Source: an uncultured beta proteobacterium (GTDB lineage Bacteria > Pseudomonadota > Gammaproteobacteria > Burkholderiales > Burkholderiaceae_C). From it: a stretch of DNA of 64,000 nucleotides. Both the position numbers and the translations under genes were made by a program. Position 1 is the first letter of the stretch; every line of letters starts with the position of its first letter. The notes beneath the pieces were generated by a model. That model made no database searches. It saw nothing but the letters and a program-made list of their open reading frames with translations, and was not told the origin of the DNA. Shown here one piece after another: positions 1 to 64,000 of the stretch. The stretch lies in assembly GCA_903876735.1 (NCBI GenBank), contig CAIRAW010000045.1, forward strand, positions 1 through 64,000. The letters are read 5' to 3'.

Positions 1-221
1 GTGCGGTTCTTGTCGTGAATCGTGTCGCGGTATTCACGCGTGTTGTTGTTCGCCATCTCATGGCAGTTGTTGGCGCAGAACTGCTCTGTGCCGGTGTAGA
101 TCATGCTTGTGCCGAACAGGCTCAGTCCGACCACGGCTGCGGCAAACCCCGCCAGCAAAACCACGGAGGCCTTGTTGCCGGTGACCAGGCGTTTTACCTT
201 GGCGAAAACTCTTTTAGGCAT
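1..221 (-). CDS. NapC/NirT (CymA-like) membrane multihaem cytochrome c, N-terminal part
   Basis: Only the first 73 codons are inside the window. After a short basic start, residues about 15-35 form a membrane anchor (LLAGFAAAVVGLSLFG). The first haem site follows, written CANNCHEM. The Met two residues after the haem His is typical of NapC/NrfH/CymA proteins, where it can ligate the first haem. The spacer between the cysteines is three residues, not the usual two. The ATG at 221 is preceded by a GAAGGAA ribosome site. The family oxidises membrane quinol and passes electrons to periplasmic cytochromes. Lying last in a run of Mtr genes, it is the likely inner-membrane quinol link, but the assignment rests on the N-terminus only. 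Confidence 0.8.
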   Translation of the reverse strand, partial: MPKRVFAKVKRLVTGNKASVVLLAGFAAAVVGLSLFGTSMIYTGTEQFCANNCHEMANNNTREYRDTIHDKNR

Positions 222-342
222 TTGCCATTCCTTCACAAAAAACACGCGTCTGCGCACTGACCTGCTTACGCCCAGGCCAAAAGCGTTGCGACCGGGCGGC
301 AGCCACCATGGGCCACCTTACCCGGTCAACAGGGTCAAACCA

Positions 343-672
343 TTACAAAGACAGAATCCACTGAACAGCGTTCTTGATCTCGGCAGCGTCTTTGGTCTTG
401 ACGGCCTTGTGCTCTTCCTTCTTGCCGTCGATCTCGATCATCGGGTTCAGGGTGATGTGCTTGGTCAGCTTGTCCTCTGCGTCAGCCTTGCCCTTGTATT
501 TCTTGGCAACGTCCTTGTAGGCCGGGCCATCTTTTTTCTTGTCCAGAGCGTGGCACTTCATGCAATCACTCTTTTTCAACAGCGCCTGCGCTGCATCGGC
601 ATCCACCGCGGCGTAGGCAAACGAGGCGGTCATCAAACCGCAGGCAACAAACAGGGTTGAAAGAAGCTTCAT
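343..672 (-). CDS. small periplasmic monohaem c-type cytochrome (class I)
   Basis: This 109-residue protein has a signal peptide ending near FAYA and one haem site, CMKCH, near residue 36. It is clearly a paralogue of the cytochrome at 10572-10913: both start the mature part with VDADAA and share a GPA-x-K segment followed by KYKGKAD. A Met lies in the segment LNPMIEID where class I cytochromes often carry the sixth ligand, but a His in KEEHK is the residue shared by both paralogues. Likely a soluble electron shuttle between the NapC-like protein and the MtrA-type cytochrome; that role is inferred from context. Confidence 0.9.
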   Translation of the reverse strand: MKLLSTLFVACGLMTASFAYAAVDADAAQALLKKSDCMKCHALDKKKDGPAYKDVAKKYKGKADAEDKLTKHITLNPMIEIDGKKEEHKAVKTKDAAEIKNAVQWILSL

Positions 673-973
673 TCTGGTAATCCTTGGAAAAATAAAAAGT
701 GTGGCTGGCTGCCACGGCCAAAGCTTAACACTGCCGTCCGCGTGGCGATACGTAGCGTAAATCTAGCGTGGCATCTTAGCAGCGGACCTGCGCCTCTCCC
801 CAAATTTCAAGGTGCAACTTGACGAAGTTTGATCTACCGCAAACTGAAAAATCAAGATCGGATCATTTCGCCGATCTCCAGTGAGAATTCGCCAACAAAA
901 AGACCCGGCACTGTCTCCAGTCCCGGGCCTCATGATGTCAATTCCAGGGCGATGCCCGGATGCATGCGCCTTG
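673..973. other. 301-base gap between monohaem cytochrome and ComEA-like gene
   Basis: The gap holds the terminator of the ComEA-like gene at about 895-927 and, nearer the cytochrome start, an A-rich leader. I see no convincing coding sequence. A reading frame of about 120 codons on the minus strand across 763-1131 is a shadow of the ComEA-like gene and the terminator. A promoter for the downstream cytochrome probably lies here, but I cannot place its hexamers. Confidence 0.5.
895..927 (-). terminator. rho-independent terminator after the ComEA-like gene
   Basis: On the minus strand a nine-base-pair stem (CCCGGGACT with AGTGCCGGG, one G-G mismatch) closes a six-base loop and is followed by TCTTTTTG. 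It lies about 45 bases after the stop codon at 974, so it should separate the ComEA-like gene from the monohaem cytochrome gene. Confidence 0.75.
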
Positions 974-1438
974 CTACTTCTTTTTCTCCATATGGCGTGC
1001 AGCATCCTTGGCAGCCACCAGTTCCCGAATCGTCTGGTACTTTTCATCTGACAGCACGTTCTTGGTATGCAGCCAGGACTTGCTGCCATAGGGTCGACCA
1101 GCAATGATCTTGGCAGACTCTTCCGCGCCAATGCCAGGCAGCTTCTTCAACTCTTCAGCCGTGGCGCTGTTGATATCCACCAATTGGTCAGCCGGTATAC
1201 GCGGCGCCGCCGCGGGTTTGGCAGGCCTCTTGGGTCGGCTGGCGGCGGTCGCTGGCTCAGCAGGCTTGGCGGTTGACGCCTTTGCTGCCGGAACTGATGC
1301 TTTGGCTGCCGGGGCCGAAACTTTCGCCGCCGGAGCTGAGGCTTTGGCAGCCGGGGCATCGGCAGCCATGACTGTGCCAGCGCTCAGCACGATCACCGCA
1401 GCCGACAGCAGCGAAACAGAAAACAGACGGTAACTCAT
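974..1438 (-). CDS. ComEA-like helix-hairpin-helix protein, secreted, Ala/Lys/Pro-rich
   Basis: A 154-residue protein. The ATG at 1438 is chosen over an in-frame ATG nine codons upstream because GGAG sits seven bases before it. A signal peptide ends near VMAA. A low-complexity linker follows, built from heptads of the type APAAKAS. The C-terminal half is a helix-hairpin-helix domain of the ComEA type, with VDINSATAEELKKLPGIG as its hallmark. ComEA binds incoming DNA in the periplasm during transformation. Here the gene is inside the cytochrome locus, so a DNA-uptake role is unproven and the link to electron transfer is unknown. Confidence 0.85.
   Translation of the reverse strand: MSYRLFSVSLLSAAVIVLSAGTVMAADAPAAKASAPAAKVSAPAAKASVPAAKASTAKPAEPATAASRPKRPAKPAAAPRIPADQLVDINSATAEELKKLPGIGAEESAKIIAGRPYGSKSWLHTKNVLSDEKYQTIRELVAAKDAARHMEKKK
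1265..1375 (-). repeat. imperfect 21-base coding repeats (Ala-Pro-Ala-Ala-Lys heptads)
   Basis: The linker of the ComEA-like protein is encoded by about four imperfect 21-base units giving APAAKAS, APAAKVS, APAAKAS and VPAAKAS. The units differ at third positions, so they are old or selected at protein level rather than freshly expanded. Such Ala/Pro/Lys stretches often span cell wall or bind acidic polymers. Confidence 0.7.
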
Positions 1439-1479
1439 AGAACTCCATTCAGGTGAAACATGCACACAGTGCGCATGCT

Positions 1480-1520
1480 AGCAAAAAAACTAACCCGGAT
1501 GCGTTGCCGGATCCGGGTTA
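1480..1520 (-). terminator. rho-independent terminator after the second decahaem cytochrome
   Basis: On the minus strand a perfect ten-base-pair stem (TAACCCGGAT with ATCCGGGTTA) with a ten-base loop is followed by G and seven T. It lies about 65 bases after the stop at 1585 and about 40 bases before the ComEA-like start. Confidence 0.9.
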
Positions 1521-1584
1521 ATGGGTTGGGTGGGAGGCGGACACTGTTGCCAGTGTCCGTTTCCTGTCTAGCGACTACTTTCGC

Positions 1585-4437
1585 TTATTGGTGCACCACC
1601 GCAGCGTCAGCCACCTTGCCAGCGGAGTGGCAGAGTGAGCACAGTTCGATCTTGGCCTGTGCAGCAGCACGCGGCTTGTAGATCGAGCCACCCGATTGGC
1701 TGTCTTCCATGTGGGCACGGGCCTTGGCCGTGTCGTGGCATGAGAAGCAAGCGGCAGCGGTAGGCGAGTTCACCAGATTGGCCGGTTGCGAACTCACGAC
1801 ACCCGTAGCGGCGGTATAGGCCGGCGAAGCCGTGCCATAAGCCGTGTCAGCTGCCACACCGTAGACGGTCGGCAGGAAGGGGGCCGAGGTGCTGGTGCTT
1901 GCAATGGTGCCAGAAGCAACCGTTACATACAGGCGATTGTCGAACTCAGCATTGAAGCTGGCGATCGATGCAGGCGCCGTTGTCGAGTTGACGATGGTCG
2001 ATGAGACTGGGGTCACCGCATTGTTGACAGCACGACGATAAATCGCGCCAGAGTTCACGGTGTTGGGCAAATGGCAGGCTTCGCACTTGCTGATACCACC
2101 CGGATAACCGACGTTGGCAAAGTTGTCAACGGCGTCCACTGCATGCCAGTAGAACGGTTGTGAACGCTTGCCTGCGCCGTGGATGCCGTGCACAAAGCTC
2201 GACGATGCGGCTGACCAGCCACCACTGCTTTGATTCGGGTTGTGGCAGAAGTTGCACGATTGCGCGTCATTGCGCTGACCCGAATGGTAGGCGCTCTCAC
2301 CGAACACACCGAGTTTTTCGTGGCAGGTGTTGCAACGCTCATTCTCGACCAACACGCGGCGGCTGGTGTAGCCAGTAGCGACCTTCCAGACGTTCGGTGC
2401 CGGAACAATCAAGCCACCGATCAGGGTCGTCTTGTTGTACGGGAACAGCGGCAGGTCAATCTGCGTCAGCGGTTGCGTGGCAGGCAGCGCGTAGGTGTAA
2501 CCCACACCAGCCGTCACCATCTTGGCAGTGGTCGGAATGGTCGCGCCAGTCAATGTCACGGTGTAGTAGCCGTTGGCATCGCGTGCCGACAGTGTGCCGG
2601 CACCAGTGGTGGTGGCGGTGCCGTTCCAGATGTTCTTCAGGTAGCCACTCAGATTGGCATTGAAGTCGGTCGGGGCGACGGTCATGCCATCCTGCGGCAC
2701 AGCGAAGCGCACATAGATCGATGGGCTGCCGACGAAACCATTAAGCATTTCAGTCGTCACGCCAGCGGCGTAGGTGTTGAAGGTCACTGGCACGCCAGCG
2801 CTGTCAAGCATACGGAACTGTACGGCGACCTTGCCAGACGTCACGGTCACGTTACCGAGTTCATACGTGAAAGCCTTGGCGCCTGCGGGCAGGTGCTGGG
2901 TGTAGGCAGCGATGGCAGCAGCATTGGTGTTACCCGTTGCAACCGTACCGGGGGCCTGTGCCAAGATGGCAGCAGCGATCGGTGCGACTGGCACGTGGTA
3001 GTCAACAACGTCCTGCGCCTTGTGGCAGGTGGCGCAATCAGCGTCATTGGCGTAAGCCTTGCCAGCGCCGTGGGCATAACCCTGGCCGTTGTAGTTGGTG
3101 ATGCCAGAAACCGTCTTGCCGGTACCGGTTGCGAAGTTGATACCGTCATGGCATGAACCGCAGGCCTTGATGCTGGGTGCGGTCTTCCAGTTGTCGCCAT
3201 TGGGTTGCGCGATCTTGGAGGTGGCCGAACCGTCGTGGCACTTGACGCAATTACGCACGTCTTGCGGGTAGCGGGTTTCGTTCACTGTCACGCCACGGAT
3301 GTTGTAGTTCTTCTTGACCAGGCTCTCACCCATGTGGATCTTGTGAACCCAGCGCGGCATATCCACATTGCTGTAGATGTTGGTGCCGTCGACTGTCTTG
3401 GTTGCGATGTCGCCAACTGTTGCGCCAGTCGAGCCGAGCACGTAGTCGCCGTTGGCGTCAAACGAAGCGGCGGTCGGTGCAGCGTAACCATAGGCGCTCT
3501 GCGGTGTATGACAGGTCACGCACAAGTTCGGGTCCTTACGGCCGTGCAGCAGGGCACCGGCATGGCAGGACTGGCACACGTCAACCTTGGTGATGGTGCG
3601 CGTCGCCGTCACGGCTGCGCCGTCCGGACGGAAGTCCAGGTAAGCCGCTACCGGGTTGGTCGAACTGACCGTGGCCTTCACCGTAAACCCGTCGGGCGTG
3701 TTGGTGCCAGTGCCTGGCTTGGCGCCTTGGAACTGCATGGCAACGCGGTGGGTTTGCGCCGGCGCGTAGGATACATCGCCGAGGTCAGCCTTGACGGTCT
3801 TGACACCGTCATAAGTACCGGCATCGACCACGGTCTTGGCCTGGGTGATGTCACGGTAGAACTTGTAGCTGTAGGCGCCGTTGCCGAGGTCGGTCATGAC
3901 ACCCTGGTTGTCCGTTGTCGGAGAACGTTGGGCAGCCGGGGTTGTACCGGTGCTGTGGTCTGTTGCGCTCTTGAAGGTCGGCGTCGACGTCACGATGTAG
4001 CTCAGCCAGTAGCTGGGGCTGCCATTGACGGCCGGCATCAGCTTGGCAACAGTGAAGCCGAAGTTGGCATAGGCAGCGGCAGTTGCCGTGCTGACCGGGT
4101 TCAGTGAACTGTAGGCCAGACCGGTGATGGGCTTGCCATTTTCATCAACAACCTTGAAGTTGACGACGGGCTTGCCGTCAGCGGGAATGGTGGCGCCGGT
4201 GATCTGAGCAGACCACTTCATGTCGACCCATTGCTTGTCGGTGACGTCGGCCAGCTTGACGACGTCGTTGGCGTTGACACCGGGGGCACCCGCAGCGCCG
4301 GGGGTACCAGCGGCACCGGCTGCGCCTGGCGCACCGTCACTGCCGCCGCCGCAACCGGCAAGAGCTGCAATCGCAAGCACACTTGCTGCAGCGAGCTTTC
4401 CCCAATGGGGAGAGGTTCGATCGTTGAAATACTTCAC
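1585..4437 (-). CDS. OmcA/MtrC-family decahaem c-type cytochrome, surface lipoprotein
   Basis: A 950-residue protein with a lipobox (ALAGC) near residue 29, so it should be lipid-anchored to the outer membrane and probably surface-exposed. Right after the lipid cysteine comes a collagen-like Gly-x-y stretch (about residues 33-54). Ten CxxCH sites fall into two sets of five, about residues 289-470 and 700-935, separated by a long beta-rich segment. This matches the two pentahaem domains of MtrC and OmcA, which reduce Fe(III), Mn(IV), flavins or electrodes outside the cell. It lies after the mtrB gene with its own upstream gap of 283 bases and its own terminator, so it may be a separate unit. 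The RBS AGGAGG upstream supports the start. Confidence 0.95.
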   Translation of the reverse strand: MKYFNDRTSPHWGKLAAASVLAIAALAGCGGGSDGAPGAAGAAGTPGAAGAPGVNANDVVKLADVTDKQWVDMKWSAQITGATIPADGKPVVNFKVVDENGKPITGLAYSSLNPVSTATAAAYANFGFTVAKLMPAVNGSPSYWLSYIVTSTPTFKSATDHSTGTTPAAQRSPTTDNQGVMTDLGNGAYSYKFYRDITQAKTVVDAGTYDGVKTVKADLGDVSYAPAQTHRVAMQFQGAKPGTGTNTPDGFTVKATVSSTNPVAAYLDFRPDGAAVTATRTITKVDVCQSCHAGALLHGRKDPNLCVTCHTPQSAYGYAAPTAASFDANGDYVLGSTGATVGDIATKTVDGTNIYSNVDMPRWVHKIHMGESLVKKNYNIRGVTVNETRYPQDVRNCVKCHDGSATSKIAQPNGDNWKTAPSIKACGSCHDGINFATGTGKTVSGITNYNGQGYAHGAGKAYANDADCATCHKAQDVVDYHVPVAPIAAAILAQAPGTVATGNTNAAAIAAYTQHLPAGAKAFTYELGNVTVTSGKVAVQFRMLDSAGVPVTFNTYAAGVTTEMLNGFVGSPSIYVRFAVPQDGMTVAPTDFNANLSGYLKNIWNGTATTTGAGTLSARDANGYYTVTLTGATIPTTAKMVTAGVGYTYALPATQPLTQIDLPLFPYNKTTLIGGLIVPAPNVWKVATGYTSRRVLVENERCNTCHEKLGVFGESAYHSGQRNDAQSCNFCHNPNQSSGGWSAASSSFVHGIHGAGKRSQPFYWHAVDAVDNFANVGYPGGISKCEACHLPNTVNSGAIYRRAVNNAVTPVSSTIVNSTTAPASIASFNAEFDNRLYVTVASGTIASTSTSAPFLPTVYGVAADTAYGTASPAYTAATGVVSSQPANLVNSPTAAACFSCHDTAKARAHMEDSQSGGSIYKPRAAAQAKIELCSLCHSAGKVADAAVVHQ

Positions 4438-4533
4438 TGTAAGCCTCCTAAGGCGTTAACGTTAAAAACACAACTAAACACTTTACGTTCACTTTACACA
4501 CGGCGATTCTCCTTGTGCGGCGTGGCTGTCAGT

Positions 4534-4547
4534 TTGCGCTAAGTCAA
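4534..4547. promoter_or_regulatory. weak FNR/ANR-like site upstream of the second decahaem cytochrome
   Basis: The 14-mer TTGCGCTAAGTCAA matches the FNR consensus TTGAT-N4-ATCAA at seven of ten positions. It lies about 100 bases upstream of the start at 4437, in the only gap inside the Mtr gene run large enough for a promoter. Support is weak on sequence alone; a perfect site lies at 11043-11056. Confidence 0.3.
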
Positions 4548-4660
4548 ACATCGGGGAGTTAGAACCCGCTTTACCAAGTCATTTCCACCGTGAGCGGGAC
4601 CGGGCAGCCTGTCGCAGCAGGCCATGAACCTGGTCACTGGCCTTGCGCGCGACGTGCAAT

Positions 4661-4695
4661 AAAAAAAGGTGCAACCCTTTTCAGGGTCGCACCTT
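4661..4695 (-). terminator. rho-independent terminator after mtrB
   Basis: On the minus strand a twelve-base stem (AAGGTGCGACCC with GGGTTGCACCTT, one mismatch) with a six-base loop runs into seven T. It follows the mtrB stop at 4721 by about 25 bases, so the mtrCAB transcript probably ends here. Confidence 0.9.
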
Positions 4696-4720
4696 CTTCT
4701 TGATGAAGGTCAGTTGACTG

Positions 4721-6916
4721 CTAAGGCAACTGGTAGCTGTAGCTCACGCCGATGAAGCTGACGTTTTGCGACTGCTTTTGCGCCAACGTGCTGCCGTCGG
4801 AGAACGTGAAGGGAATTCCCTCATAGGCCCAGGCCCAGTCATTCATGCTGGCGCGCTGGTGCACCAGATCCACCCGCACCGCCGAAGCTTTGTCGAGCGT
4901 GTATTTGCCAAACAGCTTGAGCGCCGTCTGGCGGTACACCACATCGGGCAGGCCACCGCTGGCAGCCAGCAGGGCCACGCTGTCGGCCGTGGCCGAGGCG
5001 TCAAGCGTCTGGGCGTAAACGCTGCGGTCGTTCAGGAAGGACAAGCCGCCGCCGACGTTGAACGTGCTGCTGACCTTGCCCGTCACGCCGAAATTGACGC
5101 CCAGGTTCTTGTTGTCAAAGGCCATCACATAAGCCGATGGACGCGCCTGATTCAGGTTCTGCAGGCTTTGCGACAGGTAGCCATTGAGCGCCCAGTTGTC
5201 GGACAGGGTGTAGCCCCAGTCAACACTCAACTGGCTCATACGGGTGTCACGCAGGCCGTAGGCGCCGGGCGTGTCAAAACGGTCCTTGCCGGTTTCAGCG
5301 CTGAACTGCAGCGTCAGGCTCTCACTGGCCTGCCAGTCGGAGAACAGCCGGATCTTGTCGCGCTTGCGGTCCGCCAGCGAGGGCATGAAGACGGCGGTCG
5401 ACGCCAAGCCGGCCACCGGGTCGGCCGGGTTGATGACTTCGGTCAAACCGGTCCCGCTGTTGTCCTTGAGCCAGTTGGAGCCGGTGCGCTTGCTGCTGGA
5501 GACACCAATCGAACCGCTGACGTCTTCTGACATGCGGCGACGCAGATCGGCACGGACCGTGGTTTCATCTGTCTTCTGGCGCAAGGCGCTGATGCCAGAG
5601 ACAGCGCTGGTGCTGGTGAACGTGCCGTGGTCAATGCTTTCACGGTCCGCGCCCAGCGTGCCGCGGTAGTCACTGTTGAAACTCCAGCTGGCCTGCACCT
5701 TGCCGTTGGTCTTGCGATACGGCAGATTGCGGTTGGTGTAGGTATTGGTGTTGCCAAAGGTGCAAGGTGCTGCAAGCTGTGCCGCGCCTTCCACGTTGTA
5801 GCAGCCAATCGTCGTCTGGTCATCGCGGTTTTCATAACGCAGATCGGCCATCAGGCTGAGTTGCGGAATCGGGCGCGACGTCAGACCCAGCTTGCCGGTG
5901 GTTGATGTGACCTGGCCGCCGAGATCGGTGCTGCCCGCCGGTGCTCCGACCAGGCCCATCGCAGCAAAGTCACGGTTCTGCGTGGCCACGCTGCGCCCGA
6001 GCTTGAAGCTGCCGCGCGTGGTGTTGCTGAAATCAAAACTGCCACTCAAATCGAGCTGGTGCGCCTGGTTGTCCGGCGCCAGGGCCAGCGGCGACCCGAG
6101 CAGGCCAAGCAAGGCTGGGTTCGTTGCGGTATTCAAGGCGCCCGGCAGCGAGGCCGTGAGCGTGCCGTTGTCGTTGCGGTAGAAAGAGCCGTAATAGCCC
6201 AAGCTGACCCGCAGTTTGTCCATGGCGTAATTGAGCCGGGCTTCAAGCTGACTGTGGCTGGCCTGGATCGGCTCGGGCAGCATCAGCACAGCCCAACCGG
6301 TATTGGCAGCACAACCGGGCGCAATCACCGACGGGCAGTTCAGACCGATGCCGGACAGGCGTGCGCCTTCCTTCTTCTCGTTCTTCAGATCGAATTCGAA
6401 TTGAAGCGCCGGGGTAATCCATTTGGCCAAACCCAAGCCCAGGCCGGTGCGCTTGGTCTTGAGGTCGAAATCGGTCCCCGTGCCGGGTGCGATCGCGACG
6501 ACCTGCGGCACCGTGGAGCCGAAACCGAGCATGCCGCTGTTGACCGTGTTCGGGTCGTAGCGCACCAGTTGACCGTAGTCGGCGCTGAGCTTCCAGTCGC
6601 CCGGATTCTTCCAGACCAGGTGCAGTTCGCGCGTCTCGCCCAGCAGGTTCGAGCCCTGCAGGTCAACCCATGTCGAGGTCGACTCCTTGCGCAGGCTGTA
6701 GTCAAGGCCGAGCGTCACGGCACTGCTGCGGTTGCGCAGGCCGTTGTACTGGCCAAACAGGGCACGGTCGGCGCTGTCGCCGCTGGCAAGACCCAGGCCA
6801 ACGTCAACAGTGGTCGTCACGCTGTCAGTCTGGGCTTGCGCCGCCATGCAGGCCGTGCATACGGCCATCGCCACCAGGGTGCGATGGAAACGGGGTGAAT
6901 AAACGGATGTGGTCAT
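4721..6916 (-). CDS. mtrB: MtrB/PioB-family outer-membrane beta-barrel of the porin-cytochrome complex
   Basis: A 731-residue protein with a signal peptide ending near AQAQ, followed by alternating polar/hydrophobic strands with many aromatic residues, as expected for the 26-strand barrel that sheathes MtrA and docks MtrC. The length fits MtrB and PioB. Two features differ from the Shewanella protein: the only N-terminal CxxC (CTAC, about residues 20-23) lies inside the predicted signal peptide and would be removed, and the chain ends in YQLP instead of an aromatic residue. The gene lies 16 bases after the MtrA-type gene and must be co-transcribed with it. The symbol is by family and gene order. 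Confidence 0.93.
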   Translation of the reverse strand: MTTSVYSPRFHRTLVAMAVCTACMAAQAQTDSVTTTVDVGLGLASGDSADRALFGQYNGLRNRSSAVTLGLDYSLRKESTSTWVDLQGSNLLGETRELHLVWKNPGDWKLSADYGQLVRYDPNTVNSGMLGFGSTVPQVVAIAPGTGTDFDLKTKRTGLGLGLAKWITPALQFEFDLKNEKKEGARLSGIGLNCPSVIAPGCAANTGWAVLMLPEPIQASHSQLEARLNYAMDKLRVSLGYYGSFYRNDNGTLTASLPGALNTATNPALLGLLGSPLALAPDNQAHQLDLSGSFDFSNTTRGSFKLGRSVATQNRDFAAMGLVGAPAGSTDLGGQVTSTTGKLGLTSRPIPQLSLMADLRYENRDDQTTIGCYNVEGAAQLAAPCTFGNTNTYTNRNLPYRKTNGKVQASWSFNSDYRGTLGADRESIDHGTFTSTSAVSGISALRQKTDETTVRADLRRRMSEDVSGSIGVSSSKRTGSNWLKDNSGTGLTEVINPADPVAGLASTAVFMPSLADRKRDKIRLFSDWQASESLTLQFSAETGKDRFDTPGAYGLRDTRMSQLSVDWGYTLSDNWALNGYLSQSLQNLNQARPSAYVMAFDNKNLGVNFGVTGKVSSTFNVGGGLSFLNDRSVYAQTLDASATADSVALLAASGGLPDVVYRQTALKLFGKYTLDKASAVRVDLVHQRASMNDWAWAYEGIPFTFSDGSTLAQKQSQNVSFIGVSYSYQLP

Positions 6917-6932
6917 TGTTATTCTCCGTGCT

Positions 6933-7874
6933 TCAGCGCGTCATGAGCTGTGGCGTCGGGTTGCTGGTAGACGGATTGTTGGAACCATGGATCTGCGTAT
7001 GGCAGTTCAGGCAACTGCGCCCCTGCCACAGGTTGACCGTGTTCTTTCCGCTGCTGAAATTGCTGGCCACGCCGCTCTGGCCGCCCAGTGCGCCAACGCC
7101 ACCCGCAACGTGCGGCGTATGGCATTGCTGGCACAGTATCGGCGCACGCGCCTTGAGCATACCGGCCACCGCGCTGCCGTGCGGGTTGTGGCAGTTCGAG
7201 CAGTCTTCGGCCACCGGTTCATGCTGGTGCACAAACGGACCGCGCTTCTCGGCATGGCAGGTATAGCAGGTGGCGTTGGTGCTGTCGCGCTTGACCAATT
7301 TGGGACCAACCGAGCCGTGCGGGTTGTGGCAATCCGAGCAGGTCATCTTGCCTTCAGGCACCGGGTGGTGCGACAGGCGGTTGACCTGGGAGCGCTGCTC
7401 CTTGTGGCAGGTGTAGCAGACCTCGGCCTGGGTGGCGCGGTTCATTACCTTGTCGCGGTTGCCGTGGATCTTGTGGCAGGAGTTGCAGGCCACGTCGGCA
7501 TTTTCATGCTGGCTGCCGGCCCAATGCGCGCGCTTGGGGTCTTTGGTGTGGCAGCTCATGCAGGCCGCATTGCGCTCGCTCACTGGCGATGCATAAGACC
7601 GGATGAACATGCGGTCAGGACGCGGCCGGTCTTTGAGTTCCGGCGGTTTCTTGGCATGCGTGGGGCTGGGGCCGTGGCAGGTGATGCAGTCGGGCACACG
7701 TGCGTCGGCTGCAAAGCCGTGGGCCGACTTGCTCATGTCGGGGAGGTCTTCTTCATCGTGACAGGTCACGCACAGTTTGGCGCCGACCTCACCGGCGGCC
7801 CATGCGGTGCCGAACGGGCCGAGCAAGCCCGCCAGACACAGGCCCAAAATGGCCATTGAACTCTTGATTCGCAT
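6933..7874 (-). CDS. mtrA: MtrA/DmsE-family periplasmic decahaem c-type cytochrome
   Basis: A 313-residue protein from the ATG at 7874, which has AAGGGA seven bases upstream and gives a clean signal peptide ending near AWA. An in-frame ATG at 7922 overlaps the upstream stop but has no ribosome site. Ten CxxCH sites (CVTCH, CITCH, CMSCH, CNSCH, CYTCH, CSDCH, CYTCH, CSNCH, CQQCH, CLNCH) are spread evenly over the chain, several followed by NPHG, as in MtrA and DmsE. In the family this rod-like cytochrome is inserted in the MtrB barrel and carries electrons between the periplasm and the outer surface. The gene order surface cytochrome, MtrA, MtrB matches Shewanella mtrCAB. Confidence 0.96.
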   Translation of the reverse strand: MRIKSSMAILGLCLAGLLGPFGTAWAAGEVGAKLCVTCHDEEDLPDMSKSAHGFAADARVPDCITCHGPSPTHAKKPPELKDRPRPDRMFIRSYASPVSERNAACMSCHTKDPKRAHWAGSQHENADVACNSCHKIHGNRDKVMNRATQAEVCYTCHKEQRSQVNRLSHHPVPEGKMTCSDCHNPHGSVGPKLVKRDSTNATCYTCHAEKRGPFVHQHEPVAEDCSNCHNPHGSAVAGMLKARAPILCQQCHTPHVAGGVGALGGQSGVASNFSSGKNTVNLWQGRSCLNCHTQIHGSNNPSTSNPTPQLMTR

Positions 7875-7918
7875 CCCAGATCCCTTCAAAACAGTTGCCG
7901 ACTTGCGGCGACGCAGGC

Positions 7919-10438
7919 TCATTTCAGACCGTGGACGATGTCCACGCTCTTGGTGCCGCCACTGGCATGGCAGTCGTCACAGGTTTCGCGCGGCAACACG
8001 TTTGCAGCGGGCAGCAACGCACCGATGTCCGCCTGCGTGCGGGTGCCAAACGTGCCACCCCCAAAGTTGACCACGTGCGTCTGCGCTGCAATGGAGTCAT
8101 GGCAGGCGGTACAGGTAGCGGCCTTGGGCGAGATCACCTTCCACAGGCTCGGATCGGTCACGCCCGTGTCTTTCTTGACGACAGCGCCAAGCGGACTCAG
8201 ATCACGCATGTACGAGTTGTTGACGTGGCAGACCGTGCAATTGATGCCAACGCCCGGCCAAGCCACTTCGGCAGCAAAACTCGCAACCGTGCTCGGCCCC
8301 ACCACGCCACCCGCACCCGGGCCGCTGGTGCCATAGGCACGTCCATAACTGTCTTTCATTGGCGTGGTCCACGGCGCCACCGGGGCACCAGTGACCTTGT
8401 CAAACACACCCTGTGTCAGATTTCCGTTGGTAAACGGATACGTGCGCTTGCTGTTGCCATGAATGCCATGGATCATGCGCTTGAACTGGTAGGACTCGTT
8501 GAGGGCCAGACCATTCGTCATGACGGTCGACGACACGCGGTTGACATCATGGCAGGCAACACAGGCTTCCACCATATTGCGTGCGCCGCTGTGGAAGGCA
8601 TTGTCAAGCGTGTTGGAGCCTGAAGCGGTTCCGAGCGCGCCATGGCATGCGTTGCACTTTTCGTTGGACACAATGGTGCGGCGCGGTTGCAGCGTGCCGG
8701 AGAGTGCGAGTTCCTTGTAGCTGTGCTGCGCCGTCGTGTTGACCAGAACGGTCGGCACCACAGCGGGGCGCGCATTGGCTTGCGACTTGACCTCCAGCAG
8801 GGGCTCCTTGATTTGCCCGGTGCTGAGCACGCGGGCCGTGCCCTTGGCCACAGCGATTGCCGTGTCGTCGGGCAGCGCAATGTTGACCGTGTAATGGTTG
8901 CTGCCGTCGTTGCTGCCCTTGTAGGCATAGACATTGGCGCCACTGCCAGCCGAGTACTCGGTCACCGAATCAAGCTGACCGATCATGTTCTGGTACGCCA
9001 GGTAAAGACGCAGGTTGCCGAACTTGGTGGTGCTGGCGCAGGTGATGGTCGTGGTGCCCGTGCAATCCGGCGTCACCAGGTTGTAAGCGGCATTGCCATT
9101 GGTGGGGTCTGACAGGAAGTACTTGACCGTCACGCTTCGCGCCTTGTGGTCAGCCGTGTCGTTGAAGGCGACACTCTCGATGTTCATCTTGTACTTGGCC
9201 GCGTTGGCCGCAACCTGGTTCCAGTGCACATTCTCGGCTGAAACATTGGAGCCGGCACCGTGGCATTTGACACATTGCGCATCCGTCAGCGAAGTCGCCA
9301 GCGCACCATTGCCGTTGAGCGAGATGGCGATGCCAACGTGAACGTTGTTCCAATCGGTACCGAGGGCACTGGTGTGGCAGGTCAGGCAAGCACCTTTGCT
9401 CGGCTGGGTCTTCCAGTTGTCGCCCTGCGGTGTGGCGGCATTGGCGCCCGAATGGCACACCGTGCAGTTGCGCAGGTCCTGCGGGAAGCCGACTTCAGCG
9501 TAGCTGTTCTTGCTGTTCTGGTAGCCCCAGATCGTGTAGTCCTCACCGTTGCTGGCAAGCAGGCGCCCGGCATGAATCTTGTGGACCATGGTGGCCAGGG
9601 TCAGGACATTGCCGGAGTTGGCATCGGTGGTGCCGGGGTTGTGGCACATGACGCAGTACTGCGTATCAACGCGACCGCCGCCATGCAGTGCCAGTTTTTC
9701 GTGGCAGCCATTGCAGGACGAGACATCGGTCATCTTGCGGGTCTTGGCCGGGTCAGTGACGAGCACCGAATTGCCGCTGGCGTCGACCGTGAAATCAACG
9801 TAGGGGTTGACCAGCACCGCGGCGCCGGCTGCATTTTTGTAGCTGAGCTGAATGGCCACGCGATGGGTGCGCGCCGGCTCGAACACGACGCCATTGGTCT
9901 GCGCTGTGTCCTTGATATTGGTCTTGAAGGTGTAGGTGTAATAGCCCTCGGGGTGGTACACCAGTTGTGCCGCCAGCAAGGCCGCATCGGTCTGCTTGCC
10001 ATCGGTGGTGGCCTGCCAGGCCGAGGCCAATGCCGGCTTGCCGCCTGGGCCGACTCCGGCCGTTGCGGTTTCCTTGCGATAGATGTAGTTGACCCACTGG
10101 TCCGGATTCCCATCGGTGCCGGGTACCAGCTTGGCGATGGCGAAAGTCACATTGGTGATGGCCAGGTCCGGCTTGACCTGCGCATCAGAGAAGACGGCAA
10201 AGTTGACCTTGGTCGTGGTATTGACACTGACCGCCGGTATGCCCGCGCCCTGCAGCACGGTAAACGGCGCAGCGCCATTGTTTGCGGTGTCGTTACTTGC
10301 CAGCGCGCCAGCCGCGCTCAAAGCGGGCAAAACGCCAGCGGCCGGTGCGGGTGTTCCGCCCCCACCGCTGCCGCCGCAGCCCACCAAGGCGATAGACACC
10401 AGGCAGGCAGTACTCCATCGAGCCAATGAATGTTTCAT
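7919..10438 (-). CDS. mtrC: OmcA/MtrC-family decahaem c-type cytochrome, surface lipoprotein
   Basis: An 839-residue protein with a lipobox (LVGC) near residue 21, then a Gly-rich linker. Ten CxxCH sites form two sets of five, at about residues 241-390 and 593-823, as in MtrC. Its position directly before the MtrA and MtrB genes, 45 bases from the chosen mtrA start, makes it the likely MtrC partner of the complex. It differs clearly from the 950-residue family member at 1585-4437 in length, linker and haem spacing, so the two are not a recent duplication. The symbol follows family and gene order; function as terminal reductase or as oxidase entry site cannot be told from sequence. Confidence 0.94.
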   Translation of the reverse strand: MKHSLARWSTACLVSIALVGCGGSGGGGTPAPAAGVLPALSAAGALASNDTANNGAAPFTVLQGAGIPAVSVNTTTKVNFAVFSDAQVKPDLAITNVTFAIAKLVPGTDGNPDQWVNYIYRKETATAGVGPGGKPALASAWQATTDGKQTDAALLAAQLVYHPEGYYTYTFKTNIKDTAQTNGVVFEPARTHRVAIQLSYKNAAGAAVLVNPYVDFTVDASGNSVLVTDPAKTRKMTDVSSCNGCHEKLALHGGGRVDTQYCVMCHNPGTTDANSGNVLTLATMVHKIHAGRLLASNGEDYTIWGYQNSKNSYAEVGFPQDLRNCTVCHSGANAATPQGDNWKTQPSKGACLTCHTSALGTDWNNVHVGIAISLNGNGALATSLTDAQCVKCHGAGSNVSAENVHWNQVAANAAKYKMNIESVAFNDTADHKARSVTVKYFLSDPTNGNAAYNLVTPDCTGTTTITCASTTKFGNLRLYLAYQNMIGQLDSVTEYSAGSGANVYAYKGSNDGSNHYTVNIALPDDTAIAVAKGTARVLSTGQIKEPLLEVKSQANARPAVVPTVLVNTTAQHSYKELALSGTLQPRRTIVSNEKCNACHGALGTASGSNTLDNAFHSGARNMVEACVACHDVNRVSSTVMTNGLALNESYQFKRMIHGIHGNSKRTYPFTNGNLTQGVFDKVTGAPVAPWTTPMKDSYGRAYGTSGPGAGGVVGPSTVASFAAEVAWPGVGINCTVCHVNNSYMRDLSPLGAVVKKDTGVTDPSLWKVISPKAATCTACHDSIAAQTHVVNFGGGTFGTRTQADIGALLPAANVLPRETCDDCHASGGTKSVDIVHGLK

Positions 10439-10571
10439 TTCTTCTCCGTCGTTTTAGGTTTGAACGACATGACACAAACTGCTGAAAGCCGTTAGCGCGA
10501 TACCGTTACTTCTATGCAGTTCATTCCTGATACTTGTGAACCATCATGCGCTCGCTGGAGCGGCGCAGTTC

Positions 10572-10913
10572 TTACTGGGCCAGTACCCAGTCGGCGATGT
10601 TCTTCAGCGCAGCCTGGTCTTTGGTGTCGATGATCTTGTGCTCTTCTTCGCTACCGTCGTCAAGTTTGACCTTGGGGCCGGTGGTAATGTTCTTGATGAT
10701 GCTGGCCTGACCGTCAGCCTTGCCCTTGTACTTGGCAGCAATCTTCTTCAGGGCCGGGCCCTTCTTGGCCTTGTCAACCGAGTGGCATTTGCTGCAATCG
10801 TTCTTTTTGAACAATGCGGCTGCCGCATCGGCGTCCACAGCAGCCATTGCGCTGGTGGAGGAAACGGCGAGTACAGCCATGGCGACGGGAACCAGAATTT
10901 GTGCGAATTTCAT
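10572..10913 (-). CDS. small periplasmic monohaem c-type cytochrome without a mature Met
   Basis: A 113-residue protein with signal peptide ending near SAMAA and one haem site, CSKCH, near residue 40. It is a paralogue of the cytochrome at 343-672. After signal cleavage no Met remains, so the usual Met sixth ligand of class I cytochromes is absent. The only other His is in the segment EEEHK, which the paralogue also has, suggesting bis-His ligation or an open site. It is the first gene of the Mtr run, about 130 bases from the neighbouring decahaem gene, and lies downstream of a perfect FNR-type box. A role as periplasmic shuttle is inferred. Confidence 0.9.
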   Translation of the reverse strand: MKFAQILVPVAMAVLAVSSTSAMAAVDADAAAALFKKNDCSKCHSVDKAKKGPALKKIAAKYKGKADGQASIIKNITTGPKVKLDDGSEEEHKIIDTKDQAALKNIADWVLAQ

Positions 10914-10966
10914 GTCAAAGCCTTTCAGTTTGCAGTAGGGTTGGTCAAAGAAATACCCGGGTCTGA

Positions 10967-10983
10967 CCCAGGATAGACCTGGG
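10967..10983 (-). promoter_or_regulatory. perfect hairpin in the leader of the first Mtr-locus gene
   Basis: CCCAGG and CCTGGG close a five-base loop, about 55-70 bases before the start codon of the monohaem cytochrome. A second GC-rich arm (CCCGGGT) follows. No T run follows, so it is not a standard terminator; it may stabilise the leader or bind a regulator. Its function is not known. Confidence 0.35.
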
Positions 10984-11042
10984 CGCTAGGATAAACCTGT
11001 AATCGGTGATGGACCCATGAATTTGTATCGTATCGTTTCCGG

Positions 11043-11056
11043 TTGATCTAAATCAA
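11043..11056. promoter_or_regulatory. FNR/ANR-type binding site, perfect consensus
   Basis: TTGATCTAAATCAA matches the FNR/ANR consensus TTGAT-N4-ATCAA at all ten defined positions. It lies 130 bases upstream of the monohaem cytochrome start, in the 235-base gap between the lipid-transport operon and the Mtr locus. All genes on the right end before it, so the likely target is the Mtr run. I could not assign a clear -10 box, so the distance to the transcription start is open. Confidence 0.75.
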
Positions 11057-11148
11057 CTAAATTTTGCGGCTTTCAATTCGGGGTGTTGCGTTTTTGCCAG
11101 CGCTGCAACGTGGGCGTCAGCAGGTCTTGCGTTTTGGCTTTTGACAGG

Positions 11149-11805
11149 CTACGGCTGGCCGAGGCCTTGCAGCCACCGATCGATCTCCTGTAGCGCCGCC
11201 TCACTGGCCGCGTTCAGTGCGCGCACACCGCCTGTTGCATCGGCGCTGGGCGCGTCGCGCTGCACCGTGAGGCTGCGTTGGGCCAGCGCGGTCGCGCCGG
11301 TGGCGCTGGTGCGGCTTACGGTGGCGCGCAGTCGCAGCAGGCCGACGCTGCTCTCAGGCGCCGTGAATACCTGGCTGAATTCCTCGAGTTCGATGCGCAA
11401 TGTGAGCGGTCGCTCTCGGTTTGGCATCCCGGCAACGAGAGTTTCGTCGCCGGGCCTGAGCAGGGTATGGCGCTGGCCCAGAGTCTCGCGCAGGCGCTGG
11501 CCCAGCAGTTGCGTTGGCGTCATGCTCCAGCGCGCCAGTGCATAGGGCCGAAGTTGCTGCCCGTCGGAATAGGCCAGACGGTACAGCATGGCTGTGCTGT
11601 CGAGCGCCGGGTTGACATCGACCATTTCAAGCAGCAGGGCTGGCAGTCTGGCCTCGCCGTGCTTGCTGGCGACGTTCAGGGCGCCGGGGCCAAAGTCGTA
11701 GACTGCGGCGCGCGTGCCCGGCGTCGGCACGGCGCAGGCGCCGAGCAGCAAAACAAGGCAGGTGGCGCCGACGCGACGGGTGGCTGATGTCAGGGTGTGC
11801 TTCAT
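11149..11805 (-). CDS. ABC-type transport auxiliary lipoprotein (PqiC-like) of the MCE system
   Basis: A 218-residue lipoprotein with lipobox (LLGAC) near residue 24. The body has the features of the PqiC/ABC auxiliary lipoprotein family: YDFG near the N-terminus, a segment LLLEMVDVNPALDSTAMLYR, and a C-terminal helix with a conserved Asp-Arg-Trp-Leu. In related systems this outer-membrane lipoprotein works with an MCE protein in lipid transfer across the periplasm. Its start overlaps the stop of the MCE gene (ATGA), and it ends the four-gene operon. Confidence 0.85.
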   Translation of the reverse strand: MKHTLTSATRRVGATCLVLLLGACAVPTPGTRAAVYDFGPGALNVASKHGEARLPALLLEMVDVNPALDSTAMLYRLAYSDGQQLRPYALARWSMTPTQLLGQRLRETLGQRHTLLRPGDETLVAGMPNRERPLTLRIELEEFSQVFTAPESSVGLLRLRATVSRTSATGATALAQRSLTVQRDAPSADATGGVRALNAASEAALQEIDRWLQGLGQP

Positions 11806-12767
11806 GGTTTGACCGGGCTCGCAGTGAAGCCGCTTTCACCCGGGCCGGGCGGGATTGGCGCGTTGCCGAAAATCAGGGATTGCGGGTTGTCGCCGACGCT
11901 GTCCACGGTGCGACCCAATTGGCGCGCGCTGCGCGCGGCCTCGTCGGCCAGGCGGTTGACGCGCGGCAGCGTCAGACTGTTGAGGGTTTGCCCGGTCCGC
12001 ACCAGGGTGTCGGCGCCGGCGCTGAGCTGGTCCAGCGTGCCGCCGGTCTCGTTCATGCGCTCGGTCACGGTCCGGAACGCCCGCGCTGAGGCGCGCGCCT
12101 CGTCCGCGCTGTCGCCAACCCGCGTCGAGGTTTGCTGCAGGCTTTGCAGCGTGGTCTTGCCGTCCTGCACCAGCGCCGGCAGCGTCTTGCCGGCGTCTGC
12201 GGCCATGCGTCCCAGGCTGTTGGCCGCCTGGCCCATGTGGTCGATCGTGGTGATCAGCTTCTTCTGGTTGTCGGGGCTGAGCAACTGGTTGATGCGGACG
12301 CTGCTTTCTTCGAGTTGGCGCAGAATCTTCTCGCCCTGGCTCGACAGTTTGGACATCAAGCCCGGCCGCATCGGAATGCGCCCGGCCGCGCCACCGCCCG
12401 GCGCCAGCGCCACTTGGGATTCGCCGCTGTCGTCGAGTTGCACGAAGGCCAGCCCGGTGACACCCTGAAAACCCAGCGACGCGAAGGTGGACGTGGTGAT
12501 GGGCGCACTGTCGTCGATGGCGATGCGGATCAGCACCTGTGCGCCGGCCTGCGGATCGAAGCCGATGCTGCTGACCTTGCCAACGGTCACGCCCTTGAAG
12601 CGCACCGATGCCTGCGGCTGCAAACCGGTTACTTCTTCCTTGCTGATGAGCTCATAGACGCGCATTTCGCGCGAGTCGCGGGTCAGCCAGACCGCCAGCG
12701 TGGTCAGCAGTGCCGCCAGCAGCAGCACAAAGGCGCCGGCGGCCAGAGCGTGGGATTTGTTTTCCAT
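11802..12767 (-). CDS. MCE-domain (MlaD-like) lipid-transport protein
   Basis: A 321-residue protein with one N-terminal membrane helix (about residues 10-28) and an MCE domain at about residues 38-115, marked by VRFKGVTVGKVSSIGFDP and a conserved GVTGLAFVQL. A long alpha-helical tail follows, like those that form periplasm-spanning needles in longer MCE proteins. MCE proteins form hexamers that bind phospholipid and couple an inner-membrane ABC transporter to the outer membrane. It lies 24 bases after the ATPase gene. Confidence 0.92.
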   Translation of the reverse strand: MENKSHALAAGAFVLLLAALLTTLAVWLTRDSREMRVYELISKEEVTGLQPQASVRFKGVTVGKVSSIGFDPQAGAQVLIRIAIDDSAPITTSTFASLGFQGVTGLAFVQLDDSGESQVALAPGGGAAGRIPMRPGLMSKLSSQGEKILRQLEESSVRINQLLSPDNQKKLITTIDHMGQAANSLGRMAADAGKTLPALVQDGKTTLQSLQQTSTRVGDSADEARASARAFRTVTERMNETGGTLDQLSAGADTLVRTGQTLNSLTLPRVNRLADEAARSARQLGRTVDSVGDNPQSLIFGNAPIPPGPGESGFTASPVKP

Positions 12768-12791
12768 GGTTTTGCGTGCGAGGCTTTCTTT

Positions 12792-13589
12792 TTACACCGC
12801 CGGCTGGTGTTTGTGCAACAGGGCTGCTGCGCGCTGGCCGCGCTCGCCCAGGAAGAACTCACGCACAAACGGATGTTCGCAGGCCATCACCGCGGCCGGC
12901 TTGCCGTTGACGATGATGCGCCGGTCAGCAACCACGGCAATGCTGGTGCTGAGTTCGAACAGGGTGTCGAGATCGTGCGTGACCATCACCACCGTCAAGC
13001 CGAGCTCGCGGTGCAGCGACAACAGGAGCGCGCAAAAGGCATCGGCGCTGTCGGGGTCGAGCCCGGCAGTGGGTTCGTCGAGCAGCAGCAACGGCGGGTC
13101 CATCACCAGCGCCCGCGCCAGCGCCACGCGTTTGACCATGCCACCCGACAGATCAGCCGGCATCTTGTGCGCCTGCGCCGGGTCGAGCCCGACCATTTGC
13201 AGCTTGACCATGGCGACATCGCGCACCAGATCGCGCGGCAGCGTTCTGAGTTCGCGCAAGGGGAACGCAATGTTCTCCAGCACGGTGAAGGCGGAGAACA
13301 GGGCGCCGTGCTGAAACAGCATGCCGACGCGGCTGGCCGCGCCCTCGGCGCCCATCTGCGAGGCAGGCCGGCCCAGCACCGTGACCTTGCCGCGCGCCGG
13401 CGTCTCCAGCCCCAGGATCTGGCGCAGCAGCACCGTCTTGCCGCTGCCCGAGCCGCCGACGATGGACAGCAGTTCGCCGGCCTCGATCCGCAGGTCGAGG
13501 TTCTTGTGGATTACTGCGGCGCGCCCGGCGTTTCGGAAAACCGACCAGAGCTTCTCGATCTGCACGACGGGTTCAGGCGTTTGCATCAC
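12792..13589 (-). CDS. MlaF-like ABC transporter ATP-binding protein
   Basis: A 265-residue ATPase with Walker A GGSGSGKT, signature LSGGMVKRVALARAL, Walker B LLLLDEPTAGLD and a switch His. The Met-Val-Lys insertion in the signature is typical of the MlaF/Ttg2A subgroup. The GTG at 13589 or the ATG right after it is the start; both overlap the stop of the permease gene. With the permease and MCE proteins it makes an inner-membrane lipid transporter. Confidence 0.93.
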   Translation of the reverse strand: MMQTPEPVVQIEKLWSVFRNAGRAAVIHKNLDLRIEAGELLSIVGGSGSGKTVLLRQILGLETPARGKVTVLGRPASQMGAEGAASRVGMLFQHGALFSAFTVLENIAFPLRELRTLPRDLVRDVAMVKLQMVGLDPAQAHKMPADLSGGMVKRVALARALVMDPPLLLLDEPTAGLDPDSADAFCALLLSLHRELGLTVVMVTHDLDTLFELSTSIAVVADRRIIVNGKPAAVMACEHPFVREFFLGERGQRAAALLHKHQPAV

Positions 13590-14773
13590 AGGCCGACATC
13601 CTTGAATACGACGGCAAACAGCGCGTCCACCAGGATCACCATGGTGATCGAGATCACCACCGAGGCCGTTGTGCCGCGCCCCAGGCTTTCGGTGTTGGGC
13701 TGGACGCGCAGGCCGAAATGGCAGCCGATCAGGGCGATTAGCAGGCCGAACACCACGGACTTGCCGACCGCCAGCGTGAGGTTGGCGATCGGTACCGCGC
13801 GCGGCAAGGCCTCAAAAAAATAAGCGGGTGTCACGCCCATCACCAGGTCCGATGCCAGCATGCCGCCCAGCAGCGCCGAAAGCGTGGTCCAGACCGTGAG
13901 CAGGGGCATGGCAATGGCCATGGCAATGGCGCGTGGCAGTACCAGCCGGTAGCCCTTGGCAATGCCCATGACACGCATGGCGTCGAGTTCTTCGGTCACG
14001 CGCATGACGCCGATCTGGGCCGTGATCGAGGAGCCGGAACGCCCGGCGATAAGGATCGCGGCCAGCACCGGACCGAGTTCGCGGATCAGTGCAAAGCCCA
14101 GAATGTTGACGATGAAGGCGTCGGCGCCAAACTGGCGCAGTTGCTGCGACATCAGGTAGGCCAGCACCACGCCGATCAGAAAGCCGACCAGTGCCGTGAT
14201 CGGCAAGGCCGTCGCGCCGACGCGGTACAGGTGGCCTGAAACATCGCGCCATGGGCCCTTGCCTGGCGCGGCGGCGAGTTTGACGCAGTCGAGCGCTAGT
14301 TGCCCGGTCAGACGCAGACCGTATTTGAGGTGGTCAAGAACCACCCAGACCAGTGCGCCGAGTGCCAGAAAGAGTTGCCAGAGCGTGGTTCGCGTTGGTG
14401 CCGGCGGCACCCGCGTGTAGTTCGCAACCCGGCTCAGCATGCTGTGCTGGGTTGGCGTCAGCGCCAACCTGGTGGGCCAGCGATGACCCCAGGCGTTCCA
14501 CAGCAGTTGGGCGCCGGTATGGTCGAGCCGTTGCAGGCCGTTCAAGTCCCATCGCCAGTGCTCGGTGCCGCTGGCGCAGCAAGCCGCCAACTCCGATTCA
14601 ATCCGGGGCCAGACCGCAGCGTTCGCCAGTTGCGCCGCTGTCCAACCGCCCGACAGCAGCAGAGCCTGCCCGTCAACCGTGGTCTGGCGTGTGATGCGTG
14701 GCGAGTCTTGCGACGGGGTGGTGCGATCAATCACAATGCGGGACAAAAGAAATTTATCCGTGAGTCTAGTCAC
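13586..14773 (-). CDS. MlaE-family ABC permease with N-terminal STAS-like domain
   Basis: A 395-residue protein. Residues about 30-115 look like a STAS (MlaB-like) domain, with LSGGWTAAQL and WDLNGLQRLDHTGAQLLW. Residues 130-395 are an MlaE permease with five or so membrane spans and the family hallmark around ELGPVLAAILIAGRSGSSITAQIG. In E. coli MlaB is separate from MlaE; here the two are fused, a known variant. The start is a GTG with only a weak ribosome site, so the first dozen residues are uncertain. It is the first gene of the operon and diverges from the enoyl-CoA hydratase gene. Confidence 0.9.
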   Translation of the reverse strand: MTRLTDKFLLSRIVIDRTTPSQDSPRITRQTTVDGQALLLSGGWTAAQLANAAVWPRIESELAACCASGTEHWRWDLNGLQRLDHTGAQLLWNAWGHRWPTRLALTPTQHSMLSRVANYTRVPPAPTRTTLWQLFLALGALVWVVLDHLKYGLRLTGQLALDCVKLAAAPGKGPWRDVSGHLYRVGATALPITALVGFLIGVVLAYLMSQQLRQFGADAFIVNILGFALIRELGPVLAAILIAGRSGSSITAQIGVMRVTEELDAMRVMGIAKGYRLVLPRAIAMAIAMPLLTVWTTLSALLGGMLASDLVMGVTPAYFFEALPRAVPIANLTLAVGKSVVFGLLIALIGCHFGLRVQPNTESLGRGTTASVVISITMVILVDALFAVVFKDVGL

Positions 14774-14841
14774 GCATGGTACTGCCTGGGGCGGCTTGCT
14801 TGCGGCAAAATGATTCCAGAGATTGCAACAGGAGACACAGC

Positions 14842-15630
14842 TTGAGCCAGATCATTTCTTCATCAACGCCGGAATTGCTGGTGAGCCAGCGCGACGCCGT
14901 CTTGTGGCTGACCATCAACCGCGAGGAGCGTCGCAATGCCATGAGCCACGCCGTGCTGGCCGCCATGGCGCAGGCCATAACCGCCGCGCAGGGCGAGCGC
15001 GGCATCCGCGCCATCGTCATCACCGGCGCGGGCGTCAAGGCCTTTTGCGCCGGCGCTGACCTGCAGTCGGCCAAGGCTTTCACCACTGACTACTCCGAAC
15101 CGCATGGCCATCTGGCGAATTTGCTGCGCGTGGCGCGGGCCAGTTGCGTGCCCTTGATTGCGCGCGTGAACGGCGCCTGCATGGCCGGCGGCATGGGGCT
15201 GATGTCGATGTGCGACATGGCGGTGGCGGCGCGCCATGCGGTGTTTGGTCTGCCCGAAGTGAAAATCGGTGTCTTCCCGGCCCAGGTGCTCAGTGTGCTG
15301 CAGCATCTGATTCCGCGGCGCACCCTCAACGAGATGTGCCTGACCGGCGAGCCGATCACCTCAGCCCAGGCGCTCGAATTGGGGCTGGTCAATTACGTTG
15401 ATGACGACGTGGACGCCAAACTGCAGTGGCTGCTGGAGCGCCTGCTCGACAAATCGCCGGCCGCCATCCGGCGCGGCCTGTACACGCTCAAGGGCGTGGA
15501 GTCCATGGCGTTCGAGCAGGCCATGTCGTTCACCGAGAGCCAGATTGCGCTCTTTACCCTGACCGAAGATGCCAAGGAAGGGCAAAAGGCGTTCCAGGAA
15601 AAGCGCAAGCCGAACTGGGCCGGTCAATGA
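14842..15630 (+). CDS. enoyl-CoA hydratase/isomerase family protein
   Basis: A crotonase-fold protein of 262 residues. I choose the TTG at 14842 because AGGAGA lies seven bases upstream, whereas the longer frame from 14776 begins with unrelated sequence. Family marks are VLWLTINREERRNAMS, the oxyanion segment ITGAGVKAFCAGADL and CMAGGMGLMSMCDMAVA. The second region has a Gly where classical hydratases keep a catalytic Glu, so the exact reaction (hydratase, isomerase, hydrolase or lyase) is open. It is coupled by ATGA overlap to the GMC oxidoreductase gene. Confidence 0.88.
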   Translation: MSQIISSSTPELLVSQRDAVLWLTINREERRNAMSHAVLAAMAQAITAAQGERGIRAIVITGAGVKAFCAGADLQSAKAFTTDYSEPHGHLANLLRVARASCVPLIARVNGACMAGGMGLMSMCDMAVAARHAVFGLPEVKIGVFPAQVLSVLQHLIPRRTLNEMCLTGEPITSAQALELGLVNYVDDDVDAKLQWLLERLLDKSPAAIRRGLYTLKGVESMAFEQAMSFTESQIALFTLTEDAKEGQKAFQEKRKPNWAGQ

Positions 15631-17339
15631 GCACCGAATTCGACTACATCATCGTCGGCGCCGGAACCGCCGGCTGTTTGCTGGCGAACCGCCTGTCGGC
15701 CGATGCAAGCAAACGCGTGCTGCTGATCGAGGCCGGGCGCAAGGACGACTACCACTGGATCCATATCCCGGTCGGCTATCTGTATTGCATCGGCAACCCG
15801 CGCACCGACTGGCTTTACAGCACCGAGCCCGACGCCGGACTCAATGGCCGTGTACTGCGCTACCCGCGCGGCAAGACGCTGGGAGGCTGCAGCAGCATCA
15901 ACGGCATGATTTACATGCGTGGCCAGGCGCGTGACTATGACCAGTGGGCCCGCATCACCGGCGACGAGAGCTGGACCTGGGACAAGGTGCTGCCCTACTT
16001 CAAGCTGCACGAAGACCATTACCAGGGCGCGAGCGCCGCCCATGGCGCCCGCGGGGTCGTGCCCGAGCTGATGCAGGACGCGACGCAGCCCTATGCCAAG
16101 GTCTTGCGCCATCGCAGCGCCGGCGGTGAATGGCGGGTCGAGAAGCAGCGCCTGCGCTGGGACGTGCTGGACGCGTTTGCGCAGGCCGCGCAGCAGGCCG
16201 GCATTGCCGCTACCGACGACTTCAACCGGGGCGACAACGAAGGCGTCGGTTACTTCGAGGTCAACCAGAAACAAGGCTGGCGCTGGAGCACGGCCAAAGC
16301 CTTTTTGCGACCCCAATGCTATGGGCGCCCCAACTTCGAGATGTGGACCTCGGCCCAGGTCGTCAAGTTGCTGTTTGAAACCGGCGCTGATGGCGCCAAG
16401 CGCTGCAACGGCGTTCAGGTCTGCGCCAACGGGGAGATGGTCACGGCCAGCGCCGATGCCGAGGTCATCCTGAGTGCCGGCAGCATCGGCTCGCCGCAGA
16501 TCCTGCAACTCTCGGGTGTCGGCCCGGCGGCCTTGTTGCAACAGCACGGCATCGCCGTCGCGCATGAGGCGCCGGGGGTTGGCGCCAATCTGCAAGACCA
16601 CCTGCAGATCCGCTCGGTCTACAAGGTGCAGGGCGTCAAGACGCTCAACACCCAGGCCAGCACGCTCTGGGGCAAAGCCATGATCGGCCTGGAATATGCC
16701 TTGAAGCGCAGCGGCCCGATGAGCATGGCGCCGTCACAGCTGGGTGCCTTCACGCGCAGCGATGCAGCACAGGTTTATCCGAACATCGAGTACCACGTCC
16801 AGCCCCTGAGCCTGGAGGCCTTCGGCGAGCCGCTGCACAGCTTCAACGCTTTCACCGCCAGCGTCTGCAACCTGAACCCGACCAGCCGCGGCACGGTCCA
16901 GATCAGGAGCCCACGCTTTGAAGACGCACCGGCGATTGCGCCCAATTACCTCAGCACCGACGCCGACCGCAAGGTGGCGGCCGATTCCCTGCGCCTGACG
17001 CGAACCATCGTGGCGCAGCCGGCGCTGGCTCAATACCAGCCGCAGGAGTGGAAGCCGGGCGTGCAGTACCAGAGCGACGCCGATCTGGCCCGGCTGGCAG
17101 GCGACATCGCCACCACCATCTTTCACCCGGTGGGCACGACGAGGATGGGCCGTGCGGATGACCCGATGGCGGTGGTCGATTCGCGTTTGCGTGTGCGCGG
17201 CATAACGGGTTTGCGCGTGGTCGATGCCGGTGTCATGCCCACGGTCACCAGCGGCAACACCAATTCGCCGGCGCTGATGATTGCCGAAAAGGCCGCGCAG
17301 TGGATCGTGGAAGATGCGGCCCGGAGCTTCAAAGGGTAA
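15627..17339 (+). CDS. GMC-family FAD oxidoreductase (choline dehydrogenase-like)
   Basis: A 570-residue flavoprotein. The ATG at 15627 overlaps the upstream stop and directly precedes the FAD-binding motif (VGAGTAGCLLANRLS). The GMC signatures follow: GKTLGGCSSINGMIYMRGQ near residue 90 and GSIGSPQILQLSGVGP near residue 287, with the catalytic HPVGTTRMG near residue 500. Such enzymes oxidise alcohols to aldehydes; the substrate cannot be read from sequence. Pairing with an enoyl-CoA hydratase homologue suggests a catabolic pathway for an alcohol or acyl compound, which is inference. Confidence 0.93.
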   Translation: MSTEFDYIIVGAGTAGCLLANRLSADASKRVLLIEAGRKDDYHWIHIPVGYLYCIGNPRTDWLYSTEPDAGLNGRVLRYPRGKTLGGCSSINGMIYMRGQARDYDQWARITGDESWTWDKVLPYFKLHEDHYQGASAAHGARGVVPELMQDATQPYAKVLRHRSAGGEWRVEKQRLRWDVLDAFAQAAQQAGIAATDDFNRGDNEGVGYFEVNQKQGWRWSTAKAFLRPQCYGRPNFEMWTSAQVVKLLFETGADGAKRCNGVQVCANGEMVTASADAEVILSAGSIGSPQILQLSGVGPAALLQQHGIAVAHEAPGVGANLQDHLQIRSVYKVQGVKTLNTQASTLWGKAMIGLEYALKRSGPMSMAPSQLGAFTRSDAAQVYPNIEYHVQPLSLEAFGEPLHSFNAFTASVCNLNPTSRGTVQIRSPRFEDAPAIAPNYLSTDADRKVAADSLRLTRTIVAQPALAQYQPQEWKPGVQYQSDADLARLAGDIATTIFHPVGTTRMGRADDPMAVVDSRLRVRGITGLRVVDAGVMPTVTSGNTNSPALMIAEKAAQWIVEDAARSFKG

Positions 17340-17396
17340 ATCCTGAAAGGGTAAGTCCTGATGTTGCCGGCCTGTTTTGACGGTTACATTGGCACC

Positions 17397-17513
17397 AATC
17401 GTTGGCGGTCCTACCCGGCTCGCTGATGGAGAAAGGCCCTGGAGACAGCGCCCCTTTGGGCAAATAAATCGAAAAAGTGGGAACTGGCACCGGCAACCCC
17501 GGTGCCTTTTTTT
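17397..17513 (+). ncRNA. candidate small RNA or leader with its own terminator
   Basis: The 200-base gap between the GMC gene and the TSUP gene contains no coding sequence but ends in a strong terminator. Upstream, TTGCCG (17364) and TACATT (17385), 15 bases apart, could be a sigma-70 promoter. The RNA between would be about 115 bases long. It could be a free sRNA, an attenuating leader of the TSUP gene, or simply the 3' end of the GMC transcript. I do not recognise a known family. Confidence 0.3.
17486..17513 (+). terminator. rho-independent terminator before the TSUP gene
   Basis: An eight-base-pair perfect stem (GGCACCGG with CCGGTGCC), five-base loop and seven T. It ends 30 bases before the TSUP start codon, so that gene either has a very short promoter region or depends on read-through. 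Confidence 0.9.
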
Positions 17514-17542
17514 CGTCCGCTGCGGGATGGGACAATGCCGGC

Positions 17543-18301
17543 ATGGAATTGCTGATTGTCTCGCTGGCCTCGTTGCTGGCCGGTTTTGTCGACTCGATCG
17601 TCGGGGGCGGTGGCCTGATTCTGGTGCCCGCCCTGTTTGCCGCCTTCCCCGCTGCCCACCCGGCCACCCTGTTTGGTACCAACAAGGGCGCTTCGGTCTG
17701 GGGCACGGCGATGGCCACCTGGCAATACGGTCGCCGTGTGGAATTGCGCTGGCCTGCCCTTTTGCCGGCGGCGCTGGCGGGTTTTCTGGCTTCGTTTGCC
17801 GGCGCCTGGTTGGTGACCGTGCTTTCGCCGACCTATTTGCGCAAGGCGCTGCCCCTGGTGCTGCTCGCGGTCCTGGTCTACACACTGATCAAGAAGGAAA
17901 TGGGGCGCACCCATGCGCCGCGCTTCACCGGTTCAACCGAAGCTTTGTTGGCAGCCGGTATTGGCGCTGTCATTGGCTTTTACGATGGTTTTTTCGGACC
18001 CGGCACCGGCAGCTTTCTGGTCTTCCTGTTTGTGCGTTTACTCGGCTACGACTTTCTGAACGCATCAGCCTCGGCCAAATTGATCAACACCGCCACCAAC
18101 AGCGCGGCACTGATCCTGTTCATGCTCAAGGGCCATGTCTGGTGGCATTTTGTGCTGGCGATGGCGCTGGCCAATGTGCTGGGCAGCGTGCTGGGCACGC
18201 GCCTGGCGCTCAAGCACGGCACCGGCTTCGTGCGCGCCGTCTTCATCCTGGTGGTGCTGGCCCTGATCCTCAAGACCAGCTACGACGCGTTTCTGCGCTG
18301 A
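17543..18301 (+). CDS. TSUP (TauE/SafE) family membrane permease
   Basis: A 252-residue membrane protein with about eight spans. The ATG at 17543 directly precedes the first span; an in-frame start 22 codons upstream falls in the terminator and is rejected. Family marks are the two half-repeats with GFVDSIVGGGGLILVPAL near the N-terminus and GFYDGFFGPGTGSFLVF in the second half. TSUP proteins move sulfite, sulfonates or other small organic anions across the inner membrane. The substrate is unknown and no sulfur gene is nearby. Confidence 0.9.
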   Translation: MELLIVSLASLLAGFVDSIVGGGGLILVPALFAAFPAAHPATLFGTNKGASVWGTAMATWQYGRRVELRWPALLPAALAGFLASFAGAWLVTVLSPTYLRKALPLVLLAVLVYTLIKKEMGRTHAPRFTGSTEALLAAGIGAVIGFYDGFFGPGTGSFLVFLFVRLLGYDFLNASASAKLINTATNSAALILFMLKGHVWWHFVLAMALANVLGSVLGTRLALKHGTGFVRAVFILVVLALILKTSYDAFLR

Positions 18302-18334
18302 AGTCAGCGCACAGATTGCCATCCCGTTTTTCTT

Positions 18335-18425
18335 TTTGTCATCCCGGACTTGATCCGGGATCCATGACTTCCGACAATGCCAGGCGAAGCATGGATTGCG
18401 GGTCGGGGCCCGCAATGACAAGTCA
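18335..18425. repeat. dispersed palindromic repeat (REP-like), copy 1
   Basis: TCATCCCGGACTTGATCCGG and a second arm with GATTGCGGGTCGG and GCCCGCAATGACA form two stem-loops. The same elements (TCATTGCGGACTTGATCCGC and ACCGGATCGAGTCCGGTATG) occur at 20408-20490. The pattern of a chromosomal rather than plasmid palindromic unit fits short dispersed repeats of unknown mobility. The copy lies between the convergent TSUP and mrdA genes and may act as terminator for both. Confidence 0.75.
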
Positions 18426-18448
18426 AGTTTGCCATCCCGCCCCGGCTG

Positions 18449-20398
18449 TCAACGCCCTGCCGGTGGCCAGGGGATTTCGGCTACGGTGCGGGGCTTGCCG
18501 ATGGGCGCGGGGGCCTGGGCTTTTTGCACGGCGGCCATGTCTTCCTCGCTCGGGTATTGGTTGAGCAGCCAGTAGTCAAAAATGCGCCTTGCGATGGGCG
18601 CTGCGTTCTGTGAGCCAAAGCCTGCGTTTTCAACCACCATGGCGAGCGCGATCTTCGGATCTTCAGCCGGCGCAAAGGCGGTGAACAGCGCATGGTCGCG
18701 AAAGCGCTCGTCCATTCTGGAGGCAACGTATTTTTCGTTCTGCTTGATCTGGATGACCTGGGCCGTGCCGGTCTTGCCGCCGCTGGTGTAGCCCGCGCCG
18801 CGAAAGGCCGCCGCCGAGGTGCCCTCGGTGTTGACGCCCACCATCGCGTTCTTGATGACGGCAATGTTGGCCGCCTTGGCAATCACTTCACCCATGGTTT
18901 CGTGGCCGGTCGTGGTTGGCGCGTGCGTCAGGATGTCGACCACTTCCTTGACCAGGTGCGGTCGCATCTTGACGCCGTTATTGGCCAGCGTGGCGGTGGC
19001 CGAGGCCAACTGCAGCATGGTGAAGTTGTTGTAGCCCTGGCCGATGCCCAGTGAGATGGTTTCTCCGGCGTACCATTTCTGCTGGTCGGCGCGCTTGTAG
19101 GCGCGGCGTTTCCAGTCGGTCGACGGCAACAGGCCGCGCACCTCGCCAAAGATGTCGATGCCGGTCAGCTCACCGAAGCCGAAGCGCTGCATCTGCTCGT
19201 GGATGGTGTCGACACCCAGATCATTGGCCAGGATGTAGTAGTAGGTGTCGCAGGACTGCACGATTGAGCTGTACATGTTGACCATGCCGTGCCCGCCCTC
19301 TTTGTCGTCGCGAAAACGGTGGTTGCCCAGCATGAAAAATCCGGGGTCGGCAAAGGACTGCTCGGGTTTGCGCGCGCCGGTCTCCAGGGCGGCGAGCGCC
19401 ATGAAGGGTTTGTAGGTCGAGCCCGGCGGATAGGTGCCGCGCAGCGCGCGGTTGAGCAGCGGTTTGTCGGGCGATTCGTTGAGCGCCTGCCAGTTTTCGC
19501 TGTCGATGCCTTCGACAAAGAGATTCGGGTCGAAGGTTGGCTTGCTGACAAAAGCCAGGATTTCGCCGGTCTTGGGGTCAAGTGCCACCAGCGCGCCGCG
19601 GCGCTCGCCAAACAACTCTTCCACCATGTTTTGCAGCTTGATGTCGATCGACAAACGCACCGTGTTGCCGGGCGTTGCCGGGCTGCTGCCGAGCTTGCGC
19701 ATGGCGCGTCCGCCGGCCGAGGTCTCGACCGAATCGACGCCCGTGTTGCCGTGCAACTGGGTCTCGAAGCTCTGCTCGACGCCGAGCTTGCCGATGTACT
19801 CGGTGCCTCGGTAGTTGCCGTCGTCGTCGGACTCGTCGAGCTTTTCCTTCTCGGACGGGTTGATGCGGCCGATGTAGCCGATGACGTGGCTGGCGAGTTC
19901 GCCGTAGGGGTAATTGCGAAACAACCGGGCCTTGATCTCGACGCCGGCAAAGCGATAGCGTTGCGCGGCAAATTTCGCCACTTCCTCGTCGCTCAGGCGC
20001 GTGCGCAGCGGCAGCGATTCGAAACTCTTGGATTCTTCCAGCAGCTTCTTGAAGCGGCGCCGGTCGCGCGGCGAAATTTCCAGCACCTGCGACAACTCAT
20101 CGAGCATCTGCTCCAGGTTGGCGACCTTGGCGGGCGTGACTTCAAGCGTGTAGGCCGAGTAGTTGGTGGCCAGCACGATGCCGTTGCGGTCCAGGATCAG
20201 CCCCCGGTTCGGGATGATGGGAACGATCGCCGTGCGGTTGTTCTCGGCTTGCTCCAGCAGGTCGTCGTGGCGTACCAGCTGCAGGTAAACCAGCCGCGCC
20301 CCAATCAGGACAAAGCCGAGCACCACCGCCATGCTGGCCACCAGCACCCGCGTGCGGAAGCGAAACAGGTCGGCCTCGACGTTGCGCAGTTCAGTCAT
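18449..20398 (-). CDS. mrdA: penicillin-binding protein 2, elongasome transpeptidase
   Basis: A 649-residue protein with one N-terminal membrane span (about residues 17-37), a pedestal domain, and a transpeptidase domain with the active-site motif STYK near residue 325, SCD near 382 and KTG near 541. The SCDTYYY form of the second motif is typical of PBP2 rather than PBP3. It crosslinks peptidoglycan during cell elongation with RodA and the Mre proteins. It follows mreD after a 130-base gap that holds a palindromic repeat. A rodA gene, usually next, is not found here. Confidence 0.96.
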   Translation of the reverse strand: MTELRNVEADLFRFRTRVLVASMAVVLGFVLIGARLVYLQLVRHDDLLEQAENNRTAIVPIIPNRGLILDRNGIVLATNYSAYTLEVTPAKVANLEQMLDELSQVLEISPRDRRRFKKLLEESKSFESLPLRTRLSDEEVAKFAAQRYRFAGVEIKARLFRNYPYGELASHVIGYIGRINPSEKEKLDESDDDGNYRGTEYIGKLGVEQSFETQLHGNTGVDSVETSAGGRAMRKLGSSPATPGNTVRLSIDIKLQNMVEELFGERRGALVALDPKTGEILAFVSKPTFDPNLFVEGIDSENWQALNESPDKPLLNRALRGTYPPGSTYKPFMALAALETGARKPEQSFADPGFFMLGNHRFRDDKEGGHGMVNMYSSIVQSCDTYYYILANDLGVDTIHEQMQRFGFGELTGIDIFGEVRGLLPSTDWKRRAYKRADQQKWYAGETISLGIGQGYNNFTMLQLASATATLANNGVKMRPHLVKEVVDILTHAPTTTGHETMGEVIAKAANIAVIKNAMVGVNTEGTSAAAFRGAGYTSGGKTGTAQVIQIKQNEKYVASRMDERFRDHALFTAFAPAEDPKIALAMVVENAGFGSQNAAPIARRIFDYWLLNQYPSEEDMAAVQKAQAPAPIGKPRTVAEIPWPPAGR

Positions 20399-20407
20399 GT
20401 TGCTGCC

Positions 20408-20490
20408 GTCATGTCATTGCGGACTTGATCCGCAATCCAGGCTCCGTGTGGCAATGGATACCGGATCGAGTCCGGTATGACAAGCGGGGG
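20408..20490. repeat. dispersed palindromic repeat (REP-like), copy 2
   Basis: Two stem-loops, GCGGACTTGATCCGC and ACCGGATCGAGTCCGGT, spaced by about 30 bases. The first arm matches copy 1 at 18335-18425 apart from compensating changes. It lies between mreD and mrdA, inside what is normally one operon, and could change mRNA stability between the two genes. Confidence 0.75.
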
Positions 20491-20529
20491 GGCTGGACTT
20501 CCACGATGACGAATGCAAAATCGTTTTCA

Positions 20530-21060
20530 TCACAGTGGTCTGTGCGCATCGGGGTTGGGTGTTCTTCTTTGCGGCAACAGCAGCAGCACGCTGATGACGG
20601 GCCAGAGTGCGGACTCCAGCACCGGGGACAGGAGCATCAGGAAACCGGGGAAGGCGCCGCCGGCGATCATGCGCACGCACAGTTCGATCGCATGCGAAGC
20701 GGCAAACAGCGGCAACACCTGAAACGCCTGTGACGGCGCCTGGAACCACAGCAGACGGCGGTGGATCGCGATCGCCAGAAAACTCAGCACCGTGTAGCAC
20801 AGCGCGTGCTGCCCCAGCATCGCGCCCTGGTGCACATCGACCAGCAGGCCAAAGACAAAGGCCAGGCCAATGCCGACGCGTTGCGGCTGATGAATGCTCC
20901 AGAACACCAGAACCAGGGCCAGCAGGTCGGGCACCCAGGCGGCGCGGCCAAACAGGCCGACGTTCTGCAGCATATTGAAGGCCAGCGCACCGATCAGGCT
21001 GGCGGCGATGAAGAAAGGGCTGGCCGGCAGCAGCAACTGCTGACCACGACGCATGATCAT
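20530..21060 (-). CDS. mreD: rod shape-determining protein MreD
   Basis: A 176-residue membrane protein with about five spans. It overlaps the mreC stop by four bases. Segments such as PDLLALVLVFWSIHQPQRVGIG and GLLVDVHQGAMLGQHAL match MreD. It is an inner-membrane part of the elongasome linking MreC to RodA/PBP2. A longer overlapping frame on the same strand is a shadow without membrane character. Confidence 0.92.
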   Translation of the reverse strand: MIMRRGQQLLLPASPFFIAASLIGALAFNMLQNVGLFGRAAWVPDLLALVLVFWSIHQPQRVGIGLAFVFGLLVDVHQGAMLGQHALCYTVLSFLAIAIHRRLLWFQAPSQAFQVLPLFAASHAIELCVRMIAGGAFPGFLMLLSPVLESALWPVISVLLLLPQRRTPNPDAHRPL

Positions 21061-21977
21061 TTCTTGCCACCCTTCTTGACCGCGCCGGGAGCGGCCTCAA
21101 CCGGGGGTCGTGGCGCGACCTGGCTGCCCAGGGGCTTGAGCACCATCACATGGCCGACGCCGGTAACCAGCGCCAGCGGTGCGCAACTGATGCGCGCAAA
21201 GGCGGAATCAACCCGGCGTTCGATCTTCTGGATGCGGGCCACCGGCAGACCGGGCGGGTAGACGCCGTCGACGCCGCTGGTAGTCAGCAGATCGCCGACC
21301 TGCACATCGGCATTGGCTGCCATGAAACGCAGCTCCAGCGCGTTTGCGCGCAGCACCGGGTCGCCAAAGGCCACGCCGCGCTCGCCGCTGCGGGTGTTGA
21401 GCACCGGAATGGCCTGATCGCGGTCGGTAACCAGCGTCACTTCGCTGAGCATCGGGTAGACGCGCGTCACCTGCCCGAGCACGCCGGCCTCGTCGAGTAC
21501 CGGCGAGCCGGCCAGGATGCCTTCGAGCGCACCCCGGTCGATGATGACCTTGCGGGTGTAGGGGTCGGCCGCGTCGTACAGGACCTGCGCCGCTTGCGCC
21601 GGCGTGTTCACGCGTTCGCGCAGGGCCAGCAACTGGCGCAGGCGCGAGTTTTCGAGCGCGAGCTGTTCGACCTGATTGGCGCGTTGGGACTGTAGGTCGA
21701 GTTTGCGTCGCGCCGCTTCTTCGTTCGCCTGCGAGGTCTTTACCGTTTCGAAATGCTGGGCCACGCCCTGCGTCCACAGCACCGGGCGCATGACCAGCCA
21801 TTGCACCGGGTAGAGCGCGGTGGCGACCGCGCTGCGCAGGGGCTTGGCGAGCTCAAAACGCGCATCGGCCACCATCAAAAAGAGGGCCAGCGCGCTGAAC
21901 AGCGTCAGCTTGGACAGGGCCGAAGGCCCCTGTCGGAAGAAAGGGGGGGGTGTACCGTCCAGCGTACCGAGTGGCAT
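21057..21977 (-). CDS. mreC: rod shape-determining protein MreC
   Basis: A 306-residue protein with an N-terminal membrane span (about residues 20-38), a coiled coil (about 75-115), and the two-barrel periplasmic domain marked by LPGQV-like and DPVLRANALELRFMAANADVQVGD segments (shown here only in part). MreC bridges MreB filaments and PBP2. It starts 15 bases after the mreB stop. An eight-base G run (C run in the coding strand) at 21943-21950 falls in codons 9-12, a possible slippage site. Confidence 0.94.
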   Translation of the reverse strand: MPLGTLDGTPPPFFRQGPSALSKLTLFSALALFLMVADARFELAKPLRSAVATALYPVQWLVMRPVLWTQGVAQHFETVKTSQANEEAARRKLDLQSQRANQVEQLALENSRLRQLLALRERVNTPAQAAQVLYDAADPYTRKVIIDRGALEGILAGSPVLDEAGVLGQVTRVYPMLSEVTLVTDRDQAIPVLNTRSGERGVAFGDPVLRANALELRFMAANADVQVGDLLTTSGVDGVYPPGLPVARIQKIERRVDSAFARISCAPLALVTGVGHVMVLKPLGSQVAPRPPVEAAPGAVKKGGKK

Positions 21978-21992
21978 CGCTGTCCCTGAGGA

Positions 21993-23534
<1,542 letters not shown>

Positions 23535-23538
<4 letters not shown>

Positions 23539-25013
23539 CTAACAACAATACCGCACTGCATGAACTTGGCGTGGCGGCGCTGGCGCGTCAACTGCGCGAG
23601 CGCAAGGTCTCGGCGCTTGAGACGGCGCAGCACTTCCTGGCGCGCGTGCGCGCCCATTCGGAACTGGGCGCTTTCCTGGACATCAACGAGGACGTGACGC
23701 TGGCGCAGGCGCGCGCGGCCGATCAGGCGCTGGCCGTCGGCAACGCCGATGCCACCCTGCTGGGCGTGCCGATGGCGCACAAGGACATCTTCGTGACCAA
23801 GGACTTCGTCTCCACCGCCGGCTCGAAGATGCTGACGGGCTACCGCTCGCCTTTTGACGCCACCGTGGTGGCCAAACTGGCGGCGCAGGGCGTGGTGACC
23901 CTGGGCAAGCTCAATTGCGACGAATTTGCCATGGGCTCGGCCAACGAGAATTCGGCTTTCGGCAAGGTCAGCAACCCGTGGGACCTGAGTCGCACGCCCG
24001 GTGGCTCCTCCGGCGGCAGCGCGGCAGCGGTGGCAGCTGGTCTGGTGCCGGCCGCCACCGGCACCGATACCGGCGGCTCGATCCGCCAGCCGGCGTCGTT
24101 CTGTGGCGTCACCGGCATCAAGCCCACTTATGGTCGTGCTTCGCGCTACGGCATGGTGGCTTTTGCCTCCAGCCTGGACCAGGCCGGGCCGTTGGCGCGC
24201 AGCGCCGAAGACTGTGCCTTGCTGTTGTCAGCCCTGTGCGGCCCGGATCTGGACCGAGATTCGACCTCGCTCGATGTGCCGGCGGAAGATTTCACGCGCA
24301 CACTCGGTGACTCGGTGGCCGGTCTGAAGATCGGTGTGCCGCAGGAGTTTTTTGGCGAAGGCCTGGCGCCAGATGTGCGCGCGGCCATCGATGCCGCGCT
24401 GAAGGAGTATCAGAAGCTCGGCGCTACGCTGGTGCCGATCTCGCTGCCGCGCACCGAACTCTCGATTCCGGTTTATTACATCATCGCGCCGGCTGAAGCC
24501 TCCAGCAATCTGAGCCGTTTCGACGGTGTCAAGTTTGGCCACCGCGCCAAGGACTACAGCGACCTGACCGACATGTACAAGAAGACGCGCGCCGAGGGCT
24601 TTGGCGACGAAGTCAAACGCCGCATCATGATCGGCGCCTATGTGCTCTCGCACGGTTACTACGACGCCTACTACCTGCAGGCGCAGAGAATCCGGCGCAT
24701 GATCGCCGACGATTTTGCCCAGGCATTCAAGCAATGCGATGTGATCGCCGGGCCGGTGGCGCCAACGGTGGCCTGGAAGCTCGGAGACAAGAGCGAAGAC
24801 CCGGTGGCGAGCTACCTGGCCGACATCTTTACCCTGCCGGCCTCATTGGCTGGTTTGCCGGGCATGAGCATCCCGGTCGGCTTCGGCGCAAACCAGATGC
24901 CGGTCGGCATGCAACTGATTGGCAACTACCTGCAGGAGTCGAAGCTGCTCAACGTGGCGCACCGTTTCCAGCAGGCCACGGACTGGCACGCCGCGCGGCC
25001 GCAGGGATACTGA
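23535..25013 (+). CDS. gatA: Asp-tRNA(Asn)/Glu-tRNA(Gln) amidotransferase subunit A
   Basis: A 492-residue amidase with the catalytic Lys in VPMAHKDIF (about residue 80) and the serine pair in the amidase signature [14 protein letters not shown] (about residues 155-170), then [15 protein letters not shown]. It releases ammonia from glutamine for transfer to misacylated tRNA bound by GatB. The middle gene of the gatCAB operon; length is usual. Confidence 0.97.
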
Positions 25014-25026
25014 ACCTAGATTGAAC

Positions 25027-26481
25027 ATGAACACATCCACCTCATTGCTGGTGCAGGGATACGAAGTCGTGATCGGCTTCGAGACCCACGCCCAGTTGTC
25101 GACCCAGTCGAAGATCTTCAGCCGCGCCGCCACCGCGTTTGGCGCCGAACCCAACACGCAAGCCTGCGCTGTTGACCTGGCGCTGCCGGGCACGCTGCCG
25201 GTGATGAACATCGGTGCCGTCGAGCGCGCCATCCAGTTCGGCCTGGCCATCGGCGCCCACATTGCGCCGCGCAGCATCTTCGCGCGCAAGAACTATTTCT
25301 ACCCCGATCTGCCCAAGGGCTACCAGATCAGCCAGTTTGAAATTCCGGTGGTGCAGGGCGGCGATGTCGAGTTCTTTCTGGGTGACGAGAAGAAATCGGT
25401 GCGCCTGGTGCGCGCCCATCTGGAAGAAGACGCGGGCAAGTCGCTGCACGAAGACTTTGTCGGCCAGACTGGCATCGACCTGAACCGCGCCGGCACACCG
25501 CTGCTCGAGATCGTGACCGAGCCCGATATGCGCTCCAGCGCCGAGGCGGTGGCCTACGCCAAGGAGTTGCACAAGATCGTGACCTGGATCGGCATCTGCG
25601 ACGGCAATATGCAGGAGGGCAGTTTTCGCTGCGACGCCAATGTCTCGGTGCGCAAGCCCGGCGCGCCCCTGGGCACGCGGCGCGAGATCAAGAACCTCAA
25701 CAGTTTCAAGTTCATGCAGCAGGCCATCGACTACGAGGTGCGCTGGCAGATCGAACAAATCGAGGACGGCCACGCCATCGAGCAGGCCACGGTGCTGTTC
25801 AACCCCGATACGGGCGAGACGCGCGCCATGCGCAGCAAAGAAGACGCAGCCGATTACCGTTATTTTCCGGACCCCGATCTGCCGCCGCTGGTGATTGCCG
25901 ACGAATGGGTGCAGCGCGTGCGCGCCGCGATGACCGAGTTGCCGCGCGTGATGGCGCAGCGTTTTGTCAGCGTGCACGGCCTCTCGGAGTACGACGCCAC
26001 GGCCCTGACGCAAAGCCGCGCCATGGCGGCCTATTTCGAAGCCACGACGCAAGCCTGCGCTCAACCCAAACTGGCGGGCAACTGGATCATGGGCGAAGTC
26101 TCGCGCCGACTCAACGCGGGCGAACTCGACATCGCGGCCTCACCGGTGAGCGCTGCGCAACTGGCGCAATTGATCGGCCGCATTGCCGATGGCACGATCT
26201 CCAATAACGCGGCCAAACAGGTGTTTGACGCGCTGTGGAGCGGCGCGGGCAGCGATGTCGATGCGCTGATCGAAGCCAAGGGTCTGCGCCAGATGAACGA
26301 CAGCGGCGAACTCGAAAAAATCGTCGATGCCGTGCTGGCCGCGAACCCGAAAAATGTTGAACAGTACAAGGCCGGCAACGGCAAGGCGCTCAACGCGCTG
26401 GTGGGTCAGATCATGAAGGGCAGCCAGGGCAAGGCCAATCCGCAGCAAGTCAACGACCTGCTGCGCCAGAAACTGGGTTAA
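25027..26481 (+). CDS. gatB: Asp-tRNA(Asn)/Glu-tRNA(Gln) amidotransferase subunit B
   Basis: A 484-residue protein from the ATG at 25027, 13 bases after gatA. It has the family signature around [17 protein letters not shown], then [16 protein letters not shown] and a GatB/YqeY tail with [15 protein letters not shown]. GatB activates and amidates Glu-tRNA(Gln) or Asp-tRNA(Asn). Its stop is 12 bases from the stop of the convergent DUF4124 gene. Confidence 0.97.
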
Positions 26482-26493
26482 CCAGGAAATTGC

Positions 26494-27177
26494 CTAGCGT
26501 GCCTTTGGCGCCGCGGTGGCGCCTGCCTGCTGCGCCCAGAGCTGTTTCAGGCGCGCCAGTTCTTCGTCAAAACGGGCGTTGACGCGTGTGATTTCGGCGT
26601 CCTGGTCAGCGATGAAACGGGTCTGGATGGCAATGCTCTGGTTCACCTCGTCAAGTTGGCGGCGCACCGACGGCGGGGCCTTGACGGGATTCTTCTTGTA
26701 AAACTCCAACTCTTCAAGCAGCGGTGTGCGCTGACGTACCAACTCTTCCGAGCGGTGCTGCGCCGCCTGTTTGACCACGTTGATTTGCGCCAGCGCGCCG
26801 GCACGCTCCTTGTCGTGCACGGGCTTGTTCGGGTAGCGCACCAGCAGCGCACGGTCGCGCCGCTTTTCTTCGTTCAGTCGGGCTTGCTCTTCGAGTTGCG
26901 CCCGTTCTTTGGCTTCGAGTTCGCTGCGTTCCTGCGCCGTCAAGGTGGGCCCGATCTTGCCCTTGACGGTGCCACTCGGATTGAGCATTTTCTGCTCCCG
27001 GTCGCTGCACTCGGGGATCGGGCGGTCAGAAGTCAGGTTGCGGCCCTTGGCGTCAACGCAGGTGTAGATGCCCTGGGTTGCCGCTGGCTGCGCCTGTGCC
27101 AGGCGCGTGGCCGGCAGGCACAGCAGCAACCCCAGGAGCAGGACTGCGCGGGGAGACTGAGAGCAGGTGTTCAGCAT
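26494..27177 (-). CDS. secreted DUF4124-type coiled-coil protein, function unknown
   Basis: A 227-residue protein with a signal peptide ending near RLAQAQ. Residues 36-60 carry the DUF4124 pattern (GIYTCVDAKGRNLTSDRPIP). The rest is highly charged and predicted helical, consistent with a periplasmic coiled coil. The start overlaps the pyrE stop by seven bases, so it is translated from the pyrE transcript. No function is known for this domain. Confidence 0.8.
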   Translation of the reverse strand: MLNTCSQSPRAVLLLGLLLCLPATRLAQAQPAATQGIYTCVDAKGRNLTSDRPIPECSDREQKMLNPSGTVKGKIGPTLTAQERSELEAKERAQLEEQARLNEEKRRDRALLVRYPNKPVHDKERAGALAQINVVKQAAQHRSEELVRQRTPLLEELEFYKKNPVKAPPSVRRQLDEVNQSIAIQTRFIADQDAEITRVNARFDEELARLKQLWAQQAGATAAPKAR

Positions 27178-27887
27178 GGTTCACTTTCTTCGACGCCATA
27201 ACGTTGCCGGTAGGCCAGAACCCGCTCGTGGTCGGCGCTCAGGCCGTCTGCACGGTGCAGTTCCAGATACCGCATCAAATCGGCCAGTTTTGCTACCGCA
27301 CAAACCTTGAGTCCGAGTTCCTTGCGCACATAGCCAACGGCGCTGTGTGCCACATCCTGGCCGTTTTCAGTTGCTTTTTCCTGCCGGTCCAGCGCAATGA
27401 TGACGGCGTGTGCGCGCGCGCCGGCGGCCTCGATGATGGCAATCGACTCGCGCACGGCGGTGCCGGCTGACATCACGTCATCGACAATCAGCACCCGCCC
27501 GCGCAGTGGTGCGCCGACCAGCGTGCCGCCTTCGCCGTGGTCCTTGGCTTCCTTGCGGTTGTAGGTAAAAGGCACGTTGCGACCAGCGCGTGCCAGTTCC
27601 ACCGCCAGTGCCGCGCCCAGTGGAATGCCCTTGTAGGCGGGGCCAAAAATCATGTCGAATTCAATGCCGCTGCCCAGCAGGCGCTGCGCATAAAATTGCG
27701 CCAGACGCCCGAGTTTGGCGCCGTCGTCAAACAGACCGGCGTTGAAGAAGTAAGGGCTCATGCGGCCCGCCTTGGTCTTAAACTCGCCGAAACGCAGCGC
27801 ACCACAATCCAGCACAAACTGCACAAAATCCTGGGCCAGCGCATCCTGCACGGGGGCGGTGGATTTTGTAGCGACACACTCAGACAT
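27171..27887 (-). CDS. pyrE: orotate phosphoribosyltransferase
   Basis: A 238-residue protein starting at the ATG at 27887, with AAGGAAG nine bases upstream. The PRPP-binding motif VLIVDDVMSAGTA is near residue 135, and GPAYKGIPLGAALAVEL is the family segment. It makes orotidine 5'-phosphate in pyrimidine synthesis. Other pyrimidine genes are 18 kb away at 45.4-48.2 kb. Its start faces that of the exonuclease III gene with only about ten bases between them. Confidence 0.95.
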   Translation of the reverse strand: MSECVATKSTAPVQDALAQDFVQFVLDCGALRFGEFKTKAGRMSPYFFNAGLFDDGAKLGRLAQFYAQRLLGSGIEFDMIFGPAYKGIPLGAALAVELARAGRNVPFTYNRKEAKDHGEGGTLVGAPLRGRVLIVDDVMSAGTAVRESIAIIEAAGARAHAVIIALDRQEKATENGQDVAHSAVGYVRKELGLKVCAVAKLADLMRYLELHRADGLSADHERVLAYRQRYGVEESEPC

Positions 27888-27897
27888 GGGGACTTCC

Positions 27898-28689
27898 TTG
27901 TTCAAATTAAGCAGCATCAACCTCAACGGTATCCGCTCGGCCACGACCAAAGGCCTGGAGCCCTGGTTGGCCAAAATCAAGCCTGATTGTATTTGTGTGC
28001 AGGAAATCAAGGCCCAGGCGGCCGATGTCGAGGGTCGCTTTGAGGAACTGGCGGGCCTGAAGGGGTATTTCCACTTTGCCGAGAAGAAAGGCTATTCCGG
28101 CGTTGGTGTTTACACCCGACACGAGCCCAGCGATGTGCGGGTCGGCTACGGCTCGCCCGAGTTCGACGCCGAGGGGCGCTACGTGGAACTGCGCTTTGAC
28201 ACAGCCGGGGCCAAGCGCTCCCTTATCAGCTGCTATTTTCCAAGCGGCTCGTCCGGCGAGGAACGCCAGCAGGCCAAGTTCCGATTCCTCGACGAGTTCT
28301 ATCCGCACCTGACGCAGCTCAAGGCCGGCCGCGAGTTCATCCTGTGCGGCGACGTCAACGTGGCGCACCAGGAAATCGATTTGAAGAACTGGCGCAGCAA
28401 CCGCAAGAATTCCGGGTTTTTGCCCGAAGAGCGCGCCTGGATGAGCAAGTTGCTGGGTGAGGCCGGCCTGGTCGACGTCTACCGGCGTCTGCATCCCACG
28501 GCCACCGACGAAGCCTACACCTGGTGGAGCAACCGCGGCCAGGCCTATGCCAAGAATGTGGGCTGGCGTCTTGACTACCACCTGGCTACGCCGGAGCTGG
28601 CTGCGACCGCGCGCTCGGTGGCCATCTACAAGCAGGAAAAATTCTCGGACCACGCGCCTTTAACGGCCGAATACGACTGGTCGATTTGA
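27898..28689 (+). CDS. xth: exodeoxyribonuclease III / AP endonuclease
   Basis: A 263-residue EEP-fold nuclease. I favour the TTG at 27898, giving MFKLSSINLNGIRSAT, with GGGGA just upstream. An ATG at 27886 is in frame and overlaps the pyrE start codon on the other strand. Catalytic marks are CVQEIKAQ (metal Glu), LCGDVNVAHQEID (Asp/Asn pair) and FSDHAPLTAEY (C-terminal Asp-His). It removes abasic sites and 3' blocks in base excision repair. Confidence 0.93.
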   Translation: MFKLSSINLNGIRSATTKGLEPWLAKIKPDCICVQEIKAQAADVEGRFEELAGLKGYFHFAEKKGYSGVGVYTRHEPSDVRVGYGSPEFDAEGRYVELRFDTAGAKRSLISCYFPSGSSGEERQQAKFRFLDEFYPHLTQLKAGREFILCGDVNVAHQEIDLKNWRSNRKNSGFLPEERAWMSKLLGEAGLVDVYRRLHPTATDEAYTWWSNRGQAYAKNVGWRLDYHLATPELAATARSVAIYKQEKFSDHAPLTAEYDWSI

Positions 28690-28724
28690 CGGCGCTTTGA
28701 CGCAAACGCCTGCGGCGGACCGCG

Positions 28725-31700
28725 CTAGATTCGGCTGGCCGGGTTTGCCGCTGATGCCGCCATGATGAGGCGATGCTCCGGGATGTTGTTCAGGAAACTG
28801 TGGCGCAGCCCGCTGTCGCTGATCGTGACGGCCACCACCAGCAGTTCGGCGTGGGCCTGGGTCAGCAGTTTCGGCGCGCGCGTATCGCCGGCCCGTGCCA
28901 GTACCTGATGGCAGGTCAGGCGGATCAGGTGCGGGGCTTCCGTGCCTTCGAGGGCAGCGCTGTCAGACAGACGCGCCAGCAGTTCCTGCACCGCCTGCAG
29001 GGCGGCAGCCACATCGTTTTGTGCCAGTGCCACCCGGGCCAGCCCGGCGCTGGCGTCATGCTGGGTTGCGTTGTCGAGTCGCAGCGCCACGGCATGGGCG
29101 CGCTCGAAAGCGGTGCGCGCCGCAAGGTGGCGCCCCAAGGCCAGTTCGGCATGGCCCAAGGCGCACAGTGCGATGGCTTCGAAATCCGGGCTTTGCACCT
29201 CAATGGCGAGGTCGAGCGCCATTTGCGCGTGCGCCAGCGCCAGCGCATCGTCGCCCTGGCGCAGCGCCAGCAGTGACAGGTTGGTCAGCGTGTTGGGTTG
29301 GGTCGCGTGGTCGCTGATGGCGCGCGCCAGACGCAGGCTGTCTTCAAGCAGGCGCCGGGCCTGGGTGTGTTGGCCCAGTCGCAGCCAGCCATGGCCCAGA
29401 TTGCCCAAGGCGATGGCCTCGTTGCGCCGGTTGCCAAGCTCGCGGTTGATCAGCAGGTCCTGCTGGTCCATTTCGAGCGAGGCGATCCGGTCGGCCTGGC
29501 TGTCGGCGATGACCGACAGCGCGTTCAGGAACAGCGCTTCGAGCGCGCGCGTGCCGAGCGCACGGGCTTCGCGCAAGCCGTCCTGCGCCAGTGCCTGGCC
29601 GGCGGTGCTCTGGCCGAGGTAGCAGTGCGCCAGTGCCAGGCGGTGTTGCCCGCGCAACCGCAACTGCGTATCGCCGGCGCCTTCTGCCAAGGCCACGGCC
29701 TGGCGGGCAGCGTCCTGCATGGCACGAAAATCCCCGGTCCGCATGGCGATGTCGCTGCGCCGCCAGGCCACTTCGGCGCGGCGGCGGTCATCGTTGAGCG
29801 ACTGCGCCAGATCGTGCAGCGCATCGATATCCGCCTGCTGCTCGGAACGTTTGCCCAACAGGTCGAGCGTGCGCTCGCGCACGTCGCGCAGCCGCCAGCA
29901 CAGTTGGTGCAGTTCGCTTTGCTGCAGGCCGTCAAGCGGCGCAGCGGCGAGCGCCAGCGCCTTGGCCACGTAGTTGCTGGCAGTCTCGTGGGCATAACGG
30001 GCAGCCGCGTGCTCGGCCGCGCGCGTGAAGAACTCGCAGCCCCGGGCCGGGTCGCCGGCCTGCACCCAGTGTTCGGCCGTGGCGCCCAGAAAATCGCGCG
30101 CGCGCACACCGCTCAGGCTGGAGAGCCATTGCGCGGCCTGCGCGTGGTAGGCGCGCCGGGCCTGCTTGAGCAGGGTGCCATAGGTGACCTGGTGCATCAG
30201 TTGGTTCGAGAAAGCGTATTCATGCAAGCCTTCGACGTCGGCTTGCAGCGACGGGTCGCGCTGCAGCACAGCCAGCTCGTGGCGTACCAGCGCCGGCAAG
30301 GCCGCGCCGGCCGTCGGGTCCAGCGCCAGCAGCGCCTGATCCCAGAACACGAAGCCGATCACGCTGGCCTGCTGCAGCGCCAGGCGTTCGCCTGGCTTCA
30401 AGCGGTCCAGCCGCGCCTGCAGCACGCCCGTCAGGGTTTGCGGCACATGGGTGCTGAGCAGTTTGTCGGGATTGACACGCCAGCCGTTCGCGCCGGTCAC
30501 CAGAGCGCCTTCGTCGACCAGCATCTTGACCAGCTCTTCCATGTAAAACGGATTGCCTTCGGCGCCACTGGTGATGAGCTCGCGCAGCACGGTGGGAATT
30601 TCGGGCAGCTGTTTGAGCAACTCGTTGACGAGCAGCCGGCTTGAGCTCTTGTCGAGCGGCTCAAGGTTGATGAGGCGCATGTCGACCACGCTGGTGGCGT
30701 GGGCGCCCCACTTGAAATGGGTCGGACGCGTCATGACCAGGATCAGCATCGGCAGATCGCGGTTGACCTGGGTCAGGTAGTTCAGGAAATCCAGCGAACC
30801 TTCGTCGGCATGGTGCAGGTCATCGAGCAGCAGCAGGACCGGCGCGCCGTTGCGCGTGACGAAGTGGCGGAACATGCAGGCCGCCGCGTGAAAGCCGCGA
30901 TTGCGGATCTGACTGCCATCGTGCGCAATGCCCTTGATGTGGGGGCTGTCGCTAAAGTCGAGGCCGATCAAATGGCCCAGCAGATGGGCGTTCGCCTGCG
31001 CCAGGTCTTCGCCGTCTTGCGCCAGCAGCATTGGCACCAGGCCCTGCTCGATCTTCTGCCTGGCGGTTTCGGTGCTGTCGCTGTCGGTGATCTGCAGCCG
31101 CCAGGCCAGGATGTCGCGCAGCAAGCCGTAGGGCTGGCTCTGGGTCAGCGGGTTGGCGCGCCCCTGGAAGAAGTAGAAGACCTCGGGCTGTGCTTCGGCC
31201 CAGTTTTCAAATTCGTAGAGCAGGCGGCTTTTGCCGACGCCGGCTTCCCCCAGCACCGTGACGACGCTGAGTGTGCTCTGGCTGTAGAGGCGCCGGAACG
31301 CTGCCTGCAATTGCTCGAGTTCGTCGTCGCGTCCGACCATGTGGGTCTCGACCCCTTCGATGCCCCGGCTGGCAACGCGAAACGCGCGTGGTTTGCGGCG
31401 CAGCACCAGGTAGGTCAGCAGCGGCGCGCTAACGCCCTTGACGGCTATCGGTGCTTGCGGCGCCACGTCGAACACGCCGCGCACGTGACGGTATGTGTCG
31501 TGGCTGATGCGCAAGGCGCCGACCGGCGCGGTCTGCTCCATGCGCGCCGCGACATTGACGGCGAAGCCGCGGATGCCGCCTTCGGCGTCCAGGCCGCCGC
31601 CCAGCAGCACGGCGCCGGTGTGAAGGCCGACGCGCACGTTGAAACCACTGCGCTGGTAACGTTGCGCGACCCATTCGCCCTGGCGCTTGCCTTCTTCCAG

Positions 31701-32084
31701 CAGCGCCAGACCGGCCAGCACCGCGCGTTCGGGGTCGTCTTCGCGCACCTCGTTGCCGCCAAATACCGCCAGCAGGCTGTCGCCCGCATAGTTGAGCACC
31801 TTGCCGTGGTGCGCTTCGACGATGGCCGTGAAGCAGCCCAGCGCCTGGTCCATGACGGCGTGCACATCCTCGGGGTCCAGGTGTTCGCTCAGCGTGGTCG
31901 ACCCCACGACGTCGAGAAACAGGATGGTGACTTGCTTGAGGGCCTGCGTTTCACCGGCCACCAGGCTGGCCAGCCTGGCGCGCAGGGGGTCGAGCGCCGC
32001 CGCCAACAGGGCCTCGCCCAGGACCTGGCTCTGCGTCTGCAGGGCCGCAATGGCGGCTTCAAGTTGCTGCTGTTCGATTGACAT
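28725..32084 (-). CDS. class III nucleotide cyclase-AAA ATPase-TPR signalling protein
   Basis: A 1119-residue soluble protein. From the ATG at 32084: a short coiled coil, then an adenylate/guanylate cyclase domain (about residues 45-200) with both metal-binding Asp sites (ILFLDVVGSTTL and NYAGDSLLAVFGG). An AAA/STAND-type ATPase follows, with Walker A GEAGVGKS near 281 and Walker B LLLLDDLHHAD near 420. The C-terminal half is a run of TPR-like helical repeats. Such proteins are known as ATPase-coupled cyclases; input and output here are unknown. A longer frame upstream crosses the neighbouring gene. It is 35 bases after the gene at 32120-32863 and is probably co-transcribed. Confidence 0.9.
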   Translation of the reverse strand: MSIEQQQLEAAIAALQTQSQVLGEALLAAALDPLRARLASLVAGETQALKQVTILFLDVVGSTTLSEHLDPEDVHAVMDQALGCFTAIVEAHHGKVLNYAGDSLLAVFGGNEVREDDPERAVLAGLALLEEGKRQGEWVAQRYQRSGFNVRVGLHTGAVLLGGGLDAEGGIRGFAVNVAARMEQTAPVGALRISHDTYRHVRGVFDVAPQAPIAVKGVSAPLLTYLVLRRKPRAFRVASRGIEGVETHMVGRDDELEQLQAAFRRLYSQSTLSVVTVLGEAGVGKSRLLYEFENWAEAQPEVFYFFQGRANPLTQSQPYGLLRDILAWRLQITDSDSTETARQKIEQGLVPMLLAQDGEDLAQANAHLLGHLIGLDFSDSPHIKGIAHDGSQIRNRGFHAAACMFRHFVTRNGAPVLLLLDDLHHADEGSLDFLNYLTQVNRDLPMLILVMTRPTHFKWGAHATSVVDMRLINLEPLDKSSSRLLVNELLKQLPEIPTVLRELITSGAEGNPFYMEELVKMLVDEGALVTGANGWRVNPDKLLSTHVPQTLTGVLQARLDRLKPGERLALQQASVIGFVFWDQALLALDPTAGAALPALVRHELAVLQRDPSLQADVEGLHEYAFSNQLMHQVTYGTLLKQARRAYHAQAAQWLSSLSGVRARDFLGATAEHWVQAGDPARGCEFFTRAAEHAAARYAHETASNYVAKALALAAAPLDGLQQSELHQLCWRLRDVRERTLDLLGKRSEQQADIDALHDLAQSLNDDRRRAEVAWRRSDIAMRTGDFRAMQDAARQAVALAEGAGDTQLRLRGQHRLALAHCYLGQSTAGQALAQDGLREARALGTRALEALFLNALSVIADSQADRIASLEMDQQDLLINRELGNRRNEAIALGNLGHGWLRLGQHTQARRLLEDSLRLARAISDHATQPNTLTNLSLLALRQGDDALALAHAQMALDLAIEVQSPDFEAIALCALGHAELALGRHLAARTAFERAHAVALRLDNATQHDASAGLARVALAQNDVAAALQAVQELLARLSDSAALEGTEAPHLIRLTCHQVLARAGDTRAPKLLTQAHAELLVVAVTISDSGLRHSFLNNIPEHRLIMAASAANPASRI

Positions 32085-32119
32085 GGGTGTTGCCCAGGAA
32101 GAACCGACCCGGCTGGGTC

Positions 32120-32863
32120 TCAGGCCCGGCCCGGATGGCTGCGCCGGTAACCGCGTCCGGCCTTGATCCTGCTCTTGAGCTTCTTGCGCAGCAGGGCGGC
32201 GGCGTCGGTTTCGTAGACCGGTTGTTCCCACTTGCCGCTCTTGGGGTCGAAGATGTTGAGGTAGCCGCCCGGGTTCATGCCGAATGATTTGAGCGTTGCG
32301 CCAGCGCAGGCGCGCCCGAGAAAGTCGTTGCGCCGGCCATCCTGCTCGCCCATGCTGAAATAGCTCGGCAGCACAAAGTTGGAGACTTCCACGCCGTCGA
32401 TGCGGTAGCTCTCGGCCTGCACTGCGTCGCACATTTCGAACAGATGAAAGACGTGGCGGCGCCGGTCAAACGGGTGAACACCCTCGACCAGCAGATTGCA
32501 CATCGGATCGCCCACCAGTTCCAGCGCCTCGTGTGAGAGCGTCATCGACCAGGGCTCTTTCATCTTTTCGCACAGGCCCAGAAAAACAAAGCCATAGGGG
32601 ATGTCGCGGTAGTTTGCCAGGTGCCAGCCGGTGGCGCCCAGCGCATTGCTGCCGTCGAGCAGGTAGAGCACGGCGTCGCCCCGCATGTCGCTCAGGGTTT
32701 GCGTGCTGGGGTGCCGGCCGACCGGGCCCTCGAGCCGCAGCGTGGCGCCAAAGCTCCAGTAGGGCGTGAAGTCCTGCGCAATCTGGCGATTGATGGCCCG
32801 GATGACCTCCTGCACCTGTTCGTCGCTGATGGTTGCGGAGTGGTTGATGACGGAGATGATCAT
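32120..32863 (-). CDS. unknown protein with an SHEALE metallopeptidase-like motif
   Basis: A 247-residue protein from the ATG at 32863 (GGA eight bases upstream). I do not recognise the family with certainty. The segment LSHEALELVGDP near residue 130 resembles the His-Glu-x-x-Glu-x-x-x-Asp-Pro pattern of a group of putative zinc peptidases, and a second conserved-looking block FVLPSYFSMGEQDGRRNDF follows. No signal peptide. It is directly upstream of the cyclase-ATPase gene, so the two may act together. Confidence 0.6.
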   Translation of the reverse strand: MIISVINHSATISDEQVQEVIRAINRQIAQDFTPYWSFGATLRLEGPVGRHPSTQTLSDMRGDAVLYLLDGSNALGATGWHLANYRDIPYGFVFLGLCEKMKEPWSMTLSHEALELVGDPMCNLLVEGVHPFDRRRHVFHLFEMCDAVQAESYRIDGVEVSNFVLPSYFSMGEQDGRRNDFLGRACAGATLKSFGMNPGGYLNIFDPKSGKWEQPVYETDAAALLRKKLKSRIKAGRGYRRSHPGRA

Positions 32864-33027
32864 GGTTGTCCATTCTCGAAAAATGTGACCGGCTTGTTGC
32901 CAGTATCGCATCGTGAATCTTCGGCGCCGTCTATGGTTTTCCCGGCCGTTGGGCTGCGACTGCATAAGATCGGGGCTGTGACTTTGCAAATTTCATTCCT
33001 GCCGGCGCATAGAGCGGGGCGTCGGCC

Positions 33028-34104
33028 ATGAAGGCCAGGCCGTTGGCGCTGCTGCTGGCGCTGGTGCTGTTGGGCCATTGGGCTGGCCTGTCATGGCTGC
33101 GTGAGCAGGCGCAGCAGGGCCAGCCCCTGGTTCTGATGCGCGATCCGCTGTTCACGCGCATGATCGCGCCCGCCCCGGCGCCCAGACCTTTGCCACCAAC
33201 AGCGCGGCGGGCACAGACGCGCGTCGCAGACCCGCCGCCGGCAGAGGCCGAGGCGGCGCCGCCCATTGAGCCCGCGCCAGCGCAGCCGGAGGTGCAAGCG
33301 CTGGCGCCAGTCGCCGCCACGCCAACCGAGCCGGCCGAGCCAGTGGTTGAAACCGCTGCGCCGGCCGCGACACCCGCTGGCCCGCCCAGCGACAGTTGGC
33401 CGGCGGACACCCGGGTTTCCTACCGCTTGACAGGCTACTACCGTGGCGACATTTACGGCAACGCCCGTGTGCAGTGGCAGCGCGAGCAAAGCCGCTACCA
33501 GATCCGGCTTGACCTGAACCTGGCGCTGGTGCTGCAGTTTTCCATGATCAGCCAGGGCGAGGCGACGGATGCCGCCCTGCGGCCAAGCGCCTACGAGGAG
33601 CGCTTTCTCTGGGGCGTGCGGCGCCTGACGATCGAAGGCGGCTACGCCCGTTTGCCCGACGGCCGGCAACTGGCACAAGCTGGGCCGCAGGCACTGCAGG
33701 ACACGGCCAGCCAGTTTGTCGAGCTCAGCCACCGTTTTTCCAGCGGTCGCGACCGCTTGCAAGTGGGCTCCCAGGTGCAGATCTGGCTGGCGCGGCCGCA
33801 GGGCGTGTCGCTGTGGACCTATGACGTGGTCGCCGAGGAAACGCTGCAGACACCCGAACTCGGGCCGGTGCCGGCTTTTCATCTGCGACCGCGACCGGTT
33901 GCGAATCCGGCCGGCGTGATAACGGCCGAGATCTGGTTTGCGCCCAGCCTGCAGTACCTGCCGGTGCGGGTGCGCATTGCGCTGGGCGAGGACAATTTTG
34001 TTGACCTGATGGTCGAGCGCATCGAACAGGGTGCGGCGCCGGCAGACCCGGCGCGCGAGTCGGAGAAACCCCAGGCCAACGCGCCAGGAGCGCGCCTAGA
34101 ATAG
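33028..34104 (+). CDS. DUF3108 domain-containing envelope protein
   Basis: A 358-residue protein with an N-terminal signal anchor (LALLLALVLLGHWAGLSWL), a Pro/Ala-rich linker to about residue 125, and a C-terminal DUF3108-like beta domain beginning with YRLTGYYRGDIYGNARVQW. Its start ATG is preceded by a weak GTCGG. It lies eight bases before the MBL gene, on the same strand. The role is unknown; the linker suggests it crosses the periplasm. Confidence 0.78.
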   Translation: MKARPLALLLALVLLGHWAGLSWLREQAQQGQPLVLMRDPLFTRMIAPAPAPRPLPPTARRAQTRVADPPPAEAEAAPPIEPAPAQPEVQALAPVAATPTEPAEPVVETAAPAATPAGPPSDSWPADTRVSYRLTGYYRGDIYGNARVQWQREQSRYQIRLDLNLALVLQFSMISQGEATDAALRPSAYEERFLWGVRRLTIEGGYARLPDGRQLAQAGPQALQDTASQFVELSHRFSSGRDRLQVGSQVQIWLARPQGVSLWTYDVVAEETLQTPELGPVPAFHLRPRPVANPAGVITAEIWFAPSLQYLPVRVRIALGEDNFVDLMVERIEQGAAPADPARESEKPQANAPGARLE

Positions 34105-34111
34105 TCGTCAA

Positions 34112-34750
34112 ATGTTACGTTACCTCACCATCCCCGTGACCGCCTTCCAGCAGAACTGCTCCCTTGTCTGGTGCAGCGCGACGCTGCAAGCGGCTGTTAT
34201 CGATCCGGGCGGCGACATCGATCTGCTGCTGGCCGAAGTCAAACGCCTGGGCCTGACGCTGAGCCAGATCTGGCTGACCCATGCCCACATCGATCATGCC
34301 GGGGGCACGGCCGAGCTGGCCGAGCGGCTCAAGCTGCCCATCGTCGGCCCGAACCCGGCCGACCAGTTCCTGATCGACGGCCTGGCCGGGCAGAGCAAGT
34401 TGTATGGTTTTCCGCCGGCTGCGGCTTTCAAGCCGACGCGCTGGTTGTTTGACGGAGATACCGTCAGCGTCGGCCAGTGCAGCTTGAACGTGCGGCATTG
34501 CCCTGGCCATACACCGGGGCACGTGGTGTTTTATTCGCCGGAAATCGGCCGCGCGTTTGTTGGCGATGTGCTGTTTGCGGGTTCGGTTGGGCGCACCGAT
34601 CTGCCGCAGGGCGACCATGACACGCTGCTGGCCAGCATCGTCGGACGTCTGTGGCCAATGGGCGACGCCACCGTGTTCATCCCGGGCCATGGCCCCGAGA
34701 GCACGTTCGGACGCGAGCGCAAGACCAATCCCTACGTGGGTGGCACTTGA
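34112..34750 (+). CDS. MBL-fold metallohydrolase (glyoxalase II-like)
   Basis: A 212-residue protein with the metal motif THAHIDHAGG near residue 57, a further His in CPGHTPGHVVF near 135, an Asp in AFVGDVLFAGSVGR near 150 and a terminal His in IPGHGPESTFG near 192. This is the YcbL-like class of hydroxyacylglutathione hydrolase homologues. Substrate unproven; thiolester hydrolysis is the family norm. Confidence 0.9.
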   Translation: MLRYLTIPVTAFQQNCSLVWCSATLQAAVIDPGGDIDLLLAEVKRLGLTLSQIWLTHAHIDHAGGTAELAERLKLPIVGPNPADQFLIDGLAGQSKLYGFPPAAAFKPTRWLFDGDTVSVGQCSLNVRHCPGHTPGHVVFYSPEIGRAFVGDVLFAGSVGRTDLPQGDHDTLLASIVGRLWPMGDATVFIPGHGPESTFGRERKTNPYVGGT

Positions 34751-36258
34751 CGTCAGCGCCGGATCGGGCCGATCTGCGCGCGCGGCTGCAGTCTGGCGCG
34801 GTTGTCTTCTTCATTGCGCTGCCCTGGCTCAATCCATTTTCTTCCGGGCCGGCTCCGGCCGTTCTGCCCTGGCTGGTGACGCTGGCAAGCCTGGCACTGG
34901 TCCTGCTGTGGGCCAAGCCGGCGCGCCTGCCCGAACTGGCGCCGCTGGCCTGGATGCTGGCGGCCCTGCTCAGCGCCGAGATTGGTCTGCTGCAGTATTT
35001 TGGGGGAGCGGCGGCGTTTGAGCCCTGGATTAACGCAACAGGGCTGGGCGAGGCCTTTGGCAATCTGCGTCAGCGCAACCAGTTCGCCACCCTGACCAAC
35101 ATCGGCCTGGCGTCCTTGCTGTGGTGGGTTGCGCAGGCGCAAGAAAATCCGCGCCCGGTGCCCGCCGGTGTTCTGGTGTTTCTGGCGGCGCTGCTGGCGG
35201 CCGGCAATGCGGCGTCGTCCTCGCGCACCGGCCTGCTGCAATTGATCTTGCTGGCGGCGCTGGTTTTGATCTGGGGCGGCTGGCGCCAAAGCGGGCCAAG
35301 GCGGGTCGTTCTGTCGGCGCTGCTGGCTTACGGCGCCGCAGAACTGTTGCTGCCGCTGCTGGCTGGTCTGGACCCGCGAGGCGCGGGCATTCTGGGGCGC
35401 TTGCACGAGGGCGACGCGGCTTGCGTCAGCCGCGTGACGCTGTGGTCCAACGTGCTGCACCTGATCGCGCAAAAGCCCTGGCTTGGCTGGGGTTGGGGCG
35501 AACTCGACTACGCGCACTTCATCACGCTTTATCCGGGCACGCGTTTTTGCGACATTCTGGACAACGCCCATAACCTGCCGCTGCATCTGGCGGTGGAGTT
35601 GGGGCTGCCGCTGGCTTTGCTGGTTTGCGGCGCCGCGGTCTGGGCCGTGTGGCGGGCCCGTCCCTGGCGCGAGCAGAACACCACACGGCAACTGGCGTGG
35701 ACGGTGCTTGCGCTCATCATGCTGCACAGCATGCTGGAATACCCGCTGTGGTATGGCCCGTTTCAGGTGGCCGCCGGCCTGAGCCTGTGGCTGCTGTGGC
35801 GTTCAGGGCCCGATTTCGGGGCGCGCTTGCCGCCTTACCTTGCGCCGTTGACCGCGCTACTGCTGCTCGGCACTAGCGGCTATGCTGCCTGGGACTACCT
35901 GCGCATCAGCCAGATCTACCTGAGCCCGCAGCAGCGCTCCAAACCGTACCGGGAAGACACACTGGCAAAAATTGGCGACTCGTGGCTGTTTGCCAACCAG
36001 GTGCGCTTTGCCCAACTCACCACGACATCGCTGACGCCAGACAATGCCCGACAGGTGCATGATCAGGCTGCGGCCCTGCTGCATTTTTCACCCGAACCGC
36101 GCGTGCTTGAAATGCTGATCGCAAGCGCCGCGCTGCTTGGGCGCGATGATGAAGTGCGGTTCTATCAGCTGCGGTACCGGGCCGCTTTTCCTGAGAACTA
36201 CACGAATTGGGCCGGCAAGAAAGCCGCTGCCGGCGATACGCGTTACCAGTTCCAGTAG
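34747..36258 (+). CDS. O-antigen ligase/PglL-like polytopic membrane protein
   Basis: A 503-residue protein with about ten membrane spans and the family segment GNLRQRNQFATLTNIGLASLL, close to the GNLRQ-x-NH motif of PglL oligosaccharyltransferases. The large periplasmic loop with GRLHEGDAACVSRVTLW and a Wzy-C-like tail fits. Such enzymes transfer lipid-linked glycan to lipid A core or to pilin. The TTG at 34747 overlaps the MBL stop and is the best start I see; no ATG lies before the first span. No glycan synthesis genes are near. Confidence 0.82.
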   Translation: MTSAPDRADLRARLQSGAVVFFIALPWLNPFSSGPAPAVLPWLVTLASLALVLLWAKPARLPELAPLAWMLAALLSAEIGLLQYFGGAAAFEPWINATGLGEAFGNLRQRNQFATLTNIGLASLLWWVAQAQENPRPVPAGVLVFLAALLAAGNAASSSRTGLLQLILLAALVLIWGGWRQSGPRRVVLSALLAYGAAELLLPLLAGLDPRGAGILGRLHEGDAACVSRVTLWSNVLHLIAQKPWLGWGWGELDYAHFITLYPGTRFCDILDNAHNLPLHLAVELGLPLALLVCGAAVWAVWRARPWREQNTTRQLAWTVLALIMLHSMLEYPLWYGPFQVAAGLSLWLLWRSGPDFGARLPPYLAPLTALLLLGTSGYAAWDYLRISQIYLSPQQRSKPYREDTLAKIGDSWLFANQVRFAQLTTTSLTPDNARQVHDQAAALLHFSPEPRVLEMLIASAALLGRDDEVRFYQLRYRAAFPENYTNWAGKKAAAGDTRYQFQ

Positions 36259-36488
36259 ACCCAAAAGCACAGCGCGATGCCAAACACAAACAGCAGCCAG
36301 GTCTGCGCCACCGCATAGGGGTAAAGCATCAGGGCCAGGCCGGTCCACTTCAGCATCGGGTTGTTCATTTTTCTGCCGCGCCGCCACGCCACGTAGCCCG
36401 CGATGCCGAACAGGATGGCGCCCAGCAGGTAAGCCGGGGTTGGCAGCACCAGCCCGAGGGACTCCAGTTGTTTGAGTTCATTTTCCAT
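36243..36488 (-). CDS. small two- or three-span membrane protein, unknown
   Basis: An 81-residue protein read from the ATG at 36488, ending in the last 16 bases of the convergent ligase gene. It has a span from PTPAYLLGAILFGIAGYVA, a basic loop WRRGRK, and two further hydrophobic segments. A longer frame to 36641 adds unrelated sequence. No ribosome site is clear. The pattern of membrane and loop segments supports a real gene; function unknown. Confidence 0.6.
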   Translation of the reverse strand: MENELKQLESLGLVLPTPAYLLGAILFGIAGYVAWRRGRKMNNPMLKWTGLALMLYPYAVAQTWLLFVFGIALCFWVYWNW

Positions 36489-36641
36489 CTGCAAACCGAT
36501 TCCGATCCTGACATTGGTGAGGCTCACTGGTCCGATGGACACACCCACACCTTCCACAACGCCCGGGGTGGTCGCCGTTCGCCGACTTGAAGGTAGTGGG
36601 CATGCCGCCAACGATGAATGCTTTCTGGGCGAATTTTTCAC

Positions 36642-37073
36642 TCACGCTAACGGCGGTGCGACAAAACCCTGTTGAAAGCTTGCGACACCTGAAGGAATGC
36701 TCACCCAAGGCAGCTTGGACTGAACCCAAATGTGGCGGTCAACAGTGAACCAGTTTGGGTTGTCAAATGTTCCACCCGTGACGGTTCGCATGCCGGGTCG
36801 AAGCTCGGCGGTGTGGAAGATGGTTGTGCCGCATTTCGGACAGAAGTTCATTCGCAGCCATCGGCCACTTTCGTCGGATCGATGTTCGTATTCGGTCAGT
36901 TGACCTTGCAGCAACTCGACTGCATCCTGCGGGAAGGACGCCAGAACCGCGAACGCAGTCGCCAGTCGTCGTTGGCAAAAAGTGCAGTGACAGACAGTAC
37001 CCACTGCAGGATTGCCGTGAACACGGTATCGGACAGCGCCGCAGACGCAGCCGCCAGCGTGGGTTTCAGACAT
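36642..37073 (-). CDS. GFA (glutathione-dependent formaldehyde-activating/CENP-V) family protein
   Basis: A 143-residue protein starting at the ATG at 37073 with GGAG seven bases upstream. Zinc ligands are visible in GGCVCGAVRY, CHCTFCQRR and FCPKCGTTIF. The family is a small zinc-binding beta fold; some members bind glutathione-formaldehyde adducts, but for most the substrate is unknown. Stands alone between unknown small genes. Confidence 0.9.
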   Translation of the reverse strand: MSETHAGGCVCGAVRYRVHGNPAVGTVCHCTFCQRRLATAFAVLASFPQDAVELLQGQLTEYEHRSDESGRWLRMNFCPKCGTTIFHTAELRPGMRTVTGGTFDNPNWFTVDRHIWVQSKLPWVSIPSGVASFQQGFVAPPLA

Positions 37074-37142
37074 GGTGGTCTCCAAGGAAGGGGTGAGATG
37101 GTCTTGCGAGTTGAGGGGCCGGGCAACGACGATGGCAGCGGA

Positions 37143-37352
37143 CTACTTTGAAGAGCGCTCTTTCTCGTAGTCGTCATGCGTCTTCTTGTTCAGGCGCGAC
37201 AGACAGTCTGCGACGGCACCGGGCGGCTGCTTGTAGCATTCATTTTCCGCGCCGATCTTGAAACCCTCGTACCACGCTTGTGTCGTGCATCCGCACATCA
37301 ACAGCAGGATGGGCAAGGCAATTTGCAGACGCATGATTTGAATCTGTTTCAT
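37143..37352 (-). CDS. small putative lipoprotein
   Basis: A 69-residue protein read from the ATG at 37352 (another ATG at 37334 is possible). After a hydrophobic stretch LQIALPILLLM a CGC could be the lipid attachment point. The mature part, WYEGFKIGAENECYKQPPG then DCLSRLN, has two further cysteines and is of a type seen as small conserved lipoproteins. No function known. Neither start has a strong ribosome site. Confidence 0.65.
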   Translation of the reverse strand: MKQIQIMRLQIALPILLLMCGCTTQAWYEGFKIGAENECYKQPPGAVADCLSRLNKKTHDDYEKERSSK

Positions 37353-37454
37353 TTCAGCGGCAATCTTAGCGCCGTCAACGAACCCAGCCAAGCTTGAATC
37401 AGACCAGGAAGACAAGGGCATCGGCATTCAAACTGTCACCAGCAACCGAATTGG

Positions 37455-37487
37455 AAAAGCCCGCTATCAAACTGGTAGCGGGCTTTT
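37455..37487. terminator. bidirectional terminator after tRNA-Lys
   Basis: A twelve-base-pair perfect stem (AAAAGCCCGCTA with TAGCGGGCTTTT) around a nine-base loop, with A and T runs on both sides. It lies 20 bases after the tRNA-Lys 3' end on the minus strand. Confidence 0.9.
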
Positions 37488-37506
37488 CAGCGTTTACGCG
37501 GGTATT

Positions 37507-37582
37507 TGGTGGGAACTGAGAGATTCGAACTCTCGACCTACGGATTAAGAGTCCGCTGCTCTACCAGCTGAGCTAAGTTCCC
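37507..37582 (-). tRNA. tRNA-Lys (anticodon CTT)
   Basis: A 76-base cloverleaf with encoded CCA. The acceptor stem is GGGAACT with AGTTCCC, the D arm has AGCTCAGCTGGTAGAGC, and the anticodon stem GCGGA/TCCGT closes the loop CTCTTAA, so the anticodon is CTT. The T arm GAGAGTTCGAATCTCTC is standard. It marks the left edge of the low-GC accessory stretch. Confidence 0.97.
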
Positions 37583-37798
37583 ATTCGGAGAAATTAGGTG
37601 AATGAGACGGGGTCGATCCCGTTTTTCACCAGCGGGAATTCTAGCAGGTCTTTGGGGCGTTTTTCGGGGCTGCGGAGCTGTTGGGGATGGTTTGGGTTCA
37701 AGGATCGCACGTGACGATTGCGGGGCTCAGGCCGGGGTTGATGCCGTGGTTGCTCAGGCGGGTGCAGGGCCTGGTTTCGGCATGGGGTCGGGGCGTGG
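37583..37798. other. 216-base gap upstream of tRNA-Lys
   Basis: Non-coding as far as I can see. It should contain the tRNA promoter. A small hairpin ACGGG/CCCGT followed by TTTTC at 37609-37626 could be a weak terminator on the plus strand. Short frames on the plus strand are not supported by ribosome sites or composition. Confidence 0.4.
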
Positions 37799-38203
37799 TC
37801 AGTTGGGAAACAGCTTCACGATCAAGTCGGCGCATTTTTGACCTGTCGGTGATCGACTGGCCCCGGTAATGTTCATGGCCGCTCTACGGGCAATCGGTAC
37901 GTCCTTGGAATCAAGTCTTTCTGCAGGTACCGCGATTGGCTCGTAAATTTCCCCAGCCTTTGGAAGTCCTTCCGTTATCCACCAGAGTACGTCAGCAGCG
38001 CTTATGTCCCATTGGGGCAATCGTTCTTGAATCGCCAGAACAATCATCCCTTGTTGCTTTTCCCTGAATTTCTCCCTCTGGTACCTGGTGAATGCAACCA
38101 AAAAGTGCCCCAGAGGAAGCGCCTCATCCAGGGCCTTCACAACGGATGGAGGTTTTGGGGTGATTGGCGTCGCAGCAATGTTGGTACCGAAAAGATCATC
38201 CAT
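37799..38203 (-). CDS. unknown 134-residue protein in accessory region
   Basis: A soluble protein with no signal or membrane segment. The middle part (about residues 30-85) is rich in aromatic and charged residues (FTRYQREKFREKQQGM, then DVLWWITEGLPKAGEIYEP). I do not recognise it. It diverges from the BRCT-protein operon over a 198-base gap that must hold both promoters. GC content is lower than in the core genes, as for the operon. Confidence 0.55.
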   Translation of the reverse strand: MDDLFGTNIAATPITPKPPSVVKALDEALPLGHFLVAFTRYQREKFREKQQGMIVLAIQERLPQWDISAADVLWWITEGLPKAGEIYEPIAVPAERLDSKDVPIARRAAMNITGASRSPTGQKCADLIVKLFPN

Positions 38204-38401
38204 AAGCGCTTGTCATTGTCAGACTTCGAATTGATGTCATTATTGCGTCTTATGTCTTAATGGAATTCTTTGTCTGCAGCCACGATTTCGGCTGGTGTCC
38301 ATCTTTGTCTGCCACAATTGGCGTAAACAGAGCCAGTCACTGGCCGTAGGTCGCTGAAAATTTAGTAGACCTTTCAACCCTGACCGAAGGGAGGAGATTT
38401 T

Positions 38402-39025
38402 GTGGAATCCAAAGATAGCTACGCCGCTAGCCTTGCTGTTGCCAAGCACAAGACCAATCGTGCGATAGAGCATTTGCTGGGCATGGTCACCGGCATGGTG
38501 GCTGACGGCCAACTGCATGATCTTGAGATCAAGATGCTGTCCACGTGGTTGACCACTTATCCGGAAGCCACAACGCAATTTCCGGGATCTGTTATCGCAC
38601 GCAGAGTCTCTGAAGTTCTAGCAGACGGAATCATCACTGAGGATGAGCGTGCCCATTTGCTGGAAGTGCTGTTGAGTCTTGCATCGGCCGATTTCAGTGT
38701 CACCGGGTCAGCCGCACCAGAGGTCATAACCCTGCCTATTGACGACAGTGTGGATATCAACTTCAGCGATGCCATGATCTGCTTCACCGGGGAATTCCTG
38801 TACGGAACCCGTGCTGCCTGCGAGCGTCTGGTTCTCAGACTTGGTGCCCAATGCGCCGACAACGTAAGCAAGAAGGTTAATGTTTTGGTCCTTGGAACCA
38901 AAGTGTCTGGCAGTTGGGCGCACACTAGTTTTGGCCGCAAGATTCAAAGGGCTGTGGAGTTGCGGGACGAAGGCCATCCTATCAAGATCATTTCTGAACA
39001 TCGCTGGCTTCAAATGGTGGTGTAG
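38402..39025 (+). CDS. TerB-like plus BRCT domain protein
   Basis: A 207-residue protein starting at a GTG with a strong GGAGGAG seven bases upstream. The N-terminal half is helical, with GMVTGMVADGQLHDLEIKML and DGIITEDERAHLLEVL, a pattern like the acid-loop helices of TerB-type domains. The C-terminal part is a BRCT domain: DAMICFTGEFLYGTRAACE, then GAQCADNVSKKVNVLVLG and a closing Trp (HRWLQMV). Single bacterial BRCT domains of this kind occur in NAD-dependent ligase and bind DNA ends or proteins. First gene of a four-gene operon of low GC. Confidence 0.75.
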   Translation: MESKDSYAASLAVAKHKTNRAIEHLLGMVTGMVADGQLHDLEIKMLSTWLTTYPEATTQFPGSVIARRVSEVLADGIITEDERAHLLEVLLSLASADFSVTGSAAPEVITLPIDDSVDINFSDAMICFTGEFLYGTRAACERLVLRLGAQCADNVSKKVNVLVLGTKVSGSWAHTSFGRKIQRAVELRDEGHPIKIISEHRWLQMVV

Positions 39026-39029
39026 AAGA

Positions 39030-39539
39030 ATGGCAACATTGAATCGTTCAAAGTCAGTCAAGATCGCTGAGCCCGCTGCATTCTTCGCGAACTGGGCTTT
39101 CAGCATAGAGCCACACCACTATGAAACGCTTGGTCTCGGTTACAGAAAGTTCATAAAGGAAAAGCAAGAGTATTGGTCTTGGGCCGCAATGGACCCTGTC
39201 GAGTACTGGCTTAACGCAGGCGATGTTTTTTACGATGCGAAGAACTCAAGGCATTTTTTGCAGGTCGCGGCCGACTGGGATGCATTGCACATCGAAGTGC
39301 ACGAAGGTTTGATAGGTTCTGAGAAGTGTCGGTCAGCATTTGCTGTGACAGAAGATGTGTTTTCAAATTGGCTAAGAACCGGAATAAGGCCGCCAGACTT
39401 AAAACAGCTTGATATCCCAACCAGCAGGGCGGGACTACTAGCTTGGGAAATTGCCACTCAACCTTGCGATGCAAATCACGTTTCGGACGATCCCATGGGT
39501 AATGAACATAGGAGCTCCGATGCACCGCTCAATAAATGA
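39030..39539 (+). CDS. unknown 169-residue protein in BRCT operon
   Basis: Begins at the ATG at 39030, four bases after the previous stop, with TAGAAGA as possible ribosome site. Soluble, with many aromatic residues in WAFSIEPHHYETLGLGYRKF and EYWSWAAMDPVEYWLNAGDV. I do not recognise the family. The low GC content and coupling to both neighbours place it in the same transferred unit. Confidence 0.65.
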   Translation: MATLNRSKSVKIAEPAAFFANWAFSIEPHHYETLGLGYRKFIKEKQEYWSWAAMDPVEYWLNAGDVFYDAKNSRHFLQVAADWDALHIEVHEGLIGSEKCRSAFAVTEDVFSNWLRTGIRPPDLKQLDIPTSRAGLLAWEIATQPCDANHVSDDPMGNEHRSSDAPLNK

Positions 39540-39876
39540 GCCCATACGCCCAGATCCCAGCTTTGATGATCGATGGGGCACCATTGATCTAGGACTGATC
39601 ACCAGTTGGGAACGAGGCCGCGAGAAGAGCCTAGAAGAGCCAGAGCTGGCCGCGCAGGCACGTGCGGGACAGCTCATGGTGTTGCCTTGGAAGGGCGGAG
39701 TTGAGAAGGCAGTTCAAAAGAAGGTGAAGTACGGGGTGTTCAACTATTTGGCAATGTGGCAGGGACTGCGAGGCGAGGACCTGAATATTGACGTCGCAAA
39801 AGAGATTCCCCTAACCTGCTCCGCAACGGGCATGACGGTAATCTTCACCATTGATATCACGAAGTGCACTGAGTAA
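39520..39876 (+). CDS. unknown 118-residue protein in BRCT operon
   Basis: The ATG at 39520 has AGGAG six bases upstream and overlaps the end of the previous gene by 20 bases. It contains DDRWGTIDLGLITSWERGRE and a segment MVLPWKGGVEKAVQKKVKYG. No signal or membrane span; not recognised. The overlap argues for translational coupling, so it is likely to be a real gene. Confidence 0.62.
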   Translation: MHRSINEPIRPDPSFDDRWGTIDLGLITSWERGREKSLEEPELAAQARAGQLMVLPWKGGVEKAVQKKVKYGVFNYLAMWQGLRGEDLNIDVAKEIPLTCSATGMTVIFTIDITKCTE

Positions 39877-39898
39877 TCACGGTCAGAGGCTGACACTG

Positions 39899-40783
39899 AT
39901 GGATTTTGTAGCAATTGATGTTGAGACCGCAAATCCTGACATGGCCTCGATTTGTCAGATTGGAATTGCCAGGTTCTCGGGTGGAGAACTCATTGATGAA
40001 TGGGTCTCGTTGATAGATCCCGAGGATCATTTTGACGATGTCAATGTCTCGATCCACGGAATATGCGAGGAGATGGTGAAGGGGCAACCGAAACTGCCAG
40101 AGCTCGCTGACAAGCTGCATGACCTAATGGATGGGACCATCACAGTCTGTCACACGCACTTCGATCGTCTTGCCGTGGCGAAAGCATTTAATCGCTATAA
40201 GTTGCCAGCGATTGCAAACACGTGGCTGGATTCCGCTAGAGTCGTCCGTAGAACCTGGAAGGATCTTTCTTGGCGAGGCTACGGATTAGCCAGCGTTTGT
40301 CGCAAGATTGGTTATGAGTTCAAACACCACGACGCGCTTGAAGATGCTAAAGCGGCAGGACATGTACTGCTTGCTGCTATACAGGAATCAGAAACCGACT
40401 TGAATGGGTGGCTGGATCGAGTCAACCATCCAATCGGAGTCCCCCATCAGATAGGCGATCGAACTATTCACCGCGAAGGTGCGGCGGATGGAAATCTGTT
40501 TGGTGAAGTAATTGTGTTCACGGGAACGCTTGAAATGCCGCGCAGCGAAGCGTCTGCATTGGCGGCGAGTGTGGGTTGTCACGTCGATGAAGGCGTGACC
40601 AAGCATACGACCATACTCGTCGTTGGCGATCAAGATGAATGGAAGCTGGCAGGCTACAAAAAAAGTAGCAAGCACAGAAAAGCCGAGCAGTTGGCTGCTT
40701 GCGGTCAGTCCATACGAATAATTCTAGAAGAAGATTTCAAGGCGCTTGTTGAGAGTGCAAAACCTGTCTGCGTCAACCCATAA
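39899..40783 (+). CDS. DEDDh 3'-5' exonuclease fused to a BRCT domain
   Basis: A 294-residue protein from the ATG at 39899. The exonuclease domain has DVET (ExoI, residues about 6-9), CHTHFDRLAVAKAF (ExoII) and HHDALEDAKAAG (ExoIII, DEDDh type). A C-terminal BRCT domain (about residues 205-285) has VIVFTGTLEMPRSEASALAA and TTILVVGDQDEWKLAG. Such DnaQ-like/BRCT fusions are known but their role is not settled; DNA repair or end processing is likely. Last gene of the low-GC operon, whose first gene also ends in a BRCT domain. Confidence 0.87.
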   Translation: MDFVAIDVETANPDMASICQIGIARFSGGELIDEWVSLIDPEDHFDDVNVSIHGICEEMVKGQPKLPELADKLHDLMDGTITVCHTHFDRLAVAKAFNRYKLPAIANTWLDSARVVRRTWKDLSWRGYGLASVCRKIGYEFKHHDALEDAKAAGHVLLAAIQESETDLNGWLDRVNHPIGVPHQIGDRTIHREGAADGNLFGEVIVFTGTLEMPRSEASALAASVGCHVDEGVTKHTTILVVGDQDEWKLAGYKKSSKHRKAEQLAACGQSIRIILEEDFKALVESAKPVCVNP

Positions 40784-40973
40784 TCAATCAGCCGGAAATC
40801 TTAACTTCTGAACGGTAAGGAATCTGGGTCAGGGTCACGGGGCTACGAAGTCGATGGGGGCGGCGATGTGCCGCAATGGCTGGGTACAAATGCCGGGTGC
40901 GGGCCTATGGGTTGAAACAACGGCGGAGCGTTGTTTGTTCAGCGCAAGTAAACTGCCCTGCAGGCACACCATC

Positions 40974-41510
40974 ATGCAGTCACGCAAGACCCTTGTCATC
41001 AACACCGTTGTCGGACTGGTACTGAGCCTGGCCGTCACGTATGGCGTGTTCCGGGTGCTCGGTCCAGCGGCGGCGATGTTAACGCTGATTGTTCCGCTGA
41101 TTGTTTTACGTCCGCTGGCGTTGCGGGTCCTGGCTGCGGGCTGGCGGGGTGCCCGGTCGCACGCGCTGGCGTCGGTCCAGGAGAACTTCTACGCCTACCA
41201 GGGGGTGCAGGTTGGCGTTGTCGAGGACATGGACCATTGCCGCTGGGTATCTACCGATGCCATCCGGAAAATCACGGGCAGTTCGGTATCAGACCCACTG
41301 TTCGCACGGCTTTATCCCTCGGCGTGGCAGATGTTTGGCAAACAAGCTTACCTGCGCGTAGACGCCTTGCTGGCGCACTTGAACGCGGCGACCGGTATGA
41401 ACGCGATCGGCTTTAAGGTTTGGGTGCAGCGCAATATTGCAAAGCCCGCGCAAACGGTTCGGCGACGGCTGGGCGTGCCCGGTGGCTTTGGTTCCGATAG
41501 CAAGCTTTAG
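40974..41510 (+). CDS. membrane-anchored protein of unknown function
   Basis: A 178-residue protein read from the ATG at 40974; earlier in-frame starts give sequence without character. Two close hydrophobic segments (residues about 7-25 and 30-48) are followed by a soluble part with VEDMDHCRWVSTDAIRKITG. Not recognised. GC content is back to core level. No strong ribosome site. Confidence 0.55.
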   Translation: MQSRKTLVINTVVGLVLSLAVTYGVFRVLGPAAAMLTLIVPLIVLRPLALRVLAAGWRGARSHALASVQENFYAYQGVQVGVVEDMDHCRWVSTDAIRKITGSSVSDPLFARLYPSAWQMFGKQAYLRVDALLAHLNAATGMNAIGFKVWVQRNIAKPAQTVRRRLGVPGGFGSDSKL

Positions 41511-41588
41511 CAAGGGCTGGCCAAGCGTGCATACAAGCCGTTGAACCGGCAGCCCCATCAGCATTTGGCGCTGGTGTAAAGTGGTGCC

Positions 41589-41795
41589 ATGCAATTCAAA
41601 CGCACTTTGCTCTTGGCGGTACTGGGTCAGGTGCTGGGGATGGCCACATCGATCACCCAGAGCAGCTATTCGGTTTTTCTCAATCTGGCTGATTTCGTGG
41701 CGTTCATTCAATCGGGCTTGCCGCTAGCGATGATCTTTGCGCTGGTGGGGCTGGTCGTCGACATCGCCAAACGAAACCAGCCAAAGAGCGGCTGA
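41589..41795 (+). CDS. small two-span membrane protein, unknown
   Basis: A 68-residue protein with two hydrophobic segments (residues about 5-22 and 42-60) and a basic end (KRNQPKSG). It lies about 80 bases after the previous gene. Small size and lack of a clear ribosome site keep confidence modest; codon positions look coding. Confidence 0.55.
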   Translation: MQFKRTLLLAVLGQVLGMATSITQSSYSVFLNLADFVAFIQSGLPLAMIFALVGLVVDIAKRNQPKSG

Positions 41796-41845
41796 CCACC
41801 GTGCCAGACCGGCGCGGCAAACCCTGACTGGCCCGGTCGACCGGC

Positions 41846-42823
41846 TTACATCAACAGGTGCTCACCGGCGTTGTCGCCGCCCAGGGTCACGTAGTTGGTC
41901 TTGCGGATGTCCATCAGTTTTTTGCCGCCCGAGTAGCTGATGGAGCTTTGCACGTCCTGTTCCATTTCGGTCAGGGTCTCGGCCAGACGGCCCTTGATCG
42001 GCTCCAGGATGCGCTTGCCCTCAACGTGCTTGTACTCGCCCTTGTTGAAGTCGCTGGCCGAGCCGTAGTATTCCTTGTACAGCTTGCCGTCCACCTCCAC
42101 GGTCTGGCCCGGGCTTTCCTCGTGGCCGGCCAGCATCGAGCCGATCATCACCATGGTGGCGCCAAAGCGGATCGACTTGGCGATGTCGCCGTGCTCGCGG
42201 ATGCCGCCGTCGGCGATGATGGGTTTGGTTGCCACGCGCGCGCACCATTTGACGGCGCTGAGTTGCCAGCCGCCGGTGCCAAAACCGGTCTTGAGTTTGG
42301 TGATGCAGACCTTGCCCGGGCCGATGCCGACCTTGGTGGCGTCAGCGCCCCAGTTCTCCAGGTCGATCACGGCTTCGGGCGTGGCCACGTTGCCGGCAAT
42401 GACGAAGGCCGCCGGCATTTTTTCTTTCAGGTAGCCGATCATGTTCTTCACGCTGTCGGCGTGGCCGTGCGCAATGTCGATGGTGACGTACTCCGGCACC
42501 AGCCCCAGGGCCAGCAACTGGTCGACGGTGGCGTAGTCAGGCGGCTTGACGCCCAGCGAGATCGAGGCATAAAGCCCTTTGGCTTTCATGTCCTTGACGA
42601 ATTGCACGTTGTCCAGGTCGAAGCGGTGCATCACATAGAAGTAGTCGTTTTGCGCCAACCAGACGCAGATCGACTCGCTCACCACGGTTTTCATGTTGGC
42701 CGGCACCACCGGGATGCGAAAGCGCCGCGGGCCCAGCTCAACGCTGGCATCGCATTCGGAGCGGCTCTCCACGCGGCACTTGCGTGGCAGCAGCAGGATG
42801 TTGTCGTAGTCAAAAATTTCCAT
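41846..42823 (-). CDS. guaC: GMP reductase
   Basis: A 325-residue TIM-barrel enzyme of the IMPDH/GMPR family. The catalytic Cys is in [20 protein letters not shown], and the phosphate loop is in the [19 protein letters not shown] segment (given in part). There is no CBS pair, and the Gly-Thr-Gly after the catalytic loop marks GMP reductase rather than IMP dehydrogenase. It converts GMP to IMP with NADPH, recycling purines. RBS AGGAGAT precedes the start at 42823. A terminator for the upstream photolyase gene separates the two. Confidence 0.94.
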
Positions 42824-42883
42824 GCTCGATCTCCTGTACTTTCCCGTAACTGACTGGATGAGAGCGCTTGGTTTGAATCCGGC

Positions 42884-42916
42884 AAAAAAAACCGGACCAC
42901 AAATGCTTGGGCCCGG
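42884..42916 (-). terminator. rho-independent terminator after the photolyase gene
   Basis: On the minus strand CCGGGCC pairs with GGTCCGG (one G-U), with an eleven-base loop, followed by eight T. It starts about 20 bases after the photolyase stop at 42935. Confidence 0.88.
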
Positions 42917-42934
42917 TGCTTGATTCTATCGGGT

Positions 42935-44398
42935 TTATTTGCGCACCACCGCGTAGCGTTCCAGAGTCAGCGCGCGCGCCACATCATGGGCGACGACAGG
43001 CGCCGGGTAGTTCCCGCCCAGCGTCACGCCAGCCGCTGCGAGCTGCGCTGGCGTGGCGGTCCAGGGTGCGTGCAGCAGCTTGTTGGGCAGGGCGGTGAGT
43101 TGCGGCAGGTAACGCCGGATGAACTTGCCCTCGGCATCGAAGCGCTGGCTCTGGCTGACCGGGTTGAAGATCCGGAAGTAGGGCTGGGCGTCGCAGCCGC
43201 TGGAGCTCACCCATTGCCAGCCGCCGTTGTTGGACGCCAGCTCGAAGTCGTTGAGCTGGGCGGCAAAATATTGCTCGCCCCAGCGCCAGTCGATGCCCAG
43301 GTCTTTCACCAGAAAACTGCCGGCCACCATGCGCAGCCGGTTGTGCATATAGCCGCTCTGGTTGATCTGGGCCATGGCGGCGTCCACCAGCGGGTAACCG
43401 GTCTGGCCGCTGCACCAGGCCTTGAACAGGGTTTTGGCGCGCACGCCTTTTTCCCATTGAATCGCGTCATAGGCGGGCTTGAAGCCGCCCTGCGCCACGT
43501 GCGGGAAGTTGGCCAGGATCTGGAAGTAGAAGTCGCGCCAGATCAGCTCGCCGAGCCAGATCGCCGCGCCGTGGCTGCCTTCGATCTGGCGCTGCCAGGC
43601 GGTGGCCACCAGTTGGCGGATCGAGACCGTGCCAAAGCGCAGGTGCACGCCAAGGTAGCTCGGGCCTTTCACGGCCGGGAAGTCGCGCGTCTCGTGGTAC
43701 TGGTCCATGCGCTCGAAAAAGTCTTCGAACAGTTTTCGTCCGCCGGATTCGCCATGGCCGATCTTGAGTGAATTCAGGTTGGTCTTCTCGAAGCCAAGCT
43801 CGGCCAGCGTCGGCACCGCCTGCTGCAAATCCGGTGGCCGTGGCGCCAGTGCACTGGCCCAGGGTGCGGCGTCGTGTGTGCGCAGGTGCTGCGCGTCCAG
43901 GGTGGCGAGCCAGCGGTTCTTGTAGGGCGTGAAAACGCCGTAGGGGGTGCCGGTCTGGGTCAGGATTTCGCGCCGCTCGAAAATCACATGGTCCTTGCAG
44001 GTCTGAAAGGCAATGCCGGCATCGGCCAACTGGCCCAGCACGCGGGCGTCGCGCGCCTGCGCCAGCGGCTCGTAGTCATGCGCGGCAAAGACCGCCTGTG
44101 CCCGCAGCTTCCTGGCCAGGCTCACAACTTCCTGCGGCGCCACGCCATGGCGCACGATCAGGCCCGTGCCGGCCTTGCCGCTGAGTTGGCGCAACTGTGC
44201 GTCAAGCTCGCTCAGCGACTCGCGGATGAACTCGACGCGCCGGTCGGCCCGGGGCAGGGGTTCCAGCAGTTCGCGGTCGAAGACGAAGACGCAGTGCAAC
44301 TGGCGGCAGGATTTCAGCGCCAGGCACAGGGCGGCGTTGTCGGTCAGGCGCAAATCGCGGCGAACCCAAAGTAGACCTGTATCAAACGGCTTGTTCAT
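42935..44398 (-). CDS. phrB: deoxyribodipyrimidine photolyase (CPD photolyase family)
   Basis: A 487-residue flavoprotein from the ATG at 44398. The N-terminal antenna domain starts WVRRDLRLTDNAAL. The C-terminal FAD domain carries GYPLVDAAMAQINQSGYMHN and DWRWGEQYFAAQLNDFELASN (in part), then NGGWQWVSSSGCDAQPYFR. The tryptophans of the electron chain to FAD are present. It repairs UV cyclobutane dimers with blue light. The longer frame upstream overlaps the divergent yqgE gene and is rejected. Confidence 0.94.
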   Translation of the reverse strand: MNKPFDTGLLWVRRDLRLTDNAALCLALKSCRQLHCVFVFDRELLEPLPRADRRVEFIRESLSELDAQLRQLSGKAGTGLIVRHGVAPQEVVSLARKLRAQAVFAAHDYEPLAQARDARVLGQLADAGIAFQTCKDHVIFERREILTQTGTPYGVFTPYKNRWLATLDAQHLRTHDAAPWASALAPRPPDLQQAVPTLAELGFEKTNLNSLKIGHGESGGRKLFEDFFERMDQYHETRDFPAVKGPSYLGVHLRFGTVSIRQLVATAWQRQIEGSHGAAIWLGELIWRDFYFQILANFPHVAQGGFKPAYDAIQWEKGVRAKTLFKAWCSGQTGYPLVDAAMAQINQSGYMHNRLRMVAGSFLVKDLGIDWRWGEQYFAAQLNDFELASNNGGWQWVSSSGCDAQPYFRIFNPVSQSQRFDAEGKFIRRYLPQLTALPNKLLHAPWTATPAQLAAAGVTLGGNYPAPVVAHDVARALTLERYAVVRK

Positions 44399-44419
44399 GA
44401 TCACCAGTAAAATCTTTGC

Positions 44420-45019
44420 ATGTCTGCGGATTTTGCCCCCACCAACCTGACGAATCATTTTTTGATCGCCATGCCCGGTTTGCGGGACGAGGTATTCAGC
44501 CGCAGTGTCGTCTTTGTTTGCGAGCACTCCGAGCGCGGCGCGCTGGGGCTGGTGATCAACAAGACCTGTGACATCGATCTGCGCCGCCTGTTTGAGCGCG
44601 TCGATCTGCCCCTGCACCGCGAAGACCTCTCCAACGCCCCGGTGTTCCAGGGCGGGCCGGTGCAGACCGAGCGCGGTTTTGTGCTGCACGAACACATCTT
44701 CCAGGAAGCCGGCAAACCGGTTGAGACCGTTTATGCCTCCAGCCTGTCGATTCCCGGCGGCCTGGAGATGACCACCTCCAAAGACGTGCTCGAAGCCCTG
44801 GCCAGTGGCGCCGGGCCGCGCAAGGTGCTGGTGTCGCTGGGTTATGCCGCCTGGGGCGAAGGGCAACTGGAGTCAGAGCTCTCAGACAACAGCTGGCTGA
44901 CCGTGGCCGCCAGCAACAGCATCATTTTTGACACGCCGGTGGCCCAGCGCTATGACCAGGCCCTGCTCTTGCTTGGCTTCGAGTCCTGGATGCTCTCGCC
45001 TGATGTGGGGCACGCATGA
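44420..45019 (+). CDS. yqgE: YqgE/AlgH family protein
   Basis: A 199-residue protein with the family hallmark NHFLIAMPGLRDEVFSRSVV and CEHSERGALGLVINK near the N-terminus and GYAAWGEGQLESEL near residue 135. Function is not settled; it is commonly encoded before ruvX. It overlaps ruvX by four bases and diverges from the photolyase gene over 21 bases. Confidence 0.93.
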   Translation: MSADFAPTNLTNHFLIAMPGLRDEVFSRSVVFVCEHSERGALGLVINKTCDIDLRRLFERVDLPLHREDLSNAPVFQGGPVQTERGFVLHEHIFQEAGKPVETVYASSLSIPGGLEMTTSKDVLEALASGAGPRKVLVSLGYAAWGEGQLESELSDNSWLTVAASNSIIFDTPVAQRYDQALLLLGFESWMLSPDVGHA

Positions 45020-45429
45020 GCAATCTCCCGGTGCCGGTCGCGGCGGGATTGCTCACTTTTCTGGCACTTGATTTTGGTCTCAAACGCACCGGCTTTGCCG
45101 TTGGCAACCGCCTGCTGCGCACGGCCCAGCCGCAAGGCACGATTGCGGCCGAGGGCGATGCCCGTTTCGTCAAGATTGCGCAGCGTATTGCCGAGTGGCA
45201 ACCCGACGCCCTGGTGGTCGGTGTGCCGTTTCACCCGGATGGCGCCGAGCACGAAAACACGGTTCGCGCCCGGCGCTTCTCGCGCCAGTTGCAGGGGCGC
45301 TTCAAGCTGCCGGTGTTTGAGGTTGACGAGCGTTACAGCACCACAGAGGCGCTGCAAATGGGCGCCAAGGATGCCGATGCGGCGGCTGCCTGCATCATTC
45401 TGGAACAATTTCTAAGGAGTATTGAATGA
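45016..45429 (+). CDS. ruvX: RuvX/YqgF-type RNase H-like nuclease
   Basis: A 137-residue protein with the first catalytic Asp in LALDFGLKRTGFAVG, a Glu region VDERYSTTEA and a C-terminal Asp in DADAAAACIILEQFL. The family is a putative Holliday junction resolvase also linked to rRNA processing. Overlaps pyrR by four bases. Confidence 0.92.
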   Translation: MSNLPVPVAAGLLTFLALDFGLKRTGFAVGNRLLRTAQPQGTIAAEGDARFVKIAQRIAEWQPDALVVGVPFHPDGAEHENTVRARRFSRQLQGRFKLPVFEVDERYSTTEALQMGAKDADAAAACIILEQFLRSIE

Positions 45430-45923
45430 GCACATTGACGCTCGATGCCGAGGCGCTCTATGTTGAATTGCTGAAGGGTGTGCGGCCCCTGTTGCGTCCC
45501 GATACGCGCCTGGTCGGGGTCACCTCGGGTGGCGTCTGGTTGGCCGAGCGTCTGCAGCGCGACCTGGGCCTGAGCGGGCGCTCGGGCGTGATTTCATCCA
45601 GCATGCACCGCGACGATTACGCCCGCCGGGGCATGACGAGCGGCGCGCAGACGCAGATCGATTTTGACGTCAACGAGGCGCAGATTCTGCTGCTCGACGA
45701 TGTGCTCTACACCGGGCGCACGATTCGCGCCGTCATCAACGAGCTGTTTGACTTTGGCCGCCCGGCCAGCGTCAAGCTCGCCGTGCTGGTGGACCGCGGC
45801 GGGCGTGAGCTGCCGATCCAGGCCGACTGCTGCGCCGCGCGCGTCAGCCTGCCGGCCAGCCAGTCGCTGGCCCTGGCGCGCAGCGCGGCAGGCGTATTCA
45901 GTTTCAACTTGGAGGGCCGCTAA
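45426..45923 (+). CDS. pyrR: PyrR-type bifunctional regulator/uracil phosphoribosyltransferase
   Basis: A 165-residue protein with the PRPP loop ILLLDDVLYTGRTIRAVINE near residue 85. GVTSGGVWLAERLQ is an additional family block. In Gram-positives PyrR also binds pyr mRNA to control attenuation; in betaproteobacteria only the transferase activity is assured. I saw no attenuator in front of pyrB, which follows after three bases. So a regulatory role here is open. Confidence 0.9.
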   Translation: MSTLTLDAEALYVELLKGVRPLLRPDTRLVGVTSGGVWLAERLQRDLGLSGRSGVISSSMHRDDYARRGMTSGAQTQIDFDVNEAQILLLDDVLYTGRTIRAVINELFDFGRPASVKLAVLVDRGGRELPIQADCCAARVSLPASQSLALARSAAGVFSFNLEGR

Positions 45924-45926
45924 GCC

Positions 45927-46889
45927 ATGCTGTACAAGCGAAATCCCCAGCTCAACAAAAACGGCGAGCTGATTCACCTGCTCTCGATCGAGGGCCTGCC
46001 CAAGAGCATCCTGACCCAGGTGCTCGACACCGCGACGAGTTTCGTCAGCGTCAATGACCGCGAGGTCAAGAAGGTGCCGCTGCTGCGCGGCAAGAGCGTG
46101 TTCAACCTGTTTTTCGAGAACTCCACGCGCACCCGCACCACCTTCGAGATCGCCGCCAAGCGCCTGAGCGCCGACGTCATCAACCTCGACATCGCGCGCT
46201 CCTCCGCCGCCAAGGGCGAGACGCTGCTCGACACCATTGCCAATCTGAGCGCGATGGCGGCCGACCTGTTTGTGGTGCGCCACAGCGAGTCGGGTGCGCC
46301 CTACCTGATCGCCCAGCATGTGGCGCCCCATGTGCACGTGATCAATGCCGGTGACGGGCGCCACGCGCACCCGACGCAGGGCCTGCTCGACATGTACACG
46401 ATCCGCCACTACAAGAAAGATTTTTCGAATCTGACGGTGGCCATCGTTGGCGACGTGCTGCATTCGCGCGTGGCGCGCTCCGACATCCACGCGCTGACCA
46501 CGCTCGGTTGTGCCGAGGTGCGCGTGGTGGGGCCCAAGACACTGGTGCCGTCCGACATGGCGCCGATGGGCGTGCGCGTCTGCCACACGCTTGAAGAAGG
46601 CATCCGTGGTGCCGACGTCATCATCATGCTGCGCCTGCAGAACGAGCGCATGAGCGGCGCGCTGCTGCCCTCGACGCAGGAATTTTTCAAGAGCTTTGGC
46701 CTGACGCCAGAGAAACTGCAACTGGCCAAACCCGACGCCATCGTGATGCACCCGGGGCCCATCAACCGCGGCGTCGAGATCGACTCGGCGGTGGTCGACG
46801 GCGGCCAGAGCGTGATCATGCAGCAGGTGACCTTTGGCATCGCCGTGCGCATGGCGGCGATGAGCATCGTGGCGGGGAATGAGGCCTGA
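45927..46889 (+). CDS. pyrB: aspartate carbamoyltransferase catalytic subunit
   Basis: A 320-residue protein with the carbamoyl-phosphate motif [12 protein letters not shown] near residue 57 and [12 protein letters not shown] near 150. It makes carbamoylaspartate. The next gene, a dihydroorotase-like protein, is the usual structural partner for this class of ATCase in Pseudomonas and relatives. RBS GGAGGG precedes the ATG. Confidence 0.96.
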
Positions 46890-46890
46890 T

Positions 46891-48195
46891 ATGAAAACAC
46901 AAACGAAGATACTGATCAAGGGTGGGCGTGTTATCGACCCCGCCAGCGGTTTTGACGCCATCGCGGATGTGGCACTGGCCGACGGTGTGATACAGGCGAT
47001 CGGGAAGATGGCGCCGGATTTTGTGCCGACACAGACCATCGATGCCAGTGGCTGCATCGTGGCGCCGGGGCTGGTCGATCTGGCCGTGCGCTTGCGCGAG
47101 CCGGGTCACGAGCACGAGCGCATGTTGGAGTCCGAAATGGCGGCAGCGGTGGCCGGCGGCGTTACCAGCCTGGTGTGTCCGCCCGATACCGACCCGGTGC
47201 TCGATGAACCGGGCCTGGTCGAGATGTTGCGCTACCGCGCCGAGAAACTGCAGCAGGCGCGCGTTTACCCGCTGGGTGCACTGACGCACGGACTGGCCGG
47301 TGAAACGCTGACCGAGATGATGCAATTGACCGAGGCCGGTTGCGTGGCCTTCAGCCAGGCCGACGTGGCGCTGTCCAACACCCAGGTGCTGCAGCGCGCC
47401 TTTCAATACGCCAGCACCTTCGGCTATGCCATCTGGCTGCGGCCGCAGGACTTTTACCTGGGCCAGGGCGTGGCGGCCAGCGGCGCACTTGCCACCCGCA
47501 TGGGTTTGAGCGGCGTGCCGGTGGCAGCCGAAACGATTGCCCTGCACACCATTTTTGAATTGATGCGCTCCACCCAGGCACGTGTTCACATCTGCCGCCT
47601 CAGCAGCGCCGCCGGCCTGGAACTGGTGCGCCAGGCCAAGCGCGACGGCTTGAGTGTGACCTGTGACGTCAGCATCAATTCGTTGCACCTGACCGACGTC
47701 GACATGGGCTACTTCGACAGCCGTGCGCGCCTGAATCCGCCTTTGCGCCAGCAGCGCGACCGCGACGCCCTGCGTGCTGGCCTGCTTGATGGCTCGATCG
47801 ACGCGCTGGTGTCAGATCACACGCCGGTGGACGAAGACGCCAAGAACCTGCCCTTTGCCGAGAGCGAGCCCGGCGCCACCGGTGTCGAATTGCTGCTGAG
47901 CCTGGCGCTTAAATGGAGCGTCGACAGCGGTGTGGGCCTGGCGCGTGCACTCGAAGTCATCAGCGCCAGCCCGGCGCGCGTGCTTGGCGCATCGCTCGGC
48001 AAGCGGCAAGACCGTGTCGGGCGCCTGCTGGCCGGTGGTGTGGCCGATCTGTGTATCTTTGACCCCGGCGCAGCCTGGGTTGTGGAGCCCGACGCCTTGC
48101 GCAGCCAGGGCAAGCACACACCGTTCTCGGGCTACGAGTTACCGGGTCGGGTGCGCTGCACCATCGTGGCGGGGCAGATGGCCTATCAGGCCTGA
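46891..48195 (+). CDS. pyrX: dihydroorotase-like protein lacking HxH (PyrX/PyrC' type)
   Basis: A 434-residue amidohydrolase-fold protein. The ATG at 46891 follows the pyrB stop by one base. At the place where active class I dihydroorotases have a metal-binding His-x-His, the sequence is DLAVRLREPGHEH, so both histidines are lost. SDHTPVDEDAKNLPFAES near residue 310 keeps an Asp-His-x-Pro. This is the pattern of PyrC'/PyrX, an inactive homologue needed to assemble ATCase with PyrB. A separate active dihydroorotase must be coded elsewhere. Confidence 0.9.
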   Translation: MKTQTKILIKGGRVIDPASGFDAIADVALADGVIQAIGKMAPDFVPTQTIDASGCIVAPGLVDLAVRLREPGHEHERMLESEMAAAVAGGVTSLVCPPDTDPVLDEPGLVEMLRYRAEKLQQARVYPLGALTHGLAGETLTEMMQLTEAGCVAFSQADVALSNTQVLQRAFQYASTFGYAIWLRPQDFYLGQGVAASGALATRMGLSGVPVAAETIALHTIFELMRSTQARVHICRLSSAAGLELVRQAKRDGLSVTCDVSINSLHLTDVDMGYFDSRARLNPPLRQQRDRDALRAGLLDGSIDALVSDHTPVDEDAKNLPFAESEPGATGVELLLSLALKWSVDSGVGLARALEVISASPARVLGASLGKRQDRVGRLLAGGVADLCIFDPGAAWVVEPDALRSQGKHTPFSGYELPGRVRCTIVAGQMAYQA

Positions 48196-48225
48196 GGGGA
48201 CGGGGGCGGCGGGAGAATCTTCAAC

Positions 48226-48300
48226 TGGCGCCCCCGACGGGAATCGAACCCATATCTAGCGCTTAGGAGGCGCTCGTTCTATCCATTGAACTACGGCGGC
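48226..48300 (-). tRNA. tRNA-Arg (anticodon CCT)
   Basis: A 75-base cloverleaf with encoded CCA. The anticodon stem AGCGC/GCGCT closes the loop CTCCTAA, so the anticodon is CCT. D arm GTTCAATGGATAGAAC is normal for this isoacceptor. The acceptor stem GCCGCCG/CGGGGGC has one G-G mismatch at pair 4-69. Confidence 0.95.
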
Positions 48301-48311
48301 GGTGCCGTATT

Positions 48312-49526
48312 CTATTTGGTCAGCAGGCGCATCGCGTCTTCGATGCCCTTGATGGTGAGCGGGTACATGCGTTGGCTCACGATCTGCTGGACCACGCTGA
48401 TGCTCTGGCGGTATTGCCAGACGCCTTGCGGCTCGGGGTTGATCCAGGCGAATTTGGGGAAGGCCTTGGTCAAGCGCTGCAGCCACTCGACGCCGGCTTC
48501 TTCGTTGTTGTACTCGACGCTGCCGCCGGGTTGCAGGATCTCGTAGGGGCTCATGGTGGCGTCGCCGACGAAGATGAGTTTGTAGTCCTTGTTGTACTTG
48601 CGGATGATGTCCCAGGTTGGGAACTTCTCGGCAAAGCGGCGTCGGTTGTTCTTCCACATGAAGTCGTAGACGCAGTTGTGGAAGTAGTAAAACTCCAGGT
48701 GCTTGAATTCGGTTTTGGTCGCCGAGAACAGTTCCTCGACGCGCGCGATGTGCTCGTCCATGGTGCCGCCGACGTCCATCAGCAGCAGCACCTTGACGTT
48801 GTTGTGGCGCTCGGGAATCATCTTGATGTCAAGGTAGCCGGCGTTGGCGGCGGTGCACTTGATGGTGTCGTCCAGGTCGAGCTCTTCCTCGTGGCCCTCG
48901 CGCGCGAACTTGCGCAGACGGCGCAGCGCGACCTTGATGTTGCGCGTGCCGAGTTCCTGCGTGTCGTCGTAGTCCTTGTAGGCGCGCTGGTCCCAGACCT
49001 TGACCGCGCTCTTGTTGCGGCTCTTGTCCTGGCCGATGCGGATGCCCTGCGGGTTTTGGCCGTAGGCGCCGAACGGGCTGGTGCCGCCGGTGCCGATCCA
49101 CTTCGAGCCGCCTTCGTGGCGCTCCTTCTGCTCTTCAAAACGCTTCTTGAGCGTCTCCATGAGCTCGTCCCATCCCATTTTTTCGATCTTGGCCAGTTCC
49201 TCCGGGCTCAGGTTGAGTTCGAGGTTCTTGCGCAGCCAGTCGAGCGGAATTTCCTTGGTGAAGTCGGCCACCGTCTCGACGCCCTTGAAGTAGGCAGCAA
49301 AGGCGCGGTCGAACTTGTCGTAGTGCTTTTCGTCCTTGACCAGCGTGGTGCGGCTCAGGTAGTAGAAATCGTCGATCTTGTAGCCGCGGACATCGGCGTC
49401 ATCATCCGGCGCCGGCATGTTGGGGCCGACCACGCCTTCCTTCAGGGCTTCGAGCAGCGTCAGGTATTCCTTGACCGACACCGGCAATTTGGCCGAGCGC
49501 AGGGTGTAGAAGAAGTCGATCAGCAT
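48312..49526 (-). CDS. CoxE-like VWA domain protein, partner of a MoxR ATPase
   Basis: A 404-residue soluble protein from the ATG at 49526, with GGAGAG eight bases upstream. The N-terminal half is helical and charged. The C-terminal half is a VWA domain with LLLMDVGGTMDEHI near residue 250, in place of the canonical D-x-S-x-S MIDAS motif, and IFVGDATMSPYEI near 330. MoxR/VWA pairs act as assembly or metal-insertion chaperones in other systems. The ATPase partner is 0.9 kb upstream at 50412-51266, with two small genes between. The client protein is not evident. Confidence 0.9.
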   Translation of the reverse strand: MLIDFFYTLRSAKLPVSVKEYLTLLEALKEGVVGPNMPAPDDDADVRGYKIDDFYYLSRTTLVKDEKHYDKFDRAFAAYFKGVETVADFTKEIPLDWLRKNLELNLSPEELAKIEKMGWDELMETLKKRFEEQKERHEGGSKWIGTGGTSPFGAYGQNPQGIRIGQDKSRNKSAVKVWDQRAYKDYDDTQELGTRNIKVALRRLRKFAREGHEEELDLDDTIKCTAANAGYLDIKMIPERHNNVKVLLLMDVGGTMDEHIARVEELFSATKTEFKHLEFYYFHNCVYDFMWKNNRRRFAEKFPTWDIIRKYNKDYKLIFVGDATMSPYEILQPGGSVEYNNEEAGVEWLQRLTKAFPKFAWINPEPQGVWQYRQSISVVQQIVSQRMYPLTIKGIEDAMRLLTK

Positions 49527-49557
49527 GGTGTCTCTCCGGGTGCAGCGAGCAGCGTGC

Positions 49558-50157
49558 TCAGGCGCGCGGTTTCTGGTCCAGCAGGTACAGCAACTGGGCC
49601 TTCGCTTCGGGCCACTCGCCGGCGCGCATGCTGTACATGACGGTGTCGCGGATGGTGCCGTCGCGACGCAGCGCGTGGCCGCGGATAACGCCGTCTTTTT
49701 TCGCGCCCAGGCGCTCGATCGCGGCCTGCGAGGCAAAGTTGAAGTTGTCGGTGCGCCAGCCGACCACGTGGCAGCCCAGCGTCTCGAAGGCGTGGGTCAG
49801 CAGCAACAGCTTGGCCGTGGTGTTGACGGGGCTGCGCTGGCAGCGCCGGGCGTACCAGGTCCAGCCGATCTCGACGCGTTTGACGGCCGGGATGATGTCG
49901 TGGTAGCTGGTGCAACCCAGCACCGTGCCGGTGGCGGCTTCCAGCACGGCGAAGGCAAAGCGGGTGCCGGCTTCGCGCATGGCCAGCGCGTCTTCGATGT
50001 ACTGGCGGGTCTGCTGCGGCTCGGGCACGGAGGTGACACGCAGCCGCCACAGTTCGCCGTCCTGCGCTGCGATGCGCAGACCGGACTCGTGGCTTAAGGC
50101 CAGCGGCACGAGTTCAATGCCGCGTGCTTTCAGGGTGACGGGTTCGACGAAGGCCAT
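49558..50157 (-). CDS. GNAT-family N-acetyltransferase
   Basis: A 199-residue protein of the RimJ/RimL-like GNAT group, with TGTVLGCTSYHDIIPAVKRVE, then [20 protein letters not shown] and FETLGCHVVGWRTDNFNFAS. It uses acetyl-CoA; acceptor unknown. It sits between the MoxR and VWA genes in one orientation. Confidence 0.88.
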   Translation of the reverse strand: MAFVEPVTLKARGIELVPLALSHESGLRIAAQDGELWRLRVTSVPEPQQTRQYIEDALAMREAGTRFAFAVLEAATGTVLGCTSYHDIIPAVKRVEIGWTWYARRCQRSPVNTTAKLLLLTHAFETLGCHVVGWRTDNFNFASQAAIERLGAKKDGVIRGHALRRDGTIRDTVMYSMRAGEWPEAKAQLLYLLDQKPRA

Positions 50158-50177
50158 GTTCCGTAGTCCTCAAATGT

Positions 50178-50393
50178 TTATTTCTTTGCACTGCGCCGGC
50201 GCCAGCGCCGGGCCAGTTGCAGGCCCAGGCCACCGCCCAGGCCGACCAGCACAATGCCGATCGTGCTGGCACCGCTGTAACCGGCGGCAAAGATGTCAAG
50301 GCCGAGCAGTTGTCCGGCCCAGAAACCCAACAGCGCACCGCCGACAAAGCCGACAGCGTCGGACAGGCCTTCGAGCAACAGCGTTTTGTCCAT
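50178..50393 (-). CDS. small two-span membrane protein, unknown
   Basis: A 71-residue protein with two Gly-rich hydrophobic segments (GFVGGALLGFWAGQLLGL and TIGIVLVGLGGGLGLQLA) and a strongly basic tail. It lies 18 bases after the MoxR gene and 20 bases before the GNAT gene, all in one direction. No known function. Confidence 0.7.
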   Translation of the reverse strand: MDKTLLLEGLSDAVGFVGGALLGFWAGQLLGLDIFAAGYSGASTIGIVLVGLGGGLGLQLARRWRRRSAKK

Positions 50394-50411
50394 GGTGACG
50401 GCAGCTCTTGC

Positions 50412-51266
50412 CTAGCGATTGTGCTTTTGCATGAAAACCAGTTTTTCGAACAGGGTCACATCCTGTTCGTTCTTGAGCAAGGCGCCCACCAGCGGCGGCA
50501 CCGCCACCTTGTCGTCCTTGCTCTGCAGCGCGGCCAGCGGAATGTCTTCGGCCAGCAGCAACTTGAGCCAGTCCAGCAGTTCGCTGGTCGAAGGCTTCTT
50601 TTTAAGACCCGGCAGGTTGCGCACGTCATAAAACGTCTTCATTGCCGCCGTCAGCAACTCGTTCTTCAGGCCCGGAAAGTGCACATCCACAATGCTGCGC
50701 ATGGTGTCGGCGTCGGGGAACTTGATGTAGTGGAAGAAGCAGCGGCGCAGGAAGGCGTCGGGCAGTTCCTTCTCGTTGTTCGAGGTGATGAACACCAGCG
50801 GCCGGTTCTTGGCCCGGATCAGTTCGCGTGTCTCGTAGCAATAGAACTCCATGCGGTCGATTTCGCGCAGCAGGTCGTTCGGGAACTCGATGTCGGCCTT
50901 GTCGATCTCGTCGATCAGCAGCGCCACCGGCTCTTCGGCCGTGAAGGCCTGCCACAACACGCCCTTCATGATGTAGTTGTGGATGTTCTTGACGCGCTCG
51001 CCGCCGTCGATGTCGGACAACTGGGAGTCGCGCAGGCGGCTGACGGCGTCGTACTCATACAGACCCTGCTGCGCCTTGGTGGTGGACTTGATGTGCCATT
51101 GCAGCAGCGGCATTTCCAGGGCGCTGGCCACTTCCTCGGCCAGCATGGTTTTGCCGGTTCCGGGCTCACCCTTGACCAGCAGCGGGCGTTTCAGGGTGAT
51201 GGCGGCGTTTACCGACAGCATCAAATCCTGGGTGGCGACGTAGTTTTTGGTTCCTTGGAATTTCAT
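50412..51266 (-). CDS. MoxR-family AAA+ ATPase
   Basis: A 284-residue protein with Walker A GEPGTGKTMLAEEV near residue 38, Walker B VALLIDEIDKAD near 110, sensor 1 in VFITSNNEKELPDAF and an arginine finger region RRC after it. The family forms hexamers working with VWA proteins to remodel or insert cofactors into client enzymes. It heads the run ATPase, small membrane protein, acetyltransferase, VWA protein. Confidence 0.94.
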   Translation of the reverse strand: MKFQGTKNYVATQDLMLSVNAAITLKRPLLVKGEPGTGKTMLAEEVASALEMPLLQWHIKSTTKAQQGLYEYDAVSRLRDSQLSDIDGGERVKNIHNYIMKGVLWQAFTAEEPVALLIDEIDKADIEFPNDLLREIDRMEFYCYETRELIRAKNRPLVFITSNNEKELPDAFLRRCFFHYIKFPDADTMRSIVDVHFPGLKNELLTAAMKTFYDVRNLPGLKKKPSTSELLDWLKLLLAEDIPLAALQSKDDKVAVPPLVGALLKNEQDVTLFEKLVFMQKHNR

Positions 51267-51334
51267 GGTTCTCGCTTGTTTGGAAAAGCAGCGTTGAGGG
51301 TAGGGGAAGGAAGGCTCATCGATATAATCAAATT

Positions 51335-51348
51335 TTGATCTATCTCAA
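51335..51348. promoter_or_regulatory. FNR/ANR-like site upstream of the cytochrome c4 gene
   Basis: TTGATCTATCTCAA matches the FNR consensus at nine of ten defined positions. A TATAAT at 51323-51328 lies just before it, so if that is the -10 box the site would overlap the transcription start and favour repression without oxygen; I see no good -35 at normal distance. The site lies 25 bases upstream of the start codon. Confidence 0.55.
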
Positions 51349-51372
51349 ACTCTGGTCGATTGTCCTCCTAAA

Positions 51373-52038
51373 ATGAACAAATTCCTGTTAACACTGCCCG
51401 CCCTGCTTGTCGCCTGTGTGACGGCCCTGCCTGCCAATGCGCAGGAAATCAAGGGTGACATCAAGGCCGGCGAAAAGAAAATCGCCATGTGCATCGGCTG
51501 CCATGGCATCACCGGCTACCGCGCCAGTTTCCCCGAGGTCTACCGGGTTCCCAGGGTTTCCGGGCAGGGCGCCAAGTACATCGTGTCGGCGCTCACGGCT
51601 TACCAAAAGGGCGATCGCAGGCACCCCACCATGCGCGGCATTGTCGACAATCTGAACGAACAGGACATCGCCGACGTGGCGGCTTATTACGAGGCCCATG
51701 GCAAGCTTGACGCTGCGCCGCTGCCGGCCAAGGCTGCCGAGGGCAACGCCCGCGTTGCGGCACTGCTGAAAAAGGGCGCTTGTGTCACCTGCCACGGAGA
51801 GAACTTCAGCAAGCCGATTGACCCGAGCTACCCCAAAATTGCGGGCCAGTATGCGGATTACGTGTTTGTGGCGCTCAAGTCCTACAAGACCGAGGGCAAC
51901 CCGACCTGGGGCCGGGGTAACCCGATCATGGGCGGTGTCGCCAAGCAGTTCTCCAATGCAGAACTGAAGGAACTGGCCAACTACGTGAGCGCGCTGCCGG
52001 GCGAACTGACAACCCTGCCGCAAAGCAAATTCCGCTAA
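51373..52038 (+). CDS. dihaem cytochrome c4-type protein
   Basis: A 221-residue protein with signal peptide ending near PANAQ and two haem domains, CIGCHG near residue 39 and CVTCHG near 138, each with a downstream Met ligand candidate (HPTMRG and NPIMGG). This double-domain pattern is cytochrome c4, an electron donor to terminal oxidases. RBS TCCTCC-type complement is not on this strand; the stretch CCTCCTAAA before the ATG is a poor ribosome site. It diverges from the MoxR gene. Confidence 0.9.
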   Translation: MNKFLLTLPALLVACVTALPANAQEIKGDIKAGEKKIAMCIGCHGITGYRASFPEVYRVPRVSGQGAKYIVSALTAYQKGDRRHPTMRGIVDNLNEQDIADVAAYYEAHGKLDAAPLPAKAAEGNARVAALLKKGACVTCHGENFSKPIDPSYPKIAGQYADYVFVALKSYKTEGNPTWGRGNPIMGGVAKQFSNAELKELANYVSALPGELTTLPQSKFR

Positions 52039-52559
52039 ACCGGAGTTGGTGCCCAGAGGCGCGCACCTGCGGCGTCGAGGTGGGTCAGGTAGACGCGCAG
52101 TTCGAATTCGAGTTGGTGGTAGCTCGGTTCCATGTGGCTGCAGAGCTGGTAGAAGGCCTTGTCATGGGCGCGCTCCTTGAGGTGCGCCAGTTCGTGCACC
52201 GTGATCATCTTCAGGAACTCGGCCGGTACGTCCTTGAACAGGGCGGCGATGCGGATCTCGCGTTTGGCCTTCAGGCGTGAGCCTTGAACCCGCGCCACCG
52301 TGGTGTGGGTGCCCAGCGCGTGCTGCACCACCTGCAACTTGCTGTCGAACAAGACCTTGGTGACGGGCTCGGCGCCGCGCAGATAGTCCTGGCGCAGTTG
52401 CTGCACATAGTCGTACAGCGCCTTGTCGGTGCGTATGCCGTGGCCCTGCGCATACTTGTCCTGTAGCCATTGGCCGAGTCGCTGCTCTTCGAGGAGCCGC
52501 TCGACCCGTGCCAGCGTTTCGGGGTCGTAGCCCTGCAGGTATTTCAGCTGCGGCTTCAA
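52035..52559 (-). CDS. YgjP-like M48-type metallopeptidase
   Basis: A 174-residue protein. The most likely start is the TTG at 52559, whose TTGA overlaps the lysS stop. The zinc motif is [17 protein letters not shown] near residue 123, the His-Glu-Leu-x-His followed by His-x-x-x-Phe of the YgjP/SprT-like group. Its target is unknown. The end overlaps the convergent cytochrome c4 gene by four bases. Confidence 0.85.
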
Positions 52560-54109
52560 ACCTCGCGGCGCAGCGCCGGGAACAGGATTACGTCGCGGAT
52601 GCTGCTGCTGTCGGTGAGCAGCATCATGAGCCGGTCCAGGCCGACGCCGCAACCGCCGGTCGGGGGCATGCCGTATTCCAGGGCGCGGATGAAGTCGTGG
52701 TCGTAGTACATGGCTTCGTCGTCGCCATCGTCTTTGGCTGCGACCTGGGACTGGAAGCGCGCCGCCTGTTCCTGCGCGTCGTTGAGCTCGGAGAAGCCGT
52801 TGCCGAATTCGCGCCCGGTGATGTAGAGCTCGAAGCGCTCGGTCACGCCGGGGCGGTGGTCGCTGGCGCGCGCCAGCGGCGAAATCTCGACCGGGTGCTC
52901 GCAGATGAAGGTGGGTTGCCAGAGCTTTTCTTCCACCGTTTCTTCAAAGTACATCACCTGCAGGCTCGGCAGCGAGCGGCTGGAGAGTTTGTTCTTGGCT
53001 TCGCTCAGACCCAGCTTGCGCAGGGACTGGATCAGCCAGTCGCGGTCTTCGACCTTCAGATGGCTGCTGCCTTCGAGTGGCTGGCCGGCTTCGGTGTGCT
53101 TGCAGATGGCCTCGACGATGGTCAAGCGCTCAAACGGCTGGCTCAGGTCAACGTCCTTGCCGCCATAGCTCAACTGCAGGGTGCCGCGCGATTTCTGAGC
53201 CGCGTCGCGCACCAGCGCCTCGGTGAAGGTCATCAGGTCCTGGTAGTCCCAGTACGCCGCGTAGAACTCCATCATGGTGAACTCGGGGTTGTGCCGTACC
53301 GAGATGCCTTCGTTGCGAAAACTGCGGTTGATCTCGAACACGCGCTCGAAACCGCCCACGATCAGGCGCTTGAGGTAGAGCTCGGGCGCGATGCGCAGGA
53401 ACATCTGCTGGTCCAGCGCGTTGTGGTGCGTGGTGAAGGGCTTGGCGTTGGCGCCGCCCGGAATCGGGTGCAGCATCGGTGTTTCCACCTCCAGAAAATC
53501 ATGCGCCACCATGAATTCGCGAATTCCGCTGAGCGCCTTGCTGCGCGCCACAAAGCGCGCGCGCGTGCTCTCGTCGGTCATCAGGTCAACGTAGCGCTGG
53601 CGGTACTTGGTTTCCTGGTCGTTCATTCCGTGGTGCTTGTCGGGCATAGGGCGCAGGCTCTTGGTCAGCAGGCGCAGGCTGCTGGCGTGGATCGACAACT
53701 CGCCGGTCTTGGTCTTGAAGACCAGGCCTTCGGCGCCGACGATGTCACCCAGATCCCAATGCTTGAAACTGGCGTAAAGATCGGCGCCAATATCCTCGCC
53801 CTTGATGTAGAGCTGGATGCGTCCGCTGCTGTCCTGCAGCGTGGCAAAGCTGGCTTTTCCCATGACGCGCTTGAGCATCATGCGCCCGGCTATCCGGGCG
53901 GTCGTGCCCTGCTCCAGCAGCGCTTCGGGTGTCTGACCGGCGTGCGCGGCGAACAGGTCTGCGGCGTGGTCGGTCGGCTTGAAATCATTCGGAAAAGCGA
54001 CGCCCTTGCCCTCAAGCTGTTGCTGGCGGATCGCCTTGAGTTTGTCCTGGCGCTCCAGGATCAGCTGGTTTTCGTCCTGGGGCGCGGGGGCTGTTGTGTG
54101 GTCAGACAT
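52556..54109 (-). CDS. lysS: lysyl-tRNA synthetase, class II
   Basis: A 517-residue protein. I choose the ATG at 54109 ([10 protein letters not shown]); a longer frame from 54160 is less like the family. The N-terminal OB-fold binds the anticodon. Class II motif 2 is [20 protein letters not shown] and motif 3 is [11 protein letters not shown] near the C-terminus. Length is usual for bacterial LysRS. Confidence 0.96.
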
Positions 54110-54231
54110 GAGTGGTGCAATCGTGAGGGCAGCCATGAACAGGGGGTTGACGGCTGGCAAGTCGAAAGCCGTGATTTTAAGTTGAGCGCCGCGCTCGCTA
54201 TGATGACTGGCAGTCTGTCCCGCAAATTCTT

Positions 54232-54798
54232 ATGCTTTACCAAATCATTTCCCTCTTGCTCGATGTGGCCGCTGGCGTGCTCGGGGGCGCCTGTCTGCTG
54301 CGGCTGTACCTGCAATACCAGCGCATACCGCTGTCGGCACGCTCGGGCAATCCGCTCGGGCCCTTTATCTTTGCCCTGACCGATTGGCTGGTTCTGCCTT
54401 TGCGGCGGCTGGTGCCGGCTTGGGGGCGCTGGGATCTGGCCAGCCTGATCGGCGCTTATTTGCTGGTGCTGGCGCAGTATTTTCTGCTGTGGTTGCTGGC
54501 TGGCGCGCAGGGTGGCTTGTTCGCGGTGCCGGTGCTGGCGCTGTTTGGCCTGCTGCGCTTGCTGGTCTCGGGCCTGACCGGTCTGGTCATCGTCTACGCC
54601 GTTCTGTCCTGGTTTCAGACCCGCTCCGCGCTCACCGATGTGATCGAGCGGCTTTGCGCGCCAGCCCTGCGGCCGATCCGCCGTCTGCTGCCCCTGATGG
54701 GCGGCGTCGATCTGTCGCCGCTGGTGCTGCTGGTCTTGCTGCAGATTGCTTCGATCCTGCTCGGGCATCTGCAGGCAACCGTCCTGCAGATGCTCTGA
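54232..54798 (+). CDS. YggT-family membrane protein
   Basis: A 188-residue protein with four membrane spans in two YggT repeats (FALTDWLVLPLRRLVPAWG and VIERLCAPALRPIRRLLPL are matching loop motifs). The function is poorly known, linked in other bacteria to osmotic stress or division. It diverges from lysS and converges with accD. Confidence 0.9.
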   Translation: MLYQIISLLLDVAAGVLGGACLLRLYLQYQRIPLSARSGNPLGPFIFALTDWLVLPLRRLVPAWGRWDLASLIGAYLLVLAQYFLLWLLAGAQGGLFAVPVLALFGLLRLLVSGLTGLVIVYAVLSWFQTRSALTDVIERLCAPALRPIRRLLPLMGGVDLSPLVLLVLLQIASILLGHLQATVLQML

Positions 54799-54818
54799 AG
54801 CGCCGGCTCAGGCGCGGT

Positions 54819-55691
54819 TCAGATCACTGCATCGGCCGGTTGGCGCTGCAGTATGGCCAGGGTGCTGGCCACGGTCTTGCGCAATTCGCGGCGATCACAG
54901 ATCAGGTCGACCGCCCCTTTGGTTTGCAGGAACTCAGCGCGCTGAAAACCTTCCGGCAGGGTGACGCGCACGGTTGATTCGATGACGCGTGGCCCGGCAA
55001 AGCCGATCAAGGCCTTGGGTTCGGCAATGACGATGTCACCCAGGAACGCAAAGCCGGCACTGACGCCGCCCATGGTGGGGTCGGTCAGCACGCTGATGAA
55101 GGGCAGCCCCTTCTTGGCCAGCCGCGTCAGCGAGGCATTGGTCTTGGCCATTTGCATCAGGCTGAGCAAGCCTTCCTGCATGCGTGCGCCGCCGGTCGAC
55201 GTGAAACAGACAAACGGCACCTTCTGCTCGATGGCGGTGTGAACGCCGCGCACAAAGCGCTCGCCGACGACCGAGCCCATGCTGCCACCCATGAACTCGA
55301 ACTCGAAGCAGGCCGCGACCACGCCGATGCCGTGCACGGCGCCGCCCATCACCACGAGGGCGTCGGTTTCGCCGGTGTTTTCCAGGGCTTCCTTCAGGCG
55401 CTCCGGGTATTTGCGGCTGTCCTTGAACTTGAGGGCGTCGACCGGCAGCACTTCCTGGCCGATCTCGAAGCGGCCTTCGTTGTCCAGAAATACATTGAGC
55501 CGCGCGCGCGCGCCAATCCGGTGGTGGTGGCTGCAGGTCGGACAGACATTCTGGTTCTGCTCGAGATCGGCCTTGTAGAGCACGGACTCGCAACTCGGGC
55601 ATTTGATCCAAAGACCCTCAGGCACGCTGCGCCGGTCGGCCGGGTTGGTGTGCAGGATCTTCGGGGGTAGCAGTTTTTCAAGCCAGCTCAT
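54819..55691 (-). CDS. accD: acetyl-CoA carboxylase carboxyltransferase subunit beta
   Basis: A 290-residue protein with a four-Cys zinc finger ([10 protein letters not shown] and [13 protein letters not shown]) near residues 28-55 and the carboxyltransferase body with [19 protein letters not shown]. It moves carboxyl from biotin to acetyl-CoA in fatty acid synthesis. It follows trpA after 75 bases, a conserved betaproteobacterial order. RBS GGAGAC precedes the ATG. Confidence 0.97.
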
Positions 55692-55765
55692 GGTGTCTCC
55701 AGTATCGTTTGCGGACAGAACCGACTTGCTTCGCGCAGCCAGTTCTGTCTGACAAGGTTTCGGGA

Positions 55766-56587
55766 TTATGAATCCAATGCGGTCCGGATTTCGCGCAGGA
55801 AGTTTTGCGCGGTGGCCGCCACCTGGTCACGGGGTTGTTCGTCGATCAACTGGATGATCCGGCTACCGATCACCACCGCATCGGCAACCTCGCCGATGGC
55901 GCGCGCCGTGGCCGCGTCGCGGATGCCAAAACCGACGCCCACGGGCACGCTGACATGGCGGCGGATGCGCGGTAGCATGGCCTGCACCGCTGCGGTGTCG
56001 AGCGTGCCGGAACCGGTCACGCCCTTGAGCGAGACGTAGTAGACATAGCCGCTGGCCACGCGCGCCACCTGTTGCATGCGAGCGTCGGTGCTGGTGGGCG
56101 CCAGCAGGAAGATCAGGTCCAGCCCCTGCTGCTTGAGTTCAGCCGCAAAGGCTTCGCACTCTTCCGGTGGGTAATCGACGATCAGCACGCCATCAACGCC
56201 GGCGGTGGCCGCATCGGCGACAAAGGCGCTCTTGCCGTCGTGGCGGTCATGTTTCTGGTTGTAGCGCTCAACCGGATTCGCATAGCCCATCAGCACCACG
56301 GGCGTCGTGTTGTCCTGCTGGCGAAAGCTGCGCACCATGGCCAGCACCTGGACCAGGCCGATGCCTTGCGCCAGCGCTTTGTCGCCGGCTTTCTGGATCA
56401 CCGGGCCGTCGGCGCTGGGGTCGGAGAACGGGACGCCGAGCTCAATCACATCAGCGCCACCGGCGACCATGGCGTGCATCAGCTCGGGCGTGATGTCGGC
56501 GAACGGGAAGCCGGCCGTAACGTAGGGAATCAGGGCCTTGCGACCCTGCGTTTTGAGACCCTCAAAAGTGGCAGCGATGCGACTCAT
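55766..56587 (-). CDS. trpA: tryptophan synthase alpha subunit
   Basis: A 273-residue TIM barrel from the ATG at 56587, with GAGGGGA upstream. Catalytic Glu is in [20 protein letters not shown] near residue 50 and catalytic Asp in [15 protein letters not shown] near 130. Splits indoleglycerol phosphate to indole for TrpB. Overlaps trpB by four bases. Confidence 0.97.
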
Positions 56588-57873
56588 TTGGGTCCCCTCA
56601 TTGGGCTTTCCATAACGCCACCTTTGACAGCTTGCCCGGTGCAACTCGGGCGGCAATAAAACTCGGCGTTGGAGAGGTCGGCGACGGTGCCGATGTCCTT
56701 GTCGCCACGGCCCGACAGGTTGACCAGGATCGATTGGTCGGTGCGCAGGGTCTTGGCCAGTTTCATGGCGTAGGCGACGGCGTGGCTTGATTCGAGGGCC
56801 GGAATGATGCCTTCGGTGCGGCACAGGTAGTGAAAAGCCTGCAGGGCTTCCTGGTCCGTGATGCCGACGTACTCGGCGCGGCCGATGTCCTTGAGGAAGG
56901 CGTGTTCCGGCCCGACGCCGGGGTAGTCCAGGCCGGCGCTGATGCTGTGCGTCTCAGTCACCTGGCCGTTGTCGTCCTGCAGCACATAGGTGCGGTTGCC
57001 GTGCAGCACGCCCGGGCTGCCGCGTTGCAGCGAGGCTGAGTGCTTGCCGCTGTCCATGCCTTCGCCGGCGGCCTCGACGCCGATCAGGCGCGTGTCCGCA
57101 TGGTCGATGTAGGGGTGGAAGATGCCCATCGCGTTGCTGCCGCCGCCGACGCAGGCGACCACGGCATCGGGCTGCGCGCCGTGACAGCCGGCAGCTTGCA
57201 GCATCTCGGGCATTTGCACCAGACACTCCTTGCCAATGACGCTCTGGAAGTCGCGCACCATCATCGGGTAGGGGTGCGGGCCGGCCACGGTGCCGATGAT
57301 GTAGAAGGTGTTGTCGACGTTGGCGACCCAGTCGCGCATGGCTTCGTTGAGCGCGTCTTTGAGCGTGCGGCTGCCGCTCTCCACCGGCACCACCGTGGCA
57401 CCGAGCAACTTCATGCGGTAGACATTGGGGCTTTGGCGCTTGACGTCTTCGCTGCCCATGTAGACCACGCATTCGAGACCGTAGCGCGCGCAGATGGTGG
57501 CGGTGGCCACGCCGTGCTGGCCGGCGCCGGTCTCTGCAATCACGCGCGGCTTGCCCATGCGTTTGGCCAGCATGGCCTGACCGATGGTGTTGTTGATCTT
57601 GTGCGCGCCGGTGTGGTTCAGGTCCTCGCGCTTGAGAAAAATCTGCGCGCCACCCTGTTCGCGGCTCATGCGCGCGGCGTGGTAGACCGGCGATGGGCGG
57701 CCCACGAAGTGCGCCAGCTCGTAGTTGAACTCGGCGACAAAAGCCGGGTCATGCTGGTAGCGCGCGTAGGCGTCCTTGAGTTCGCTGATGGCGAAGGTCA
57801 GTGTTTCGGAGACAAAGCTGCCGCCGTAGATGCCGAAGTGGCCGCTGGGGTCAGGTTGCTGGTAGCTATTCAT
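56584..57873 (-). CDS. trpB: tryptophan synthase beta subunit
   Basis: A 429-residue PLP enzyme. The PLP Lys is in [15 protein letters not shown] near residue 92 and the phosphate loop is GGGSNAMG near 240. It joins indole and serine to tryptophan. Overlaps trpF and trpA by four bases each. The chain is about 25 residues longer than usual at the C-terminus. Confidence 0.97.
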
Positions 57874-58589
57874 GTTGGATCAGTTGGGCACTTGCCCGCA
57901 AGGCTTTTGAAATGCAGGTCGGCCGCACGCACGGCGGCGACAAACTGCCTGATTTTTTCGGGATCCTTGATGCCTTTGTTGCCGGCGCCGGACACTTCGA
58001 CTCCCGAGCTCACGTCGACGGCCAGGCTGTTAGCGCGTGGCCGGACCTGAGCGATGGCTTCGCCCACGTTTGCAGCGCTCAGCCCACCACTCAAGACGAG
58101 GTGAGCGTTGACGTTTGGAGGCAGCAGTGACCAATTGAATGCGTGCCCACCACCACCGTACCCGTCGACTTGCGCGTCGAGCAGGATGGCCTGGGCTTTT
58201 GAGTAATCGAGCGCGTATTTTACGAGATCGAAATTTTCCCCTGCGTCACCCAGTGGAATACGGGCCGCGCGCAGAAACGGTCGTGCGCCCTGGCGGGTTG
58301 CCAGCAGGCACTGCGCCGGCGTTTCGTCGCCATGAAACTGCAGGCAGGCTGCAGCAACAGCGTCGCAGGCTGCGTCGATGGTGGCGGGTTCTTCGTTGAC
58401 GAACAGCAGCACCGGCGTGACAAAGGGCGGCAGGCGGCGTGCCAACTCTGCGGCGCGCGCGATTCCGACATAACGTGGGCTTTTTGGGTACAGCACAAAG
58501 CCGATGGCATCGGCGCCAGCGGCGACGGCGGCGTCGACATCGGTCTCACGCGTCAGGCCACAGATTTTGATTCTGGTTCTCGTATTCAT
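57870..58589 (-). CDS. trpF: phosphoribosylanthranilate isomerase
   Basis: A 239-residue TIM barrel with the catalytic Cys in [15 protein letters not shown] near the start and the Asp in [18 protein letters not shown] near 140. [20 protein letters not shown] is the phosphate-binding end. It isomerises PRA to CdRP. Overlaps truA and trpB by four bases. Confidence 0.96.
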
Positions 58590-59368
58590 GGCAGTCCATC
58601 AAAGCCCGGTGTGCGTTCCGGCAAGCCCCAGTGCGGTGCGTAGCGCGGCCCGAGAAAATAGAGCCCATCGGGCGAAAAGGTCGGTGCCGCAGCGTCGCGG
58701 TCGCGCGCCAGCAGCACCTCGCGCATCCAGTCCGGGCTTTGCTTGCCGTGACCGATGGCAAGCAGGCAGCCCATGATGTTGCGGATCATGTGGTGCAGGA
58801 ATGCGTTGGCCTCGAACTCGAAGCGCCAGTAGCCGCCGCGCTGCGTAATGTCGATCCGTGTCAGGGTCTTGACCGGCGACAGTGCCTGGCAGGCCGAGGC
58901 GCGAAACGAGGTGAAGTCATGTTCGCCCAGCAGCAGTGCCGCTGCGGCGCGCATCGGCTCGATCTCCAGCGGGTAAAAGGTCCAGCCAACCCGGCCCGTG
59001 TCGACACTGGGGCGCACTGGCGCGGCCAGCAGGATGTAGGCATAACGGCGTGACTGGGCACTGGCCCGGCAATGGAATTCGCCTGGCACGGCTTGCGCCC
59101 ATTCCACGGCAATGTCGCGTGGCAAAAAGGAATTGGTGCCGCGTACCCAGGAGAACAGGGGGCGGTCGAGCGCGGTGTCGAAATGCACGACCTGCATCAG
59201 CGCGTGCACGCCGGCGTCAGTGCGACCGGCGCACAGGGTCGAGACCGATTGATTGCTGAACTTGCCCAGCGCCGCTTCGAGTTGGTCCTGAACGGTCTGC
59301 CTCGACAACTGGCTTTGCCAGCCCTGGTAGGCCTGGCCGTTGTAGCTGATCCCGAGTGCCAGCCTCAC
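58586..59368 (-). CDS. truA: tRNA pseudouridine(38-40) synthase
   Basis: A 260-residue protein with the catalytic Asp in CAGRTDAGVHALMQ near residue 52 and DFTSFRASAC near 150. Modifies the anticodon arm of several tRNAs. Seven bases after the fimV stop, in the conserved fimV-truA-trpF order. Confidence 0.96.
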   Translation of the reverse strand: MRLALGISYNGQAYQGWQSQLSRQTVQDQLEAALGKFSNQSVSTLCAGRTDAGVHALMQVVHFDTALDRPLFSWVRGTNSFLPRDIAVEWAQAVPGEFHCRASAQSRRYAYILLAAPVRPSVDTGRVGWTFYPLEIEPMRAAAALLLGEHDFTSFRASACQALSPVKTLTRIDITQRGGYWRFEFEANAFLHHMIRNIMGCLLAIGHGKQSPDWMREVLLARDRDAAAPTFSPDGLYFLGPRYAPHWGLPERTPGFDGLP

Positions 59369-59375
59369 GACGGGG

Positions 59376-61769
59376 TCATGCTGGGGGCAGCTTGGCCAGG
59401 GCTTGTTGCGCCTTGATCTTCATCTCGCCGGAGGCTTGTGCGATCACTTCTCCGATCAGCGCACGCGCGCCATCGGCATCGCCAATGGCCTGGAATTCTT
59501 CGGCCAGTTCCAGTTTGGTGGCCAGAGCCTCCTGCGTCGTGTCGGCTGCGAGGCTCGCACTTGGCGCTGGTGCGTCGAGGTCGAGCGACAACTTGCTCAG
59601 GTCAAATTCAAGCATGTCGAATTTGGGAGCATTTGGCGCGGCCGGTTGTGGCTTGGGCGCTGCCGCCTGGTCTGGCGCGCTGGGCATGTCGGGCAGGATG
59701 AAGTCGATGGAGTTATCGTCTGCGTCCGCGCCTTGGCTTGGCCGATTGAGGTCAAGGTCGAGTGCCGAAGGTACTGTATCAGGCAGACCGTCGCTCGTTT
59801 CCTCAACAGCGCCGGCCGCTGCTTCATCGACTGAAAAGTCGAGATCGAGATCGATGTCGACTCCACCGGCCGATGCACCAATCGGCGCCTGACTTGCAGC
59901 GCTGTCCGTGTTTCCCGGAGCGGCGCTGGTCGGCTCGAACGGTGTTGGCTCGGTCAACGTTTCATCGGTCTTGTTGGGTTGCCCACCGGGCCGGTACAAG
60001 GCATTGCCGGGGTCAATGCTCTGGCCGAGTTCGCGCATGCGCTCCCAGTCCGGTCCCGTTCCCTCACTTGCCGTGTAGGCGAGCTCAGCCGTTGACTGAA
60101 AGGACGCCAGGTCACGCCGTTTGGCGAACAATTCCATCAGTTTGTGGTGAATGGCCAGGCGAGCCGGGTTGCTGCGCAGTGCCTCCACGAGAATTTCTTC
60201 AGCCTGCCCGTCGCGACCATAGGCCAGGTAAACGTCTGCTTCGGCGACCGGGTCGACTTCAGCGGCGCCAAGTTGGCTCGATGAAAAGGGGACCGCAGAG
60301 CCGGTGCTGGCCTCGTCGCGAATGCTGCTGACGTCGCCGGTGACAGATTCGCTGGTATCGATGCTTTGTCCGCCGCTGGCATCAAAAAATGAATCGGATC
60401 GCAGACTGATACCGGGTGCCAGATTGTCGTCTTTACCGCTCTGCTTGCGCTGTCGCGCCCGGTAGAACCCAAGAAGGGCCAGCAGGGCAACGACTGCACC
60501 GGCACCCGCCGGAAGCATTGGGTTTTCCAGCAGATCGTCAAGCAGCCCCGGTTTGGCGACTGCTGCCGGCACTGCGGCTGGGCGATTGATGGCGGGCGCG
60601 GAAGCGGCGATGGGCGCTGATGCTGCGGCGGGGGCGGACGCTGCAGCCGGCGCGCCTGGGGCGCTGCTGGCCGACGCCGCGCCCAGTTTGCTCAGATCGC
60701 TGATGTTCTGTGACAGTTCTGCGGCCCGCCGGGCAGCCTCCTGGGCCGCGCGTTGTGTGGCCAACTGGTCTTCTGCCTGCTGTTTTTGAATAGCACCCTT
60801 GGACAGGGTCAGTTTGTCCAGCGCCGGGTTGGCCGTGCGCTGGTCTTCAAGCTTGGTCTCCACGCTGCCACTGGCGGTGCGTTCGGCGGCGGTCAGTGCT
60901 GCATTGGGTGCGCCAAGGGCAAGGCGGCGGCGGAACTCGTTGAAATCCTTGCTTTGTGCAAGAATGATTTGCGTCGCCTGCGCCACCGGTACGGCCTCAG
61001 CCTGTTCGGCCAATGGGATGGTCATGACCGAACCGGCTTTGATGCGGTTGACGTTGTCGCCGAGGAAAGCCATTGGATTGGCGCGCAGCAAAGCCACCAG
61101 CATTTGGTCCAGCGAGACACTCGCTGGCTTGATCGCGTTGGCGATCTTGCTCGCGGTATCGCCGGGTTTGACATTGATCTTGCCGTTTGCGCTGCCAGGC
61201 GTAGGTGCCGCAGCTACCCTCAGGGCGGGCTGGGGCGCAATTTTTTGGGGTTCGGTCGCACGCGGTGCGGTTGGCACGCTTGCTGATGGGGCTGGCCGGT
61301 CGGCGAGCCGCGGGGGCGTCAGTTGCGGCGGGGTCAGTGCTGGCTGCGCTGCGGGGCGCAGGTTCGGCGGGTCAAACAACAGCGTGTAGTCGCGAACAAT
61401 GCGACCACTGGCCCAACTGGCCTCGAGAATCACATCGACAAAGGGATCGTTGACCGTGCCGCCGCTAAGACGGATATAGGTTCGGCCGTCTGCGCGCTTG
61501 TGCAAGCTGGCTTGCAGGCTGGATATGGCAGCGCTGTAGTCGAGTCCGGCCGCCTTGAAACTGGCCGGTGAAGCAATAACGGCCTTCAGCGATGCCGCCT
61601 CTTCTGCGTTGATCTCGGGCACGTCCACTTCCGCGCGCAAGGGCTCGCCAAGCGCTGACAGGACCGTGACGCGGCCCAGTGAAAGCGCCATCGCATTCGG
61701 TTCCCAGAGAGCGAAAAGTGCTGCTGCCGCCAAGGCAGTTTGTTTCCAGCGATGTGATTTAACGATCAA
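59376..61769 (-). CDS. fimV: FimV/HubP-type polar hub protein
   Basis: A 797-residue protein. I choose the TTG at 61769 because GGAGT lies eight bases upstream and it gives a signal peptide ending near NAMA; a frame 20 codons longer has no ribosome site. The N-terminal FimV domain begins LSLGRVTVLSALGEPLRAEV. A LysM motif for peptidoglycan is at about residues 190-250. One membrane span lies near 413-430. The cytoplasmic part is acidic, with a TPR-like unit and a C-terminal FimV domain (KLELAEEFQAIGDADGARAL). FimV organises cell poles and type IV pili. Confidence 0.92.
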   Translation of the reverse strand: MIVKSHRWKQTALAAAALFALWEPNAMALSLGRVTVLSALGEPLRAEVDVPEINAEEAASLKAVIASPASFKAAGLDYSAAISSLQASLHKRADGRTYIRLSGGTVNDPFVDVILEASWASGRIVRDYTLLFDPPNLRPAAQPALTPPQLTPPRLADRPAPSASVPTAPRATEPQKIAPQPALRVAAAPTPGSANGKINVKPGDTASKIANAIKPASVSLDQMLVALLRANPMAFLGDNVNRIKAGSVMTIPLAEQAEAVPVAQATQIILAQSKDFNEFRRRLALGAPNAALTAAERTASGSVETKLEDQRTANPALDKLTLSKGAIQKQQAEDQLATQRAAQEAARRAAELSQNISDLSKLGAASASSAPGAPAAASAPAAASAPIAASAPAINRPAAVPAAVAKPGLLDDLLENPMLPAGAGAVVALLALLGFYRARQRKQSGKDDNLAPGISLRSDSFFDASGGQSIDTSESVTGDVSSIRDEASTGSAVPFSSSQLGAAEVDPVAEADVYLAYGRDGQAEEILVEALRSNPARLAIHHKLMELFAKRRDLASFQSTAELAYTASEGTGPDWERMRELGQSIDPGNALYRPGGQPNKTDETLTEPTPFEPTSAAPGNTDSAASQAPIGASAGGVDIDLDLDFSVDEAAAGAVEETSDGLPDTVPSALDLDLNRPSQGADADDNSIDFILPDMPSAPDQAAAPKPQPAAPNAPKFDMLEFDLSKLSLDLDAPAPSASLAADTTQEALATKLELAEEFQAIGDADGARALIGEVIAQASGEMKIKAQQALAKLPPA

Positions 61770-61988
61770 TTTGAGGACTCCGGGATTCTGGCGGCTGCAA
61801 AAAATAAGTCTCACAGGGCGAACTGGCACAGCGGTACTGGAAAATTGAAAAGCACCATAACACCAATGACGAGACCTGACAAGCCGACCCTTTACCTGGG
61901 TTCAATCGATGGTCGGTGCGGGCTGCATCGACCAAATCTTTGTTGTCAGGCGACAACGGCTTGCAGGTGCATTATCAGGCGGACTTGT
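61770..61988. other. 219-base gap between asd and fimV
   Basis: Non-coding as far as I can see. It must hold the fimV promoter and the end of the asd transcript, but I find no strong terminator hairpin and no clear -10/-35 pair. Confidence 0.4.
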
Positions 61989-63128
61989 TCAAGCTGCCAG
62001 CAACAGGCGCAACATGCGGCGCAGAGGTTCTGCTGCACCCCACAGAAGCTGGTCGCCGATGGTGAAGGCGCCGACGTATTCCGGACCCATGGCCAGTTTG
62101 CGCACACGACCCACCGGGATGCCGAGGGTTCCGGTGACGGTTACCGGTGTCAGGTCGCGCACGGTGGCCTCGCGGGTGTTGGGAACGACGCGGACCCATT
62201 CGTTGTCGGCGGCGATCATGGCTTCAATGTCGGCCGCCGGCACGTCCTTCTTGAGTTTGAAGGTCAGGGCCTGGCTGTGGCAACGCATGGCGCCAACGCG
62301 CACGCAGAAGCCGTCAACCGGTACCGCAGGTGTTCCAAATCCCGGTCCCTGGCCCAGGATCTTGTTGGTTTCAGCGCCACTTTTCCATTCCTCGCGACTG
62401 ATGCCCTGGCCCAGATCCTTGTCGATCCAGGGGATCAGGCTGCCGCCGAGTGGCACGCCGAAGTTGGCAGTTTCCGCACTGGTGAGGGATTGCTGCTTGG
62501 CCAGCACCTTGCGGTCGATTTCGAGGATCGCTGACTTGGGGTCATCGAGCAGAGTCTTCACTTCAGCGTTGAGCGTGCCAAACTGGGTCAGCAATTCGCG
62601 CATGTGCTGGGCACCGCCGCCCGAAGCCGCCTGGTAGGTCATGCTGGTCATCCACTCGACCAGACCGGCCTTGTACAGCGCGCCGACGCCCATCAGCATG
62701 CAACTGACCGTGCAGTTGCCGCCGATCCAGTTGTTGCCGCCCTTGCTCAGGGCGTTCTGGATCACCGGCAGGTTGACCGGGTCCAGGATGATGACAGCAT
62801 CGTCCTTCATGCGCAGCGTGGAGGCGGCGTCAATCCAGTGGCCGTTCCAGCCAGCAGCGCGCAACTTGGGGAAGACTTCGGTCGTGTAGTCGCCGCCCTG
62901 GGCGCTGATGATGATGTCGCACTTCTTCAGGGCCTCGATGTCGAAGGCATCCTTCAAAGTGGTTTCGTTTTTGGCTTGTGCCGGGGCCTTGCCACCGGCA
63001 TTGGAACTGGAAAAGAACACGGGTTCGATCAGATCGAAATCACGTTCGGCCTGCATGCGGTCCAGCAACACCGAACCCACCATGCCACGCCAGCCCACCA
63101 GACCGACCAGATTGCCAATTTTCTTCAT
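61989..63128 (-). CDS. asd: aspartate-semialdehyde dehydrogenase
   Basis: A 379-residue protein with the NADP loop [18 protein letters not shown] at the start, catalytic Cys in [14 protein letters not shown] near residue 137 and His near [13 protein letters not shown] at about 278. Makes aspartate semialdehyde for lysine, threonine, methionine and cell wall. Lies 56 bases after leuB. Confidence 0.97.
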
Positions 63129-63150
63129 GTTGCGCTTTCAAAGAGTTGAA

Positions 63151-63174
63151 ATAAAGGAATAAAGGAATAAAGGA
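63151..63174. repeat. three tandem copies of an 8-base unit
   Basis: ATAAAGGA is repeated three times without change, followed by a partial copy, in the 56-base space between leuB and asd, about 22-45 bases upstream of the asd start. It is A+T-rich on a GC-rich background. Confidence 0.85.
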
Positions 63175-63184
63175 ATCAACAGGA

Positions 63185-64000
<816 letters not shown>

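Follow-up and report, generated by a model that had tools for sequence, protein, structure and literature searches.

The window, a stretch of 64,000 nucleotides from an uncultured betaproteobacterium, opens with eight consecutive minus-strand genes at positions 1-10913, all of which, as the initial annotation had noted, are present. The first (10572-10913) encodes an MtoD-like monohaem class I cytochrome c with a single CXXCH motif (PF00034, 9e-9), predicted to be a periplasmic shuttle. It is followed by MtrC, an OmcA/MtrC-family decahaem outer-membrane lipoprotein (7919-10438; TIGR03507, 591 bits, cut-off 209.3; haems 5+5; lipobox LVGC) whose solved relatives are MtrF, OmcA and UndA; by MtrA, a periplasmic decahaem cytochrome of the DmsE/MtrA family (6933-7922; TIGR03508, 306.6 bits, cut-off 192.2; ten CXXCH); and by MtrB, an outer-membrane beta-barrel porin of the MtrB/PioB family (4721-6916; TIGR03509, 491.3 bits; PF11854, 468.6 bits), the only MtrB that the genome yielded. 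The three genes are adjacent, and their products score over cut-off with TIGR03507, TIGR03508 and TIGR03509 respectively. MtrA aligned at 46% identity over 277 columns to chain 6r2q_A, from what we take to be the S. baltica MtrCAB complex (the chain is named otherwise in the structure file); with MtrB alone as phmmer query, no solved relative was found.

Downstream of mtrB lie a second, divergent OmcA/MtrC-family decahaem lipoprotein (1585-4437; TIGR03507, 408.2 bits; haems 5+5; lipobox LAGC), a haem-free ComEA-type helix-hairpin-helix (HhH) protein with an N-terminal hydrophobic stretch (974-1465; PF12836, 1.2e-8), another MtoD-like monohaem class I cytochrome c (343-672; one CXXCH) and the start of a tetrahaem quinol dehydrogenase of the NapC/NirT (CymA-like) type, NapC1 (1-257; PF03264, 44.9 bits), whose first haem motif is a CX3CH and which is cut by the contig end. 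The best solved relative of the 343-672 product is 4xxl_A, "Cytochrome c class I" (E 1.2e-27), presumably MtoD of Sideroxydans. With 52% identity over 79 columns between them, the two class I cytochromes match the pair of monohaem shuttles proposed earlier, and the PF03264 match agrees with a NapC/CymA-type member; the NapC gene is nevertheless the last of the eight in transcription order, not the start. HhH homologues of the ComEA type occur in 30 of 74 fetched loci having MtrB and OmcA/MtrC, a set that includes duplicates between collections, and in 29 they lie less than 600 bases from an OmcA/MtrC gene. A sigma-70 scan returned no promoter-like sites (2.5 expected) and nine terminator-like sites (13.7 expected), neither figure being informative.

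The count of at least 33 haem sites resolves into 32 strict CXXCH motifs (10+10+10+1+1) and one CX3CH (CANNCH), in the NapC fragment. Shuffled decahaem proteins carried on average 0.01-0.09 CXXCH, with a maximum of 2 (2000 shuffles each), versus ten observed in each. Haem motifs occupy positions 242-389 and 595-820 in one OmcA/MtrC-type protein and 288-468 and 702-933 in the other. The second surface cytochrome is indeed an unlike family member, only 25% identical to MtrC over 417 alignment columns; a lipobox is present in both, and both are predicted to be surface proteins.

Calling the locus complete was wrong, because base 1 of the window is a contig end and the cluster runs on in contig C33, to which the window start is joined by a 141-base identical overlap. 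Beyond the overlap, C33 encodes NapC1, NapC2 (PF03264, 209.5 bits), a CbcL/MtrH-like cytochrome, FrdA, FrdB and FrdC. NapC1 and NapC2 each combine a NapC/NirT domain with four haem motifs (three CXXCH and one CX3CH) and are probably CymA-type quinol dehydrogenases. The CbcL-like protein carries eight CXXCH and one CX3CH, with weak, below-cut-off matches to cytochrome b561 and formate-dehydrogenase-gamma. A gene for RquA (317.9 bits; equivalog model NF038261, cut-off 175) sits on a different contig of the same genome from the mtr genes, C76, where it adjoins frdD-frdC-frdB and the end of frdA. We looked for an exact join between C33 and C76 and found none: about 128 identical bases are followed by divergence (92% identity across 1272 bases in all), so the join is an assembly branch, and one of its arms may therefore come from another strain.

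In quick trees of MtrA and of MtrB, both window proteins fell into a 56-row clade with support 100. An OmcA/MtrC gene lies nearby in 51 of the 56, and the remaining five carry a truncated one where their contig ends. The window proteins thus appear to belong to a well-supported betaproteobacterial MtrCAB clade, apart from Shewanella MtrAB. The asserted sameness with Shewanella is limited to the gene order MtrC-MtrA-MtrB; of the relatives found, the nearest are betaproteobacterial. Together, the family models and the two trees support the initial reading as a probable Mtr porin-cytochrome conduit that has two OmcA/MtrC proteins and a partner of the CymA type.

We probed menaquinone synthesis through two marker families, MenD and MqnA/D. 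MenD gave no match over cut-off in the window's own genome, which is 97.8% complete (best 64.5 bits; cut-off 244.2), or in any of 71 congeners. The own-genome matches were rejected as MenD and taken as other enzymes because they fall far below the cut-off and similar ones occur in all 14 control genomes. MqnA/D (PF02621) had no match in the own genome or the 71 congeners. Beyond the genus, none of RquA, MenD and MqnA/D turned up in four genomes with MtrB (G073, G081, G082, G093), and ubiquinone may therefore suffice for some MtrAB systems. Rhodoferax ferrireducens is reported to make rhodoquinone, with potentials of -63 mV for rhodoquinone, -80 mV for menaquinone and +100 mV for ubiquinone (PMC6529003).

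Linkage of rquA to mtr genes recurs beyond this genome. Single contigs of three congeners (G015, G038, G048) carry a co-directional run from mtr through frdABCD to rquA, and in two more (G001, G033) the run is likewise co-directional, with other genes between. Of 21 rquA loci examined, 12 have rquA next to frdD and nine do not. Across 79 named betaproteobacterial mtr loci, rquA lies less than 10 kb from mtrA in nine (0.25-0.42 expected by chance), and none was seen in the fetched DNA of the other 70. These nine copies all score 288-315 bits with NF038261 and stand in several gene orders. The mtr locus of Ramlibacter lithotrophicus strain RBP-1 has rquA; a Polaromonas locus (L120) reads mtr-cbcL-frdABCD, and the 1.8 kb that follow contain no rquA. 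Within the genus, RquA was found in 33 of 39 MtrB-positive versus 13 of 32 MtrB-negative genomes, a comparison that ignores kinship and whose MtrB-positive class mixes MtrB types; the table omits low-scoring MtrB hits in G008 (28 bits, a fragment) and G037 (18 bits), and UbiE-like matches (about 52-69 bits) were kept out of the RquA counts. Six of the 39 MtrB-positive congeners lack RquA, three of 24 at completeness of at least 90%.

We think it somewhat probable that the locus encodes a Rhodoferax-type MtrCAB conduit that mainly exports electrons and is fed by rhodoquinol made by RquA, not by menaquinol. The two CX3CH NapC/CymA proteins and the CbcL/MtrH-like b/c cytochrome encoded nearby would act as inner-membrane quinol dehydrogenases, from which the MtoD-like monohaem cytochromes would carry electrons through the periplasm. 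MtrA, held within the MtrB barrel, would pass them over the outer membrane to MtrC and the second, OmcA-like surface cytochrome, so that electrons would flow mainly outward, to an acceptor outside the cell such as Fe(III). Rhodoquinol would most likely be the low-potential quinol that supplies the conduit as well as the fumarate reductase encoded with it. Judged from gene content, rquA, frd and the lack of MenD, MqnA/D and RuBisCO matches favour electron export, without proving direction.

The strongest competitor, though unlikely in our estimate, is the same exporting conduit fed by ubiquinol, with rquA owing its place in the cluster solely to the use of rhodoquinol by frdABCD. In frd-bearing loci the linkage may reflect fumarate reductase alone; frdA accompanies rquA in five of the nine named mtr-linked cases and in L220. 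Proximity of rquA to complex II and cytochrome genes is, moreover, described for many bacteria (Stairs et al. 2018, PMC5953543). One congener, G070 (98% complete), carries MtrCAB-OmcA (locus L059) with no RquA, MenD or MqnA/D. Against ubiquinol, the other four linked loci (L147, L149, L167, L172) have rquA beside mtrAB, and the 11-21 kb fetched for them show no frdA. The gene immediately before rquA is a NapC gene in two of these (L149, L172), while in G010 and G003 rquA adjoins NapC and a cytochrome c, with no frd in the stretch read. With a potential of +100 mV, the ubiquinol couple is in addition ill suited to reducing most Fe(III) oxides.

Less probable still is a conduit running mainly inward, in which Mto/Pio-type oxidation of extracellular Fe(II) or Mn(II) reduces the quinone pool. 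In its favour, MtrA and MtrB stand closer to betaproteobacterial MtrAB loci that lack MtrC than they do to Shewanella, a likeness to MtoD is seen in the monohaem carriers (by the 4xxl match), and oxidative metabolism has been reported for Ramlibacter lithotrophicus and Rhodoferax MIZ03. However, the RuBisCO large chain was not found in the 97.8% complete genome, a cluster that takes up electrons from Fe(II) would be ill served by a gene for a quinone of low potential, frdABCD and the presence of two surface decahaem proteins suit anaerobic reduction, and R. ferrireducens is described as an Fe(III) reducer (PMC8552755). A role for the barrel and the decahaem proteins as accessories to an extracellular DMSO reductase (DmsEF-like) is very improbable and was rejected. 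MtrA matches a family named DmsE (TIGR03508), a name that covers MtrA proteins generally, and G043 has a remote DmsA relative (22% identity, 90 bits) close to its mtr genes, which appears in L046 and, truncated, in L108. DmsA homologues were otherwise not found across loci L046-L175, and the clustering with DMSO-reductase modules raised in the initial annotation appeared in neither tree, three DMSO-context rows (L212, L213, L218) falling with Shewanella-grade MtrA/MtrB in a separate supported group away from the window.

Mtr respiration is usually discussed with menaquinone, and the rquA linkage matters because this genus yielded no MenD or MqnA/D match. If rhodoquinol feeds the conduit, as we favour, Fe(III) reduction in these bacteria would draw on a donor of low potential, which bears on the direction of electron flow. 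The rhodoquinone gene rquA is carried by Mtr loci of several betaproteobacterial genera, and, slightly more cautiously, we lean towards a general reading: in Betaproteobacteria, extracellular electron transfer via MtrCAB/MtrAB may be coupled to rhodoquinone instead of menaquinone. On this view rquA would have entered mtr/mto loci repeatedly, beside NapC or frdABCD, and rhodoquinol oxidation by NapC and CbcL-type cytochromes would constitute a second quinone chemistry for Mtr-type respiration.

Among known systems, Shewanella MtrCAB/OmcA/CymA shares the order MtrC-MtrA-MtrB, the decahaem lipoproteins and a CymA-type partner, but its MtrA is 46% identical and forms a separate tree group. A CXXC near the N-terminus of mature MtrB, pointed out by Wee and colleagues in 2014, is reportedly a signature of metal-reducing Gammaproteobacteria. 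The sole CXXC of the window MtrB (CTAC, residue 20) lies inside an N-terminal hydrophobic, signal-peptide-like stretch, so that the mature protein would have no N-terminal CXXC, unlike the Shewanella-grade MtrB of L209, whose CKGC lies further in. Shewanella also uses menaquinone, whereas the window's own genome shows no MenD or MqnA/D.

The locus type itself is already published for Rhodoferax (Albidoferax) ferrireducens T118, whose mtr cluster comprises mtrABC, two cymA genes and mtrH (PMC6295460), and the locus alone is one more Rhodoferax-type mtr cluster. Compared by description, which showed no difference, both unite in one cluster mtrABC, other cytochromes, a CbcL homologue (MtrH in T118, a putative CbcL-like protein here) and two CymA homologues with a CX3CH first motif, a variant already described for R. 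ferrireducens (PMC6295460). The passages describing the T118 cluster name neither frd genes nor rquA, and "rhodoquinone" is absent from the main text (PMC6295460). Nor do rquA or rhodoquinone occur in the main text on Group 4 MtrCAB (PMC8805035), which states that a recipient of mtrCAB with cymA or netBCD needs menaquinone genes; the main text on rquA and complex II is in turn without "mtr" (PMC5953543). What goes unmentioned in the two mtr papers is rquA beside mtr genes. The window locus resembles Group 4 MtrCAB of Betaproteobacteria, in which mtrCAB is accompanied by homologues of MtoD and MtoC (the latter putatively matched here by the CbcL-like protein) and by frdABCD, duplications of MtrC occur, and an HhH gene adjoins a Group 4-type mtrC (Baker et al. 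2022, PMC8805035).

The window starts at the first base of its contig within a 3.91-Mb genome (82 contigs, 97.8% complete), and its minus-strand mtr genes run, in transcription order, from a monohaem cytochrome c (10572-10913) through MtrC of the OmcA/MtrC family (7919-10438; TIGR03507, 591 bits), MtrA (6933-7922; TIGR03508, 307 bits), MtrB (4721-6916; TIGR03509, 491 bits), a second OmcA/MtrC protein (1585-4437; TIGR03507, 408 bits), a ComEA-type HhH protein (974-1465) and another monohaem cytochrome c (343-672) to a NapC fragment (3-257) that stops at the contig end; all four family scores exceed curated cut-offs. The 33 haem sites of the initial annotation were recovered as 32 strict CXXCH motifs plus one CX3CH in the NapC fragment, and shuffled decahaem proteins gave a mean of 0.01-0.09 motifs. 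Its two dissimilar decahaem surface lipoproteins also held up: they share 25% identity over 417 columns, and both are predicted surface proteins with haems arranged 5+5 and a lipobox. Solved relatives are MtrF, OmcA and UndA for the first and MtrF and MtrC for the second, while MtrA shares 46% identity (277 columns) with chain 6r2q_A, which we take to be S. baltica MtrA. MtrB is encoded once in the genome and full-length OmcA/MtrC proteins twice.

Several observations concern the surroundings of these genes. Across 74 fetched loci with MtrB and OmcA/MtrC (L046-L175; duplicates counted, some loci cut), OmcA/MtrC genes number one in 46, two in 17, three in 9 and four in 2, and in 29 one of them has a ComEA-type HhH gene no more than 600 bases away; this DNA-binding-type fold travels with surface cytochromes, and excerpts of Baker et al. 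(PMC8805035) also place it beside mtrC. Mla/MCE-type ABC transport genes (auxiliary lipoprotein, MlaD, ATPase, MlaE; 11149-14773) sit directly upstream of the mtr genes, with MlaD and the auxiliary lipoprotein kept in many congeners. Further along, positions 36001-42000 have a G+C of 0.51-0.57, against 0.60-0.67 in the other 2-kb steps past base 2000, and contain an exonuclease-type gene (39851-40783); this stretch is possibly acquired DNA. Elsewhere in the genome, multihaem pieces at the ends of contigs C47 (1-1530; L044, 14 CXXCH) and C3 (right end; L045:4535-5545, 12 CXXCH) share no exact overlap and are consistent with one large repeat-rich protein split by assembly. The C3 piece has two neighbours, a protein of 732 residues that weakly matches TPR and porin families and one of 430 residues that by eye resembles an FAD oxidoreductase; this may be a further electron-transfer locus.

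To place the conduit among relatives, we searched 120 genomes (its own, 71 congeners and 48 others of the order). MtrB was matched at E ≤0.001 in 48 of them, and in 46 the score passed the cut-off. Among named genomes, the best 80 of 560 confirmed matches correspond to 79 distinct loci, from Rhodoferax, Polaromonas, Ramlibacter, Ideonella, Duganella, Aromatoleum, Zoogloea, Gallionellaceae and others. Trees were built from the window and the 116 of 140 MtrA-MtrB pairs left once near-copies had been dropped. They are quick-search trees in which several branches are long and the MtrB rows are of unequal composition; for both proteins the window falls, with support 100, in a betaproteobacterial clade of 56 rows. 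An OmcA/MtrC gene lies within 6 kb in 51 of these rows, and in the other five a truncated piece of such a gene stands at a contig end. The initial annotation had named clustering with DMSO-reductase modules as a refuting outcome; in both trees the three rows of DMSO context group instead with Shewanella-grade MtrA (85-89% identical to 6r2q_A) and MtrB, so that neither tree supports an accessory module of that kind.

The locus was initially described as complete, yet the first 141 bases of contig C33 (6631 bases) are identical to the cut NapC fragment, and the gene run goes on there in the same direction: after the remainder of NapC1 come NapC2, a protein of 82 residues that weakly matches a zinc ribbon, a CbcL/MtrH-like cytochrome (670 residues, eight CXXCH, one CX3CH and a cytochrome b portion), FrdA, FrdB and a truncated FrdC. 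The rhodoquinone-synthesis gene rquA lies on contig C76 (35168-35866; NF038261, 317.9 bits), next to frdD, frdC and frdB and the terminal part of frdA. From frdA, C33:5346-6617 and the C76 end (L260) share ~128 identical bases and then diverge over frdB and frdC (92% over 1272 bases). This is an assembly branch and suggests the presence of either two strains or two copies of the genes; a join of the mtr-frd run to rquA in this genome is therefore likely, not proven.

Congeners display the run directly. In G015, G038 and G048, mtr, the NapC pair, CbcL, frdABCD and rquA are co-directional on a single contig, although those of G015 and G038 break off within mtrC; in G015 (L053), rquA directly follows frdABCD (NF038261, 317.5 bits; cut-off 175). 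In G001 and G033 the run has the same ends, but other genes intervene and a NapC pair was not seen, and in G064 rquA lies ~10.5 kb from mtrB without frd. We read 21 of 47 rquA loci (46 congeners plus own; mostly the most similar, with same-contig cases and G010); in 12 of these rquA is adjacent to frdD, and in the other 9 it is not. Two of those nine, L266 (G010, 8989-10988) and L279 (G003, 8741-10726), have rquA beside a tetrahaem gene of the NapC type and a gene for a monohaem cytochrome c, one more tie between rquA and a NapC-type quinol dehydrogenase.

Beyond the genus, the flanking DNA retrieved (no more than 10 kb, often shorter) contains rquA in 9 of the 79 named loci from the best 80 of 560, and L220, from a phylum-wide sample, adds a tenth; all ten score 288-315 bits. 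If each genome carried a single rquA at a random position, chance would place 0.25-0.42 in the 1.27 Mb examined, against the 9 observed; relatedness of the genomes makes any P value optimistic. Four Ramlibacter loci (L116, L121, L123, L143) read mtrB, cytochrome c, rquA, frdA; L160 reads frdABCD, rquA; L149 and L172 read mtrB, NapC, rquA; Herbaspirillum L167 has rquA between mtrAB sets; and L147 is the ninth. No frdA was seen in the fetched DNA of L147, L149, L167 and L172, so fumarate reductase alone does not seem to account for the link. Conversely, no rquA was found in the 1.8 kb after frdABCD of Polaromonas L120, which has mtr, cbcL and frdABCD. Because rquA stands variously before frdA, after frdD or after NapC, the gene orders point to repeated linkage.

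The distribution of quinone genes bears on which pool feeds the conduit. RquA is present in 33 of 39 MtrB-positive versus 13 of 32 MtrB-negative congeners (Fisher P 1.6e-4) and, at ≥90% completeness, in 21 of 24 versus 7 of 17 (P 0.0026), both comparisons ignoring kinship and mixing MtrB types. Menaquinone was surveyed through MenD and MqnA/D (PF02621) only: MenD exceeded its cut-off in 2 of 120 genomes (G085, G091), in none of the 71 congeners nor the own genome, and PF02621 in one (G117), with none in the genus. Against a rhodoquinone reading count G070 (98% complete, MtrCAB present) and, outside the genus, the MtrB-bearing G073, G081, G082 and G093, all lacking RquA, MenD and MqnA/D matches; G085 combines MtrAB and MenD without RquA. 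Excerpts of PMC6529003 report rhodoquinone production by R. ferrireducens and potentials of -63 mV for rhodoquinone, -80 mV for menaquinone and +100 mV for ubiquinone. Electron export is favoured because of the low-potential quinone, frdABCD and the lack of a RuBisCO match in the own genome. Dehydrogenases would charge a pool of rhodoquinol (or ubiquinol), from which NapC1/NapC2 or the CbcL-like protein would pass electrons to the monohaem carriers, then to MtrA within MtrB, and on through MtrC and the second OmcA to an extracellular acceptor; frdABCD would offer this pool a second outlet.

Clusters of this type are already published, as excerpts of PMC6295460 and PMC8805035 document, the latter also noting frdABCD. 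The word 'rhodoquinone' is absent from the main text of both, and among the papers retrieved that join rhodoquinone or rquA with extracellular electron transfer, iron reduction, multiheme proteins or Rhodoferax, no title concerned Mtr. In excerpts of PMC5953543, rquA is described in the neighbourhood of genes for complex II and cytochromes, and its supplements may already tabulate linkage to single mtr genes. The first haem motif is CX3CH in both NapC1 and NapC2, a feature shared, according to excerpts of PMC6295460, with the CymA homologue pair of R. ferrireducens.
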